The notes under the pieces were generated by a model. That model was not told where the DNA came from. It was given only the letters and a program-made list of their open reading frames with translations, and did not search any database. 64,000 nt of DNA. It comes from Pyropia yezoensis. Lineage: Eukaryota > Rhodophyta > Bangiophyceae > Bangiales > Bangiaceae. This document shows, piece after piece, positions 1 to 64,000 of this stretch (the first letter of the stretch is position 1; the number at the start of each line of letters is the position of its first letter). The position numbers and the translations under genes are program-made. The stretch is from NCBI GenBank assembly GCA_009829735.1, contig CM020620.1, positions 16,155,186 through 16,219,185 on the forward strand, read 5' to 3'.

Positions 1-534
1 ACCACCAAGAGGAAAAAAACTGAATTGGCCGCCTGGATGGTGCGTCACGAGGCCGTGCCGGCGTCCTGCGCGTCGCAGGACTGGAGGCGGGTCAAAAAAA
101 AGCCGGATATGAAGTGGCAAGCCGATCAACATCGGCTTGCTCCGCGCTACGAAGTCCAAGATCTGGCGCGGCGCTTCAATGTCAACATTCTGATCTCGCC
201 GGTCGCTCATCCACGGTTGAACCCCATCGAGATGGTGTGGGGGACCATGAAGATGGCCTTGAAGCGTGTCAACGTCAACTTCTCGATGGTGGAGATGGAA
301 GCTCTGGTGGACATCTAGTTTGCCAGGATCACTGCGGAGGTCTGGTTCAGACTGGAGGACTATGCAATCAAGATGGATAAGTGGTACCGAGGTGTCGGGG
401 CGATGCGTGAGGAGGTTGCGGCGGCATTTGAAGACGCCGGTGAGGAGGAGGGGGGCCTGGAGCTCGATGATGTGAACTCCGAGTCCTCCGTGGGATCGGA
501 TGAGGAGGATACGGTGCGCTCGGATGACGAGTGA
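1..534 (+). pseudogene. Tc1/mariner (IS630-type) DDE transposase, 3' part
   Basis: The reading frame is open from the left edge of the window and ends at TGA 532-534, with one in-frame TAG at 316-318. The motif HPRLNPIEMVWGTMK near codon 75 is the C-terminal DDE-superfamily block that carries the third catalytic acid (E of NPIE) in Tc1/mariner/IS630 transposases. After the TAG the same frame continues for 71 codons with an acidic tail (EDAGEEEGG and SDEEDTVRSDDE). The N-terminal helix-turn-helix and first two acids lie outside the window or are lost. The in-frame stop makes it a likely pseudogene; the family assignment rests on this one motif. Confidence 0.7.
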
Positions 535-798
535 ATTGCGCTGGTACTTTGTTTCATACTTTTTCACGTTTGTGAAGCGCCGCTGGAGGTACATGGCTTT
601 GGTCCCCGACTGCCGGCCCGTTCGACCTTGAGTGGAGATGACAGATTCTGTGGTTCCCACAGTCGAAGCGCACTCACCATGGGAGGGACACTCTCCGTGT
701 CGACGATAGGGGCCTGGGCATGCGCTCTCGGCGACAAGCGGGGGGCACGCGGCTTCAGAGGCGGGGGGGGGTGGCATGCGCCAATTGCAACTGGGGTG

Positions 799-1267
799 TG
801 TGGCAAAAACCTCTCGCACACGCGACACCCAAGTTGGAGCGGTGCACAAGGGCTGCCTCCCGTGTCGGGGGAACCGGAAGAAGTGCAAGTCGCACACACT
901 CTATCCCTGTTGTGGGGCAATCACCCCACTGACAAACAAGAAGATGGTGTGTGGTCCAACAGTTTCTTGGTCGGGACGGGGAAGCAAGGCCAAGCCCCGC
1001 TGTCCCTCCCCTTATCCCCCCAGGGTCCCCTCAGAATCTCGCCACTCAGAATCTCCCACCCCAGCACCTGCCCACCGGGCCACACAAAAATTCAAGACGA
1101 TAAATGCAGAAAACCCTCAAATCCAAGTTGGATTTACTACTAAGCTAACTATCCCAAACTTAGGGAATATGGACCCAAATGCACGGGGAGGAACGGGTCA
1201 GGCTAGTGGCCTGCCGCCCCTTGCATGGCACGTGTTGCCCCCCTACCTGGGGGTCAATACTGCCACA
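799..1267 (-). mobile_element. Solo LTR of the gypsy element (minus orientation)
   Basis: This is a 469-bp reverse-complement copy of the LTRs at 34931-35399 and 43839-44307, exactly the same length. It starts TGTGGCA and ends TGCCACA and is flanked by a perfect 5-bp duplication GGGTG (794-798 and 1268-1272). No internal region or second LTR is adjacent, so it is a solo LTR left by LTR-LTR recombination. It shows that the gypsy family at 35-44 kb has inserted more than once in this genome. ORFs drawn across it are shadows. Confidence 0.92.
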
Positions 1268-1894
1268 GGGTGGTGCATGCCGCTTCGTCCGTCGGCGGGG
1301 GGGCTTGCGGTGCACAGGACGGGGGAGGGGCCAACGGCATCGACAGACGGCGGTGGGGGCGTGCGTCATCGGCAGCGCTGGGTGAGCACGTAGCCGCGGT
1401 TGGGAGGGGGAGGGGGGCGCTGCGTCGGCGACCGGCTGGGGGCGCGCGCGGCGCGAATGAAAGAAGGGGGGCACGCGTCACGGGAGACGGCGGGGGGTGG
1501 TGCGCGGCGCCGGGGGGGAATGGGGGAGGCACGCGTCGCAGGTGACCGTCGACGGCAGGGGTTGGCCCGCGCCGCCAGGTAGGGGAGGGGCGGGCACGCG
1601 TCACGGGTGACGGCGGAAGGTGATGCGCTGGGGGTGGGGGGGGGGGCACGCGTGGCTGGAGCCGGCTGGGAGTGGCGCGCTGCGCAGGGGACAGTGGGGC
1701 GGTGGTTGTGCCGTTGGCTGCAGGGGGGGGGGGGGCGGGGGTGTCAGAAGGGACCAGATTCATGGCGACCGCCTGGTGGAGATCGGCGGCTGCGAGACAG
1801 CGCGCCGCCCCGGGTGCAACCTCGAATGCAAACACGAACCTTAAATTTTTCGGTTGAAACATCTCGGGCCCAGCGAAAGCATCACCATGCGCGA
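1268..1894. repeat. G-rich degenerate repeats, no gene
   Basis: Strongly G-rich sequence with a recurring GCACGCGT core at 1471, 1529, 1593 and 1646, followed by variants of CACGGGTGACGGCGG. The spacing varies (53-64 bp) and G runs reach about 10. Long ORFs on both strands here have low-complexity Pro/Arg/Gly composition and no motif, so I do not call a gene. Confidence 0.5.
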
Positions 1895-2017
1895 TATAGT
1901 GCGTCCCGTTACAAGTTGACGTGCACGTGTCGTGATCATGTCAATTAGCGGCCACTGGACCAATCAAACCCACACTGCACGACCTGTGCACGTCCACTTT
2001 TTACGGGACGCACAATA
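1895..2017 (+). mobile_element. Small inverted-repeat element, family A copy 1
   Basis: About 120 bp. The left end TATAGTGCGTCCCG and right end CGGGACGCACAATA are near-perfect inverted repeats flanked by TA. The interior shares GGCCACTGGACCAATCAAAC with copies at 2031-2151 and 10072-10194. It has no coding capacity. TIRs plus TA flanks suggest a MITE mobilised by a Tc1/mariner- or pogo-type transposase. Confidence 0.75.
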
Positions 2018-2030
2018 CCTGGCACGTTTG

Positions 2031-2151
2031 TTGTGCGTCCCGCAAAAAGTGGACGTGTACGGGTCGTGCAGTGTGGGTTTGATTGGTCCAGTGGCCGATA
2101 TTTGACATGAGCACGACACGAGCACGTCCACTTTTTTCGGGACGCACTATA
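2031..2151 (-). mobile_element. Small inverted-repeat element, family A copy 2
   Basis: Same family as 1895-2017 but inverted, only about 14 bp away. The ends are TTGTGCGTCCCG and CGGGACGCACTATA; the interior GTTTGATTGGTCCAGTGGCC is the reverse complement of copy 1. The head-to-head pair forms a roughly 250-bp inverted repeat. Confidence 0.75.
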
Positions 2152-3082
2152 GAAGGACCAGGCATACCTCAGCACTGGATGCACGTACAGTCTTTCGCCA
2201 TTGCTATAACCCTGTTTTGTCGATCGTCAGTCACGAGAGCAGCCAGCACCATCACAGGCCGATTTCTTCGGAACGCCTGCTGGCCTCAGAAACGCGTCGT
2301 GGGAGAGGGTCGAATGCCAGATCGACCGAGAGACGATCATTGTCGATCGGAAGACAGCCAGAGCGTGATGCCAAGAGCCCGGTGTGGTCCACACATCTCA
2401 TCGTAATGGCAAGCCAGTATTCGGATAATTGCACAGTGCTTGCCACAGAATCTTGCGATGGAAGGTGCACGGGCGCGAGTGACTCGGCCGTGCACAGCAA
2501 AAACTCGACCATCCACGTGGCGCGCCGCGACTCAGCCATCCCCTCCTTCCTGTCCCTGTCACTTGCCCCATTGGGAGGGGCCAATGCGGGGGCGGAGGTG
2601 AATGAGAGTGGGGCGGGGGGGCCGAGGGGTGGGTTGGCGGGGCAAACCTGCGGCGGATTTTGTGAACCGATATGCTGGGGCTTGTGGGAGGGTGTCGGAT
2701 GAGGGGAGCTGGTGGCGTCAGCTGTACACCTCGACAAAGCAGTGTAAGGGGGGCCTCTGGCCATGAGGGGATGGGGGGCGGGTTGCGCGGGTGGCGAGGG
2801 GATAACCGGTGCGTGGACGAGATGGGGATGGGGGTCGCGGGAGCACGTCCCCTTCTCGGGAGCCTCTTGATTTTCTCTCGCCACGCCTCCATCATCGCAT
2901 GATGTTCTCGATTTTCCGACCATTCTTTTGCCATGTGCACTTTTCCCGACCGCAGTGTTGTATGTCATTGAGTTGTATCCGGTCAAAGCCCATATCTATT
3001 CCACTGGTGGTGACTGCTCGTCCGATACGGCGATCATGTGAACTGTGTCCAAGATAGCATCCGCCTCATCCTCCGCTGTGAA
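2152..3082. other. Intergenic, no supported gene
   Basis: I see no convincing coding domain. ORFs on both strands are low-complexity Pro/Arg/Gly translations of G-rich DNA. A stretch near 2185-2215 (AGTCTTTCGCCATTGCTATAAC) resembles 32615-32645, which may be the edge of another unclassified repeat. Confidence 0.4.
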
Positions 3083-5122
3083 TCAGTGTCGCACGCCCTC
3101 CTCCACATTCTGCGTACTTTCGCCAGCAAAAGCATCCCTCCGCAGTGTCGTGTTGTTCATCATGGAGAGGATATCTGCCATGTCCGTCGCCAACGTGTTG
3201 AAGCCCCCCGTGTACACCCCGAGCTCAGACGACATGTTGGTGGCCATCTTAACGGGGAGGATGTCGGACTTGATCCAACAGTGTAAGATGGAGGACGCGC
3301 TCATGTTGTCCCACTCCTCTTTGACAAGCGTGGCTGCGTCGCGGAGGTGCGCCTGGCCGGCCCCAGCCAAGCCACAATTTCTCACAGTCGGCCTCTCCAC
3401 CTCCAGGACGGGGAGCAGCGCCGCGTACAGCTCGTTCTTCATCGCTACCGTGATCGACTCGTTCTCCGCCTCATCCCTCCGCAGCCGCGCGGCCCCAAAC
3501 TCGAGCGCCCCGGCCGCTCTCGGGGCCGGCCAGGACCGCACGTTGACGTTGCCAATCGCTCCCGCCTGCGCTCCACCGGCAGCGGCAGGCGCCCACGGCG
3601 TGGACAGCAGCGTCGATAATGGAGGAAATGCGGGTGGGGGCGGGCGGGGGGGTGATCTGCTGGGAGGGGGCGCCATGGGCGGGGCGGGGGCAGAGGGGGG
3701 TGCGGGGGGCTCAGGTGGAGGGTCCGGTGCGGGAGGGGCGGGCACAGGCAACCCCGGCAAGGATCGCAGAACAACGGCCATCAAGCGCCGCTTGTATCGC
3801 CGCTTCACAGCGGCAATCACGCCAGCGTCCATCGCCTGATATACGGCGGTAGTGTTGGGTGGCAAATAGATTACTTCCACATAATCAGCGGAGAGAGTCA
3901 TGTCGTGGGTAGCCGAGTTGTCCATTATCAAAGCAACTCGGGCGCCCTTGTTCCTTCCGCGAAACTCCGTTAGGAAGACGGTGGTGAACCATTCTGCGTA
4001 CACATGATGATCCATCCAAGCTGACTTCTATGATAAGAACGGCAAGGGACACGCATTCCCAGCTCCGCGGAAGCAAAGGGAAGAGGCGGCTGAGCCAATC
4101 ATGGCGACGGGAAGCTTGTGAGATGCATTCGCATTGGTGCACAGCACCAGCGTCACACGGTCCTTACTCCTCATGCTCTTCGAACCGCGGGCCCTCTTGC
4201 AGTCCTTTCGAGAGACGTAAGATCTTGACGGAAGGCATCGATATAGTAACTCAGTTTCATCCATGTTATAGATGCGGTCCGGGGTGTGGCCCTCAAGCTT
4301 GCACCTGATCTCCGGCACAGCAGCAGTCGCCTTTGCTAAGTTGACCGCGCCGGCTTGACCATGCATTGCCACGTTGCAGATGTCATGGCGCGCGAGAAGG
4401 CCGCGCACAAAGCCATGGCTGGCAGCAAAGTTCCCAACGGATAGTCGCTCAGCAATCATGGTGGCAGCCTCTTGCAGCATCGCCGTAGTGATGGGGATGC
4501 GCCGGTGGCCCAGGGAGTAGAGAGCAATGTACCACTTGTATAGCATCGCGTCCAGCACAGGCCACTTGCTACCTCGCCTGTTGACACGTGCCGTCGTCCG
4601 GGGGTCGCTGGGCAACGCGCGGATGTGGTCAGCGCTCCGAATAATGTTCACAGCGGTGTTCATGCTTACGGGGGACGACAGCTGCTGCAGCACCACGGCC
4701 CATGGCACACCCGAGTCGCGCAGGCGTACAATTTGCTTCTTGAGCCCAATGGAAATGGCTTGCCGCGGGCGTCTGCGGCGCCGGCCCGCTGTACTCAATG
4801 CCGGAGCAGGGCTACCAGGCGATCCGGGGTGGTCCGATGGGGAGACGCCCGCGGGTGGTGCCTGGCCGGTGGGTCGGGCAGGGCTCGCCAGTGGTGCGGG
4901 GCCGCTAAGCTCCTCAATGTTGCCACCAACGAGGTTGCCACGTGTCCGAACCGCCAGTAGACCCGCACACGTCGCCGCCGCCGCTTGTGCTGCTTCCTCG
5001 ACAGCATGGGGCCACTCATGCGTCAGATCTGGTACAGCCTTCTCAAAAACAGCTAGGACTGTGGCCTTGACTGCCTCAATGCAGGCAGGAAGCGGGACAC
5101 GGGGGGGAAGGGAATCAGACAT
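3083..5122 (-). pseudogene. pogo-type DDE transposase with single in-frame TAG
   Basis: Starts at ATG 5120-5122 (MSDSLPPRV). Order in the protein: Gly/Pro-rich N-terminus; basic RRRRRPRQ; first helix-turn-helix (QIVRLRDSGVPWAVVLQQL); CENP-B-type second HTH ending FVRGLLARHDI; then a DDE domain with D1 in YNMDET, D2 in ALIMDNSATH and D3 in YQAMDAGVI after LPPNTT. Thirty residues lie between D2 and D3 (DD30D), the pogo spacing. One in-frame TAG (4028-4030) falls just before KSAWMD, where pogo proteins commonly carry Gln or Lys; the frame is otherwise open. After D3 there is a long Pro/Ala-rich segment and a roughly 150-residue tail. The element's TIRs were not identified. I infer a recently inactivated copy, or one read through. 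Confidence 0.85.
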
Positions 5123-5404
5123 ATCAGAGCGGGGGAGAGGTATTGATCAATCATACGGGGAGGGGGGGGGGGGCGGGGCGCGACGATGATGGATGCGACG
5201 ACGGGGGAGCGTGACGGCAGTGGACCTGACCCTGGAACGCAGCACCGGAGGGTGAAGCGTCGTTGCCGCCGGGTGTAGATCTTGCGCAGCGCAAAAAGAC
5301 TATCAATGTATTTTTTTGAGTAATTCTTTCCTGCGATCGTTCGACGGTCGACCGCCTCGTCTCTGCTGTGACAGCCGGTCGACCTACTCTGGTTACTACT
5401 GTGC

Positions 5405-5511
5405 TTCCTGTAAAACGTGGATGTTGAAGGGACATGAGAGGTGGGATCCATTGGTCCAGACAGCGATTTTCATCACCTTCACGTACCGCCAACATCCATT
5501 TTTTACAGGAA
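5405..5511. repeat. 107-bp imperfect inverted repeat (MITE-like)
   Basis: The left arm TTCCTGTAAAACGTGGATGT and the right arm ending CAACATCC...TTTTTTACAGGAA are inverted copies with a few mismatches around a 65-bp spacer. No TSD was resolved and the family is unknown. Confidence 0.45.
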
Positions 5512-5849
5512 CTCTATATCGCCCTCACAGGAACCGGACCAACAAGAATGGAGAAGCACTGTATGGGCACGCCCTTTTTTTCCCAGCGTTCCCATGACAC
5601 AGAGACCAGTTGTGTGGCTTTTGAGGACAACACCTGTTCTCCAAAAAAAAGAGAAAATTCTTGTCCCATGCGCCTCAATGCATGGAATCGACCTTTAGTG
5701 CAGTTTTAGGCCTCGTTTGGTCTGGCGACATTCATGAACAGCCCGATACGTGCCACGTTTGGTCTCATGCGCGCCACGTTTCGTCTCCGTGGCACGAACA
5801 TGGTCTAATATGGGCGATAGTCCACATTGGCGGCTATGCCTTAATGACC

Positions 5850-5861
5850 TTATATATATAT
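5850..5861 (+). promoter_or_regulatory. TATA-like element upstream of the GGT-like gene
   Basis: TTATATATATAT lies about 205 bp before ATG 6065 in otherwise GC-rich DNA. Position and orientation fit a core promoter with a pyrimidine-rich leader. This is inferred from sequence only. Confidence 0.35.
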
Positions 5862-5915
5862 GTAGGGCAGCCACCCCTCCCCGCCCCCTCCCGCTATTGA
5901 AACACGCTGCCCCCC

Positions 5916-5996
5916 CTCTCGCTGTCCCCCCCGCCTCTCCCCCTCTCGCTGTCCCCCCCGCCTCTCCCCCTCTCGCTGTCCCCCCCGCCTCTTCCC
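5916..5996 (+). repeat. 27-bp pyrimidine-rich tandem repeat, 3 copies
   Basis: Units beginning CTCTCGCTGTCCCCCCCGCC start at 5916, 5943 and 5970. They lie between the TATA-like element and the GGT-like start codon, so probably in the promoter or 5' leader. Confidence 0.7.
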
Positions 5997-6064
5997 CCCT
6001 CTTATACTAGACGCGCCTGTGTCTTTCCCCTCCTTCCTTGTCTCTTGTGGCGCCCCCCCCCACC

Positions 6065-8117
6065 ATGGCGGACGACCCCCTCCCCTTTGCCTCCCGCCGC
6101 CCCCCCGCGATGGGCGTCCACGGCCTCGTCGCCTCCTCGCAGGCGGCCGCCACCGCCGCCGGCACCGCGGTGCTCTCCGCCGGCGGCACCGCCGCCGACG
6201 CGGCCGTTGCCGTCGCTGGCGCGCTGGCCGTCGCCGAGCCGTGCTCCACGGGCCTCGGGGGGGACGTGTTTGCGCTCTACTACACGGCGGCGTCGGGGGA
6301 GGTGGACGCGCTGCTGGGCGCGGGGCCGTCGCCGGGGGGGCTTGACCTGCCTACCGCCTCCACCGCGGCCGTCGCTGCGGCCAAGGACGCGCCAGACGCG
6401 CCGCTGATGATCCCGCCCGCTTCCCCGCTGGCAGTGACCGTCCCCGGCGCGGCGTCGGCGTGGGCGGCGCTCGTCGAGACGCACGGCGTCCTGCCGCTGT
6501 CCGCCGCCCTCGCGCCTGCCATTGAGCTCGCCGAGCGCGGCGTCGTCGTCGGGGAGGTCACCGCCCACCAGTGGGCGGCGGCGGTGCCGCTCCTCGCCGC
6601 CGCCCCCGGCGCGGCGGCGTCCACCTTCCTCCCCCCCCCCCCGCGGGGACGGTGTGGCGCAACGCAGACCTGGCGGCGACGCTCCGGGGTCTCGCGGCGG
6701 GCGGCGCCGACTGGTTTTACCGTGGGCCCGTCGCGGCGGCCATTGCCGCCGAGGTGTCTGCCGCCGGCGGCGTGCTGACGCCCGACGACCTGGCCGAGTG
6801 GGGCGGCGCGGCGTGGGCGCCCCCGCTAACGTCGACGTACCGCGGCCATACCGTCGTGCAGGTGCCCATGCCGACGCACGGCGTCGCGGTGGGCCTCGCG
6901 CTCAACATCCTAGAGGGGCTAGACGTGGACGGGGCGGGGGGGCGGTTAGGGAGGGAGGGGGTGCCCTGGGGGGGAGGGGTTGCGATGCACGCGATGGTTG
7001 AGGCCTTGCGGGTGGCCATGGCCGAGGCCAAGGTGCACGTGTGTGACTGGGGGGCGGCGGCGTCGCCGCCGTCGCCGCCGCCCGCCGAGGGGCGGGGGGG
7101 GGGGGGGGAGCGGCCGCCGCCGCCGCCGTCGCTGACCGCACGGCGGAGCTGCTGTCCCCTGAATTCGCCGCCCGCTGCCGCCGCCTCTTCCGCCCCGACG
7201 GGGTCATCCCTGCGGACCGGCTGGCCACTTCCCGCCTTGACGCGCCCGACAGCGACGCCGACGACGCTGGCGCCGGCTGCAGCGGGCGCCCCCAAAAGCC
7301 CTATGGCGAGACCGTCCAGTTTGTCGTAGTCGACGCTGCCGGCAACGCGTGCTCGCTCGTCAACTCCAACTACATGGGCTTTGGGACGGGCATCGTGCCG
7401 CGGCTGCCCGCCGACGACGCCGATGCCGACGCCGACGCTCCCGCCGTCGGTGGCGGTGACGGCGGCAGCCGCCGCCGCCGCGGCGTCGGCTTCTCCCTCC
7501 AAAATCGCGGCTGCGGCTTTGAGCTCACCCCGGGCCACGCCAACGTCGTCGCCCCCCGGAAGCGCCCCTTCCACACCATCATCCCCGGCCTCGCGCTGGG
7601 CCCCGACGGACGCCTCGCCGCTGCCTATGGAGTTATGGGGGGCTTTATGCAGCCACAAGGCCACGTGCAGCTGCTGGTGGGGGTGCTCGACTACGGCCTC
7701 GGCGCGCAGGCGGCGGTGGACGCGCCCCGGTTTTGTGTCGGGGGGGGGTATGGGCGCCCGCCGCCGCCACCCCCACCCCCGTCGGCTGGCGCGACAGACG
7801 TGGCGGCGGGCGCGGCCGCCCAGCCGCCCGCCGCCGCGGCCGCCGCCCCCACCGCCGCCGACCGCGGCGCCCCCCCCCCCCACGCCGTCGCCTGCGGCGC
7901 CGACCCGACCACCGCCGGCGCGGTGGTGAGCGTCGAGCGCGGCGCGTCGGCGGACGCGGTGGCGCACCTGGTCGCGGTCGGCCACCCCGTCGCGGCCGAA
8001 GTGGGCGGCTGGGGCCGGGGCCTCTTTGGCAAGGGCACCCTTGCGGTGCGGGGGCGGGGGGGGGTGTGGGCGGGGGGGGCGGACCCCCGGTCGGATGGGT
8101 GTGCGACGGCGCTGTGA
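6065..8117 (+). CDS. Gamma-glutamyltransferase-like protein, frame broken twice
   Basis: Starts at ATG 6065 (context CACCATGG) and ends at TGA 8115-8117, spread over three frames. Frame 1 has the N-terminal GGT signature (HGLVASSQAAATAAG, GGTAADAAVAV, STGLGGDVFALYY). The frame changes at a C12 run (6631-6642) into ADLAATLRGLAAGGADWFYR and MPTHGVAVGLALNILEGL. It changes again at a G run (about 7094-7108) into the small-subunit region. There GETVQFVVVDAAGN supplies the autoprocessing/catalytic Thr, followed by NSNYMGFGTGIVP, PFHTIIPGLAL, GVMGGFMQPQGHVQ and a C-terminal GLFGKGTL. GGTs cleave gamma-glutamyl bonds such as in glutathione, autocleaving before that Thr. Domain order is complete. Both breaks are at homopolymers, so sequencing error is as likely as pseudogenisation. 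The closest type looks like bacterial GGT-like acylases. No signal peptide is obvious. Confidence 0.85.
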
Positions 8118-10071
8118 GAAGGGTGGTGGGGGGGCAGAGGGAAGGGAGTGTGTGAGAGTGAAGGGGCACGCCCGCGCGTGAGCGAGGGTAACGGGGCGCG
8201 ATCGTACGAGTGGGGTGGCGGGGACTTGGCCACCGTCATGGTGCCACGACGTTGGCACCCAGGGCGTCTGTGTAAGCTAGACGGCCATGGCCGGTGCAGC
8301 CGCCCGCTCCCGCGGCGCTCGACGAGCGGATCTCCACCCGAGTCCACCACACGCCTCGTTAAGAGGGCCTGTTTGCGGTCATCTGGGTTAGTGCCGTGAA
8401 GCAGAGTGAAGCACAGACGGAAGAGATGAGAAAAATTGTGCATTAAAAAGAGGAGCTCATATCGCGTATGATGGTGTTTGGTACGGGTTTTTCTTTCCCG
8501 TCAGCCTGTCCTCAAGTGCTTGTTTGTGTCTCTCTCGCGCAGCCTTCCGCGATCTCTCTGGGTGTTGCCGAGGTTGAAAAACCAATATTCATTCAGAAGA
8601 TCGCACTTATAAGAGCACAGCAAACCACGTCCATCCCAACGCCCCAAATATTCATTCTAGGTTGCCACGTAAACACGTGGCGGCCTGTGAGTGGAGTGCC
8701 CATTTACAAACCTGGTGCCCCAACCGATTCGGATGGACTTGTGTAGAACGGCGTCAACGGGCGATATACGATTGGGCACCGACACACATAGCGATATGCC
8801 CCTGTACTGGAATAAGCCGGGATTTGATTGCTATCCCCGTTGGTGATGGGATTAAGCCCTTGCAGCGGTCGTCCAATGGACCTGCGGGCCTACTCGCAGG
8901 AACGTGCTTTCGAGAAAGGCGATCAGCTGGTGATCTCCTGGGGCCCACCGCCTGCCGTCACACCAATCAGAAGCACTCCTGCGAGCCACGAGCCCCCCAC
9001 CCCCAGCCCTTCCCTGACAAAAAGAACGCACTGCAAGCTAATCCAGAAACTGTCCTAGGTTCTTAAAAAGAAAGCGTCCCAATGTTGGGCCTGGCCAGCC
9101 AAATCCGAACCCCTCCCTCGTCCAAGGCAAAAAAAGGATATGCTTCGGTTGCGTAAGGCCCGAGGAGCATTAGGTTTCTAACCAATTTCTTCCTGGTCTG
9201 GTCCTGGTCACAACGGTCTTCCCACAGTGGCTCACCGGACGATGATCAGGCTCGAGGGCCCACTCATGAGCACCGGGGCTGCGACGCAGTCTGCAGACCA
9301 AAGCCAAGTTTCGCCTGGCCCGTGGATGGCAAAACATTGAGAGGCTCAAGTTTTCCAGATCACTCTCAGGATACCTTTTTTTGGCGGACGTGCAATAAAG
9401 AGGACGTGATGACTGTTACTGCGTGTCTTGAAACGTGTCTCTGCATTGAAAGCCATCAGAACGAACCGCGGACTGTATGAGCGCCGCTCTCGCAGCAAAG
9501 TCTGACTGATCTTTTCCATTGAGCTGAAAACACAATAACACGTTCTTTGGACAACGGCTTGAGCCTTCTGAAATCTGCAGATGGTGCTGCCCGGTATTTC
9601 AACTCATTTCTCAATCGCGTGCAGTACTGTGAATTCAACCTTGCGGAGGGCCGTTCAAAAAAATACATTGTCCCGTAGCTAGAAAGCTCGCATACATGCA
9701 AAAACAGTCCGAGTGGTTTTTTTTTTTTAATCTCGTGTTGGTGGTCACAGGGTGTGTGTGGCGAAGGGATTTCAGCGTCGCGCTTTGACGATGTTGTGCA
9801 TGGACGTGGTTGATGCGTGAGTCAGGTAGGAATCTACGTCCACGCTCGCATGCAGCTGTCGAGGCGAGTAGATCAGTACTGAATTGAGGTGTATATCTAT
9901 GCCGGCGGTGCAAAATGGGGACATTGTAGGTAGTTACGCACCACGCCGATGTCCCCCGACTTTTAAATGCTGGAACTTAAGGCACTCGGTGAAAAACCCT
10001 ACGCGCCGCATACTATCTCGTGGAGGCCAGATGTTGACGACTGCCGGATATGTCAACCAGCCTCGGGACCC
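8118..10071. other. Intergenic, no supported gene
   Basis: Lower-GC sequence without a recognisable domain on either strand. It holds short A/T runs and two related AATATTCATTC words (8583-8593 and 8647-8657). Nothing else was resolved. Confidence 0.4.
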
Positions 10072-10194
10072 TATAGTGCGTCCGGTAAAAAGTGGACGTG
10101 CACGTGTCGTGATCATGTCAAATACCGGCCACTGGACCAATCAAACCCACACTGCACGACCCGTGCACGTCCACTTGTTACGGGACGCATAATA
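10072..10194 (+). mobile_element. Small inverted-repeat element, family A copy 3
   Basis: Starts TATAGTGCGTCC and ends GGGACGCATAATA, with interior GGCCACTGGACCAATCAAAC shared with the copies near 2 kb. Its orientation matches copy 1, again with TA at the borders. It is about 120 bp and non-coding. Confidence 0.75.
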
Positions 10195-10925
10195 AGATGG
10201 CCGACACTTTGCGAATGTATTGTTCTCTGCTACTTCCAACGCACCAGCTCCAAGAGCACACATGACTTGGATACGTAGTCTTTTACCAACCAATGGGTAT
10301 GGACCAGGGCTCTTCGTACCAATTTGAGCTTAGCGTACGGTATTGGCCCCGGCCAAATTCTGAAAGTGAGTGTGAGCACCAGCTGACAGTGGCTGTACAT
10401 TCAAAAGAGCGTGTGAGTATCCATGCGAGTATTCAAGAGTGCGAAGTAAGCGTATACGCTCGGCCAATCTGTGGCCAAGCGTATTAGATAAAACGCAAAT
10501 AGCAATCGTACGTCGTGAGTGTACGCCTGCAGACTCAAGGGAGCGCCGAGGCCTCCGTGGTGACTAAGAGGACGAAGGTATCAAAAGCGGCGAGAGCAGC
10601 CGCTGGGGCGGCGACCGCCCCAGCGGTGGCAGCGGCCGTAGCGGCGGGCGACGACGCAAAGGCGACGAAGGAACTGCGACATAACCGTACCAGCACCAAA
10701 GACTCGCAGAGCGCAGAACGCTTCAAAGCAGCGGAACTCGCGCGATCCCTTCTTCGCTGCGCCTAGACATAGTCTGACGCAAAGCGCGGCAGGCATGTGC
10801 TTGTTTGGTGACTTCATAGCCCTCTGAGGCGTCTCAGGACGTGGAATCAACGCTGCGCCGGCTGTCAAATCGCTTGTCGCTCGATACGGATCTTGTCAAT
10901 TGACGTATACATGATCGCTCCCTCG
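10195..10925. other. Intergenic, possible coding scrap
   Basis: No gene is supported. A short frame (10515-10766, no ATG start) has an Ala-rich stretch and an ending AERFKAAELARSLLRCA that looks faintly protein-like but has no recognisable domain. Confidence 0.25.
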
Positions 10926-11771
10926 CAGTGGGTCTTGAACCATGTACCTTGAATTCCGCGCTTCGGGCCCTCATCGACGACGCATGTATTCGCAAGATGG
11001 CCCATAGGGCCTCTCAGGGCCGGAAAATGCGCATAAAACGTGTACGACCACGACCTCGACCTCTAGGGCGCTCTTTTCCTATCCGTCTCTTGCCTGCGAC
11101 TACCAGGACGTGAAGGGCTACGTCCTCATATAAGAAGTGGAGCTTGTCGTTCTTTTTTGGCTGAGATAGCAAGAAATCCGCGTCGTTTTGCAGTAAATTT
11201 CAAATTGAACAATCTGCGAAGCACATGCTCCGTGTGAGTCTAAATAGTTTTGACGTCCGCCCATCTTTCCACAAAGGACGCGTCGTTTCAGGCACGTTTT
11301 GCTGCACAAGCGTGCGACTGTCGGCCACCACCGGCGCAAACGAAGTGTCCCGTGTTAACGAAGCTGTGACCGCGAAGCCCCCACCGCAACGCGGGCGCCG
11401 CCAGGCAGAGCTACTCACACGCACTGAGCAGACATTTGTTTGACTTGTGCGGACTGGCTGTGCACGAGGATGTGGAACGCGTAAATCAGGTGGCCCCCGT
11501 GCATCGTTGTGCATGCTTCTCGTGAGGGGTGGAACGAAATAAACATCCGTATGCACCCAGAGTATTATTTATTCTGGATGTGTGCCAGAGTGCACGCAGA
11601 ATGCTGGAGAGCGCGCACATCAATTTTTTTTGCATCTCAAACGTGATCGTTATTCAATTTGAAGCAAATGATTACACAGGGAGCCAAGGTCAACGGAGAC
11701 CCTAAAAACGCTCTAGCATGTGCTCGAATTTGCATGCGCGGGGTTCTAGGTACATGGTTCAAGACCCACTG
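10926..11771. mobile_element. Candidate DNA element with about 36-bp terminal inverted repeats
   Basis: The left end CAGTGGGTCTTGAACCATGT at 10926 recurs as its reverse complement ending at 11771. The match continues through ACCT and a GCGC block with a few mismatches. The 846-bp interior has no transposase motif. I could not see a convincing TSD. CAGTG termini resemble hAT elements, but an 8-bp duplication is absent. Confidence 0.5.
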
Positions 11772-12810
11772 CGCGGGGAGGCCCCCCGATGTGCGCTAGC
11801 ACAAAAAACAATTTATTTTAATAACTACGTGAACTACGCTGGGAAAGCTGTGTAAATGCGTACTTGAAGCCCTTGGCCCCCCCCCCCCCGACTTGCCCAG
11901 TGAGTGCTCGGGTGCCTCGGGAGCAATCGCGTACCGCGTATCCAGATACGCCTGACATGTACGCGCGTGTTGCTCTTGAACGCAATACGCTTCAAGAGCT
12001 CTTATATGGACGTTATCTGCTATCTGGCCATCCATCAACACCCAAGCGCGGACTCCCTCCGCGCTGCCCATTTTTCTCCGCTTCAGAAAGCTCTCTTCCG
12101 ACAAAAAAAAGCACCCAGGTGGTCCCCATGTGCGTGGTCGTGCCACACTCAGCGTGGTTCAGATGCTCACAGCGCACCGCTCAATCTGATGGGGCGCGGA
12201 TCGGGCGTTTTCTCTAGCTCAATGGACTGGTCGAAATTAATCAAATGGATCTTCCAGTTTGTAGGGCTCCGCTCGCTTGTCGCTCGAAGAGAACAGAAGC
12301 ACACAGAAGATGAATACAAAATCGTCCTCGGCCCGCTCGCACAATTTTGGTGCTCTTTTTGTAGTGCTCGAGCACCGTGCATCTCAGCGGGAGTGCTCGG
12401 CAGTTGACTCATACTGGCTATTGCGATAGTCCGAATGTTGGTGGTTGGGGCATGTGTACGACAGCAGGATAACCAGTGGCGGCTGACAGCACTTCAGCAA
12501 ATGCCGTTCAAGAAGGGCATGAAAACGACGCAGTAATGCCGTGGCTCTCGGATCCCGGAAAAGCGCGATTGGCCGCAGGTCCTGAGGAATCTCTATCAGA
12601 GAGCTCGCAGGTTACAATGCTGTTGTTTTATCCCACGACCTCCCGTGCTTCTTCTCGATTCCAGCCGAGTCCTGGGAACGAACAATTGGGAGGCTTTAGC
12701 TCCTCTCGGATCTTTAGAGGATCGGCTCTGAAATCGGTCGAAAAAGGCCGACCGCTTTGTTTGCACCCCAATACGAGGCCATTGGTCGCGGCAGCAAGAT
12801 CTGTGTCATA
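11772..12810. other. Intergenic, no supported gene
   Basis: No domain or RNA gene was recognised. An ORF on plus near 11904-12407 shows no motif. At 12475 the word CAGTGGCGGCTG resembles a hAT terminus, but no matching inverted end was found. Confidence 0.35.
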
Positions 12811-13262
12811 TTGCAGTACCCCGAATTTTGTCTTATGGCGACAACGACAACAGCAGACCCACAACAGACCATCGGCATGCCTCAGATTGCGCACCACTGG
12901 CCAATCGGTGCTCCGCGTTAGTGTGGAAACAAAGAGATCTGACAGTTTCTCGAGATTTCTGCCCACATCCAAGAAGGAACAGGCATCGCAGGAGCCAGCT
13001 GCGACCTCTTCCAGTGCTCTTGAGCGGATCGGGCCGAGATAGAGGGAAATCAGACAAGATCATGAGAGAAAACAGCAGCTAATTGACCAATCAGCGTTCG
13101 GTACCAGATCCGGCGCGACCGCAGCCCATCGTCGCATGATCAAAAGGTGAGCCCCACAGCACGCTATTCGTCCGCTGCGAGCTCCCAGGACGTGGTTGGC
13201 TCATGGCCTTGTTATCACGCTGTTGCTCTTCTCTCCATTTGACGAAATTCAGAGAACTCAAG
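12811..13262 (+). mobile_element. TA-flanked MITE, family B copy 1
   Basis: Left terminus TTGCAGTACCCCGAATTTTG after TA (12809-12810). The right terminus is a diverged inverted copy (GACGAAATTCAGAGAACTCA) followed by TA (13263-13264). It is 452 bp with no coding capacity. It shares interior blocks with 46919-47370, including GGAACAGGCATC and ACCAATCAGCGTTCGGTACC. Confidence 0.8.
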
Positions 13263-13430
13263 TATCATTGGTCAACCATTGTCGTACTTCCGACTTTGAG
13301 AAACGCCAAGGTTGGGAGGACTGCATTAAATCGCATGTGCGGATCATGTCGCGCCATGAGGCCTGACACCTGAGCCTGCCCTCACATGAGTCCTGCTCGT
13401 ACCCAGTCACGATCCATGATGTGACAAAAT

Positions 13431-13502
13431 AGGCACAACTGGGATTCGAACCCAGGATCTTATCATTACGAGTGACACGCTTTACCCCTAAGCCATTGCG
13501 CC
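13431..13502 (-). tRNA. tRNA-Thr (anticodon CGT)
   Basis: On the minus strand a complete 72-nt cloverleaf folds: acceptor GGCGCAA/TTGTGCC (one G-U), T8 G9, D arm GCTT-AGGGGTA-AAGC, anticodon arm TGTCA-CTCGTAA-TGATA, 5-nt variable loop AGATC, T arm CTGGG-TTCGAAT-CCCAG, discriminator T. The anticodon CGT reads ACG (Thr). All invariant positions (U8, A14, G18G19, TTC) are present, there is no intron, and CCA is not encoded. It lies between two family-B MITEs. It is probably functional; a tRNA-derived repeat is less likely because the stems are intact. Confidence 0.92.
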
Positions 13503-13615
13503 CTTGAACATCAACCGTGTAATGCTGATTTGTACATCAAAGTATAATGGTTCTTGAACGACCGTGCCTTTTTCTGTGCACTTGACAACGGTACAACCTG
13601 CTGGGATGCACACTA

Positions 13616-14087
13616 TGGCTGAGTGCCCAATTCAAGCCGATCCAGCCAGGAACACAAGCGAACTGCAGATGACCAATGGCAGGCCTCAGATGAGGCCCCT
13701 GTGACCACAGCTGGTTCCCTTCCGACCAATGACAGGTCCGCATGGGGGTCCGTTGAAGAGCAAACGGAGGATCTGAGACTTCCTAAGGACTTCTCGACCA
13801 CATTTGCACCAGTTGCCAGCTGCACAACTGATCAGTGGCCACCTGCTGGGGACGCCGCATGTGATGGAGGAGAAAAGATCGAGATCGGACGAGAAAACAG
13901 AGGTGTTCTGACCAATCAGCGTTCAGTTCGAGACTCACGGTCTCCGCAGCCAATAAAATGCTTCTAGGGATCTGAGCGTCACCGCACGCTATTGGTTACT
14001 TACAGGACACTGGCACGCCATTGGCTCAACCTCGTGTTCATGTGCTTGCGTTCTTGCTCGGATCGGCCAAACTCCGGCACATAGCAA
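13616..14087 (+). mobile_element. TA-flanked MITE, family B copy 2 (diverged)
   Basis: Left end TGGCTGAGTGCCCAATTCAA after TA and right end GGCCAAACTCCGGCACATAG followed by CAA and TA are degenerate versions of the family-B termini. The interior keeps GACCAATCAGCGTTC and CAGCCAATAAAA-type blocks. It is older than the other three copies. Confidence 0.6.
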
Positions 14088-16267
14088 TACTCAAGACGAT
14101 GTACGTAGTTGCAGTGACTTGCCTTCCTGAGAAAAACCTGTCCGAAGGACCTTGAGGCTTCGAGCGCACACTTTACATACGGATTGGGGGCACGCACGCC
14201 CTCGCAACATAGCCTCACCAAGGGATGTGCCTTCTGAACACAGTGCCGGTTACGGAGAACTCCTGTATCTCCTCTGCGTTAGTCGCAAACAATATGTACA
14301 GCCCGGGGACAAATATTTAATGAAAGGGCGCGAACATCGGCGCTGCAGACCATTTGCGCCGTCAACGACACACTATTTTCTTCGTGTTTGTCGGCTTCTG
14401 TCCTTGAAGAGTAAGACCAAAGCGAGTAATCTGTCCGATACATGAGAGCCGCGTTAAGCCTTAAACTGCGGCAGGATGAGCAACAGCGGAGGAATTGCAA
14501 AGCGGTCAGTCGATGACCGCCACAACTCCTGTTCCACTCTGGCCCCAGAATGACAATTTACGGTACTGTGGCACAGGTGCTTGACTGCCCGTAACTGGCG
14601 AAGGCTCTTGCAACATCAGCTAGGCGTGGACCAGCGGGGGGAGATACTCGATTGGTGTAGACAAAGTGCGGATCATCAACGAGGAAATGGGATCGACCGA
14701 CCGCAAGAGGGGAAAGCGATAGCTAAAACCGATAATGCGGCGAAGACACTTATTTATCGCCGGGACATTCGATGGGGATGAAGCCGGCCGGACGGCGACG
14801 GGGAGCCCGCGCGATGCATGTAATGCCGAAGGAACATGCTGGTCGTTCGTACAGAGAAAAGACGTCGTAAATGACTCTGTGGAGAACAACAAACTGAAAG
14901 AGCCCCCAACGCTGTTAAGGAGACGACAGTGACGGGCCCACTGCTGTGCGGAAAATACTCAAGACGCGTATTCCCCCCCCATTTTTCAGCCTCAGCGCCC
15001 CTGGTCTTGGCCGTCTCAGCAGAAGCGCCCGCTGCGGTATCATCAGTGCGACTGCGAGAGACAGGGGCCTCATAACGCATGATGCTCGTGCTTGTTCTGG
15101 TGGCGGGGACTGCGTTGACCGCGCCGTTGGGGTCGTCGGCGTCAGAAGATGCTTGTCTAATCTTGCTGCGCTTCACAAGACGCTTTTTTTAGACCCGATA
15201 GAACGGAAAAAGGCCTGGGTGCAATAAAAAAATGTCACAATTCCCGAATCCACGTGGAAAGTTTTTTGTCAGCAGCCGCAAAACATGCAACGCACGCAAC
15301 CACGTGAGTACATCCTAATGCGAGGTCTGTCTCTCTATCTTCTGGCCGCTGGCCGACTGGCTATTCGACGGCTGTAAAGCAGCCTCGCACACGGGCGTGG
15401 GGCGCAAGGCAGCAACGTCTCACGTTCACGCCGCCCATCCCGCCTTACATATCCCCCTCCCCCACCTCATTGCTGCATCTCATTACCTACCCCCGCCCCC
15501 ATCGACCCTCTCCGCGCCCACTGCCGACGTCGCCCAGCACTCTCCGCCGCGCGCTCCATATCCTCACGTACCTTCTCCCGGCCACTACTCGTTGTGGATA
15601 GCGGTGCTTGGCCTACATGCTCACCACGAACGCACTTCTCAGCCTGGTCCCTTCGACGGGCTCGGAGTTCCTCGGCGCGCGGGCCCGCTGGGACACCTGC
15701 ATCTCGTCCTGCTCGTGTTTCCGCGTGACCTCCACCGGACTCACAGCTGCGGTAGCCACGGCGGCAACCTTTGGGCAGGCGGAAGTCGCACATATGGCTT
15801 CCGCTACCTGTCGCCCCGACTAATAGTGGCAACCCCCCTCCCCACCTTCCGTACTCTGTGATGTTCGATTTGTTCTGCCAGGCTAGCGCCTACGCCTACC
15901 TTGCATCCACCACAGAGACAGAGGCACGCTTTGTCATCTTTAAGTTCGAGCGCGGCACGGCGGCGCCCGGCACCATCCAGAGCTACCCGACGCCGATCAA
16001 GGCTGTGTACACCCTCATTGGATGAGACAAGCCGGAGGTTGGGCCCATGCACGTTGCCGTGCGGCAGGGCTACGCGCTGACGCACGCAAGCCAACACCTG
16101 GGGCTGTGCGTTAAGCGGTTGGCCCCGCCCGCCGCCATGCTGATTCGCTTCGCGCGATTGAAGCTGACCGCCGACGACGTCGCACTAAGGCGAAGCCTGG
16201 CCGGCCTCACCATGACGGCCCTGACGTTTTCGCGCCCCGGAGAAAGGGCCAATCCCTCTACGACAAC
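14088..16267. other. Mostly unrecognised; coding-like scraps from 15.6 kb
   Basis: No RNA gene or known domain. From about 15600 several frames in turn give protein-like segments (TAAVATAATFGQAEVAHMAS near 15750, and a frame from 15861 with the segment EARFVIFKFERGTAAPGTI), separated by stops and frame changes. This could be a decayed gene of unknown family. Confidence 0.25.
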
Positions 16268-16549
16268 ATGGCCCTCTACAAGGACGCCATCCAAGTCGAG
16301 AAACCGGGCTGCAAGCACGGCGGCCGCACCGACGCCGAGCGCATCTTCAATGACGTCCGAAGATGCCCCCGCCTCAAACAGGAAGCGCCTTTCGACGTGG
16401 TTGACGACCACTTCAAGGCGGTACAGCTGTGCAAGGGCGATGATGACCAGCCACTCTACAACAAGATTGGCGATCTCCGCGCGCAACCCACCGAGGTGGC
16501 CACCGTCTGGATGTTGTGCTATAAACTCGATCCTCTCAGACACGTGTGA
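16268..16549 (+). CDS. Unrecognised 93-codon ORF, possibly part of a decayed gene
   Basis: ATG 16268 to TGA 16547-16549. Composition is soluble, mixed-charge and protein-like (RIFNDVRRCPRLKQEAPF, FKAVQLCKGDDDQPLYNKIG), unlike nearby shadow ORFs. I recognise no family. The frame just upstream, in a different phase (from 16047), is also protein-like, so this may be the tail of a longer frame-disrupted gene. Confidence 0.3.
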   Translation: MALYKDAIQVEKPGCKHGGRTDAERIFNDVRRCPRLKQEAPFDVVDDHFKAVQLCKGDDDQPLYNKIGDLRAQPTEVATVWMLCYKLDPLRHV

Positions 16550-17079
16550 ATATCCGTCGGGGGAAAGGGACAGGTAACACAGAAAGGGGAACTACGAGAG
16601 TGGTGTGCCTGTTGCCTCACGTGCCTACTGTCAGAGCCAACAGATACGCACGGTAGTGCACACGGGGAAGAGGAAAGCAAACGCGCAGTTGTCTCTTTCC
16701 CTGAGGGCGCGGGCCGAGGGCGCCTCGCTGTCTCTCTTAACGTGCATCTGGAGGAGCCTCGGCACGTTGCCCAGGTAGCCCCCCCCCTTACCCCCTAGTG
16801 TCCCCGACCCGAGTCTGACCTCGTCAGGTCGGGGGCCACTATCACTACTAATTCTATTCTCCCTCACTAATCTCACACTCAAATTCTCTCAAATCAAGTC
16901 CCTCACAAATATGCAAGAACCCATCAGAAGTCCCTCTCTCACGTGTGGGTAGCGTAGTCCACCGCATTCCAGTGCCTGGAACGGGCCACGGCCGCCATCC
17001 ATCCCTACACGGCGGGCGTGTCCTGGCACCTGGTGCCTCCTGGTCGCCATCCCGGGTCGGCGCCAAGTCAGGGCCAGGG

Positions 17080-17493
17080 ATGCTACAGATGCGCGAGGGC
17101 CTTCATCTTCTGGGCACCGACGCCCACGAGAGCGCCTTTGAATTCGGCCACGCCCTCCGTGCCCTCGGCGCCACAGCGTACCGTGTCATCGGCGGGGAGC
17201 GCGACGCCATCGCCCGCCTAATGGGCATGAAAGACAAGGCCAAAGACGTAGTCTCTACCAGCTTCGTGGACTCCCTCGCGATGCTCAACGACGCGGCACG
17301 GCAAGTGAAAGACCGCAACCTGATCACTCGCCCATTACGGCAATCAACCACGCGGCGTCTATCCTGTACAGTGGCTTCTAAGCGCCAGCACTGCGAGGCG
17401 GGGTATGACCCGGTTTCGAGCGCAGCGGCCGCCGGGGAGTACCCCGGCGCAAGTGCGAGGCAGGCGCGAGAGCCGCAAGGGCGGCGGCCCTGA
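17080..17493 (+). CDS. Unrecognised 137-codon ORF
   Basis: ATG 17080 (MLQMREGLHLLG) to TGA 17491-17493. The first 95 residues look like a helical soluble protein (SAFEFGHALRALGATAYRVI, MKDKAKDVVSTSFVDSLAML). The remainder degenerates into basic low-complexity sequence, suggesting the true end is lost or an intron is present. No family is recognised. Confidence 0.3.
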   Translation: MLQMREGLHLLGTDAHESAFEFGHALRALGATAYRVIGGERDAIARLMGMKDKAKDVVSTSFVDSLAMLNDAARQVKDRNLITRPLRQSTTRRLSCTVASKRQHCEAGYDPVSSAAAAGEYPGASARQAREPQGRRP

Positions 17494-18066
17494 CGATCGA
17501 GCCCGTCGAGTAGCCGGTCCGGACGTGCACCGTGCGGCAGCTGAGAGATGGATCAGCACCCACCTCCTTGCCTCTCGTCGCCGTCGCGGCGTCGCGGCCA
17601 CCGCCTGCGCCCGCCCGGCGAGCACCTTTCGGCCTCTCCATTCACCTCCGCACCTAACGCACGCTGCATACAGCGCGCCTGATCTCCTCGTCTTCTACAG
17701 CCAGGCGGTTGGGGGCTCCTTATCTTACTTGTCTCCCTGTTCAATATCTGGGTAAGCTTTCCGTATGGTCTGGGTGCTAGACGCCTAATACGTGACACGA
17801 CTAGACAACGCTCGTTTCCCTGCTGTGTGCTTGGTTTTGTTGGTTGTTTTCGCGCACGTTCATTTCCTCGGCATCACCGCACACACGACCTTCTCCCACA
17901 CGCATATCCCCGACACGCAGCACACTTATTGTCAGAGCCGATCGGCCGACAAGTCTGTCGAATAGGCGATCACAGTAGACGGCCCGGTCAGCGCCGCTGG
18001 CGCACGACACCCGCGCTTCTCCTCGTCATCAGCTTCGTCACCACGAGCATCGTCGCCCCCAACCAC

Positions 18067-18814
18067 TCAGTCCGTCCGCTTTGGCATGATCTCGTCAGGC
18101 TTCGCAGGGTACAGCCTCATCACCAGCACCGTCGCTCGGTCGGTCGCGCAGCCGTCGGGCGTCAAGTAAATGACATTGCCAGCAGCGTCGCGTAAATCTG
18201 CAGAAGTCTCCTGGCAGAAGAAGTTGGCTTCGTATGCGTCGGCGAGCGCCAGCCAATCCCGGCCCAAGCACTCGGACTTCAGAGCCGAAACGGGGGTAGA
18301 GATCGAGTCCTCAACACGCCTGGTTGGACGACGTACTTGATGAAGCAGCGGCCTCGCGCATGAAACCGTCAACGACGCGGTCGTCCATCGAGGAAGCGCT
18401 ACGAGACGCCGTCGATGGAGTTGCCAGGGCGTGGAACAGAGCGGCGTTCATCGACAGGCGATTTAACTCGCAAAGAAGCTCGGTAGCGACCGAGAAGAAA
18501 GCACCACCAGAGCGCGCTCCCCGACAGAGTCGAAAACCTCGATGAATGCGTTCGTGCCGGCGTTATTCAAAGTGTTGGCGTTTACCGTAAACAAAGGAGG
18601 AAATACCTGAGAAAGGGAGAAGGCACTTCGCGTACGCAAGCGGGAGCGGCATGCGCCGCATGTAGGTCTCCGGCTGGTCGGACATGGCGAGTTCCATAAG
18701 AATGTCGCTCTTGGCACGCAGGGGACGTTCTTTGGCATTCCTCAAAGCTGGAACATGGACCTTCACGGAAGCAACCGGCGGGAAAAAGGAAACAATAAAT
18801 AAATAAATACTCAC
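18067..18814 (-). pseudogene. Unrecognised frame-disrupted coding region
   Basis: On the minus strand three successive frames read like protein: about 18814-18600 (ERPLRAKSDILMELAMSDQP), 18600-18463 (NTLNNAGTNAFIEVFDSVGE) and 18310-18067 (LALADAYEANFFCQETSADL, then YLTPDGCATDRATVLVMRLY). They are separated by stops and phase changes. They may be exons or a decayed gene; no family is recognised. Confidence 0.3.
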
Positions 18815-20743
18815 GTGGCTATGAAGGCATTATTATGAACGAAGAGCGTGGGTGACAGAGCATAACATTTAAAACAGAGAGTGGACAAAACACGGTTGCG
18901 CGGTCAGACTACACCTCGCAGGATGATGTCTTCAGCTTGGGACCTGGCAATCATGTGAATTTGTGGACACGCGACGCCCTCATTGATACATTATAAACCA
19001 ACATCGCCATTCTTGACTGGGCGACGTTCCATTGAGTGGAGTAAGTTCCGGTTCTGGTCGTTCTACAGGTCGCGCTCGACGCGCCGAGGTGTCGTAAAAA
19101 TCGACCGCCCGCCACGGATATACTTAGCGAAGGTACGAACAGTCCTCCCGGGCGATATGAAAACCGAAGAAAGAGCGGCGACGATGGATAGGTTCCAGAC
19201 GAACAAGGCACCCACTCTTTAGAACGTCTAAACGGCGACGACGCGGCCCGGTGCAGCATGCAAGCGCGGGTGGTGCGCCCCGCGCGCAAGAAACTTGTTT
19301 ATCGGTGGCGCCACCATTGGGACGAGGGAACGAGGTTAACGCGGAAGGTGCTGTGCCTGGCCAGCTTGCTGAGCGTGCCCTTGGTACGTCGGGCGCGGTC
19401 ATGAGCATCGAGGAACGTCGCACGTCTTCTCCATTTAAGGCGTTTTCTCACGCCCGATTGATTGCCCCGTTCCAAGGTTTCAACGTAAAGTCAGTCAGAC
19501 AGCGAGAATGCTCGGCAGATCAGAAATTAATCGTTTCTGGAAGCGCACACGCGCGCTCAGGCCTGTGCGAGATAAGAGAAACTTCAAAACGAGATTTCCC
19601 AATCGAGATTTGCCAAATAGTGGCGTTGTGGAGTTGCGCACCGCGACCCGAACAAGAGGATGCCGGTGCGTGGCGATGTGCGAGCAAGTGAGTGACTCCT
19701 TGCGAGTCACCAGCAGCGCCGACCACATCCCTGGCCGCCCTGCGCGAGGGCATGAAACAACAATTTTGACGACTTCCTATCCTCGCCGTTCGGTCACAGT
19801 GCGCAAGCGGCGACCAGGAATCGGCGCGGCCGAAAAAAAAGTCTCGCCTGGCCTCCTCCCACGACTGGGTGATCATGTCTGGGCCCACGTGAGGCTGTGT
19901 GATACTGAGCACACACGCACGTCGGGGGGGCAACAGCTCTTCTCCAGAACCACACGCCCACACAACATGCAGGATGCTTTTTTGACTGGCCAGTGGCGGA
20001 AAGAATAGCCTCGGTACGGGGCAAGATCAGCTCCTGATGTGCTCATGACGTCGGGCAAGCCGCACTCGCTGGCGATCCAACAGCAGGACTCATCCTGGGC
20101 GGCCTTGCGCATCGGTTGGCAGCAAGACTGTGCACTGCTTCATGTCCTCTCGGATCGGTCGCAGGGCGCGGGGGGGATACCGACACCGGGGCAAGCCAAC
20201 AGCTTCTGTTCCATCCACATGTTATTGTTTAGCGGCAGCACTCTCAGTCGCTCTCTTTGGCGCGCAACTTGGGCTTGTGACTGGAAATCATGTTCATTTC
20301 TCGGGCATGCTCCTCAATGTGTCCCCATGTGATCAGCCGAACGAGCGCAAGATGGCGCACTGTCTTCGACACGAGACGAAGAGACGTACAGCGAGCAAGG
20401 TGCTCGGAAATGGACAGCGTCTACAGCGATCTTTGGCACCGTCAGCGACTGAACTTTATGGACTGTCGACGCGTGTGCTGGAACGAGTGGCAGCTGCCGA
20501 AAAAATTGCAGAGTAGAACTTCACACTAAAGACCTTGCGTGCTTCGATAGCAATCACACAAGAAATATGTTTCGAAATGGAAGGACCGCAGTAGCTTTCT
20601 TTGCCCAATTGCAATACAATCACGGGGAGATCAACAACAGCTGAGCTTTCTGCCATGCAAGAGAGCGCCACAAGTTGACTTTCGTGGGGATCGACAGCCG
20701 ATGACCTGAATATTTCCATGACCGTCCAGCACGCCCTATTGTA
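18815..20743. other. Intergenic, no supported gene
   Basis: ORFs occur on both strands but none has a domain or consistent composition. The region ends at TTGTA (20739-20743), the left target-site duplication of the copia element. Confidence 0.4.
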
Positions 20744-21580
20744 TGTTGGAGATTTGGGAAAGGGACTTACGGGCGCGGGTAGTGCCCGGAGGGTGACTTG
20801 GGCGGAGGACGTATCCGGCCTGCCTGGTGCAGGGAGCGGGGAGGGCGGACCTGGGCGGCCCCGCGGGAGCACCGGGAGGCTGGGGATGCGAGCGGCGCGG
20901 CCGGGCCGGCAGCGGACGGGATGGCGATGCCGGTGGCCGGGGGGTCGGCGGCGAGCGGCGACTCGGTGGCAGCAGGCGAGGAGGCGATCCCGGTGGCCGA
21001 AGGGGCAGGGTCGAGTGGCGACCCGCGGGCAGCAGGCACGGAGGGGCTCCCGGCAGGCGGGGGGTTGACGGCGGCCGGCGACCCGGCGGGGGTCCGCGGA
21101 TCGACCGCCTGAGCGGTTGGGGCGGGGCCCCAGGCGGGGGTGCCAGCCGGGCGGACGGGGGAGGGGTGGAGCAGGGGGGCGGGGGAGGCTACGACCATCA
21201 ACACCGGGACCGAGGGGGGATGTCTGCCAGGCGGCCGGGGAGCGACGGCCGGTGGCGGAGACGGGCGCCAAGGCCCAAGGACGGGGGAGGGTGGACAATG
21301 GGGCGCCTGGCGGACGAGGGGAGGGAGGGGGGGAGATCAACGGGCGGGTCCCCCGGCGGGATGCGGAACCACCGCACCGGGCGTGGGGGGGCGAGGAGAG
21401 CCGCACGATGGAGGGCTGGCGGCGGGTGAGCGGCCGGGAGGGGGCCGCTGCACCGCACGGCGCAAGCAGCGGGGGGCGGGAACCAAGGGGAAGTGGGGGG
21501 GGGGGACGCGGTTGCGTCTGGCTACGTGGGCGAGAGGAACAAGGTGAGAAGCCGCCAACCCTCCTTGTGGTGCGCCAACA
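20744..21580 (+). repeat. 5' LTR of copia copy 1
   Basis: Begins TGTTGGAGATTTGGG and ends GCGCCAACA immediately before the PBS. It matches 26646-27482 at a constant offset of 5902. The 3' copy has lost the TG start (GTTTAGAGATTT). Very GC-rich; long ORFs on both strands inside it are shadows. Confidence 0.93.
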
Positions 21581-21594
21581 GGTTATGGGCCCAT
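21581..21594 (+). other. Primer-binding site, half-tRNA type (initiator tRNA-Met)
   Basis: GGTTATGGGCCCA directly abuts the 5' LTR and is the complement of the anticodon stem-loop of eukaryotic initiator tRNA-Met (TGGGCCCATAACC). Drosophila copia is known to prime from an internally cleaved initiator tRNA at this region. Use of the same mechanism here is inferred from the sequence match. Confidence 0.85.
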
Positions 21595-21820
21595 ATCTGC
21601 TACGCTTGCTGCGTGTGTGAAGCAAGGACTTGCGGTCGGGCGGCCGCTTGAGCGGTGGTGTGGCATGTGTGGGACAGCGCGGGTGACGGTCGTCAGCTGG
21701 GGCGCACGTGCGGGTACGGGTCGCGGCCGGGCTGGACGCGGCTGGCGGAGAAGATCAAGTGCTGCGCGTAGGCGGCAAGTGCAAGGGCAGCGGCTGCAGT
21801 GGCTGACGACGACGGCCATC

Positions 21821-24800
21821 ATGATGTCGGCGTCAAGCTCCGAGACGGCCGTCAAGATTGAGAAGCTCAACAATGACAACTAAGTGACGTGGTCAGCCAA
21901 CATTGAGCAGGTCCTCAAGCTCAAGAACTGCTGGTAGGCGGTGTGCGCGCCCCCCGCGGAGGTGGAACGCGTGCTCAACGACGAGGACGCTCTACGGTCG
22001 CGGTCGGAGCTGACGGCGGTGCTGTAGGTGGCGGACGAGACCGAGGGCAACATGCAGATGAAGGCGGCGGCTCGGACGGAGCTCGCCGTGCTCGACTGGG
22101 CGCGCAAGGACGAGGTGGCGCTCGCCACTCTGCACCTCAACGTGGCGGCGATCCACCATGCGACGTTCCGCGTGTGCAAGACGGCGCGCTCGGCGTGGAC
22201 CGCTCTCGATGAGCTGTTCCGCTCGAGGACCATGGCGCGCTCGAAGGACATGCGCCGTCGGCTGGCACCCGTCCAGAAGCGCAGCGACGAAGGGATGATC
22301 TAGTACATCAACCAAGGGACGATGCTGCGCTATGAGCTGGGGCAGCTGGGGCAGGAGCCGTCGGAGGCGGACCTGGTAACGGGGCTGCTGTCGGGGCTGC
22401 CCTCTACGTATGCCACGACGGTGGAGCTCCTCGAGAGCGGAGGGATCCCGAGCCTGCGCACGTCGACTGAGCGACTGATGGCCGCTGAGGTCAAGCGTCT
22501 GGGGACGGCAGATGTAAGGATTTGCCCCTTAAATCCCCACCCGGAACCCAGGGGATATGGACTGGGACCTCTCCTTACATGTCCGGCCTCGATAACTCCC
22601 CCCAAGACACATCAATTCCCCACTACCCTGGGCGACACCACGCTGTATCCCTGACATTTTGCGGACGTCGGCCGACCGCACGAAAGCCGCCGTCAACGCA
22701 CTGTCGGAACCCTGTCATGGACGTCGAAACTCGACAGCGAGGAGCGAGTGACATCGTCCACCAACCACGGGCGGACATCCCCGTCTGTGCTGCCTGAATT
22801 TTATTCTCTGCGCTGCTTGAAAGCTGGCATCAAGGACCAGTCACATGATTCACCGACACTGAGGGCACCGCACATCCTCGCTGGCGGCTGAGTGCGATAT
22901 GACTGGCTCGCCGGCTTTTGGATTGATTGAATTTGGCCTTGCTGGCCCTTACAGCCAGTCGGACCTTCTGGCCGACGGGCGTGTGGAGCCGGCTGGTGGG
23001 GCGCGCTGGGCGCCATCCACGGGACCTCCTTCGTTTCGGGCAAGCTGGGGCTGCACTCCTTTAGTGCGCACGCCCGCCCATGCTTTGTTCTGAGAGACAT
23101 GCTTTGTTTTTGGACCGTTCTGTGCCTACCGGCGGTGCGATGGGGAAACGCATGCTTTGGGGCACCTCGGGTGCCCCGACGCGAGTATATAGTGCGTGGA
23201 TGTCGGCGCCACCGGGGGAGACGAGAGGGGCAACCACAGACACAGACCAAAGACACTGTTTACCTTTTGTACCCTCGATTCCCACCGACGTCGCGCCCAT
23301 CTTCTTCCCCAGACCCACCCCCGTCGAGACCACCGTCCTCTTCCCCGTGCCCCGCCGCCCCATTGGCTCGCAGGGCCCGCTGACACCCCCACGAGTATGT
23401 TGAGGGCTCCCCGGTTTTAGGTGGGTCCTGACAGCAGACAAGGGGCACGACAACCGGCCCGTAACCTACGCGGCGGGCGCAGGCGAGGGCCTTTTCGAGC
23501 AGGGGATGGGCGAGCGGCTGTGCTTCCACTGCGAGCGACCGAGGCACATCCGGCGCTACGGCCCCGAGAGGCGCCGCAAGGACGGCGGCCGGGGCGGCCT
23601 CGCCATGGCGGTCGTGGGAAGCCGCATGGAGCCGAAATGGGCGGGCACGTCGCAGGAGGCGTCGGGCAGCAAGTTCGTGCCAGACTGGAGCGGGTCGCCG
23701 CTGGGGACGGAGTGGACAATCGACAGCGGCGCATCTCAACACATGACGGGCGACATCTCGTTGCTGCACGACCGGACCTCCGTGCCGGCAGTGCAGGTGC
23801 AGATGCCCAACGGGTCGACGGCGGCGACCATCGTGAGCAGGATGGTGAACCAGCCGGTCTGGACCGCCAACGGAAGCAATACCCTCACGCTCCGCAAAGT
23901 GCTCAACGTGAAGGGCATGAAGGTCAACCTGTTCTACGGGCAAGCCATTATGCAGCACGGCTACGGAGCGACGTTCACCAACGGCAATGTGAGCATCAAC
24001 CGCGGGTTCTCCCGCGTGCTCGATGGTGTGCGAGCGGGGACGGTGCACGTGCTGCCGACTGCCGGCAGCTGGAGAAAGAAACGGGCGGACAAAGACTGCT
24101 ACCTCGCCGCGGCAGCGGTGGGAGCGGACGTGTGGCACCACCGGCTTGGGCACTGCGGACTGACGGACCTCAAGGACGTGGCGAGGGCCACGAGCGGAAT
24201 GCGGGTGACGGGAAAAGGGATCAAGAACGCCCTCCGTAAGGTGTGCAAGCCGTGCCGGCTGGCAAAGCCGGTGCGCGCCGCATTCCCCACGTCATCCTCA
24301 AGCACAAGCCGCTTCCTCGAGCTCATCCACACGGACGTCGCCGGGCCCATGCCCCACGTCTTGATCGGCGGGGCCCGCTACTGCTTGACGGTGATCGACG
24401 ACCACACCAAGCTGGCCGCGGTTGTCCCCATCCAGGGCAAGGACGAGACGGCCGCGGCCGTTCGCCGCATCGTCCCCCTGTGGGAGGACTCGTCGGGGCT
24501 GAAGCTCGGGCTGATGCGGTCGGACCGCGGAGGCGATTACATCGAGACCGGCCTGCAGCAGTGGCTGGCGGAGAAGGGGGTGCAGCACGAGAAGACCGCC
24601 CCGTACTCGCCGCGGCAGAACGGGACCGCCGAGCGCTACAACCAGACGCTGGAGGAGCGCACAGTGGCGATGCTGGCGGACGGCAACGTGGACGGGAAGC
24701 TGTGGGCGGATGCTGCCATAACGGCGAACTACACCCTCAACCGCGTCCCCCACCGGCGCGTGGCCAAGACGCCGTACGAGATGGTGTTCGGCATGCGCCC

Positions 24801-26640
24801 AAACGTTGGGCACCTGCGCACCTTTGGGTGCAAGGCGTACGTGCTGACGCCGGGGCCGCTGCGTCGTAAGCTCGCCTAGCGCACTAAGGTGGGGATATTC
24901 ATCGGCTACGAGGCGGGGTCCAAGGCGTACCGCTTCCTCATCGGCGGGCGCGTGGTCGTGCGGCGCGACGCATGGTTTGGGGAGGAGGACCTGTACGGCT
25001 TGGAGGGCTACAGCGAGAGCAGCGACGAGCACAGCGACGACGACGACACGGACAACACGGGGCCCCCTGGAGTGGGGCTGGGAGACGCTGGCGACGGTGC
25101 CGGGAGAAGCGGGGGAGGCGCGGATGGAACCATCCCTCCCTCCGAGGGTGGGGATGTGGGGGGGGGCGGGGGGCCTCCACAAGACACCGGAGACGCCGGT
25201 GGGAGCCCTCCGTCGGCAACGGACACCCTGCATGGGGGCAATCGCGGCGGTGCCGCTGGACCCCGAGGGCGCGATGCCGGTGGGAGCCAAGACGCCCTGG
25301 TGGGCGAGCCTCCGCGTGGACGGGCGGCACCGCTGTCAAGTATCGCGGAGGCGGTGGCGGCCGCCGAGGCACTCGTCGGGCTCACCCCAGGCAAGGCGGG
25401 CGATGCGGACGCGGACGGGGAAGGCGGGCGTGCCGCGACCGCCAACATGGGAGGGGCACCGGAAGCAGGCGGAGGCCTGGCGGAGGCCGCCGAGGCAGCG
25501 GCGGCGCCGATGAGGGAGCGGGAGCTGGGGGATGCACAGCAGGGCGGCGGCCACGGACCACTCGGCCGCCGGCAGTCGGGGCGGGTGCGGGACGCGCCGG
25601 AACGTCTAAGTCAAGACGGGGCAGCAATTGCGGCCCACGTGGCTTCCAACCCGGACAAGATGCCCATCCAGCGAGCTCGCAAGGAGGCCGACTGGCCGCA
25701 GTTTGACGCGGCGGGGCGAGCGGAGGTAGACTCGCTGTGGAGGAACGGGAAGTGGGTCCTCGCCGACCTCCCCCGTGGGGCCAAGCTGCTTCCGACCCAG
25801 ATGCTGTGCGAGCGCAAGCGGGGGGCGGATGGGGAGGTTTCCCGCTGCAAGGGGCGATTCGCTGCCTGCGGCAACCACCAGGTAGCTGGGCGGGACTACA
25901 CGGAGGTGTGGGCCCCCGTGGCGCGCCCCGCCACACTGCGCGCCATGCTGTCGACGGCGGCGGTGGAGAGGATGATGCTGTACCAACTGGACGTCAAAAC
26001 TGCGTTCCTGAATGGGGAGGTTGATGAGGAGCTGTATGTGCAGCAGCCGCGCGGATACGAGCGCGGCGGGGCGGGGAAGGTCTGCCGCCTGGTCCAGGCT
26101 ATCTAAGGGCTCAAAGCAGGCCGCACGCGCGTGGTACCTGAAGCAGGGGGAGTTCTCGAGGGATACTGCGACGCCGACTTCGCGGGCGATGTTGACACCC
26201 GGCGGTCCACGACGGGGTACGCCCTCCTGCTGCATGGCGCGGCCATCTCATGGATGAGCAAGGTGCAGCCGACCGTGGCCATCTCTACCACGGAGGCGGA
26301 GTGCATCGCGGCGGCCGCGGCTGCGCGGAAGGCGCTGTGTCTGCGCGCCCTCGTCGGGGAGCTGGGCGGGGGAATCCGCCCTGTGCCACTGCTGTGCGAC
26401 AACCAGGGCGCCATCAAGGTGATGCAAAACCCGGCTGGGACCGCGCGCAGCAAGCACAACGAGATTGGGCACCACTTCGTGCGGGACCGGGTGGAGGCCG
26501 GACAGCTAACGGTGACTTACATGCCCACCGCCGACATGGTCGCCGACCTGATGACGAAGGCGCTGCCCTCCGTGAGGCTGTTCGCCTGCCAGGACAGTCT
26601 GGGGGTCGTCTCTGTGCCGGGGACGACGCCACGCCCGAGT
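21821..26640 (+). pseudogene. copia copy 1 gag-pol (interrupted)
   Basis: Gag starts at ATG 21821 (MMSASSSETAVKIEKLNNDN) and carries in-frame stops at 21881, 21938, 22025 and 22301 before the solo LTR at 22513-23433. Removing that insert plus one TSD restores the frame exactly. Then come a CCHC knuckle with the last Cys replaced (CFHC..H, then RRYGPE) and protease EWTIDSGASQHMTGD. The pre-integrase zinc region has LGHCGL and CKPC. Integrase acids lie in HTDVAGP, SDRGGDY and NGTAERYN. TAG 24877-24879 precedes RTKVGIFIGYE. RT begins RAEVDSLWRNGKWVLADLPR and reaches QLDVKTAFLNGE (motif A). After TAA 26104 the sequence jumps to [19 protein letters not shown] of RNase H, so the palm with the YxDD motif is deleted. 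RNase H runs through [20 protein letters not shown] to about 26620. Confidence 0.93.
22513..23433. mobile_element. Solo LTR (different family) inserted in copia gag
   Basis: A 921-bp insert starting TGTAAGG and ending CCTGACA, flanked by the perfect 5-bp duplication GCAGA (22508-22512 and 23434-23438). Excision restores the gag codons. It contains a TATA-like TATATA at 23185-23190 just after a hairpin GGGGCACC-TCG-GGTGCCCC (23159-23177), consistent with an LTR promoter in plus orientation. No related copy was found in the window. It mimics a GT...AG intron at its left edge but the TSD argues for an insertion. Confidence 0.85.
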
Positions 26641-26645
26641 GGGAG

Positions 26646-27482
26646 GTTTAGAGATTTGGGGGAGGGACTTACGGGCGCGGGTAGTGCCCGGCGGGTGACT
26701 TGGGCGGAGGACGTATCCGGCCTGCCTGGTGCAGGGAGCGGGGAGGGCGGACCTGGGCGGCCCCGCGGGAGCACCGGGAGGCGGGGGACGCAAGCGGCTC
26801 GGCCGGGCCGGCAGAGGACGGGATGGCGATGCCGGTGGCCGGGGGGTCGGCGGCGAGCGGCGACTCGGTGGCAGCAGGCGAGGAGGCGATCCCGGTGGCC
26901 GAAGGGGCAGGGTCGAGTGGCGACCCGCGGGCAGCAGGCACGGAGGGGCTCCCGGCAGGCGGGGGGTTGACGGCGGCCGGCGACCCGGCGGGGGTCCGCG
27001 GATCGACCGCCTGAGCGGTTGGGGCGGGGCCCCAGGCGGGGGTGCCAGCCGGGCGGACGGGGGAGGGGTGGAGCAGGGGGGCGGGGGAGGCTACGACCAT
27101 CAACACCGGGACCGAGGGAGGATGTCTGCCAGGCGGCCGGGGAGCGACGGCCGGTGGCGGAGACGGGCGCCAAGGCCCAAGGACGGGGGAGGGTGGACAA
27201 TGGGGCGCCTGGCGGACGAGGGGAGGGAGGGGGGGAGATCGGCGGGCGGGTCCCCCGGCGGGATGTGGAACCACCGCACCGGGCGTGGGGGGGCGCGGAG
27301 AGCCGCACGATGGAGGGCGGGCGGCGGGTGAGCGGCCGGGAGGGGGCCGCTGCACCGCACGGCGCAAGCAGCGGGGGGCGGGCACCAAGGGGAAGTGGGG
27401 GAGGGGGGACGCGGCTGCGTCTGGCTACGTGGGCGAGAGGGACAAGGTGGGGAGCCGCCAACCCCCCTTTGGCGCGCCAACA
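26646..27482 (+). repeat. 3' LTR of copia copy 1
   Basis: 837 bp, collinear with 20744-21580, ending GCGCCAACA and followed by the duplication TTGTA. It is preceded by the weak purine stretch GAGTGGGAG. Confidence 0.93.
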
Positions 27483-27857
27483 TTGTATAGATTCAGCCGG
27501 CCCTCTGCCTGTCCTCGACCTTACTGCCGCCGTCTTCGCCGCCCGCAGGACGGTCGGCGGTCCGACGCGCGTGCTTGTCCTGTGTCGATGACTTCCGCGA
27601 CGGCTGGGCGGCAGTGGCGGTGGCGACGGGGGTTCACTCCCTTCTGATGCGCCCTGCAAGCCGCGGCCGTCGGCCGCCTGCGCCCACCACAGACGGCCGA
27701 CTAAGCACGTGCAGCGACGCGTTGCTGCGGGTGCCGCGACAGCGTGGGGGGCGGCGCCGCTCGACGGGTAGGCGGTAGCAGCGAGCGCTGCCGCCGCCGC
27801 CGCGGCGATGCTTGCCGGCGGCTTCCCAACGAAGTACGCGCCCCCCCCCCCCCCCAG

Positions 27858-28137
27858 GTGGCTATTTCTGGCGACGGCCTCTCTGAAGAGCAGCTGGCGT
27901 GCAACGAGGACATTAGCGCCATGAGGGTATCTGTCGAGTGGGCTTTCAAGGACATCAAGAAGATTCTTACCTCGTTTGACTACGGCGGTCAGCTCAAGCT
28001 TCGTAAGGGACCGGTGGGCATGTTGTATCTCTTCGGTGCCTTTTCTTGGAACTTGCGAAGTTGCTTGTATGGCAGCCAGACTCCTCGCTTTTTTATTGCG
28101 CTGTCCCCTCTGTCGACCAGTACTTGGGCCTCGCATG
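27858..28137 (+). pseudogene. PIF/Harbinger-type (DDE_Tnp_4) transposase C-terminus
   Basis: The frame reads NEDISAMRVSVEWAFKDIKK, then RKGPVGMLYLFGAFSWNLRS and LYGSQTPRFF. This matches the C-terminal layout of Harbinger nucleases: the R(I/V)xVEWaF block with the last catalytic Glu, then the conserved N and yG..Ff ending. A frame change near 28100 then gives PSVDQYLGLA and TGA 28135-28137, the usual family ending. Only about 90 residues remain. A C-rich run ending CAG precedes it. Confidence 0.7.
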
Positions 28138-28683
28138 ACCTCTCAATAAGGGTCGGCGGTAGCGTCTGCGGCATCTGCAACTGCACTTGTTTTTTACGTG
28201 CCGGCCCCCGTCCCCCCACTACCTCTCCCAGGTACTGTCCAGCGGTGGCCGGGAGCGGACGGCTGGAGGTTGGCCCCTCCAACTCGCAGGTACGCTTTCT
28301 TCCAGCCGGGCCCCTGTCGCTTCAGCCAGCCACCGCAACCGGTAGCCGCCAAGCCGCTCCCGCATATATCCGCGGCGGCGACGGAGGTCAGGGGGATGAC
28401 GGTGAGGACAAGGCCCCGCTAAACAGAAAAATTTCTCCCCACCTACATGTCCAGCCCCACTGCTGCATCGGCACGCACCGCCGCTTTACCGCCGCCAAAC
28501 CCTCCGCGCCCTCCCCCACCGTGATGCGCTCTGCCATCTCCCTCAACCGTCGGCGTCGAGGCTGGCCACCGCCGCCAGGGAGAAGCCCGCGGGAGACGCC
28601 CCAGAGCCGCCGCCACGCGGGCGCCCACGTCCTCCGGCCGGAGGGCAGACAGAAAGAGGCGTCCCCCCCCCCCCGTGCCATTA

Positions 28684-30237
28684 ATGACCAGGGTGACGCT
28701 GTTGTCGGCGGCGAGCGGCGGCGCCCCCGCCAGCGGGGGGATGAAGGACAGCTCGCGGCGGGCGCCGCTTGCGGCGGCGACCACGTCCACCGCCGCCGCG
28801 GCGGCCGACGCGGCTGCCGACGCGGCCGCTGCCAACGCGATCGCGTTCACCGACGCGCTCCTTGCGACGGTCAGCCGCTTCCTCGCCACCGTGGGCAAGG
28901 TGACCGGCGTTGTCGCCGCGGGCGCCGTCGCCCACGACCGCGTCGAGAATGCGCTCTGTGGCCGCCCCGCAGCCACCGTCGCAGACGCCACCACGGCCAC
29001 CGACGCTGACGCCGACGGCGGTGGCTGCCCGTCGCCCCCGCCGCCGACGGCGGCGCAGCGGTTGCCACGGCGGGCCGCGACAGGTGTCGCCGCCGCCCGG
29101 GACGCCACCGTGGATGCGCTAGTGCGCTCGTCGGTGTTGCCGCCCCCGCTTCGCGGCGCGCCCGACGCGGCTGTGAGCGCGGGCGTGGTCGCGCTGACGG
29201 TGGCGCAGCTGCTGGTGCCGCTTGTCTTCCTCCCGTCGCGTGGCGGGACGTCGTCACCGCCGCCGGCGCCGATCGACGCCAAGACGGCGGCGCTGCGAAA
29301 AGAAGCTGGCGGCCAAGCGGGAGCGCGCGTCGTCGCCGTCGTCGTCGTCGTCGTCTTCGCCGTTTCCGTTATCGTCGACGTCGGCCACCGCCCCCGCCAC
29401 GGCACCGCACGCGACTGGAGGCGACCTGTTTCCGTCAAAGACCATGCCGAGGGGGGGCGCCGCCCAAAACGCCGCCGTCGTCTACATCGTCAACGCAGGC
29501 GGCCAAGCCGGCGGCGGTGGCCCCCACGCCGCCCAGACCCGCGGCACCCTCGGCGGCGCCTGCGCCAGCGGTGCCGGCAGCCACTTTGGCGGGCAGGTCT
29601 GCAGACGCCCCCGCCGCCCCCGCCGGTGCCCCCCCCCCCGCCCCCCCCACGGCCGTCTCGTCCGTCAAGGCGCCCACCCCGGGCCGGCCTGCGGCACCGA
29701 CGGCGGCGGAAGCTGGCGCCGCCATCCGCGCCGCGGTCGGCCCCCTCCTCGCGGCGCTCATCACCGACGTGCGGGTGGACTCGCTGTCGGCCTTTCCCAC
29801 CCTGTGGACGTGGCGGATGCCCCTTTCTCGCGCCTTGCCTCTGACGACGCGCGGTCCTTTGCGGCCGTCGCGTACATGGCGGCGCAGCCGCTCGGCTGGG
29901 AGACGGTCACGGTTGTCGACGCGCGGGACGGGTCCCCGCTGGCCGTCGCGGGGGTGGACACCCGCCTGGCCGATGAGGACGACTCGCTTCGCGCAATCGC
30001 CTTGTCTCTGCGGTCGCGTGCCGACACTGCGGCATTTGCCGTGGGGCGGGTGGGTCGGCTCTGGCATCACGGCCGGCACGCGGCCACCGCCGTGGCCGCG
30101 TGGTCGGGCGCTGGGCGGATGGGGTTGCGTGCCGCATTGTCTTTGCGCGTGCGATTGCGTGGTGGCCGCCGCGATAGATGCGTGCCTCTTGTCTGTTTAC
30201 GGAGGGGGCGTGGTGCGTGTCGTCATGGGGTAGAGCT
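28684..30237 (+). CDS. Hypothetical Ala-rich protein gene, frame disrupted
   Basis: ATG 28684 (MTRVTLLSAASGG) opens a frame with strong G/C third positions and helical or hydrophobic segments (IAFTDALLATVSRFLATVGK, then VSAGVVALTVAQLLVPLVFL). Near 29295 the likely protein shifts to another frame (KKLAAKRERASS, Ser-rich). It then passes through a Pro/Ala linker to AIRAAVGPLLAALITDVRVD, and after about 29810 to a globular-looking stretch (DDARSFAAVAYMAAQPLGWE, then VVDARDGSPLAVAGVD). It may be one gene with several introns or indels. No family is recognised. The opposite-strand 331-codon ORF (28443-29438) is low complexity and less likely. Confidence 0.4.
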
Positions 30238-30382
30238 ACCCGCGAGTGCGTGTGCTCTTGCTCTAATTTTTTGCAATCTCTGTGTAGGAGAGGCGTGCCT
30301 TTTCTTCTCTAACCTGTGCGCGTCCTACTCTTTTTGGTAGGCCAGTACGGCCGTTGCGCTCCTCTCCGACCCTGAAAGCTTC

Positions 30383-32200
30383 CTAGTTTCTCGCCGCAGC
30401 GGTGACGGGCGCCCTCCCGTGGACGGCCACCGCCACTTCAATACGGCACGCGGCGGGGGCGGTCCAGGAGTGCTCCACCCACATTAGCGCCAGGCAGTAG
30501 GCGGCGCGGCGCGCCCCCGACGGCAGGGGAAGGGCCAAGACCTGGGCCCCCGCGGGGGCTTACCGCAGGCGGTTGGTGACGGGCAGGTCGGGGTGCATCA
30601 CACCCGCAGCACCCGTCGCAGGGGCGCCACCCCCGCCACCCCCCCACCCACACGCACCTCGTGGGGGGATCCCGGTGCTGCGCGCACGCAGTGGGTGGCG
30701 GTCAGGACGACCACCCCCCCTTCCCCCTCCCCCTCCCCCTCTGGGCCGCTCCCCCTCGCGCCCACGGGGGCGGCGGCGGCGCCGCCGTCGCCGCTGAGGA
30801 GGGTGCTCTCACAAAAAGGCACCTCGGGGCGGGCGGTGCGGGTGAAACCCTGGGGCGCGGTCGGCCAGCACCGGCGACCGCACGTCAAGGCCGCCCACAT
30901 TGAGGGGCGCCCGGCCGAGGGTGAGCGCGTCGTCGGGTGCGGTGGCGCCGCCGCCCTTGCCGCCGCCGCCAGCGCCACCGCTGTCGCTGCGGCGCCCCCA
31001 CACACCGCCGCCATTGACTTTGGCAGCGGTGGCGGCGGCGGGGGCCAAGGCGGGGACAAGGCGGCGGCCGCGTCGGCAGCGGCCGCCGCCGCCGCGATTT
31101 CCCCCTGCAGGCGCGGGCAGGGCGACGGGATGGCCTCAAAAACGAGCTCCGTCGCCTCGATGCACGCCCGCCCCGTCCCCCCCCGCGGCGGTCTTTAAAA
31201 CGTGGGTGGAGGCACGCGCAACGAGCGGCCGCGCCCACGCAGAGGGTGGGATCTCCGCCAACGGCGCCGCCGTCAGTAGCGTCGCGTGCCGCAGCAGCGA
31301 CGCAAACGACGAACAGACTGCCAGCGCCCCCTCTCTAGCCCGCAGCAACCGGTCGGCGCCGGCCGCCACCACTGCCGGGCGGCCGGCCGGGCGGGTGGCC
31401 CTGCGCGGGGGGTGCGCGTGCAATGGGGGGGCGTGCGCAGAGGTGCTGGTCCTGACCGCCGCTTACGTGTGAGGGAGCTACGCCCGGGTGCTCCGCTGCG
31501 GTTGAAGCAGCAGCGGCGAGGACAGTGGGGGGGGGCGGGGGGGGTGGGAGGCGCAGCTCACCCCCGACGGCCGGCCGCTGGGGGAGGTGCGCGCGAAGCG
31601 GTCATCTCCGCCGTGTGGGCGGCGGCGACGGCCAGGCAGGCCAGGCAGGTCAGCGCGGCGACGAGGAGGTCGGGCGACTCGAGGTCGCCGGCGACCGAGG
31701 ACGATGCCGGCGCCGCTGCGGCCCGCGCCGTCGGGACCGATGCGACGACGTCGAGGGTGGCCAGCAGCGCTGCCAGGTGCACCCCCGCCACCGCCGTCGT
31801 CGGCGTCGAAGGCCAGCGTCAGGAACGCGGTCACCGCGTTGAGGGCGGCGACCTTGTGCTGGTGGTCGGGTCCTGGGTGGGGGCCCAGCGGTGAGCTCCC
31901 CCACCTCACGTCAGCAGGTAACCCCTTGGTCGGCTATGCCGTCGTCGTGGCCACCGCCACCGCCGCCGACGCCGCCGCCGCCGCCACCACCACCGCCATC
32001 GCCCGCGCGCCCCCTCGGCCGTGCCGTCACGGTCGCGGGCGGCGCGGGTAACGACGCGGGCGGGAAGCACGAGAAAGTAACGAGGGCTGTTACAGAGGTA
32101 GGGGGATGCCCTCTTCCGGGCCGGTCGACACTAACGCCCCGGCTGCGCAGTTGGCGGCGACGGCGCCAGTGAAAATGGGCAGGTAGCGAGGGTGGGGAGA
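30383..32200 (-). CDS. Hypothetical gene, possibly helical-repeat protein, frame disrupted
   Basis: Successive minus-strand frames read like one protein: YLPIFTGAVAANCAAGALVS (about 32190), HKVAALNAVTAFLTLAFDAD (31850), AALLATLDVVASVPTARAAA and LLVAALTCLACLAVAAAHTA (31780-31600), REGALAVCSSFASLLRHATL (31330), RPEVPFCESTLLSGDGG (30820), GVMHPDLPVTNRLR (30600) and finally ARRAAYCLALMWVEHSWTAP ending at TAG 30383-30385. The first half has the Ala/Leu helix pattern of HEAT/ARM-type repeats. I cannot assign a family. Phase changes between segments could be introns, homopolymer errors or decay. Plus-strand ORFs across it are shadows. Confidence 0.4.
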
Positions 32201-32942
32201 GTGGGGTTGCGGCGGGAGGAGGGGGGGGTGCTTGGCTGTACGTGCATCAAATAAGGGCAGTCTTCAAATATATACCTGTACAGTCTGTACCAGGGTGCCG
32301 GCCAGTGAACGGAATGCATGCCCACAGCCTGCCAAGACGACCAGTGGCAACCGATGAAACTATTCGATGATCCATTTAGAACCAGGTGACTATCTAGACA
32401 TTTCCAAAATGAGTACAGTCAGTATGGGGCATTGTCCCGGGCTGTGGTCCGGCTGACAGAACTGTATGACTTGCCGCGGCCTCTGCTACTTTCAGCAACG
32501 ATCGGCGATACTCGCAGTGTAGATCCATGTGTAAGACCAGGATAGTCGATCGATCGTGCCTGAGTATTGTCACGGACGTGACAATATCAAGTCAGACAAT
32601 ACCCAATACAGACTGTATGTATAGTCTTTCTCCATTGCTGTGACATCCTCTCTTGGGCACGGTGTCTAGTAGCCAATGCAGGTCGACCGACCTCTACGGT
32701 GCGATCAACGCATGTGTCAGCATTCGATCGTTGTCACCGACCAATCAGAGGGCGTAATAAAGTTACAATCCTTGAGCTTACGGTCGCCACAAAGGGTGCC
32801 CAACCACGGAGAAAGACTGTACGGCTGTGGCTGTTCTGGTGGCGGATCCCAACTCGGGATTCCGCAGGAGGCTGTAAAAAGCGTTCCAGTGCGCGCCGTG
32901 GCCAACGAGGCCAGCTCCTCGGCTGCGCAGTGGGGCTTAAAC
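32201..32942. other. Intergenic up to the nested retroelement stack
   Basis: No gene is supported. The sequence is less GC-rich. 32615-32645 resembles 2185-2215. It ends with TAAAC (32938-32942), the left duplication of copia copy 2. Confidence 0.4.
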
Positions 32943-33494
32943 TGTGGCTAATTCCACGGCGACTGCAGCTTGCTGGCGGCCGCGTGTCACATGCGGACAC
33001 ATGAGTTAGTGACATTGCGCGACGTACGTGATTGCGTGTCACACGGGTGGCTGATTGGCAATTCCGAGGCGTGCTGGCCGTGCCCTGCTGGGCTGTCGGG
33101 GACGTGTGTGGAGGGTGTCGCTCGAGTGCATCCGGGACTCGTTGCGTGCGCGCACCTGCGTTCATAGTGCGTGCACGAGGGGGGTTGGCCCGGGCCGTGC
33201 GTGCACGGGTGCCCTTGTGGGCCCGCCTGCGTGCGTCTGGGGGCTGTGCGTGCACGGGTGCCCGTGTGGGCGCGCGTGCGTGCCCCTGGCGTGGGGCGCC
33301 TGTGCCACTCCTACATGAGCGTAGGCACGGCGCTCGAGGGGGGTGATTGCGCGGAAGAAAGAAGGAAGAAGAAGAAGAAGGACTCTAGGATTTCTGTGTC
33401 TGGGGTGCGCACGGACGTCGGCCGCCCCTACTGCACGGATCCACGGCCGGCTGTAGGCTGTGAGTCTGACACTATTTCTGCCTGTATTGTCACA
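32943..33494 (+). repeat. 5' LTR of copia copy 2
   Basis: Starts TGTGGCTAATTCCACGG and ends CTGTATTGTCACA. 552 bp, against 517 bp for the 3' LTR. The length difference is due to small indels, including an extra GC-rich repeat segment near 33210-33260 here. Confidence 0.92.
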
Positions 33495-33937
33495 TTCGCG
33501 AATCATTGATATCGGCAAGAGAGTGAGAGATTGAGAACGAGGGAGAACCGGCGCACGAGTGGGCGACCGTGCGGAGTTTGTCTCTGTCCTGCTTCTCTAC
33601 GCTGGTCTCCAAAGTGACTTGAACTAAGGGGGGTACTGAGTCTGTGAACCCATAGGGGCCTGGGGTCGGGAGGCCTGTCTAGAAGCCCACGGTGGATCTG
33701 ACGAGGACGTACAATAAGGTCTACGCCACGACCCCTCCGCGGTAACACCGGAGCGCCGGCAAGGCTTTGGTACGGGCGCCCGCAACCCTGACAGGATGTT
33801 TCGGGGGACTGGTGTTGAGAGACCGGGCGGGGTCAGGCGCTGTGACGGTCGACCTACCCGCATTGATGAACTTCGACCTGTTGTACCGTGAGCTACCTCG
33901 ACTACCATCGGACTGAAGCCTTTCGACTAACCTTGAC

Positions 33938-34930
33938 ATGACGGACACGCCGAGCGTCACCCCAGCCCATGCCTCAAACTTCATGGCGAATGCAGACCCG
34001 GCGCTTTTGTCCGTCGAGCAGATGGTACTTGTTTTTCCGTCTGCATGCTGGAGGCGAAAATACGTGAGTCCACTATGTCCGGCGACCAGGTGAAGGACAC
34101 CGTGGCGCAGCTTTTCCAACCTGCGGCCGTCTTCGGCCCGGACGTGGCCACGCTGCCCTATGCACATCGCGAGCTGCGCAAATGGCTTGATAGCCATGGC
34201 GCCAACCTCCAGCAGCACTCGTCACATCGCGTGATCATGACGCTGGCTACGTCATTGTACGTCGACCCTGAAGATAGCGTCGCGGCGCACCAGCTGGCGT
34301 CTGAGCTTGTCGCTGCTGGGCGTCGCGTGGGCGGGAGTGCGGCGGCCAGCCAACCTCCGTCTCCCAACCGTCTTGAAGACGCAACCCCCGCTGCGAGTGA
34401 CCGGACGGCCCACAACATTGCCATGCGCTTCCGGCACTCGTCGTCCAAGTTCTCTGGAAACCTTGGGAAAGCGTGGATGAAGTTTGTTGCTGAGCACCAG
34501 CAAGTGGCCCGCGACTACGACCTCAGCCAGGAGCAGCGCTTCCAGTTCATGCACAATATCCTCAGTGGCGACGCCAAGCGGTTTTAGCTTGGCAAGGTGC
34601 AGTCGTACGCCTCATCCTACAGCCAGGCTCTCGACATGGTGAGCGCCGAGTACAACTCCACAGTGCGACAGAACCGAGTGAAGAACTACCTGGCGGGCTA
34701 CCGTATGAGCTTGCTGCTGAATGACGGGGTAACGGAGGCGGCCGCCCTGGAGCAAACTTTCAAGACGATTACCAAGCTCGCCCCGCAGGTGCCCCGCTCC
34801 CACCAGGGGGACGCCCATAAGGTCGAGTTCATGCGCAACGCGGTGGTCGGTAGCCCGTGAGCTACCGAGCCGCTGAGCTGTATCGCCACGCATGGCTTAA
34901 CCTTCCAGCAGCTATATGGAGAGCCCGAAG
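33938..34930 (+). pseudogene. copia copy 2 gag, 5' part
   Basis: ATG 33938 opens MTDTPSVTPAHASNF; a phase change near 34030 leads into the main gag frame (LEAKIRESTMSGDQVKDTVA onward). The gag core includes MRFRHSSSKFSGNLGKAWMK and FQFMHNILSGDAKRF. In-frame stops are TAG 34585-34587 and TGA 34858-34860. The frame runs QQLYGEPE straight into the gypsy insertion at 34931. After removal of the gypsy element and one CGAAG it continues in frame at 44313 (AALHLHKEARLAVAHAIASG). Confidence 0.8.
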
Positions 34931-35399
34931 TGTGGCAGTATTGACCCCCAGGTAGGGGGGCAACACGTGCCATGCAAGGGGCGGCAGGCCACTAGCCTGA
35001 TCCGTTCCCCCCCCTGCATTTGGGTCCATATTCCCTCAGTTTGGGATAGTTAGCTTAGTAGTAAATCCAACTTGGATTTGAGGGTTTTCTGCATTTATCG
35101 TCTTGAATTTTCGTGTGGCCCGGTGGGCAGGTGCTGGGGTGGGAGATTCTGAGTGGCGAGATTCTGAGGGGACCCTGGGGGGATAAGGGGAGGGACAGCG
35201 GGGCTTGGCCCTGCGTCCCCGTCCCGACCAAGAAGCTGTTGGACCACACACCATCCTCTTGTTTGTCAGTGGGAAGTTTGCCCCACAACGGGGACAGAGT
35301 GTGTGCGACTTGCACTTCTTCCGGTTCCCCCGACACGGGAGGCAGCCCTTGTACACCGCCCCAACTTGGGTGCCGTGTGTGTAAGTGGTTTTTGCCACA
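34931..35399 (+). repeat. 5' LTR of gypsy element
   Basis: 469 bp, TGTGGCAGTATTGACC to GGTTTTTGCCACA. Contains a 17-bp perfect palindrome centred on CAACTTG (35063-35079) and an 11-bp one (35360-35370); both are present in the 3' LTR. Confidence 0.95.
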
Positions 35400-35401
35400 T
35401 T

Positions 35402-35418
35402 TGGTGGAGCAGCAGGGG
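35402..35418 (+). other. Candidate primer-binding site of gypsy element
   Basis: TGGTGGAGCAGCAGGGG lies 2 nt after the LTR. TGG is the complement of the tRNA CCA end, and the rest would pair with a tRNA whose 5' acceptor strand begins GGAGCAG. The specific tRNA is not identified. Confidence 0.45.
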
Positions 35419-35518
35419 ACAGAGGTAAACTTTACCTCCGGGTGCACCCGGGTGTAGGGGGCCCTCTGTCTCGGAGGAACGGTGGACTTGGACCGTGTCA
35501 TACGGATCGTCAGCCAAC

Positions 35519-37465
35519 ATGGCTAGTTCGGACCCCCCGTCGTCCGGGGAGTACACGGGTGACGCACGTACGTCAGGGCCTTTGAATACTGGTGAGACAC
35601 AGGTGGGTTTACCTGGGGTCGCAGAGGGACTAGAGGTCCCTCAAGCCAGCAGGACTGGAAGTGCGGGCGGGCAACAGGCCACCCCGACTCAGTCGGGAGT
35701 TCGCTCGGGTGACACTTCTGATGTGGGTGGGCCGAAGTCTGGCCACCGTGTGGTATACTCAACGGGAACGTCCCAAGGGGTGAGGACTGTCCCCGCGGGT
35801 TCCACTCGGGTTGGAGCCAACTTTGGCTTGAAGCCGTCGCCAACTAGGCTTTCGGGGGACGGCGGACCTCCGTTGGTCGGCGATGGGCTCGCGCCCATGC
35901 CCCCGGTTGAGACCCCTGAGGAACGTGGTTACCCCTCAGGTGGACTCCCGGAGGCGGACCGAGACTGAACTGGAGTCGTCAATTCACTCCTCGCGGAAGC
36001 TGTCCGTCGGGAGGCGACCAATGTGTTGCGGCAGACTTTGCCGGACCTGGTGGTCAGGATGACGAATACTATTCTGAATCAGATTGTGGCGAGTTTGCCA
36101 GATGGCCTCAATGTCCAGTCCGGATCGGGGCTTTCGAGCCCGCAGGCGCAGGGGGAATCCCTCCTCACGCCTATCTCGGGTCGCCTCGAACAGGGGGCGA
36201 CACCTGTGACTCCCAACGAGGGAGCCACACCATACTCGGTGGGGCGTACGCCCTTCATAGGGGAGTTCCCCCCGGAAACGCCGGCGGCTACACCAAGCGC
36301 GCCGCGCCAGACTATGGGCACTGAGGGTGAACTTGCCCAAGTGCCACAGCGGCTGTTCCCTCAACGTGAGGTGCCGCCCAAGATCCAGGTAGCCAACCCG
36401 GTGTACCAGAGGATCTTCGATTGTGAGACCTACGCCCTCCACAATAGGTCGGTGGCATATGGTCCTGACCAGGCCCAAGCCAAGAGCCGTGCCAAGAAGA
36501 ATGCACTTCACTCTTTTGGGCACAAAGCGGAGTGGGATGGAACTCCCCCCCCTTCGTGTCTTTGAGTTCCTACGTCGTTTCACAAAAGCCTGTGACGACA
36601 ATGCCATAAGTGAAGGCATGGCTTTCTACATGCTACAGGAGTTTACGAAGGGAGACCTGCGGACAGAACTTATGTCCGTCATGCCCAGCTTCTCAAGTGG
36701 AGGCGCTGGTGAAGTGACGTCCTATTTGGAGCTCGTCAATTGGTTGTTGAGAGCCATGGTTGATGAAGCGGCGCTGGCTTCTCAAGTCGAGGAGTTTACG
36801 CAAGCCCATCAGGAAGAGGCGGAGGACGAGTTGTCCTTTGCGGAGCGAGTCCGTTAGCTCAACAATCTTTGTGGGTTTCTTCATCCACAAGCTGTGGTGA
36901 AGAGTCGGTTTGTGGAGGGACTCCATTGGTCAGTCCGGATGGAGACCCGGGAGCATAACACTGCCCGGGCGACCCTGGCCGAGTTGGTGAGGCTCGCCTA
37001 CCGCAGAGTCGAGGCCTACCGCAAGTTGCGGGAGGAACAACGCCAGGAGCGTCAGGCCGAGTTGGCCAAGGAACGGGAGGAGGCGCGCCAGGCCAGAGAG
37101 TTGAGAGAGGCACGCCGAATCCGCAAGGAGAGGGTGGTAGCTGCCGTGGGAACTTCCCAGGGTATCTCTTCGTCTTCCCCAGTTGGGAAGACCCCTCCGG
37201 GAACGACAATCGGTGTTGGAACTGCAACTCCGATGGACACTGGGCATATGATGGCCCCAAGTTGAGTAAACGCAGCCAACAACTTGTTAGGAATGCGAGT
37301 AAGAAGTCGGCTACGAACGAAGTACGTTCACGCCGCGAGGGTGGGTCTCGACCGGTGGTGGCGGTCGCCACACCCTCGGCGAAGGGGGCGGACACGTCGT
37401 CCTCGGACTCGTCGTCTTCCCTTTCGTCCTCATATTCGGACGCCAAGTCGGCGGGAAACGAATGA
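35519..37465 (+). pseudogene. gypsy gag (with two stops and two frame changes)
   Basis: ATG 35519 (MASSDPPSSGEYTGD) begins a Gly/Pro/Ser-rich N-terminus. TGA at 35966-35968 is followed in frame by EAVRREATNVLRQTLPDLVV. At a C8 run (about 36545-36552) the frame moves to the capsid-like core (LRVFEFLRRFTKACDDNAIS, then ELVNWLLRAMVDEAALASQV). TAG 36855 interrupts AERVR-LNNLC, where Gln is usual. A basic coiled stretch follows (RKLREEQRQERQAELAKERE). After another phase change near 37165 comes the nucleocapsid knuckle RCWNCNSDGHWAYDGP, with the last Cys replaced by Gly, then a Ser-rich tail ending GNE and TGA 37463-37465. The stop overlaps the pol ATG. Confidence 0.85.
37453..37459 (+). promoter_or_regulatory. 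Candidate -1 ribosomal frameshift site GGGAAAC
   Basis: G GGA AAC sits in the gag frame as X XXY YYZ (zero-frame codons GGA AAC), one codon before the gag stop TGA 37463. A -1 slip continues GGG AAA CGA ATG ACC straight into the pol frame. GGGAAAC is an established functional slippery heptamer in retroviruses. A 4-nt overlap ATGA (37462-37465) offers reinitiation as an alternative. I see only weak stem potential downstream. Confidence 0.65.
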
Positions 37466-40400
37466 CCGTTGGAGCTGGTCGTCCGATGCTCACAACGGCA
37501 GCCTCGGCCAAGTGGGTCAACAGGACGAACCAACCGTGCCGGATACTGCGGCGACCTAAGGGAGTCCGCCCACGTCGGGTAGGACTCCCCAAGAACGTAA
37601 ACCCACGTCGGGTCATCGCGGTGCTGACGGGTGAGAACTTCCAGGTGGCTGGACGGGTGCAACTTGCCCCCGGCCGCGCCTGTTGTGCCCGTATCGTACT
37701 TGATACCGGGTCAGGAGCCTCCTTGATACGCAAGTCGCTATTACCAAAGGAGGTGAAGCTCCAACGCTGGAAGTCTAAAGCTGACCATCTGATCGATATC
37801 AATGGTGGGGTACTTCCCATCGTTGGTGCCGTGACCCTACCAACTAGGTTGGGGACCCATGAGGTCGACGTGACCTATGGTGTAGTTGACAATATATCGG
37901 TACCCCATCTTCTGGGTACCCCTTATGTCGTAACACAAGTGCCTTTGATTTGTGGCCCTGAGTACTGGGTCAAGTTGATGAATGGGGAGACTATCCCCAT
38001 CCTTGGTAAGAGAAAGTCTGTGGCTCCTGTGACAGTCTCACAGTCGAAGCCTGTTTGCTCTGTGAGAGAAGGGTTTACTGCTACCCTGCGTTTAGCCCGT
38101 AAAGTCACGTTGCCCCCCAACTCGGTGGCGCACGTTGACGTTGTAACTGATTATACGGGGAACGGGTTGGTGCACCCTTACCCTCGTCTTGCTCGCAAGC
38201 ACCAAGTGCATGTTGCCCTTGGCACGATGGACTCCAAAGCCGGAGTCCCGTGGAGGATCCAGGTGATGAACCTGAGCTCGTCACCCAAGTACTTCAAGTC
38301 GGGAGCCAAGTTCGGCTGTATCGACCAACACGAGGGACCGGTAGTAGCGGTCACCCTCAACGCGGGCGCAAGTAGCGACCCGAAGTCCGGAAAGGAGAAG
38401 CATCAAGCCAAGTCGGCCGCCTCTCCTCGGCCCCATGTGAACATGGAGGGTGTTCCATCCAGGTTGAGGGTTCAAGTTGAACGCCTCTTGGACGAATATC
38501 ACAAGTTGTGGGATGGTCAATTGGGACTCATGAGAGCCACCCAACACCGGATCGAGTTGAAGCCCGGTGCACCCCCTATACGCCAACAACCGTATAGGGG
38601 AGGACCTCGTTCAAGGGCCCTCGTTAAGGAGCAAGTTGCTCGCATGGAGGCCCTCGATGTGATCGAGGCCAGTAACGCCGAGTGGGCGAGTCCGGTGGTT
38701 ATCGTCCCCAATGTTGATGGGACCCCCCAGTTCTGTATCGACTACCGTAAGCTCAACGAGAGCACGGTGAAGGACAGTTATCCCCTACCTAGGATGGACG
38801 ACTGTCTGGACTCTCTGGGGGAGGCGAACGTGTTCTCTACCCTGGACTGTAACGCGGGGTACTGGCAAATTCCCATTGCCCCGGAGGACAGGCATAAAAC
38901 TACCTTTACCTGTCACTGTGGTACCTACCAGTGCAAGCGTCTACCGTTTGGCCTGTGTAACGCGCCGGCAACTTTCCAGCGCGCTATGGACATGGTTCTG
39001 GCCGGAGTACGGTGGCAGATCTGTCTCGTGTACCTAGACGATATCATTGTGTTCTCCCGAAGTCCGGAGGAACACATTGGCCATCTTGGCCAGGTGTTCA
39101 AGCTACTTGCTGACGCCGGTGTGTCACTGAAGGCGAGTAAGTGCCACCTCTTCACTCAAGAGGTGGAATACTTGGGACATGCTGTCCGTCCGGGGCGTCT
39201 CAGTGTCAACGAGAAGAACTTGAGGGCCATCCGTAAGGCTCAGTACTCCCGGACCCAGACCCAGATGAGGAGCTTCCACGGGATGTGTAACGTGTACCGA
39301 CGTTTCACCAAGGGCTTCGCCAAGGTGGCGAAGCCGTTGAATGAGTTAGTGAGCTCCACGCTACCGAAGAACCTGCCTCCCCCAAGTCGGGTGGAGCAGG
39401 AATCCTTTGAGACTCTTCGGGACCTTCTGCTGAAGCCCCCTATCCTGGCTATTCCCAGGTTGGGAGGCCACTACATCCTGGATGTGGACGCTAGCTACGA
39501 CCACCTTGGTTGAGTGTTGCTTCAGCAGCAGCCGGACAAGGAGCGCTTGCCGGTGGGATACTTCAGCAAGGGGCAGAACTCGGCCGAGAAGAACTATGGA
39601 GTCACCGAGTTGGAAGGACTCGCAGTGGTGTGGGCGGTGACGTCACTTCGTCACTACATAGAGGGTGAGAAGTTCCTCATCCGCTGTGACCACCGCGCGT
39701 TGCAGTTCATCTTTAAGACGGATTGTACGAACACTCGTCTCAACCAGTGGAGGGTGCGACTGGCACCCTTCAACTTTGATATTGAGTACCGACCTGGCAG
39801 GCAACATGCCCTTGCCGACGGCCTCTCTCGGGTACCTACCGAGGGGCTGGACACTAACCCAGTCGATGAGGACATCCCCATCGTGGGGGTAGTCACGCGC
39901 TCGGGTCAGGCGTTGAACCCCGAGGCGCCAGGGAACAAGAAGTACTTGCCCCTGTCCCTGGACGAGGTGGTGAAGGCCCAGGCCGAGGATCCCTTCTGCA
40001 AGTCGCAAAGGGATACACTGGATACAGTGGCGGAGACGCGGTTATTTATCGGAGACGATGGCCTCCTCTTGAGGAAGGGGGTAATCCAGGGGACCGAACA
40101 ACTTGTCGTCCCCGCATCCCTTAAGGACAGTATTCTTGAGAGGGAGCATAACGCTCCCACAGGTGGACACCTGGGGTCTAGTAAACTGTACCAGACCCTG
40201 AGGACCAGGTACTACTTGCCATCCATGGTGGTGGACACCTACAGTTGGGTGGCTGCCTGCACAAGTTGTGCACAGAACCGTCTGATGGAACGGCGGCCTA
40301 CTACGGCTATGCTATTGTTCCCGGCTAAGGAGCCCTTTGCCGCGTTGGCAATGGACATCCTTGGGCCACTGCCAGTGACTGAGAAGGGCAACCAATACCT

Positions 40401-41445
40401 CCTGGTCATCTGTGACCGCTTCACGAAACTTACGCGAGCGGTCCCACTGGCAGAGATCACGGCCATGTCGGTCGTGTCAGCCTTCCTAGATCACTGGGTT
40501 GCCGCGTATGGCATTCCGGATAGTACACTATCGGACAATGGACCGCAATTTGCGTCTGTACTGTTTCAGGGAGTGTTGGATATGTTGGGGGTGCGGGCAA
40601 ACTATGCCACCCCCTACCACCCACAAACTAATGGGCAGGTGGAGCGCTTCAACAAAACTATTGTTCGGCAGCTGCGCCACTATGTGAGTGAGCATGTGAA
40701 AACGTGGGACCAATACATTTCTATTCTTACCACTGCCTACAATTCGCAGGTTCACTCATCTACCGCGGAAGTACCCCTCGCTTTTGTGACCCCCCGTCGC
40801 GTGCGGTCTATTGCCGTGCGGCGGCCGCTCCCAACTAGGAAGGATGGTGGCAGTACGCCTACTCCTACTGAGAGTAAGGCGGAGTTCGCTGCTAGGCTTG
40901 AAAACCTCATCCCTAAAGTCAGGGCTGAGATGGACAAAGCACAAAAGCGCTACAAGCGTACCTTTGACAAAAAGGTGCGCAACGCCAAGCATGTCCCCGA
41001 GCAGGGTGACTGGGTATTGGTCCACTCACGCACCCCAACTGGGGGGAAGTTGGTCTTCCAAACGAAGGGGCCGTACCAGGTCCTTCGTACTAATGGGCGG
41101 CGCTTCACCATCGAAAGTGACGATGGGGTCCGCACAGTGAACGGGCAGGATGTGGTCAAAGTTGCACCACCGCCTGCAGGCGACCCAGCTTGGGCGCGTG
41201 CGTTGGAAGCGTGGCGCCTCCCCTCACTGCCTGCGGCCAAACAGGGCCCGCAGGAGTACGTGTTCGATAAGTTCATCGACCACGGCTGGGATGAGGACAC
41301 TGACCGCCTCATGTTGAGGGTGCGTTGGTTTGGCTACAAAGCCAAGGATGATACGTGGGAGTATGTGGAGGACCTTCCCGCTGAGAAGGTCCGGGCATAC
41401 TGTGCCCGGAATGAGATAGACCCTAGCAGCCTTCCCTCAACGTGA
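37462..41445 (+). pseudogene. gypsy pol: PR-RT-RNaseH-IN-chromodomain, one in-frame TGA
   Basis: Open from ATG 37462 to the stop at 41443-41445 except TGA 39511-39513. Aspartic protease ARIVLDTGSGASLI; RT with FCIDYRKLNESTVKDSYPLP, CNAGYWQIPI, LPFGLCNAPATFQRAM and the catalytic YLDDIIVFS; RNase H beginning YILDVDASYDHLG, where the TGA interrupts just before VLLQQQ, then GYFSKGQNSAEKNYGVTELE. Integrase has the HHCC region (HNAPTGGH, CTSCAQNR) and acids in AMDILGPLP, LSDNGPQF and NGQVERFNKTI. The C-terminal chromodomain reads YVFDKFIDHGWDED, then LRVRWFGYKAKDDTWEYVED. All catalytic residues are present. The TGA splits RNase H near its active site; apart from it pol would be full length at about 1,327 codons. 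Confidence 0.95.
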
Positions 41446-41453
41446 GGGAAGGC
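41429..41453 (+). terminator. Hairpin spanning the pol stop codon
   Basis: Perfect 11-bp arms (GCCTTCCCTCA / TGAGGGAAGGC) with loop ACG; the pol TGA (41443-41445) lies in the right arm. Two more hairpins directly precede it (41370-41392 and 41390-41410). A role in termination or RNA processing is a guess. Confidence 0.4.
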
Positions 41454-41538
41454 CGAGTAACAGTGCCAAGAGAGTGCTTCAAGTCGAAGTGGTACGCAGA
41501 GTGGCTTTTAACTACAGCCCTAACCCTCACACTCTCAC

Positions 41539-41544
41539 AATAAA
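41539..41544 (+). promoter_or_regulatory. AATAAA signal after pol
   Basis: Canonical AATAAA about 95 bp after the pol stop and just beyond the 3' end of the convergent antisense ORF (41557). If used, it would make a sub-genomic sense transcript lacking the antisense region. Confidence 0.35.
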
Positions 41545-41556
41545 AGCAGCTGCCAA

Positions 41557-43500
41557 CTAGGCACGCATGCTAGACTCTCCAACCCCACGGCCCTCGCCCT
41601 CACGTGGAGGCGAGCGGCGAGACCCACGCCGATAACGTTCCCCACCAGTCGGCGGGGCCGGCGGCTCCAAGTCGGAACCGTCGCGCCCCTCACGGTCGCG
41701 CAAGTGGCGACGACCGCGGCTACCCTTCTGCTTGGTCTTGCGCGCAAGTTGGCGACGCAGACGCCGGACCGACTCCGACTCTGACGGGGTAGAGGACTCC
41801 GAGACGGAATAAGACAACTCGTCTTCCGACACGGAGGGAGAGCGCCGCGAGCGTCGGCGACGACGGCGAGGAGGCGAGTATGCCCGGCTCGCGCGACGTT
41901 TGCCACGCCCAAGTGGGGCTGGCTGGGGCATAATAGCCCCAATTCGAGCCAACTCGGCCGTCATAAACTCCGCCACCGACTCGCAACTCGCGGTCGCCAC
42001 TGCAGTACGAACGCGCTCCTCAAGTTGAGGAGTCTCGGAAGTTTGAAGGGTTGCGGTCGACGCGGCCAACCAGGAAATGGTGCGCACCAACGTGGTGATC
42101 ATCATCTCTGAGGTTAGAGGCGTGGGCGGTATCACCAACTTGGGGTATACCGTCAGGAGGGTGGCCCCCAAGTTGGGGGACACCGGGGTGGGCGACTCAA
42201 CGGCCACGCTAATTGGGATGTCCCCGTGCGGCTGGTAGGGGACAGGAGGAAGCGGAGGGGCACGCCGAGGTGGCGGGACCCGGGTGTAACTGCGACCCCG
42301 ACTTGGGGCCCCCGCAGTGGGTTGAGTCATATGGTCATCATGTGAGGGCACGGCCAAAACTATGGCCTTGTCCGGGGGTGGCGCAGTGTGGCGATCCACC
42401 CCCGGGGCATACGGGTAGTCCCCGATGCCCAACCCCTCTTGTAGGACCACACGGCCGTCGTGAAGTTCACGAGCGACCCATACGAGCTGGCGAAGTGCGC
42501 CACCCTCCTTGGGCCCACGAGTGGGGCGGCGCAACTTGTGCTCAATGCTCTCCCACTCGATAAACTTGTGGAGGCGGAGCATCTCCTCAAGTAGAGTGAG
42601 TTGTCCTGATGAGCACCCCTCAGAAACTAGCTGAGGGGTGAGCTGTTCCAAACCTTGGATGAGCCGGAGGGGGAGATGCCAGAGCATCCCCCGCCGCTGA
42701 ACACAAGACACCCAGGTCGACATGACCTCGAGGAGCCACTGGGTGGCCAACATGGCCCACACCAGGTGATCAGGGCCAGCCGTCAACATGATGGCGCCGA
42801 AGTGGTCAAGCAACCGTGGCAGCAACGCCGGGAACCCGTAGGGGACCTCAACTTGAGGCCACCACTCGGGCTTCTTCGGATAGTACTGCTCCTTACAGGC
42901 AGCAGACTGCTGAGGGAACTCAAGTTGAGCCGAGGTCACCAAGTGGGGACCTCGCCGGAAGTCCTTCTCCATCCGCACATCAAAGTGATGAGTGTGCGGA
43001 TCGGCCTCGTGAAGGTACGGGGGGCGAGTTGCCACCGCGTCCCAAGTAAAGGTCGGCAAGTCGCCGTGACCCGGGATAGTTCCCCCGCGGTCCACCATGG
43101 CCTTGGCCCGCTGTATGTCTTCGACCTCCTCATCGTCCAGAAAGGCAAACTGGTCCGTCCTGAAGCCGGCAGGGAACCCGACCCTACGGGGATACTTCTC
43201 CCGTAGGCGGTCCCATACCCGACCCATCGCTGCGCCAAGTCGGCCACAGCGAAGATCAGTCAACCCCTCCTCATATAGAGGCCAAGCGGGGTAAAACCAC
43301 CGCCCCAAGGCCTCACGCGGGACAACTTGTCCCGCCTCCGGGGGAGGTCCCGCCGTCAACCCAAAGCCGGGTGACGCGGGAGTCCCATCCCCCGGAGCGA
43401 TCGCGGAGCCCCCGCCGGAAGTCCCGGCGGGCGCTGCACCGTAGGAGGTGTCCTCCATACGTTCGTCGAGAGAGTCCATCTCCACCCCCGGGGTCGCCAT
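41557..43500 (-). CDS. Antisense ORF (647 codons) inside the gypsy element
   Basis: Starts at ATG 43498-43500 (MATPGVEMDSLDERMEDTSY) and is open to the stop at 41557. It lies between pol and the 3' LTR, on the strand opposite gag-pol, and has no stop or frameshift although every sense gene of the element is damaged. Layout: Gly/Pro-rich N-terminus to about residue 65; a folded-looking region, residues 70-400, rich in Trp, His and Leu (GRWFYPAWPLYEEGLTDLRC, LLPRLLDHFGAIMLTAG, MLWHLPLRLIQGLEQL); a Pro-rich linker; a helical segment (SVAEFMTAELARIGAIM); then a basic/SR tail (RRRRRRSRRSPSVSEDEL, further RS and Arg clusters) typical of nuclear or nucleic-acid-binding proteins. I recognise no domain. 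Antisense ORFs near the 3' end are known in a few plant gypsy lineages; relationship to those is untested. Confidence 0.8.
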   Translation of the reverse strand: MATPGVEMDSLDERMEDTSYGAAPAGTSGGGSAIAPGDGTPASPGFGLTAGPPPEAGQVVPREALGRWFYPAWPLYEEGLTDLRCGRLGAAMGRVWDRLREKYPRRVGFPAGFRTDQFAFLDDEEVEDIQRAKAMVDRGGTIPGHGDLPTFTWDAVATRPPYLHEADPHTHHFDVRMEKDFRRGPHLVTSAQLEFPQQSAACKEQYYPKKPEWWPQVEVPYGFPALLPRLLDHFGAIMLTAGPDHLVWAMLATQWLLEVMSTWVSCVQRRGMLWHLPLRLIQGLEQLTPQLVSEGCSSGQLTLLEEMLRLHKFIEWESIEHKLRRPTRGPKEGGALRQLVWVARELHDGRVVLQEGLGIGDYPYAPGVDRHTAPPPDKAIVLAVPSHDDHMTQPTAGAPSRGRSYTRVPPPRRAPPLPPVPYQPHGDIPISVAVESPTPVSPNLGATLLTVYPKLVIPPTPLTSEMMITTLVRTISWLAASTATLQTSETPQLEERVRTAVATASCESVAEFMTAELARIGAIMPQPAPLGRGKRRASRAYSPPRRRRRRSRRSPSVSEDELSYSVSESSTPSESESVRRLRRQLARKTKQKGSRGRRHLRDREGRDGSDLEPPAPPTGGERYRRGSRRSPPREGEGRGVGESSMRA

Positions 43501-43824
43501 GGCTCTCCCCAAGTTGGGGAGAGACGCCCTGGCTACAGCGGCACGAGACCCGCCTCGAGTTGAGGGGGACTCGGATCGTGGGTAGACGGGTGGCCTCTCC
43601 AGCGTGGGGCGGCCCCGTGGAAGGTGAAGGGGAGGTGGTGGTGATGGTGAAGTGCGAACCGGGGAGAGCAGGCTGCCGATTGGGCAAGATTGAGGAGAGG
43701 GGCGGCCAACGTGACCGCCTCCACATCCGCGTTACGTACTCAAGGGGGGACACCAAGTCGCGCCCCCAACGCCGAGACGTGCGTTTACGCACCCCCTCAC
43801 AGGGCCGACCGGGTCGGTCGGAAC

Positions 43825-43838
43825 TGAGGAGAGGGGAG
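43825..43838 (+). other. Polypurine tract of gypsy element
   Basis: GAGGAGAGGGGAG directly precedes the 3' LTR start, the expected position for the plus-strand primer. Confidence 0.8.
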
Positions 43839-44307
43839 TGTAGCAGTATTGACCCCCGGGTAGGGGGGCAACACGTGCCATGCAAGGGGCGGCAGGCCAC
43901 TTGCCTGATCCGTTCCTCCCCCTGCATTTGGGTCCATATTCCCTAAGTTTGGGATAGTTAGCTTAGTAGTAAATCCAACTTGGATTTGAGGGTTTTCTGC
44001 ATTTATCGTCTTGAATTTTTGTGTGGCCCGGTGGGCAGGTGCTGGGGTGGGAGATTCTGAGTGGCGAGATTCTGAGGGGACCCGGGGGGGATTAGGGGAG
44101 GGACAGCGGGGCTTGGCCCTGCGTCCCCGTCCCGACCAAGAAACTGTTGGACCACACACCATCCTCTTGTTTGTCAGTGGGGGGTTTGCCCCACAACAGG
44201 GACAGAGTGTGTGCGACTTGCACTTCTTCCGGTTCCCCCAACACGGGAGGCAGCCCTTGTACACCGCCCCAACTTGGGTGCCGTGTGTGTAAGCGGTTTT
44301 TGCCACA
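43839..44307 (+). repeat. 3' LTR of gypsy element
   Basis: 469 bp, start TGTAGCA (one change from TGTGGCA), end TGCCACA, followed by the duplication CGAAG. Differences from the 5' LTR are few. Confidence 0.95.
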
Positions 44308-44312
44308 CGAAG

Positions 44313-46918
44313 CAGCGCTGCACCTGCACAAAGAGGCGCGACTGGCCGTCGCCCATGCAATTGCATCCGGGCATCGACCCACCGCAACCCAGGACGTGCC
44401 GGGCAACCTTTTTTACGGGTCTGGGGCGGTACGCTCGCCCCAGTCGTGGCACCGCTGCTGGCCGCGCCAAGCGAACGAGTGGCTTTCCCCGTCCGGCTGG
44501 CGTAGACCCGCTGGCCATCATGGGGTGTTTTAACTATGACGACGGCGGGCACACCATGAAGGACTGCCCCCGCCCTATCGACGCCGCCAAAGCCGCCCAG
44601 CGCCGGCTCGAATACTACGCCAGGAATGACGCCGGAAAGGCCTCGGCCGCTGCTGTGTAGTTCCAACTGTGCGCCGAGGTGGACGCCATGCTGATTGGTG
44701 AGCGCACAAGTGCGTCTGAGGACAACGCAGGTGGGGCCGAGGCGGGTGCTGGGGACGACCGCCAGCTCTTTGACGCGCTGTTGGCGTCACGGAGCGGTGG
44801 CCGGACGACCGACGCGGAGGATGGCGACTCTAAGACGGATTTTGCAATGAAGAATTGACTCGTCGCCTATCCTCCATTTGCAGACGCCGCCGGGGCCGGT
44901 CGCCCCGCGACCATGTCGAGGCCAAAGTGTCTGAGTGCCCGGTCGCTGCCGCTGCTGATACGAACGTGTTTCTGGGCGCCTGTTTGGACACGGGGGCGGA
45001 GCGGACGGTGATTGGTCGCCAGCAGGCCGATGCCTACACGCGTTTTACTGGCACCGAGCTGCATCTGGCGGAGCCAAAGAACGCCGCCTTTCGCTTTTGT
45101 GGATCGGACTACCCTAGCCTCTGTGTGCTGCCTATCCGCGTGCCGTTGGCCGACGAACTGTTCCTGCCTATGGACGTCGACGTGGTGGACGTCAATGTAC
45201 CATTCTTGTGGGGCCTCGACGCTCTGGACGCGAACAAGATGTACGTCAACAACGTATCCAGAAAGCTGGTATGTGTCGCGTACCAGGTTTCGATCCCAGT
45301 TCCGCGCAAATACGGGCATGTCTTCCTCGAGTGGGGTCGGGACACGCTGCACTCCATGGTGGAGGCGGAGCGGCTACACCGCCACTTTTGCCACCCACCA
45401 CCTGAGTTTTTTTTTGCTGTGTTGCGGCAAGCAAACGACCCCCACGCCAACAAGGAGACCTTGAGCCGACTGGCGGAGGTGACCGCCACGTGTGACACGT
45501 GTCACCGACTCGCGAAAGAGCCGACCCATTTCCGCGTGTCGCTGCTATCGGAGGACATCGTGTTCAACAGGACCGTTCTAGTCGACCTCATGTGGCTTGA
45601 GAGTGAGCCGGTCCTCCATGTGGTGGACAAAGACACGGGATTTAACGCGGCTGCATTTATGCGCAACGGGGAGACCGCGGACGCTGCCTGGACCGTGTAC
45701 CAGCGCGTCTGGGTCTACCCCTACGCTGGACACCCGGACGTGACGCACACGGACCAGGGGCCGCAGCTTACCTCCGCCAAGCAGCGAGCTCTGCTGCAAG
45801 CGGTGGGCACGAAGCATATTGAGTCGGGCATTGAATCGCACATCGCTCTTGGATCTGGTGAGCGCTATCACGCCTACTTGCGGCAGATATATCGCCGCGT
45901 GCGGGCGGACCACCCAACTCTCGCCGCGGAGCACGCGCTCTCCCTGGCCGTATCTGCGATGAACAACACCGCTGGACCTGCTGGGCTCGTGCCGACCCTG
46001 CTTGTGTTTGGCATCGTGCCACGCACGCCGGTTAGCCCTGTTGACCTGCCGGAGCAGAAAGTGCTACTAGAGGCGATGAGGACGGCACGGGGCGAGATGC
46101 GGCGGACCATTGCGCGTGCCCGATTGCGGAGAGCCCTGCGCATGCGAGTGCCGCGAGCCACCGACGTCGACATTGCTGTCGGCATGGCCGTGCTATTGTT
46201 CCGCGAGAATCCGGTCAACTGCTGGGTGGGGCCCTACACGGTCGTCAAGGCGGATGGCAAACCCGTCTGGCTCGACGTGGACGGCACCGCCAAGCTGTTC
46301 TCCATCAATAAGGTGAAGCAGTACCGTCACAGCGCAACTCTACGTCAGTTTGACGCCAGGCCCCGGTAGTGGGACAACTTTGAGTTTCTTAGAGTCACCA
46401 TTGCTTCAACCCGCGGCGTTGATTGGTCGGATAAGTTGAACAAGGCGACCTATGCTGCAGCCCTGAGCCCCCTGAAGATGTCGGCGACGTACGATGAGTT
46501 TGCGTCTGTGCGCGCCGCTGTCGCATGGCTCTCGTACAACCGGCCGGACCTGTGTTGCGCGATCAACCGCGCAGCTCAAGCTACCCCCAAGTCGTACTGT
46601 GAGCGACCCATTCGACAACGCAACAAGGCAATCAAGCAAGCTAAGAACACCAGTGATTGGGCGCTGATTTACCGGCCCCTCCGACGTGGATCACTGCACC
46701 TCAAGGTGTACGCGGATGCGTCCTTTGCGTCCAACGATGACGAGTCGTCCCAGCTGAGCTACCTGATCTTGCTGTGCCACGAGCGCGGGGCCTATCACGT
46801 GCTGTCCTACTCGAGCAGGAAGTCACGCCGAGCGGTGCGCTCCATCATGGCGGGCGAGGTGTACGCGTTTTCCAACGCGTTTGACGAGGCGTTGTCATCA
46901 AGCATGACTAGGAGCGAA
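44313..46918 (+). pseudogene. copia copy 2: knuckle, protease, integrase, connection/RNase H
   Basis: After the gypsy insertion gag resumes. Near 44520 the frame reads CFNYDDGGHTMKDCP, a CCHC knuckle whose second Cys is Tyr. TAG 44658 and TGA 44856 follow in that frame. From about 44880 a new frame runs unbroken to TAG 46367: protease LGACLDTGAERTVIG; pre-integrase AERLHRHFCHPP; integrase with CDTCHRLAKEP, acids in TVLVDLMWLE, HTDQGPQLT and GSGERYHAYLRQI, and a C-terminal VGMAVLLFRENPVNCWVGPY. The same frame resumes WDNFEFLRVTIASTRG, i.e. the thumb/connection, then RNase H (LHLKVYADASFASNDDESSQ, SIMAGEVYAFSNAFDEAL). The RT fingers and palm are absent, so an internal deletion joined IN to the connection at about 46370. 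Confidence 0.88.
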
Positions 46919-47370
46919 TTGCAGTATCCCGAATTTTGTCTCATGGCGACAATAACAACAACGGACCCACAACAGGCCAATGGAAGTCCTCAGATGGCGC
47001 GCCACTGGCCAATGAGTGCTCCACGTTAGTGGGGAAACAGTGCGATCTGAGGCTTTTTCGAGATTTCTGCCCACATCGAAGAGGGAACAGGCATCCGAGG
47101 AACCAGCTGCGACCTCTCCCAGTGCTCTTGAGTGGGTTGGGCCGAGATGGACGGAAATCCGCCGAGATCATGAGAGAAAACAACAGCGATCTGACCAACC
47201 AGCGTTCGGTACCAGATCCGCCGCGACTGCAGCCAATCATCGCCTGATCAAGAGGAAAGCCCGACAGAAAGCTATTGGTCCGCTGAGAGCTCCCAGCACG
47301 CGGTTGGCTCATATCCTTGTTGTCACGCTGTTGCTCTTGTCTCCATGAGGCAAAATTCGGGGCACTGCAA
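46919..47370 (+). mobile_element. TA-flanked MITE, family B copy 3, inside RNase H
   Basis: 452 bp with inverted ends TTGCAGTATCCCGAATTTTG and CAAAATTCGGGGCACTGCAA. The right flank is TA and the left flank AA. If the left flank is read as TA, excision restores the RNase H frame (SMTRSDIYQQHIPLIM). The best-preserved interior matches 12811-13262. Confidence 0.88.
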
Positions 47371-47602
47371 TATCTACCAGCAGCACATCCCGCTCATCAT
47401 GCTGACCGACTCCAAGCAGCTGTTTGACGTCATCACGCGGGCGTCGCACCCAACGGAAAAACGACGTCTGATTGACGTAGCGGCGGCTCAAGAGGCCTAC
47501 AACAACCAGGAGATCTCTAGCGTCGGCCTGATCAAGCCCGAGCACAACGCCCCTGACGGGCTGACGAAACCACACGACTGCGCTGCGCCGAGCGCTTCCT
47601 GA
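47371..47602 (+). pseudogene. copia copy 2 RNase H, 3' part
   Basis: Continues the RNase H frame after the MITE: YQQHIPLIMLTDSKQLFDVI, then RLIDVAAAQEAYNNQEISSV and PDGLTKPHDCAA, ending at TGA 47600-47602. The motif TDSKQL carries the acidic active-site region typical of copia RNase H. Confidence 0.85.
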
Positions 47603-47688
47603 CCACTGGGGAGGAGCACAACCCCGTGCAGCAATGGATCATCCCTAATGCCGCGGCTCCCAAGACCTCTGAAAGGGAAAGGGGGGAG

Positions 47689-48205
47689 TGTGGCTAATTC
47701 CACGGCGACTGCAGCGTGCTGGCGGCCGCGATTATGGGGTGTCACATGCGGACCAATGAGGCAGTGACATTGCGCGACGTCCGTGATTGCGTGTCACACG
47801 GGTGGCTGATTGGCGTTCTCGAGGCGTGCTGGCCGTGCCCTGCTGGGCTGTCGGGGACGTGTGTGGAGGGTGTCGCTCGAGTGTATCCGGGACTCGTTGC
47901 GTGCGCGAACCTGCGTTTTTAGTGCGTGCACGAGGGGAGGGGGGTTGGCCCGGGCCGTGCGTGCACGGGTGCCCGTGTGGGCGCGCGTGCGTGCCCCTGG
48001 CGTGGGGCGCCTGTGCCACTTCTACATGAGCGTGGGCACGGCGCTCGAGGGGGGTGATTGCGCGGAAGAAAGAAGGAAGAAGAAGAAGAAGGACTCTAGG
48101 ATTTCTGTGTCTGGGGTGCGCACGGACGTCGGCCGCCCCTGCTGCACGGATCCACGGCCGGTTGTAGGCCGTGAGTCTGACACTACTTCTGCCTGTATTG
48201 TCACA
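47689..48205 (+). repeat. 3' LTR of copia copy 2
   Basis: Starts TGTGGCTAATTCC right after the polypurine tract, ends TATTGTCACA, and is followed by the duplication TAAAC. 517 bp. Confidence 0.92.
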
Positions 48206-48218
48206 TAAACCACAGATA

Positions 48219-48668
48219 TTGCAGTTTTCCCAATTTTGTCCCACGTGGACAAGAGCAAGAGCAAACTGTGTTTGACCAATTATACGACTCAGATGCTGCC
48301 TCTCTGACCAATGACTGCTCTGCAAGAGGGTCCGTTGTTGTACGAACAGTGTGATCGAGGATTCTCTCGGGATTTCTGACCACTTCGAGGGCAGAACAAG
48401 CACCGGCTGAGCGCTTCGCACTGTTCTTGACAGAGATGACCTGAGATAAAGGGCCAACCGGCGAGATCCGATGAAAAAACAAGAGTGTTTCTACCAACCA
48501 GCGTTCGTTGCGAGAGCAGTTGTGGCCATAGCCAATCATCATATTCTTCCGACAGACGTGTTGCAGCACGCCATTGGTAAGCCCTCTGCTGTCAGCCTGC
48601 GATTGGCCCTTGCCCTGTACACTTGCTCTTGCTCTTGTCCACATGGGACAAAATTCGGAAAACTGCAA
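48219..48668 (+). mobile_element. TA-flanked MITE, family B copy 4
   Basis: 450 bp with about 40-bp inverted ends (TTGCAGTTTTCCCAATTTTG and matching CAAAATTCGGAAAACTGCAA) and TA on both sides. It sits 13 bp after the 3' LTR of copia copy 2. Its ends are the best-preserved of the four, so it is probably the youngest. Confidence 0.9.
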
Positions 48669-49042
48669 TAGTTCAGGAAATCGCCCTCATTCGGGTTTGC
48701 GGGTTGTGTACTCGATTGTGGACCCCCTTGCACGGTACAGCGCTGGGCTTGCACGGCCCAAGCCCAGATGGGGTCCGACTGCCCCCCGAAAAGAGCAAGC
48801 CCAGGCACGTGGCCGCTCGATCATGTCATTTTTGTGCTCGACCAGTGCACAAATTTGCATCGAAAACCATGACAGATGCCAGAATCGGCATTGTTTCTTG
48901 ACAGGGGGTGGCTGCGCTGCGCTGTGGATGTGGTCCGCCTTGCCCGTCCGCTCCTGCTCCGTCCCCTTCCCCTGCTCTCCGGGCATCATGCCGTCCTCCC
49001 CCTCCGCCCCGCTCTGACCCCTTCCCCTTCTCTCCGTGCATC

Positions 49043-50026
49043 ATGCCTTCCTCCCCCTCCGAGCTCCACATAACGGTCCTTCACCCACCCCCCACTGCCC
49101 CTACCATGCACATACTCCCTCTCCCCCCCCCTCCGCTGACGCCCGCGGCGGTCAGCCCCGCCCTCCTCCGCGCGCTCCCCCCCCACCTAGTGCCACCCGC
49201 CGGCGCAGCCGCGCTCGTCTTCTACGCCGCCGGCGCGGCCGTACTGCCAGGCTCCTCCTTCCCCCGCGCCGTTGCCGCCGGTGTTGGCTCCCCCGCCGGC
49301 CCGCCGGTGGTCGTGACCGTGACGCCGCCGCCGCCACCGCCGCCGCCCGGCGTTGCCGCGCTCGTCTCTATGGGCTTTGAACGGTCCGCCGCGGCGGCGG
49401 CGCTTGCCGCCGTGTCGGCGGTGGGGGGTGGCGAAGCAGAGGCGGTCGAGGCGCTGCTAGGGGGGGGGGTGCCCTGGGGAGGGGGCCCCTCTGGGGGGGA
49501 GGGGGGCGCCCCCGCCGCCCATGGCGGTGAAGCAGGGGGGGTGGGAAACGCCTGGGCAGGCCTCCGTGCCGCGGCGGTCGCGCCGCTGCCGCTGCCGCGG
49601 CTGCTGCGGGGGGGGTGGGCGCCGCGGCTGGTGGCTGACCCGGGTGGGGGAGTCGCTGCGCTTCGGGCCGCGTGGGAGTCGGCAGAGCCGGCTGGGGGGG
49701 GGGCGGCAGCGGCAGCGGCCGTGGCGCCGGTGGGGGGCGTGTATGACGTAGATGCGGGGGTGGCGGTCGCGCCTTTGGCGGCGGCGGCGGCTGGAGGCGG
49801 ACGCGAGGAGGAGGAGGAGGGGGACGCGGCGGGTGGCGGCGGCGGCGTAGACGACCCCGACGTCCTGTCCGTGGCGGTGACGCCCGCGGAGGATGCGGCG
49901 ATTGGGCGGCTGGCGGACCTGGTCGGCGGCGGCGGGGGCGGGCGGGAGCGCGCGATCGAGGCGTGGCTGGTGTGTGGGCGGAACGAGGACCTCGCCGCCA
50001 ACTTCTTGCTCGACGGCGGCGCGTAA
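49043..50026 (+). CDS. RAD23-like ubiquitin shuttle protein
   Basis: ATG 49043 (MPSSPSELHITVL) to TAA 50024-50026, 327 residues. The C-terminal UBA reads VTPAEDAAIGRLADLV, then AIEAWLVCGRNEDLAANFLL, the distinctive RAD23 UBA2 signature. A central UBA has GVAALVSMGFERSAAAAALA. Between them NAWAGLRAAAVAPLP and GGVAALRAAWESAE resemble the XPC-binding helical region. The N-terminal 90 residues, where RAD23 has a ubiquitin-like domain, are Pro/Ala-rich with only a faint match (LVFYAAGAAVLPGSSF). RAD23 carries ubiquitylated proteins to the proteasome and stabilises XPC in nucleotide-excision repair. UBA2 lacks the usual LGF loop (LVGGGGGG). No intron is needed. Confidence 0.8.
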   Translation: MPSSPSELHITVLHPPPTAPTMHILPLPPPPLTPAAVSPALLRALPPHLVPPAGAAALVFYAAGAAVLPGSSFPRAVAAGVGSPAGPPVVVTVTPPPPPPPPGVAALVSMGFERSAAAAALAAVSAVGGGEAEAVEALLGGGVPWGGGPSGGEGGAPAAHGGEAGGVGNAWAGLRAAAVAPLPLPRLLRGGWAPRLVADPGGGVAALRAAWESAEPAGGGAAAAAAVAPVGGVYDVDAGVAVAPLAAAAAGGGREEEEEGDAAGGGGGVDDPDVLSVAVTPAEDAAIGRLADLVGGGGGGRERAIEAWLVCGRNEDLAANFLLDGGA

Positions 50027-52003
50027 GGCCAGCGGAGGGGGGGGGGGCGGAGGGGTGCGAGAGGGGGGGGCATGCGCTTTCGACGGGTTTTTCTTTTTGC
50101 CCGGCGCAGTGCACCTCCCGGTTTTAGCCTTGGGGGCGCCAGGGACGTCTGCTGCTCTCCGCCGCGGGGGGCGGGGTGGGGCGTTGAACGTGGTGGGGCC
50201 CACCCAATCGAGTGGAGGGCGGCCCCCTGGTAGCGGTCGGTGGCTCCTGGCGCGGGCGCCAGTGGGGCCACGCGACGGGGACGGCAGCTACCGTGACAAT
50301 GGTGGGGGCCCAGCCGCTGCGCTTGGGCGGCCGCAGCGGCCGCGCGGGTCGGGGGCGACAGCTCTAGCGCCCGCGCGTCAGCGGTGGCAACGGTGGCGGC
50401 GCGGCAGCGGCGGCAGTGGCGGCGGTGGCGGCAGTGGCGGCTGCAGCGGTAGCGGCGGTTCCCCCCCCAGCAGCACCAGTGACCAGGACCGACGCGATTG
50501 GCGGTGCAAGGGTGGGCACGTGTCGTGCGCTGCGGCCGCCACCTCGCTCGCCGCGGGGCGGCGAGCGTGACGGGACTGCCAGGTTCCGCTGCCTCGCGCG
50601 CTGGTGTCCGCGCCCAGCGACGGGTGGCCGTACGTATGTATGTTCAGTACAGTACAGTACTTTTGTTTGTATGTACTGTATGTACAGTACAAGCTCTGTA
50701 CAGGTCACCCAGCACCTCTGGTCGCCCTCCTCTCCCATGACGACTGTTTTCCAGGGTTGGTGCCATTTTGGGGTGCTGTCAGCTGGCCACGTTTTCGATC
50801 TGTGCCGTTGGGGGGGGGAGTGTGCAGCTTCAAGTTGGAGGGGGGAGGGTGGACCAACGTGAATCACCGACTGCTGGGCGGGAGGCTGGCGCGGCGGCTG
50901 CTGCCTGCCAGGTCACCCCCGCAGCGTGCGCCGCTGGGCCCCCCACGGCCTCCACCTTCTCTCCTCCACCCCCTCTTCTGCTAAAGAGGGTGGCGACAGC
51001 CCCACCCCCCCTGTTTGCGCCCCCCTCCACGCGCCTACCCCCCACACCCCCCCCACTGACCCCGCCGGTGTTCGCCCGTATGGTTGATTTTGGCCGACAG
51101 GCAGCTGGCTGATTCGGTGCATGGCTGGCCCCCCCCCCCCCCCCCCCGCCCAACCGACACAACCGACGGGGAGAGGGCAAGCGCGGGCCACCGAGCGCGC
51201 CAACCAGACGCTCCTGGCGTGGCGGGGGGTCGCCCCCCGCTGTGCACCCCACGCGTGGTGGGGGGGCCCGGGGGGGGGGGGGGGGGGGACCCGCGACAGC
51301 GGGCCCCTTTTGGTTGTACATATTTTTTTTCTCGGTTCCCGCCCCACGGCGCGACGTGCCGCCGCCCGCCTCGCGCCACGCCGTACATCCTGTAGATACA
51401 TACGCGTACGCCGTGCGCCCGCGCCGCCGGCCCGTGGTCGTAGCGCTGCCGCCCCCCCGCCGCGGAGTGTCGGGGTGCCGCCCCGCGCCACCGCCGCCTG
51501 CCGCCACCGCCGCCGCCGCCCGCCACCGCCACCGCCAGCTGGCAGACCGCCCCCCGCACCCCGCCACAGCGTGGTGCCGGCCGCCTGCCTCCACAGCGCG
51601 CCCGCCGACCGTGCGGCGTGTGCCGCCACGACAGTGGCGCGCCCCCGCCCCGCTTCCCCCCCATCCCCGCTCCTCCCCCCCCTCCTCCCCGCTACTCGCC
51701 TCCACCCCCGGGCCGGCCCCGCGGCCGATGCCGCGTACCTGTCTCGCCTACACCCACGCCCTTCTTCCCAGACCGGTGGTCCTCCTCCCGCTCGGCGCGG
51801 GGGCCCCATCTGTGCCGGCGCCCCCCGCCCCCATTCCCAACGCCGGCTCCGGCCGAGACCTACCCCCCCACCTCAACATCTACCCCCCCACCCCTACCCC
51901 CGCCGCCGTCCAACTTCCTTGCTTGTCCTTGTAGCTGCCGCCGCGACTGCCGTGGTCTCCACCCCGTTGCACCCCTCCCCCCGCCGCCCCTCGGCCCGTT
52001 GCC
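50027..52003. other. Intergenic with homopolymers and GTAC-rich palindromes
   Basis: No supported gene; long minus-strand ORFs (50830-51809) are Gly/Arg low complexity. 50630-50705 is a run of GTAC/TGTA words with a hairpin GTACTGT-ATGT-ACAGTAC. 51126-51147 is mostly C, and 51260-51290 holds G runs reaching about 20. TATTTTTTTT occurs at 51319-51328. Confidence 0.4.
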
Positions 52004-54889
52004 ATGGCCTCATTGGCCGGCGGGCGCCCGCCCGGTGGCGTGCGCTTCACGGTGGCGACGCTGGCGGGCCCCCCCGCGGGGTCGTACCTCCTCCGCTGGG
52101 TCGCCGCCAGCTCGTCCATCCCCCCCGCGTCAACGCCCGCCGTCACCCTGCGCACCGCCGCCACCCCGGTTGTCGGCGGCGGCGTCGGTAACGCTGTCCG
52201 AGCGGGGGGGGGGTCCCCTTGGGTGACCTCCCTCCGCCTGTCGGGCGTCATGGGGGACCTGTCGCTAGTGGCGGTGCGGCTGGTGGCCGGCTCCGCGGTG
52301 GAGGAGGTGGTGGCGTCTGGGACGGTGCGGCCGGGCCAGCTGGGCACCAACCCCGACGTGATGGTGACGCTGGAGGGAGTAGTGTCGGGGGGGGCCGGGC
52401 GGGTGGGCGGCACCGCCGTGCCTTCTATTGTGATCCGCGGTCGGACGGTTGAGGTGGCCGCCGACGAGGGGGCCGAGGATGAGGACGCGAGCGACTCGGA
52501 CGGGCTGTCGGACGCGGAAACGGATGTGGAGGCGATAGGGGACGAGGGAGGAGGGGGGGGGGGGTGGGCCGCCACTGTTGTGCCCAGTGCGGCCGCCGCG
52601 GCAGCGGGGGCGGGGGCGGTCGCGGCGGGCGCCATGGCCGCCGCCGCGGGCGCAGTGGCGGGCGTGGCACGGGCCGTGGCGCCCGCGTCAATGGCGTCGG
52701 CGCCGGTCGGGGCGGCACCCGCGGCGGTTGCCAGGGCGGCGGCCGTGGCGGCACGTCCGACCGTGGCGGCCCCAGCCGTCGGCAACGGCGTCGAGTCGGT
52801 CGAGGAGCTCCGGTCACGGGTGGCGGCGCTAGAGGCGGCGCGGGCCTCCGACCGGCATCGGCTAGAGGCGTACGCGACGCACTCTGCCAAGACCAAGGCC
52901 ACGTACGCTGAGCTCAGCACCATGTACAACGCCCTGCGGTCGGCCTACTCGGCACTGCGGGCCAAGCAGGGGGCGTCGGGGGTGGTTGTCCCCTCGGCGG
53001 CCGCCCCTCCAACGCCCATGCCAGCGTCAACGGGGGACGACAGGGGCGGCGAGGTGGCCCGTGGGGCGACCCCCGCTGGCGGCGGTGCGAACGGGTCTGC
53101 GGGCAGCACGAGCGACGCTGGCGGGCGCGCGGAGGAGGCGGCGGAGCTCCGCATCCGCCTCACCGCCCTGACCGCCGCGTCGGCCGCGTCGGAGCGGGCG
53201 TCGTCGGCTGCCGCGGCGGCGTCTGCGGCGACGGAGCGGCAGGCGCGCGAGGCGGCGGCCGCGGCCGAAGCGGTGCGGACGCGGATGGCTGAGGAGCTGG
53301 TCCTTGCCCGCCGTGCGGCGGTGCCGGTTCCCGAAGGCGCGGCCGCGACGGCCGCCGCGCTCGCCGAGCGGGACCGCGCCCTCGCGGTGGCCGTGTCGGC
53401 GACGACCGCAGCCAAGGGGCGGGTCGCGGCGGCCGAAGCGGGGCTGGCTTCGGCAACCGCCCAGGTTGCACGCCTGGCGGCGGGCAACGGACTGGCCGAG
53501 GCCTTGACCGCTGCGGCCGCCGCCGTTTCCACCGCCTCTGCCGCCGGGACGGGGCGCGAGGGCGTCGCCTCGACGGCCGAGGCGGCGGCGGCCACAGCCG
53601 ACGCGGAGCGGGCCCTGCGCGCGCAGCTCGCCGCGGCCACGGCAGAGGTAGCAGCGGCCACGGCCGACCGCGACTCGGCCCGCGCCGTCGCGGAGAGTGC
53701 CGAGGCGGCCGTGGTGGCCGCCGAGGCACGGGCGGCGGACGCAGAGACGAGGGCAACCGCAGCGGAGGCGGCGGCCGCCGCTGCCGACAAGGCCGCCACG
53801 GAGGCCCGTGCTACGACTGCGGACGCGCAGGCGGCGGCCGCTGCGTCGGCGACCGCGGTCGACGAGGTCAGACGCGCGGGGGCAGCCGCGGCCGCAGCAG
53901 CCGCCGCGGCCGCCGCGTCAGCGGCTGCCATGATTGCTCGCCTGGAGGGCGAGCGGGACGATGCGGTCGCCCGTGCGGGCGCGGCGGAGCGCGCGGTGGA
54001 CGGCGCTCGCGCCGATGCCGAAGCGGCCGCCGCCGATGTGGCGGCGCTGCGACGGCAGCTAGCGGCCGCTGAGGAGGCTGCGGCGGTTGCCGAAGAGGCC
54101 GGCGTGGTCAGCCGCGGCATGTCGCGTGTCACCGACGAGGACGAGGCGGGCAGCAGCAACAGCCGCGACGGCGACACGGCCGACATGGCCGCCCGTTTGG
54201 CTGCTGCCGAGGCCGCACTGGCCAAGGCAGGCGCCGCGGCGGCGGCCAAGGAGGCCCATTTCCAGCGCCTATTGTCGCTCCTCGCGGCGCTGCGAGCCGA
54301 GAGCGAGGCGGCTGACGCGGAGATTGCGGCGCTTCGGTCCGCGGCGGCAGCGGCCCCTGCGCCTCCACCGCCCGCGGCGGGCGACGCTGCCGAGGCGGCC
54401 GCGACGGCCGCGGCGGCGGCCGAGGCGACCAAGGCCGCCGCCGCGTCAGGGCGGCAGCTCCGCTCGGCGGTGCGGCGGCTAGAAGCGATGAAGTCAGCAC
54501 GCGACGCGGCCGAGGCGGCCGCCACCGCAGCGGTTCGTCGCGCCGAGGACGCCGAGGCCCGCCTGGCCGACCGCGTCGCCGCGGCCGCTGCGGGCACCGA
54601 CCGTGCCGTTGGCGCCGACGGTGGCTCTGACGAAGTGGTCCGTGAGATGGTGGCGACCAAGGTGGAGCTTGCCGAGGAGCGGGAGCGGAGCGTCAAGCTC
54701 CGAAATCAGCTCAATAAGCTAGCCAACGGAGTGGCGGCGGAGGAGGCGCAGCCCTCCCTGGCCGAGGGCGGCCGCCGCTGGTCCCTGTCGCTCAGCCCAG
54801 GAGGGGAGCGGCGGTCGTCGGGGGGGCGGCGGCTGTCGGATTCACCATCGTCACCAGACGACCTGCAGGCGTTTGCGGCAGCGAATTGA
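52004..54889 (+). CDS. Large Ala-rich coiled-coil protein, C2-like N-terminus
   Basis: ATG 52004 (GCCATGG context) to TGA 54887-54889, 961 residues, one uninterrupted frame. Residues 1-150 look beta-rich (VRFTVATLAGPPAGSYLLRW, SPWVTSLRLSGVMGDLSLVA), possibly an NT-C2-type domain as in some coiled-coil membrane-tether proteins; that is a guess. Residues 155-190 are acidic. From about 265 onward runs a heptad-like coiled coil (EELRSRVAALEAARASDRHR, TYAELSTMYNALRSAYSALR, then long Ala/Glu/Arg stretches). The C-terminus is Ser/Arg-rich (SLSLSPGGERRSSGG). A cytoskeletal or vesicle-tether role would fit the layout but is not shown. The 583-codon antisense ORF is a compositional shadow. Confidence 0.8.
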   Translation: MASLAGGRPPGGVRFTVATLAGPPAGSYLLRWVAASSSIPPASTPAVTLRTAATPVVGGGVGNAVRAGGGSPWVTSLRLSGVMGDLSLVAVRLVAGSAVEEVVASGTVRPGQLGTNPDVMVTLEGVVSGGAGRVGGTAVPSIVIRGRTVEVAADEGAEDEDASDSDGLSDAETDVEAIGDEGGGGGGWAATVVPSAAAAAAGAGAVAAGAMAAAAGAVAGVARAVAPASMASAPVGAAPAAVARAAAVAARPTVAAPAVGNGVESVEELRSRVAALEAARASDRHRLEAYATHSAKTKATYAELSTMYNALRSAYSALRAKQGASGVVVPSAAAPPTPMPASTGDDRGGEVARGATPAGGGANGSAGSTSDAGGRAEEAAELRIRLTALTAASAASERASSAAAAASAATERQAREAAAAAEAVRTRMAEELVLARRAAVPVPEGAAATAAALAERDRALAVAVSATTAAKGRVAAAEAGLASATAQVARLAAGNGLAEALTAAAAAVSTASAAGTGREGVASTAEAAAATADAERALRAQLAAATAEVAAATADRDSARAVAESAEAAVVAAEARAADAETRATAAEAAAAAADKAATEARATTADAQAAAAASATAVDEVRRAGAAAAAAAAAAAASAAAMIARLEGERDDAVARAGAAERAVDGARADAEAAAADVAALRRQLAAAEEAAAVAEEAGVVSRGMSRVTDEDEAGSSNSRDGDTADMAARLAAAEAALAKAGAAAAAKEAHFQRLLSLLAALRAESEAADAEIAALRSAAAAAPAPPPPAAGDAAEAAATAAAAAEATKAAAASGRQLRSAVRRLEAMKSARDAAEAAATAAVRRAEDAEARLADRVAAAAAGTDRAVGADGGSDEVVREMVATKVELAEERERSVKLRNQLNKLANGVAAEEAQPSLAEGGRRWSLSLSPGGERRSSGGRRLSDSPSSPDDLQAFAAAN

Positions 54890-55761
54890 GGCGACTGGTT
54901 GCAGCCGCCACACCGGAGCGGGGAAGGAGGGCGGCTGGGCGGCACATGAACTTTTTGTCGCCGCGCTGTGCTTCTGCCGCGTGGCCGGGACGCTTGACGG
55001 GGTATCGCGACGGCCGCTACCCTTACTGCCCCCTTTTGTCGGCTGCCATTGTCGGCCGACCTAGGACGTTCCTGGTGAGCGGGCGGCGTTCGTCCCGTCT
55101 GGCGAGCGCCACGTGAGCTTGTGGCGGACCTGTACGTGAGGCTGACATGTGGCTACTGGCAGCGTGGCCATGGGTAGGCGACAGGGAGATTGGGGGAGGT
55201 GGGCTGTGCAGGGGCGGAGCTCCCGCAGTGGGCGGTGCGGGCGTATGTGTGGGGGTGGTCCCTGGCCCCTTAGGGCCCGCCCGTTCCACCCCCATTCCTA
55301 CCCCTCCACCTGATCGCCCTCGGTCGAGCGCCTCGGCTTGTCTGCAGCATCCCCGCTGGCCGGAGACCTCGGGGGGGCGTTCTCCTCTTGCTTGTGACAG
55401 CGCTGTCGCGTGGCGTTGAAAGCGGCGCCGTGTTCTCCCCCATCCCCTTGCACGTGGCGGTGCGGCGCCCTGCCGCCACAACCCTTGCATTGTGCCTGTG
55501 TGCGTTTTGGACCCGCCTCCGAGCGCTGACTAGTTGTTGGGGGGATAGAGACAGAGTGGGGCATGGCAGGGACGGGGGGCGGGGGGCGTGGGGTAGGGGG
55601 GAGCGATGTAGGGCGCTTGTATCAATCGTTTGATGGCGCGGCTCGTCCTCTTGCTTTTTTTTTCTTAACTGTGGGTATGCTGTATTTTCTGGGTGAGCTT
55701 CTCAGTCGTTGGGTCTGTATGTCTAGTGGTGGTGGCCCTTGGGCCGGCGACTTCGACAGCG
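54890..55761. other. Intergenic, no supported gene
   Basis: Probably the 3' flank of the coiled-coil gene and the 5' flank of the next ORF. No domain is seen on either strand. Confidence 0.35.
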
Positions 55762-56061
55762 ATGGCCTGCACAGCTGCTGCCGCGGCGGCCGTTGCGCCC
55801 GCGGCCGCAGCTGCGGCTGCCGTCGTTGCGTCCGCGGTCTTGGGCGTGGCCGGCGGTCGGCTGCCGACCGTCACGGCGCACGGCGCACGACGCGGCGCTG
55901 GTAGAGAGCGCCCTCTTTATCCTTACGGTGGCCGCCGCAGCTTGGCCAGCCTACAGCTGCGCTTTGGTCAACGAATGATGCCCCCCAAGAGCCGGGGGAA
56001 CGCCATTACGGACCCCGCAGTCACTTCCGCCGCCGACCTGCAACTCTCCCCGCCACCTTGA
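55762..56061 (+). CDS. Small Ala-rich hypothetical protein
   Basis: ATG 55762 to TGA 56059-56061, 99 residues. The first 30 residues (MACTAAAAAAVAPAAAAAAA, then VVASAVLGVAGG) form a hydrophobic Ala-rich segment like a transit peptide or membrane anchor. The rest is basic (GRRSLASLQLRFGQRMMPPK). An overlapping frame ends in AALVESALFILTVAAAAWPA and stops at 55976-55978, which is also protein-like, so an indel or intron near 55880 cannot be excluded. No family is recognised. Confidence 0.35.
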   Translation: MACTAAAAAAVAPAAAAAAAVVASAVLGVAGGRLPTVTAHGARRGAGRERPLYPYGGRRSLASLQLRFGQRMMPPKSRGNAITDPAVTSAADLQLSPPP

Positions 56062-56904
56062 GTCGCACTCTGGCCATGACTCATCCCCCGTCCGCTCCCC
56101 ATTGTCCTTACCCTTCATCGAGCGCGGAAGGCCTTCCGCGTGGGGTTTCCCGCTGTCGAAGGCAGAAGCGGGGGCGCCTCACGTCCCCCCGGCGACGGTC
56201 GCGAGCAGACGGCAGAGGCCAGCAGCTGCTGACCAGACTGCCTCGGCCTGGTTTGCAGAGCGCGACAGCCATATGTCTATCTCCACTCCTAAATCTCCTC
56301 CTGCATGTGACATAATTATGTAAGATTTCTACAGTTCTCATGCGTAGTTTTTTCAGTGGAAGAAAAAACCCAGCGTGAAGCAGGCAAATGGCCTTGCAGT
56401 TGATGTGTGACATCACCGGTGATGCACCGGAGTATGAGGGGTCCGTGTGACCCTTGCAGCTACATATTGTACGAGCAGAACGCGCAACCGTGGATGCAGC
56501 CCCAGACCCCGTCCGAGGGTGCAGCTGCAGACCTCACCCGCGGTTGCAGCCGCAGACCCCATCCGCGGTTGGTTCGGCCGCTGCGGGCCGAGCCAGTGGG
56601 CAGCCTTCTTGAGTTCGCGCCCGCGCGCCGCCCTCCATCGCCCGCTATCACATCTACGACGTACATACTTTCCCATTGCCCACGTGCTCTCCCGTGGGCG
56701 GCCTCTGTCTACCTGTGTAGGTCTGGTGTGGGTGTCTCTCTTGCCATGTGCTGCAGCGGCGGTCTTTCCGCGTTTTCCCCTCCCGCCGCTCTGTTCCTGC
56801 GCACGTATCCGTCTGGTCACCCCCGCCTGGCCGAGGCGGCCAGCCCGTGCACCCGCCCAGCTCCCTTCCCAGCCCAGCCCAGCCACCGCCGCCGCCGGTG
56901 CACC

Positions 56905-57339
56905 ATGGCGGCGTCTGAGGCGGCCAGCCTTTCGACCAAGTACGTGACGGGAGACCTGGACCACGTGGCGATGGACGTTGCCAATGTGGATGCCGTCCTG
57001 CCCTTTTACACCGACATCCTGGGCTTGGAGCCGTTGCGGCTGGCAGAGTTCCACGGCGGTGGCGTGCCCTTCCCGTCGGTGCGCATCAACGCCGCGACCA
57101 TCCTCGACTTTTTCCCCGCCGGAGACGCCTCTGCGGTGCCGTCGCCCGGCCCCGCGGGCCACCTGTGCCTCAACCTCGGCCGGCAAGACTGGGAGGCGGT
57201 GCGCCGCAGGGTTCAGGACGCGGGGCTCCCCGCGGGGCCCGTGCGGCAGCTGAGCGGCGCCCGCGGCATGGGCACCTCGGTGTACCTCAAGGACCCAGAG
57301 AATAATACGGTGGAAATCCGTTACTACCCAGACGCCTGA
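56905..57339 (+). CDS. VOC/glyoxalase-fold protein
   Basis: ATG 56905 (CACCATGG) to TGA 57337-57339, 144 residues. It reads as one VOC module: LDHVAMDVANVDAVLPFYTD, then LGLEPLRLAEF, GHLCLNLGRQDWEAV and YLKDPENNTVEIRYY. The metal ligands expected for the fold (His of LDH, His of GHL, Glu of VEIR) are present. VOC proteins include glyoxalase I, extradiol dioxygenases and antibiotic-resistance binders; substrate is not predictable. The same frame is open upstream; ATG 56743 would add an N-terminus (MCCSGGLSAFSPPAALFLRT) resembling an organelle transit peptide, so the true start is uncertain. Confidence 0.85.
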   Translation: MAASEAASLSTKYVTGDLDHVAMDVANVDAVLPFYTDILGLEPLRLAEFHGGGVPFPSVRINAATILDFFPAGDASAVPSPGPAGHLCLNLGRQDWEAVRRRVQDAGLPAGPVRQLSGARGMGTSVYLKDPENNTVEIRYYPDA

Positions 57340-57591
57340 GCGACGGCCGCGCGCGTGAGCGGGTGCGACTATGTGGTGGTGGTGTGTGTGTAGAGGGGCG
57401 GTGTGGGCCTACGTGGTGTGCGCTAGCTGCAGCTATAAAGAGGTGGGGGGGGTGCGTGCCGGTGGACGCCGTGCCATGTGTTTGCTTGCAAGTCGTTGCC
57501 TACTCGCCATGGCGCCTGCCATGGTCGACAGTCGCGGACCAAGGACTGAGGCCGCCCCAAACAGAGGCGATAGCGACGTCCGCACACCATC

Positions 57592-58095
57592 GTGAGCGAC
57601 TGCGCGCCGTGCTTCTGTGAGAGAACCGCAGTTCCAAAGCTAGACACTCCCGAGTACTTCCCCCCCTTTCCCCGCCCCCTGCCAGGCTCCCACTCGGTGG
57701 ACGTTGGTACCCTTTCGCCCCGCCGACGCCACCCTCCGCGTTCCCACTACAGTGTCCGCCGCCGCGCCCCCATCTCGCCACGTCCAGACGTGGCGGTCGC
57801 ACGACCGCCCCCTGCCTGCCCGCCCGCCCGGCCCGTACCAAACGGCGTGGTTGTCGTCGTCCGTGGCGGACGGGCCTCCCCGACGCCCGCGCGGCCGACC
57901 CTGGGTTGCCCCCCGCGCGGTCGCCGGTTGCGTGGCGCGCCGACGTGGCGGCGGCTCACGGTGGCGGGGGAGGCTCCCGCCGGCTGCGGCTCTGACGCGG
58001 GCGATCAGGACGGCGGGGACTCGGACGAGGCGGGCCTCCCACCCGCCGAGGTCCGCCGCCGCCGCGCGTCGGCGCGCCGGTCACGAGAAAAATAA
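57592..58095 (+). other. Weak ORF, hypothetical
   Basis: Open frame with no ATG at its start. The C-terminal part (PNGVVVVVRGGRASP, then acidic AGDQDGGDSDEAGLPPAEV and basic end) looks mildly protein-like. Competing frames on both strands make this doubtful. Confidence 0.2.
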
Positions 58096-58134
58096 CCAGG
58101 TTGCCGCAGCGGCGCTCGAGTTTCGTTGTCCCTG

Positions 58135-59923
58135 TCAGGGGTGATTGAGACTGGGCGGACGCAGGCGCACCGCCGCGCGCTGCTCGCGACCAAGAGGCAG
58201 CCCCTTGCCGTGCGCGCGGGCCTCTCCCTGGGGGGACGGGAAGGACTGCCTGGCGGACTGGGGGAGGGGCTGGGGGGGGGGTCCCGGCATGCCACTGCTG
58301 CCACGGCGGTGAGAGGAACCACCGGCAGGCAGCGGTGCCGCTTTTTTTCTTTTCTCTTCATGCTCTTGGTCTTCTCGTGGCTTTGGCTGCGGGGCAAAGT
58401 TGGCATGAGCACGGCACACGTTGGTGCGGGCGGGGGGGGGGGGCGGGGATTGCATCCTGCGGTGCACGCCCTGCACTGCAGGGCCAATATGTGAGGGGGA
58501 GAGGGGCAGGCACGCGTGCGTCAGGCCCGGCTCGAGGCCGCGCATGACGCCCATGGCCGGGTGATCCCGAAAGTGCTGGTACGCCTCCACGTCCTCCGAG
58601 CCCCACCCGACAAATCGCTCCTCCTCGTTGCCCCCAAAGCCGCCCACCGCGTCCCAGCTGCTCCGGTGCGCACAGACGGGTCCGTAGGAGGAGGTGCGCC
58701 AAAAGCCCGTGGCGGGAGACAGGCCCGGCCGGGTGCCCGCGTAGTAGTTCCAAAAGATGGGATACCACACCTGCCCGCCGGCCAGCGCGTGCGCGCGGCA
58801 GTTGCGCACCGCGTCGGGGGAGACAGTCAGGTCCACGTCGGTGACGTAAAAGAGGGCGTCGGGGGCGAGGCCCGCCACCGCGTCGCGGACGGCGACGGAG
58901 CGGGAAAAGGCGCCCGCCCGGTCGCCCCCGTTGGTCACCACCGTCACCCCGTGCGTCAGCTGGGAGGGGGCAGGCGGGGGGGCGGTGCTGCCCGCCGGCC
59001 CGCCCTGGGGCAGGGGGGGAGGTTGTGACGGCGGTAGCAGCGGCAGCGAGGCGGCCGCCACCAGGCGGTGCACCTCGGCCACGTGTGCAGGGAGGGTGGC
59101 AATGGCGAGCCCCAGCGCCGCGTCGGTGGACCGCAGCCGTCCATAGGTCCGGAGGTAGGCGGCCAGGCGGGCGGGCCGCCCCGCGTACGGGACGACGAGC
59201 GTGACGGGCGCGGCCACCGGCAGCGGCAGCGTGGCCACCGTGCACCCGCGGCCTGTGCGGGTGTCATCGCCGACGAGCGGCCGGGAGACGACCACCTTCC
59301 ACGCCAGCGGGGTGGGCGTCGGCGTCGTTGCCGCCGCCGCCGAACGCCCCCGCCGCACTACCGGCAGCGGCGGCGGTTCCGCCGCCGCCGCCGCCGCGGC
59401 GGCCGCCACGGCCGCCGCATCGGCGGGGCGGGGCGTCGCCGCCGCCGCCACCGCGTCAATGTCGTACACCCACACGTCCCCGCCGTCGGCCGACAGGCGG
59501 TGGTGTGTCTGGAGGATGGTCAGGGACGCCAACGCGGCGGGCGGCCGGGCGGCGGCGGCGGCCGGGGCGGCGGCCGCCGCCGCCGCCGCCGCCACCTCCG
59601 CGGCGACGGCCGCCGCCCGCTCCTCCTCCAGCGCCGCGCCGAGCGCGTCGAGCGCGACCGCCGCCGAGGCGGTCCACCGCCGCGCCCACCCGTCGGGCCA
59701 GTAGATGCGGTCAATGCCGAGGCCCCTCCCCGCGAGCGTGCGGAGCGCCCACCGGGTGGGGCTGACAGACGAAAAGAGGGTGTCCCCGTCGGGGGGGGAG
59801 CCGACGCGGTCCTATCTCCCTCCGCAATCCATAGTCGCGACTCCCTCCCATGCCGAGAGTCACGAAGCGGTTGGCAGTGCCCGCGGAGTCGGCGACGCGC
59901 GAGAGTTCCTTGGCGGGTTTCAT
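58135..59923 (-). CDS. Chondroitin GalNAc-transferase-like glycosyltransferase (GT7-type)
   Basis: The main frame runs from about 59798 to the stop at 58135. Upstream coding (ATG 59923, MKPAKELSRVADSAGTANRF) joins it across a homopolymer (8 C on this strand, 59791-59798) where one base changes the frame. Motifs in order: VTLVVPYAGRPARLAAYL (nucleotide-sugar-binding entry); HGVTVVTNGGDRAGAFSRSV; DALFYVTDVDLTVSPD with the DxD metal site; GFWRTSSYGPVCAHRSSWDA; FVGWGSEDVEAYQHF, matching the GWGxED block of the GT7/CHGN family. These enzymes add GalNAc or related sugars in the Golgi. The C-terminal 120 residues after GLEPGLTHAC are low complexity and may be non-coding if an intron follows. An Ala-rich insert precedes the catalytic domain. 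Acceptor and donor are unknown. Confidence 0.85.
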
Positions 59924-60087
59924 CAGTGGCTCGTTCGTGAGTGGGACGGTTCCTGCACGGGCAGGAGCTCGGGCAGAGAGAAGAGCAGAGGAGGGGAGGG
60001 GAGAGTGGGGGGCCAGGGGAGGGGGAGAAGAGGGGGGGGAGGTAACCACACCTCTTCCCACGCATCCACGGCACCGGGCGTCAGTGA

Positions 60088-60487
60088 CTAGCGCGGATGC
60101 GGCGGCACTCCCACGTCACAGGGATCCGATGTGCACGACAACGTCACTGCATCCATGACACAATCCTCCTCGCTCTGGCATGGATCTTGTTCCCGCCCGC
60201 CCCCCTCACCTCCACTCCCCCGCCCCAACCCAAGCCCATCCCCTCCCCCGCTCGCACCCCGCGCTTGCCGCGCACCACCCCCCCAGCGCCTGCACCCCCG
60301 TACACGCACCCCAGTGGAAGCCAACGGCTTCGATGGCACCAGCCTCCTGGAACAGCCGCACAGCCTCGGGCATGTTGGTGTGATGCCGCTCCATGAGCCA
60401 CCGCGGCGCGTACGCGCCAATGAGGATGGCTGCCACGTCCACGGCGCCGCCCAGGTGGTCCCGGATGGCGTGGTAGAGAGGCACGCC
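60088..60487 (-). pseudogene. NAPE-PLD-like metallo-beta-lactamase-fold lipase, C-terminal exons
   Basis: Exon 60487-60310 encodes GVPLYHAIRDHLGGAVDVAA, then ILIGAYAPRWLMERHHTNMP, EAVRLFQEAGAIEAVGFHW. This closely follows the NAPE-PLD family block IGAYxPRWFM...H(x)PEEAV...HWGTF. Splicing G^GTGCGT (60309) to TGCAG^TG (60147) removes 163 nt and continues HWVTLSCTSDP, aligning with the family's HWGTFxLTxEP, to TAG 60088-60090. The family hydrolyses N-acylphosphatidylethanolamine or similar lipids. The N-terminal zinc-binding HxHxDH half is not found within 3 kb upstream, where a 67-bp tandem array begins 40 bp away. Either a long intron or truncation explains this. Confidence 0.75.
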
Positions 60488-60527
60488 CTGGTTGACCGGC
60501 GCGGGGGGGGGAGGCAGGGGCGTCGGG

Positions 60528-60950
60528 CCTCGGCTGGAGCCGGCACCCCCCCTGCCCCCCCCCCCAGCAGCCCCGCCATTGGCTGGAGCCGGCACCCCCC
60601 TCTCACCACCCCCCCGGCCCCTCCTTCCTCCGAGCAGCCCCGCCATTGGCTGGAGCCGGCACTCCCCTCCCACCACCCCCCCGGCCCCTCCTTCCTCCCA
60701 GCAGCCCCGCCATTGGCTGGAGCCGGCACCCCCCTCCCACCACCCCCCCGGCCCCTCCTTCCTCCCAGCAGCCCCGCCATTGGCTGGAGCCGGCACCCCC
60801 CTCCCACCACCCCCCCGGCCCCTCCTTCCTCCCAGCAGCCCCGCCATTGGCTGGAGCCGGCACCCCCCTCCCACCACCCCCCGGCCCCTCCTTCCTCCCA
60901 GCAGCCCCGCCATTGGTTGGAGCCGGCACCCCCTTCCCAGCACCCCTTCG
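60528..60950. repeat. 67-bp tandem repeat array, about 6 units
   Basis: Units containing CCCCGCCATTGGCTGGAGCC start at 60571, 60638, 60705, 60772, 60839 and 60905 (periods 67, 67, 67, 67, 66), with a partial unit before. Units are nearly identical. Because 67 is not a multiple of 3, the long ORFs across it on both strands are artefacts. Each unit carries ATTGG, an inverted CCAAT box. Confidence 0.93.
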
Positions 60951-61470
60951 CCCCCCCGCCCCCCCCTCCCCTCCCGGCCCAGCGCACCGCTCTACAGAAG
61001 GAAAAAATGAGCCGCAAGGCCAGAACAAGAAGCAAGAGAACTTGCAAGACCAGCTACGCCCGCCAGCCCCCCTCGCAAAGAACTCACAACCCGACCCGAC
61101 CCGATGCTATTGGCCCCCTACACACTCTCCCCCGGTGCGACAGCAACCCCATACGGACTGCTCTGAGCGCCTGAAAGTCACACCCCCCTTCGTCCGACGA
61201 CAAATGCACAGAATGTGGGGGGGGGGGCGAGCTGGTGTGGGGCAAAGAGAGAATGCCTGTTCCGACGCGTCGCGCCGCGCAGCGCCACCACCGCCACTTC
61301 CAATGACTGCCACGGGCGAGAACGGTGCCGCCGACGGCGGCGGCACGCCCAGCACTGCCGCCGTCCCGGGGCACGTTAACAGAGCCATTCCAGTCGAACC
61401 CCCCGGCTCCGCCTCCAACATACGCACCGACACCCAATATCCCTCAGCTTATGTAGTCCGACACCGCCTC

Positions 61471-61588
61471 TATTGTCATACAGACATGCTGCCCGACACC
61501 GCGTCAATGTGTATTGTCATACAGACATGTGTATTGTCATACTGACATGGCGCCATACAGACGTGTGCATTGTCATACAGACATGGCG
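61471..61588 (+). repeat. Dispersed 18-bp repeat TATTGTCATACAGACATG
   Basis: Copies or close variants start at 61471, 61512, 61532 and 61568, irregularly spaced; two are followed by GCGCCA. Function unknown. Confidence 0.7.
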
Positions 61589-62181
61589 CCACCCGACAAT
61601 GCAATGGTGCAGTCCGCACATCCTGCCCCCCCCCCCCTTCCCCGTGTCTGGCTGTTCACCAGACGTTCCCCTGTCTGTCCCAATTCTCCCAGAGAGGACG
61701 CGCGGTAGTGTGTGGAACAAAACTTTATTGGGGCATACAGCCACGGAAAATAGGAAATGTGGTTTACCATATCTAGACAACTACCAACGGTGGGAAGACC
61801 ATGTGGAAAACAATACCCCGTCCCCTCACATTTTGAACGCCGCCCCCTCCCCCCGCTGTAATAAACATAAGCGATCGCCACCCTCCCTCACTTCGTAGAT
61901 CCCCACCGCGGCGGCACCACCAAGAAGCGTGACCATGAGCGGGGACGGCAACGCCCCGGCCCCCCCCCGGTGAGCCCGTTTTTACGGAACCCTGCCGACC
62001 TCCGTGCGCCTCCCCACTTTATTTGCCGTCCGATGAAAGGGCAGACGCACTCGGGAGGGTGAGGAGGGGGGTGTCGGGCGCCCACAGGGGTTCAGCTGCA
62101 GCAACACCGGCAGCGCGTTGACCGGGGGTCCGCGCGTCCTGGCTGGCGGGGGTGGCCGGCACAAGGGGGTCAGCGGCGGCA

Positions 62182-62184
<3 letters not shown>

Positions 62185-62218
<34 letters not shown>
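62185..62218 (+). repeat. Poly-C tract (34 C)
   Basis: Uninterrupted run of 34 C, with another of 25 C at 62481-62505. Such runs can form G-quadruplex/i-motif structures and are assembly-sensitive. Confidence 0.9.
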
Positions 62219-62221
<3 letters not shown>

Positions 62222-63137
62222 CCCCCTCCCACATGCGGAAACAAGATTGGCCTGGCCGCTTTGCGTGACGGCCAGCGTGACCGGGGGGTCTGGGGCTCGC
62301 GTCCGTGTGGACGACGCGGCCGTGCGGCGCGGCACCGATAAAGGGTACGGTGTGATGGCCCACAGCTGCAATTTTGTGGGTGCTGGCGCAGTGAAGTGGC
62401 TGGCGAGGGGCCGGAAGCCCACCGAGCTCCTCCCCCCGACACCATACACGGCCCTGCATGGCCTTCCACGTATACCCTCTCCCCCCCCCCCCCCCCCCCC
62501 CCCCCGTTCTTTGTGGGGCGCCGGCGCGTCGCGCATATGTGGCTGAGCGGTTTTCAGCTGGCGCCCCCCCCCCCCCCCAGCCTCATCCATGCGATCGGCC
62601 CGTCGAGGGGGGCCATGCGAGAGGTGTCTGAGCGCCCCGCATCTTCCCTTGGCACGATCTCCCACCCACCCGGCTCCCACCCTCCCCGTGGGGCTCTGTG
62701 CCTGGCTGTCCAGTCAATGCCAATCACCGGCCGGGGCACCCAGCAGCCCCCCCTCCCTATCTGGATGGCGGTATTTGCCGGGACATTGGACAACCTTGTT
62801 GGGTGCCCTTTACTTTCGTATTTGAATATCCCAGTACGATATGGAGGGTACACGCTGCGCCTCTGCCATGGGCGTGGAGTGTCCAGGAGAAGGGCGGCCT
62901 GACCCCAAACCCTATGCCATCGCGTGTGCTCGTGCGGTGGCCTCGCTCTTGTCCCCCCGAACTCTTCGTACACCTGCGACAGCACACGGACCGTTTTTTC
63001 AGACCAAGACGCGCACCTTTCCCGGCACTCCGTTCCCCCTACACCGTCCCGCCCACCCACCCGCCCACCCACCATCCTCACCCTCACCCCGTCCCTCAAC
63101 CCGCTCCCGTCCACCCCACACCTCCCACCGACTGACC

Positions 63138-64000
63138 ATGCCTGGGGAGGCCCGACCTGGCGGCGGCGCGGCCGGCAGGCCACGTTCCCCGCCGGATGGG
63201 GGCGTGGAGCGGGCGGCTGGTCCACCAAGAGCGCCCGCCCTTGCGGGCTTGCCACCGGGCGGGTCGGCAATCGCGCCGCCCGCCCACTCTACTACTGACG
63301 CCGCTACCGTCAGAGACGCCTGCGCCCCCCCCGGCGGTACCCGTAAAGCGCCTGGGCGCAAGCGCAGGCAGACGAGCGACCCCGCCGAGGAGGCCAGGCT
63401 GTTGGCTGCCCGTAAAAACTGCTGGGCGTCGCGGGTGAGGCGCCCGGCGCGGGAGCGTGTCTCCCAGGCGGTGTTGGCCGCGGGAGGCACCCCCTCTCAA
63501 GCGCACCAGGCGGGGGAGATTGCCGGGACGGCCGCGGCAGCCGCCGCGGTGGCCGCCTGTGTTGCCGGCCAAACGGCAGCCGAGGCAACACGGGCGGGCC
63601 ACGATGCCATGGCACAGGTGGAGGTCAAGCACACGCTCGGTTGCATGGCACATCGTGACGCCCGTGATCGGGTCACACGGGCAGAGTTGGTCGCCAGTGG
63701 CACGCGCGCACAGGCGGAAGGGGCGAGCGACGTGGCCGCACAGGCTGCCCTGGCCGCGGGCCTTGCCGGCCGGCCGGTAGCAGAGGCAGTGGCGGCGGGC
63801 GTAGCTTTCTGGGCGTCTCTCGGATCCGCCGCGTTGGCGCAACCCAGCACGACACGTCCTTCGCCGACGGCGGTTGTTTTGATGGCCACTTCCCTACCGA
63901 CGGCGGCTGTGCCCACGCCGGCGGCTGTGCCCAAGCCGGCGGCTGTGACCGAGCCGGCGGCTGTGCCCCCCCCCCCACCGACGGCGGCTGTGCCCCCCCC
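63138..64000 (+). CDS. Ala-rich hypothetical protein, runs off the right edge
   Basis: ATG 63138 (MPGEARPGGGAAGRPR) opens a frame with no stop to the end of the window (287 codons). A basic segment (RKAPGRKRRQTSDPAEEA, then RLLAARKNCWASRVRRPARE) is followed by Ala-rich helices with a recurring pattern of about 30 residues (VAACVAGQTAAEATRAGHDA; AALAAGLAGRPVAEAVAAGV). The tail begins short PTAAVP/KPAAVP/EPAAVP repeats that reach the edge. No known domain. The frame is supported by its length and G/C-rich third positions; the C-terminus is outside the window. Confidence 0.55.
   Translation, partial: MPGEARPGGGAAGRPRSPPDGGVERAAGPPRAPALAGLPPGGSAIAPPAHSTTDAATVRDACAPPGGTRKAPGRKRRQTSDPAEEARLLAARKNCWASRVRRPARERVSQAVLAAGGTPSQAHQAGEIAGTAAAAAAVAACVAGQTAAEATRAGHDAMAQVEVKHTLGCMAHRDARDRVTRAELVASGTRAQAEGASDVAAQAALAAGLAGRPVAEAVAAGVAFWASLGSAALAQPSTTRPSPTAVVLMATSLPTAAVPTPAAVPKPAAVTEPAAVPPPPPTAAVPP

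What the first reader, a model, noticed from the sequence alone, without database searches (positions are those of the whole stretch)
34931..44307. Family-specific palindromes centred on CAA(G/C)TTG throughout a chromovirus
By reading I find 21 CAAGTTG/CAACTTG 7-mers in this 9.4-kb element (about 1 expected by chance), against a handful in the other 54 kb, one of them in the related solo LTR. Nearly all extend into longer perfect odd palindromes whose arms differ from site to site. Examples with arm length: 35063-35079 (8), 37019-37031 (6), 38470-38482 (6), 38629-38641 (6), 40258-40272 (7), 42016-42032 (8), 42165-42179 (7), 42846-42858 (6), 43317-43335 (9), 43503-43523 (10). They occur in LTRs, gag, pol and the antisense ORF. 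Conserved centres with variable but self-complementary arms suggest selection for structure or binding, or a mutational process such as hairpin-templated repair during reverse transcription. I know no named precedent.
Basis: seen in the sequence. Interest (0 to 1): 0.88.

Follow-up and report, generated by a model that had tools for sequence, protein, structure and literature searches.

The report
Hairpin-site code in seaweed retrotransposon
A jumping gene in the nori seaweed carries dozens of tiny mirror-image DNA sites that share one fixed centre but have freely varying, mostly self-matching arms, which suggests an undescribed way for the element's own genetic material to be recognised.

Summary
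The element (34931-44307) has 23 CAA(G/C)TTG cores against 6 elsewhere in the window. Allowing one inner mismatch gives 80 cores in 8.9 kb, with arms complementary at 70, 60 and 42 of 80 pairs at distances 4, 5 and 6; in the rest of the window 75 such cores pair at chance, 0.27. CAASTTG is the top core in this element and in the three relatives scanned (z 9-16); no core exceeds z 4.5 in 16 other stretches. Synonymous shuffles do not reproduce the sites. Across five lineages, arm pairs changed on both sides stay complementary in 11 of 14 cases against 271 of 953 controls, with no effect beyond distance 6. The unit is a ~13-bp dyad: conserved centre, arbitrary covarying arms, about 7 per kb, in LTRs, coding and non-coding DNA. 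G-T and A-C mismatches are about equally frequent, so pairing looks strand-blind. Best reading: hairpin-capable recognition sites kept by selection while the element replicates, probably for an element-encoded protein. Host: Pyropia yezoensis, by scaffold sizes. The binding partner and purpose are not shown.

The parts
34931..44307 (+). Ty3/gypsy LTR retrotransposon with a weak chromodomain match; 5-bp target duplication CGAAG
34931..35400 (+). 5' LTR, 3 dyads (centres 35071, 35309, 35365)
43838..44307 (+). 3' LTR, same 3 dyads (centres 43979, 44217, 44273)
37462..39513 (+). pol ORF part 1 (RT); ends in an in-frame stop in this copy; open frames of 1380 aa exist in other copies
39514..41445 (+). 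pol ORF part 2 (RNase H, integrase, weak chromodomain)
41557..43512 (-). antisense ORF, 651 aa, Arg/Ser-rich C-terminal part, no known family; codon-position periodicity against relatives
35065..35077 (.). dyad, full core, 5' LTR
35303..35315 (.). dyad, core CGACTTG, 5' LTR
35359..35371 (.). dyad, full core, 5' LTR
35512..35524 (.). dyad, core CAACATG
35838..35850 (.). dyad, core CAACTAG
36359..36371 (.). dyad, core CAACGTG
36691..36703 (.). dyad, core CAAGTGG
36780..36792 (.). dyad, core CAAGTCG
36824..36836 (.). dyad, core CGAGTTG
36885..36897 (.). dyad, core CAAGCTG
37019..37031 (.). dyad, full core
37055..37067 (.). dyad, core CGAGTTG
37176..37188 (.). dyad, core CCAGTTG
37277..37289 (.). 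dyad, full core
37441..37453 (.). dyad, core CAAGTCG
37506..37518 (.). dyad, core CAAGTGG
37657..37669 (.). dyad, full core
37838..37850 (.). dyad, core CAACTAG
38115..38127 (.). dyad, core CAACTCG
38206..38218 (.). dyad, core CATGTTG
38366..38378 (.). dyad, core CAAGTAG
38406..38418 (.). dyad, core CAAGTCG
38470..38482 (.). dyad, full core
38499..38511 (.). dyad, full core
38629..38641 (.). dyad, full core
39079..39091 (.). dyad, core CATCTTG; compensatory change at distance 5 in relatives
39100..39112 (.). dyad, core CTACTTG; full core with a compensatory change at distance 5 in L030
39318..39330 (.). dyad, core CAAGGTG, long stem
39380..39392 (.). dyad, core CAAGTCG
39453..39465 (.). dyad, core CAGGTTG
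39499..39511 (.). dyad, core CACCTTG; full core in the relatives
39799..39811 (.). dyad, core CAACATG
39996..40008 (.). dyad, core CAAGTCG
40258..40272 (.). dyad, full core, arm 7
40829..40841 (.). dyad, core CAACTAG
41033..41045 (.). dyad, core CAACTGG
41183..41195 (.). dyad, core CAGCTTG
41307..41319 (.). dyad, core CATGTTG
41435..41447 (.). dyad, core CAACGTG, long stem
41477..41489 (.). dyad, core CAAGTCG
41551..41563 (.). dyad, core CAACTAG
41665..41677 (.). dyad, core CAAGTCG
41698..41710 (.). dyad, core CAAGTGG
41812..41824 (.). dyad, core CAACTCG
41907..41919 (.). dyad, core CAAGTGG
41947..41959 (.). dyad, core CAACTCG
41981..41993 (.). dyad, core CAACTCG; full core in L030
42016..42032 (.). 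dyad, full core, arm 8
42085..42097 (.). dyad, core CAACGTG
42133..42145 (.). dyad, full core
42165..42179 (.). dyad, full core, arm 7
42296..42308 (.). dyad, core CGACTTG; C-G to T-A compensatory change at distance 4 in L030
42529..42541 (.). dyad, full core
42585..42597 (.). dyad, core CAAGTAG
42745..42757 (.). dyad, core CAACATG
42781..42793 (.). dyad, core CAACATG
42846..42858 (.). dyad, full core
42918..42930 (.). dyad, full core
43022..43034 (.). dyad, core CGAGTTG
43054..43066 (.). dyad, core CAAGTCG
43233..43245 (.). dyad, core CAAGTCG
43317..43335 (.). dyad, full core, arm 9; absent from aligned L015, L030, L031, L032 and L033
43503..43523 (.). dyad, full core, arm 10
43553..43565 (.). 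dyad, core CGAGTTG
43704..43716 (.). dyad, core CAACGTG
43971..43987 (.). dyad, full core, arm 8, 3' LTR
44211..44223 (.). dyad, core CGACTTG, 3' LTR
44267..44279 (.). dyad, full core, arm 5, 3' LTR

Best explanation
The element carries about 65 short hairpin-capable dyads, not counting its 3' LTR. Each is about 13 bp: three arbitrary base pairs, a C-G pair, and a conserved five-base centre AA(G/C)TT (written NNN-C-AASTT-G-N'N'N', usually with at most one inner mismatch). Shown: the centre is specific to this clade of elements in the DNA sampled, the arms are kept complementary by compensatory change, and the effect ends at distance 6. Inferred: these are cis-acting recognition sites that a trans-acting factor reads as a small stem with a fixed apex, in a strand-blind way (as DNA dyads, or as hairpins in both sense and antisense transcripts). 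The factor is most likely encoded by the element; the antisense-ORF protein with its Arg/Ser-rich tail is the first candidate, Gag the second. The sites mark the element's own nucleic acid, for packaging or for protection from silencing. Selection acts on the lineages that keep transposing; inserted copies decay roughly neutrally.
For: 80 cores chosen by core alone: arms paired 70/60/42 of 80 at distances 4/5/6, background about 0.27. CAASTTG is top of up to 128 palindromic core types in the element and in L015, L030 and L031 (z 15.6, 9.1, 10.4, 10.5), against at most 4.5 for any core in 16 other stretches. Synonymous shuffles: 13 sites against 1.25 (RT ORF), 6 against 0.39 (RNase H-integrase ORF), 16 against 1.93 (antisense ORF); none of 500 reached the observed number in any. 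Compensatory double changes 11 of 14 against 271 of 953, Fisher p 1.7e-4, not seen at distances 7-9 (3 of 15) or 10-12 (4 of 11). Third-party conservation of arms in three of four tests. Terminal-branch change 5.8% in arms and 6.8% in cores against 8.2-8.4% background, 12.0% in cores that lack arms. GC share of arm pairs 0.80-0.83 at distances 5-6 against about 0.69. Mismatches shared between lineage groups: GT 4, AC 7. Private mutations in single copies: 0.86% in arms, 0.97% in cores, 1.05% overall.
Against: No binding protein, transcript or structure was tested. Stems are short; local folding gives mean pair probability 0.51-0.61 on either strand (0.38-0.42 for other odd palindromes), with some sites near zero. 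W-defined sites fail the third-party test for arms (p 0.278), and so do the full-core subsets of W and L030 (0.295, 0.156). The simpler conservation profile is inflated for any odd palindrome by how sites are chosen. GC share is not raised at distance 4 (0.67) and is low at 7 (0.57). The test for directional repair of imperfect sites is inconclusive (6 of 11 arm changes and 12 of 22 core changes improve the site). Only five lineages, two of them close. The antisense ORF is intact in one of the six copies aligned over its whole frame. A + strand lean (CAA-half-only 42 of 62 with arms, TTG-half-only 19 of 36) sits awkwardly with full strand-blindness.
Confidence: 0.42

Rival explanations
1. Sense-strand RNA hairpins only: dispersed packaging or assembly signals in the genomic RNA, bound by Gag at C(AASUU)G loops, like the dispersed signals proposed for some RNA viruses.
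For: A conserved apex on an arbitrary stem is the usual form of an RNA-protein hairpin. Half-intact cores lean to the + strand (42 of 62 against 19 of 36 with arms). Outer stem pairs are GC-enriched at distances 5-6. Private mismatches lean to GT (28 against 17 AC).
Against: G-U should be tolerated over A-C on the sense strand, but alternatives are 52 GT to 42 AC and mismatches shared by two or more lineage groups 4 GT to 7 AC. Folding is no better on the + strand. The + lean is weaker in the relatives (12 to 10, 12 to 11, 16 to 10, 19 to 11). The centre is two-fold symmetric, which a one-strand loop does not need.
Confidence: 0.22
2. Mutational origin: a sequence-specific factor or polymerase pause at CAASTTG provokes strand-switching that copies one arm onto the other, so arms become palindromic without being selected; only the core is functional.
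For: Arms are arbitrary, pairing declines with distance, no wobble preference. Inter-arm conversion could also give compensatory pairs.
Against: Arms change more slowly than background (5.8% against 8.4%) and are conserved between third-party lineages in three of four tests. The palindrome at 43317-43335 differs from the relatives on both arms, which one arm copied onto the other would not give if it was gained (read by eye, polarity assumed). No comparable sites in the other DNA sampled.
Confidence: 0.16
3. Double-stranded DNA operator bound by a dimeric protein, for example an anti-silencing or transcription factor as in VANDAL elements, without any hairpin.
For: Two-fold symmetric centre with S in the middle, strand-blind. 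Family-specific motif density has a precedent in VANC targets (PMC5735166, passages).
Against: Arms are arbitrary in sequence yet complementary to each other (all four pair types at each distance); independent half-site reading does not make arms covary. Sites lie in coding and non-coding DNA alike.
Confidence: 0.12
4. Preferred integration targets of this family's own integrase (5-bp target duplication equal to AASTT).
For: 5-bp target duplications, and LTR elements show a weak preference for palindromes (PMC6911290, passages). The solo LTR nested in L032 sits inside the left arm of the dyad at 42302, about 5 bp off its centre.
Against: Target duplications flagged or read by eye (CGAAG, CACTC, GGGGT, CACCC, CGGAC, CAGAT) are not AASTT-like. 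Target preference would not make arms covary.
Confidence: 0.02
5. Chance, base composition, codon usage or a shared ancestral repeat.
For: None beyond the short length of the motif.
Against: Dinucleotide shuffles, synonymous shuffles, core scan with 16 control stretches, 35 distinct left triplets among 65 sites.
Confidence: 0.01

Closest known systems
VANC target motifs of Arabidopsis VANDAL transposons (PMC5735166, passages seen)
   Same: Short family-specific motif at high density in one transposon clade, letting an element-encoded protein recognise its own DNA; motif and protein evolve together.
   Different: VANC21 motifs are non-palindromic 9-mers (YAGTATTAY) mainly in non-coding regions, arrayed in one orientation and grown by tandem repeats. 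Here the centre is palindromic, arms vary and covary, and sites are dispersed in coding and non-coding DNA of an LTR element.
Dispersed RNA packaging signals of RNA viruses (PMC6281560, search listing with start of abstract, and two reference-list passages)
   Same: Many degenerate hairpins along a genome with a shared apex and variable stems (the detail is recalled).
   Different: Those act on sense RNA; here pairing looks strand-blind and the apex is two-fold symmetric. I found no report for an LTR retrotransposon in the listings.
Retand antisense-ORF elements (PMC11963269, passages seen)
   Same: Ty3/gypsy element with an antisense ORF between pol and the 3' LTR, of unknown function, proposed to bind DNA.
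   Different: Retand is a non-chromovirus lineage; this element has a weak chromodomain match and its antisense protein matches no Pfam family, TRP28 included. Dispersed dyads did not appear in the passages I saw.
su(Hw) insulator sites of Drosophila gypsy (recalled)
   Same: Repeated protein sites inside an LTR element.
   Different: Clustered in one region and of fixed sequence (recalled), not dispersed with covarying arms.
Dyad-symmetry enrichment at centromeres (PMC9070824, search listing only)
   Same: Excess of short dyads in some chromosomal DNA.
   Different: No fixed centre is implied; the matches of this family listed lie along all three large contigs.

Membership tests
Ty3/gypsy chromovirus | RT, RNase H, integrase in that order | tested here: met
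   Pfam RVT_1, RT_RNaseH, Integrase_H2C2, rve
Ty3/gypsy chromovirus | C-terminal chromodomain after integrase | tested here: inconclusive
   Chromo at residues 585-629, E 4.4e-4, below Pfam's curated cut-off (20.5 against 25.1 bits)
Ty3/gypsy chromovirus | LTRs with TG...CA ends and 5-bp target duplication | tested here: met
   Ends TGTGG...CCACA and CGAAG on both sides
Ty3/gypsy chromovirus | gag upstream of pol | tested here: inconclusive
   No Pfam match in the two + strand ORFs tested at 35495-36565; a wider request failed
VANC-type self-recognition motif | Motif strongly enriched in one transposon clade | tested here: met
VANC-type self-recognition motif | Motif of fixed sequence, mainly non-coding, one orientation | tested here: not met
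   Dispersed in coding and non-coding DNA, palindromic, arms variable
VANC-type self-recognition motif | Element-encoded protein binds the motif and removes silencing | not testable with these tools
   No binding or methylation data
Dispersed RNA packaging signals | Shared apex, base-paired stem kept by covariation | tested here: met
   11 of 14 compensatory against 271 of 953
Dispersed RNA packaging signals | Sense-strand pairing, so G-U tolerated over A-C | tested here: not met
   GT 52, AC 42; shared 4 and 7, private 28 and 17
Dispersed RNA packaging signals | Coat or Gag protein binds the hairpins | not testable with these tools
   No binding data
Retand-type antisense gene | Coding antisense ORF between pol and 3' LTR | tested here: met
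   Codon-position periodicity against L009, L015, L030, L031 and L032, e.g. W-L030 0.175/0.131/0.340; intact in 1 of 6 copies
Retand-type antisense gene | TRP28 domain (PF04195) | tested here: not met
   0 Pfam families at E up to 5

The most novel reading that the evidence does not exclude
A clade of LTR retrotransposons has written a strand-blind self-recognition code over its whole genome: about seven hairpin dyads per kilobase with a fixed AASTT apex and freely drifting, covarying arms, laid over coding sequence on both strands, and read by an element-encoded protein that tells the element's nucleic acid from the host's.
Probability: 0.3. Interest if true: 0.9.

Novelty: new variant of a known kind. 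Interest (0 to 1): 0.74.

Why it matters
How retroelements tell their own nucleic acid from the host's is a long-standing question; the answers known to me are mostly one or a few local signals. A dispersed code with a fixed centre and covarying arms would give a motif that can be tested directly with short oligonucleotides. It also shows that constraint on base pairing can be laid over protein-coding sequence and over an antisense gene at high density, and it gives a sequence signature that could be sought in other transposon clades by a simple scan of palindrome centres.

Tried and rejected
Even-length palindromes and 4-, 6- or 8-nt loops: no comparable excess (the largest is 8-nt loops, 17 against 10.5). 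Regular spacing: 59 quasi-sites, spacing coefficient of variation 0.91, near random. Reading-frame effect: centres fall in all three frames. CpG decay of a CGASTCG ancestor: exact CGASTCG occurs once in the element, so at least one CAA or TTG half seems needed. Integration-target reading: the few target duplications do not fit. Host-wide process: no core comparable to CAASTTG in about 127 kb of other DNA, including distant chromovirus pieces in L024, L027 and L015; CAASTTG itself is second in L023 (20 cores, 0.38, z 2.4). Genome-wide pattern counts: CTCAASTTGAG 3368 sites and TCCAASTTGGA 2376, reversed controls 12 and 4; broken arm CTCAASTTGTC 13 forward and 12 reverse; these mainly reflect element copy number. 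GCCAASTTGGC, an arm not among this copy's full-core sites, has 172 sites, its reversed control 852; for that one arm no wide use by other families is seen. Relatives in viral and prokaryote collections: none, with one 643-aa query and six peptide patterns. Rfam at gathering thresholds: none. Antisense protein: one homologue at 95% identity among 7999 scored candidates, no Pfam or solved-structure match. AST-centred hairpins outside the CAASTTG class: 22 of 247 with at least four of five pairs against 2.4% background, a possible looser class, not followed further.

Full report
WHERE IT IS. The window lies in a 107.5-Mb genome whose three large contigs are 43.6, 34.3 and 29.4 Mb. The same three sizes are given for Pyropia yezoensis, whose genome is 48% repeats with LTR elements predominant (PMC7423979, passages). 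The identification rests on that match. The element 34931-44307 has LTRs 97.0% alike over 469 bp, a 5-bp target duplication CGAAG (by eye), and RT, RNase H, integrase and a sub-threshold chromodomain match on the + strand. The pol frame has an in-frame stop at the junction of the two ORFs; other copies have 1380-aa open frames. A 651-aa antisense ORF (41557-43512, -) shows codon-position periodicity against relatives (W-L030: 0.175, 0.131, 0.340 for positions 1, 2, 3), so it is or was a gene, although it is intact in only one of the six copies aligned over the whole frame. It has an Arg/Ser-rich C-terminal part and no Pfam or solved-structure match.

THE OBSERVATION. 23 CAASTTG cores lie in the element and 6 elsewhere; all ten listed examples are correct. 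Perfect odd palindromes are in strong excess over 100 dinucleotide shuffles (stems of 5 or more around a 3-nt centre: 38 against 10.6, sd 3.1; stems of 7 or more: 9 against 0.8), while even ones are not (4-nt centre: 15 against 10.6; 0 against 0.8).

LARGER THAN REPORTED. Seven-mers one step from CAASTTG are also frequent and also carry arms. With the outer C-G kept and at most one inner mismatch there are 80 cores in 34931-43838. Chosen by core alone, their arms are complementary at 70, 60, 42, 30 and 30 of 80 pairs at distances 4 to 8, background about 0.27; 65 of 80 have at least two of three pairs at 4-6. The same core class in the other 54.6 kb occurs 75 times with arms at 0.27, that is chance. 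All four Watson-Crick types occur at each distance, with some preference for C-G, so the arms are not a fixed sequence. GC share of the pairs is 0.80-0.83 at distances 5-6 against about 0.69, but 0.67 at distance 4 and 0.57 at 7.

SPECIFICITY. I scored palindromic 7-mer core types (up to 128 per stretch, those with at least 6 occurrences) in 20 stretches. CAASTTG is top in the element (z 15.6) and in the three relatives tested (L030 10.4, L031 10.5, L015 9.1). Next in the element are CGASTCG (46, z 7.8, which shares one-mismatch members) and AAASTTT (9, z 5.9). In the 16 other stretches, about 127 kb that include distant chromovirus pieces, the highest score of any core is 4.5. Synonymous-codon shuffles give 1.25 sites in the RT ORF (13 observed), 0.39 in the RNase H-integrase ORF (6) and 1.93 in the antisense ORF (16), none of 500 reaching the observed number in any of the three. 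Other counts in that call are weaker: exact CAASTTG in the RNase H-integrase ORF is 2 (17 of 500 shuffles reach it), and plain odd palindromes with arms of 5 and 6 are reached by 15 and 6 of 500 (RT), 62 and 220 (RNase H-integrase), 0 and 1 (antisense).

EVOLUTION. Aligned copies of the same family show the dyads unchanged or changed at single bases in most rows. In the 79-90% relatives L015, L030, L031 and L032 many sites are kept, some are lost and some occur in one lineage only with the same core. Among arm pairs at distances 4-6 of 76 site columns that differ on both sides between two lineages, 11 of 14 remain Watson-Crick, against 271 of 953 at control centres (Fisher p 1.7e-4); at distances 7-9 it is 3 of 15 and at 10-12 4 of 11, as in controls. 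Terminal-branch change is 5.8% in arms and 6.8% in cores, against 8.2-8.4% background; in cores that lack arms it is 12.0% (their arm positions 7.6%), and in other odd palindromes 9.7% and 8.6%. Conservation measured between two lineages neither of which defined the site is raised at distances 1-3 in all four tests (p 0.013, 0 of 1000, 0.001, 0.002) and at 4-6 in three of four (p 0.016, 0.002, 0.002; the W-defined set 0.278), not at 7-9 (lowest p 0.054). Full-core subsets pass for L015 and L031 and fail for W (0.295) and L030 (0.156) at 4-6. I rely on this third-party test because the direct profile is also raised at other odd palindromes, an effect of how sites are chosen. Private mutations in single copies, which mostly arose after insertion, are not clearly depleted (core 46 of 4765, arm 35 of 4089, all 973 of 92234); this fits selection on replicating lineages rather than upkeep in place by the host. 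A test of whether changes at imperfect sites tend to improve them is inconclusive (6 of 11 arm changes, 12 of 22 core changes).

STRAND. If sense RNA alone were folded, G-U should be commoner than A-C among imperfect pairs. 52 pair positions at distances 3-6 have a GT alternative and 42 an AC one; mismatches shared by two or more lineage groups are 4 GT and 7 AC, private ones 28 GT and 17 AC. Local folding is equally good on both strands (mean pair probability at full-core sites 0.607 and 0.600; other odd palindromes 0.382 and 0.421). A + strand lean exists in half-intact cores of this copy (42 of 62 against 19 of 36 with arms) and is weaker in relatives (12 to 10, 12 to 11, 16 to 10, 19 to 11; distinct columns 24 to 14). 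I read this as strand-blind pairing, with a sense-only reading still open.

MECHANISM. A fixed apex with arbitrary but paired arms is what a factor reading a small stem-loop would select. A plain dimeric DNA operator does not explain covarying arms; a purely mutational origin does not explain slower arms and third-party conservation; integration targeting does not fit the target duplications seen, although one nested solo LTR (L032) sits inside a dyad arm. The reader of the sites is unknown. An element-encoded protein is preferred because the sites are confined to one clade in the DNA sampled; the antisense-ORF protein is the first candidate because antisense proteins of Retand elements have been proposed to bind DNA (PMC11963269, passages) and because its tail is basic. 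This step is inference.

KNOWN KINDS. VANC motifs of VANDAL elements are the closest working analogue (PMC5735166, passages); dispersed packaging signals of RNA viruses are the closest structural one (PMC6281560, listing and two reference-list passages). Each fails one tested defining feature. Searches whose listings showed no named precedent. I did not read most listed papers, and the library lacks most subscription journals.

LIMITS. Site counts depend on the definition (59 with both LTRs, 65 without the 3' LTR).

Noticed in passing
41557-43512 (-): 651-aa antisense ORF between pol and 3' LTR, codon-periodic against relatives, Arg/Ser-rich tail, no known family; parallels antisense genes of plant Retand elements, here in a red-algal element with a weak chromodomain match.
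   Followed up: partly
about 799-1267 (-), coordinates by offset from the LTR sites: Solo LTR of the same family (95.5% identity) with 5-bp target duplication CACCC, keeping three dyads (centres 833, 889, 1127).
   Followed up: partly
for example 36669, 37153, 37991, 39155, 39760, 41400, 43421 (centres): Further odd hairpins centred on A(G/C)T with other flanking bases; 22 of 247 AST centres outside the CAASTTG class have at least four of five pairs, against 2.4% background.
   Followed up: partly
34931-44307 against the rest of the window: CpG observed/expected is 0.80 in the element and 1.01 in the rest, suggesting mild CpG loss in the element.
   Followed up: no
L023:2552-9901, L018:1-8019, window 54001-64000: Weaker core-specific palindrome signals with other centres (CTGWCAG z 4.5, CGTWACG z 4.4, TCGSCGA z 4.1); may be chance in many tests.
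   Followed up: no
L032:3653-4121: Solo LTR of this family nested in a related element, 5-bp duplication GGGGT, inside the arm of the dyad homologous to window 42302.
   Followed up: no
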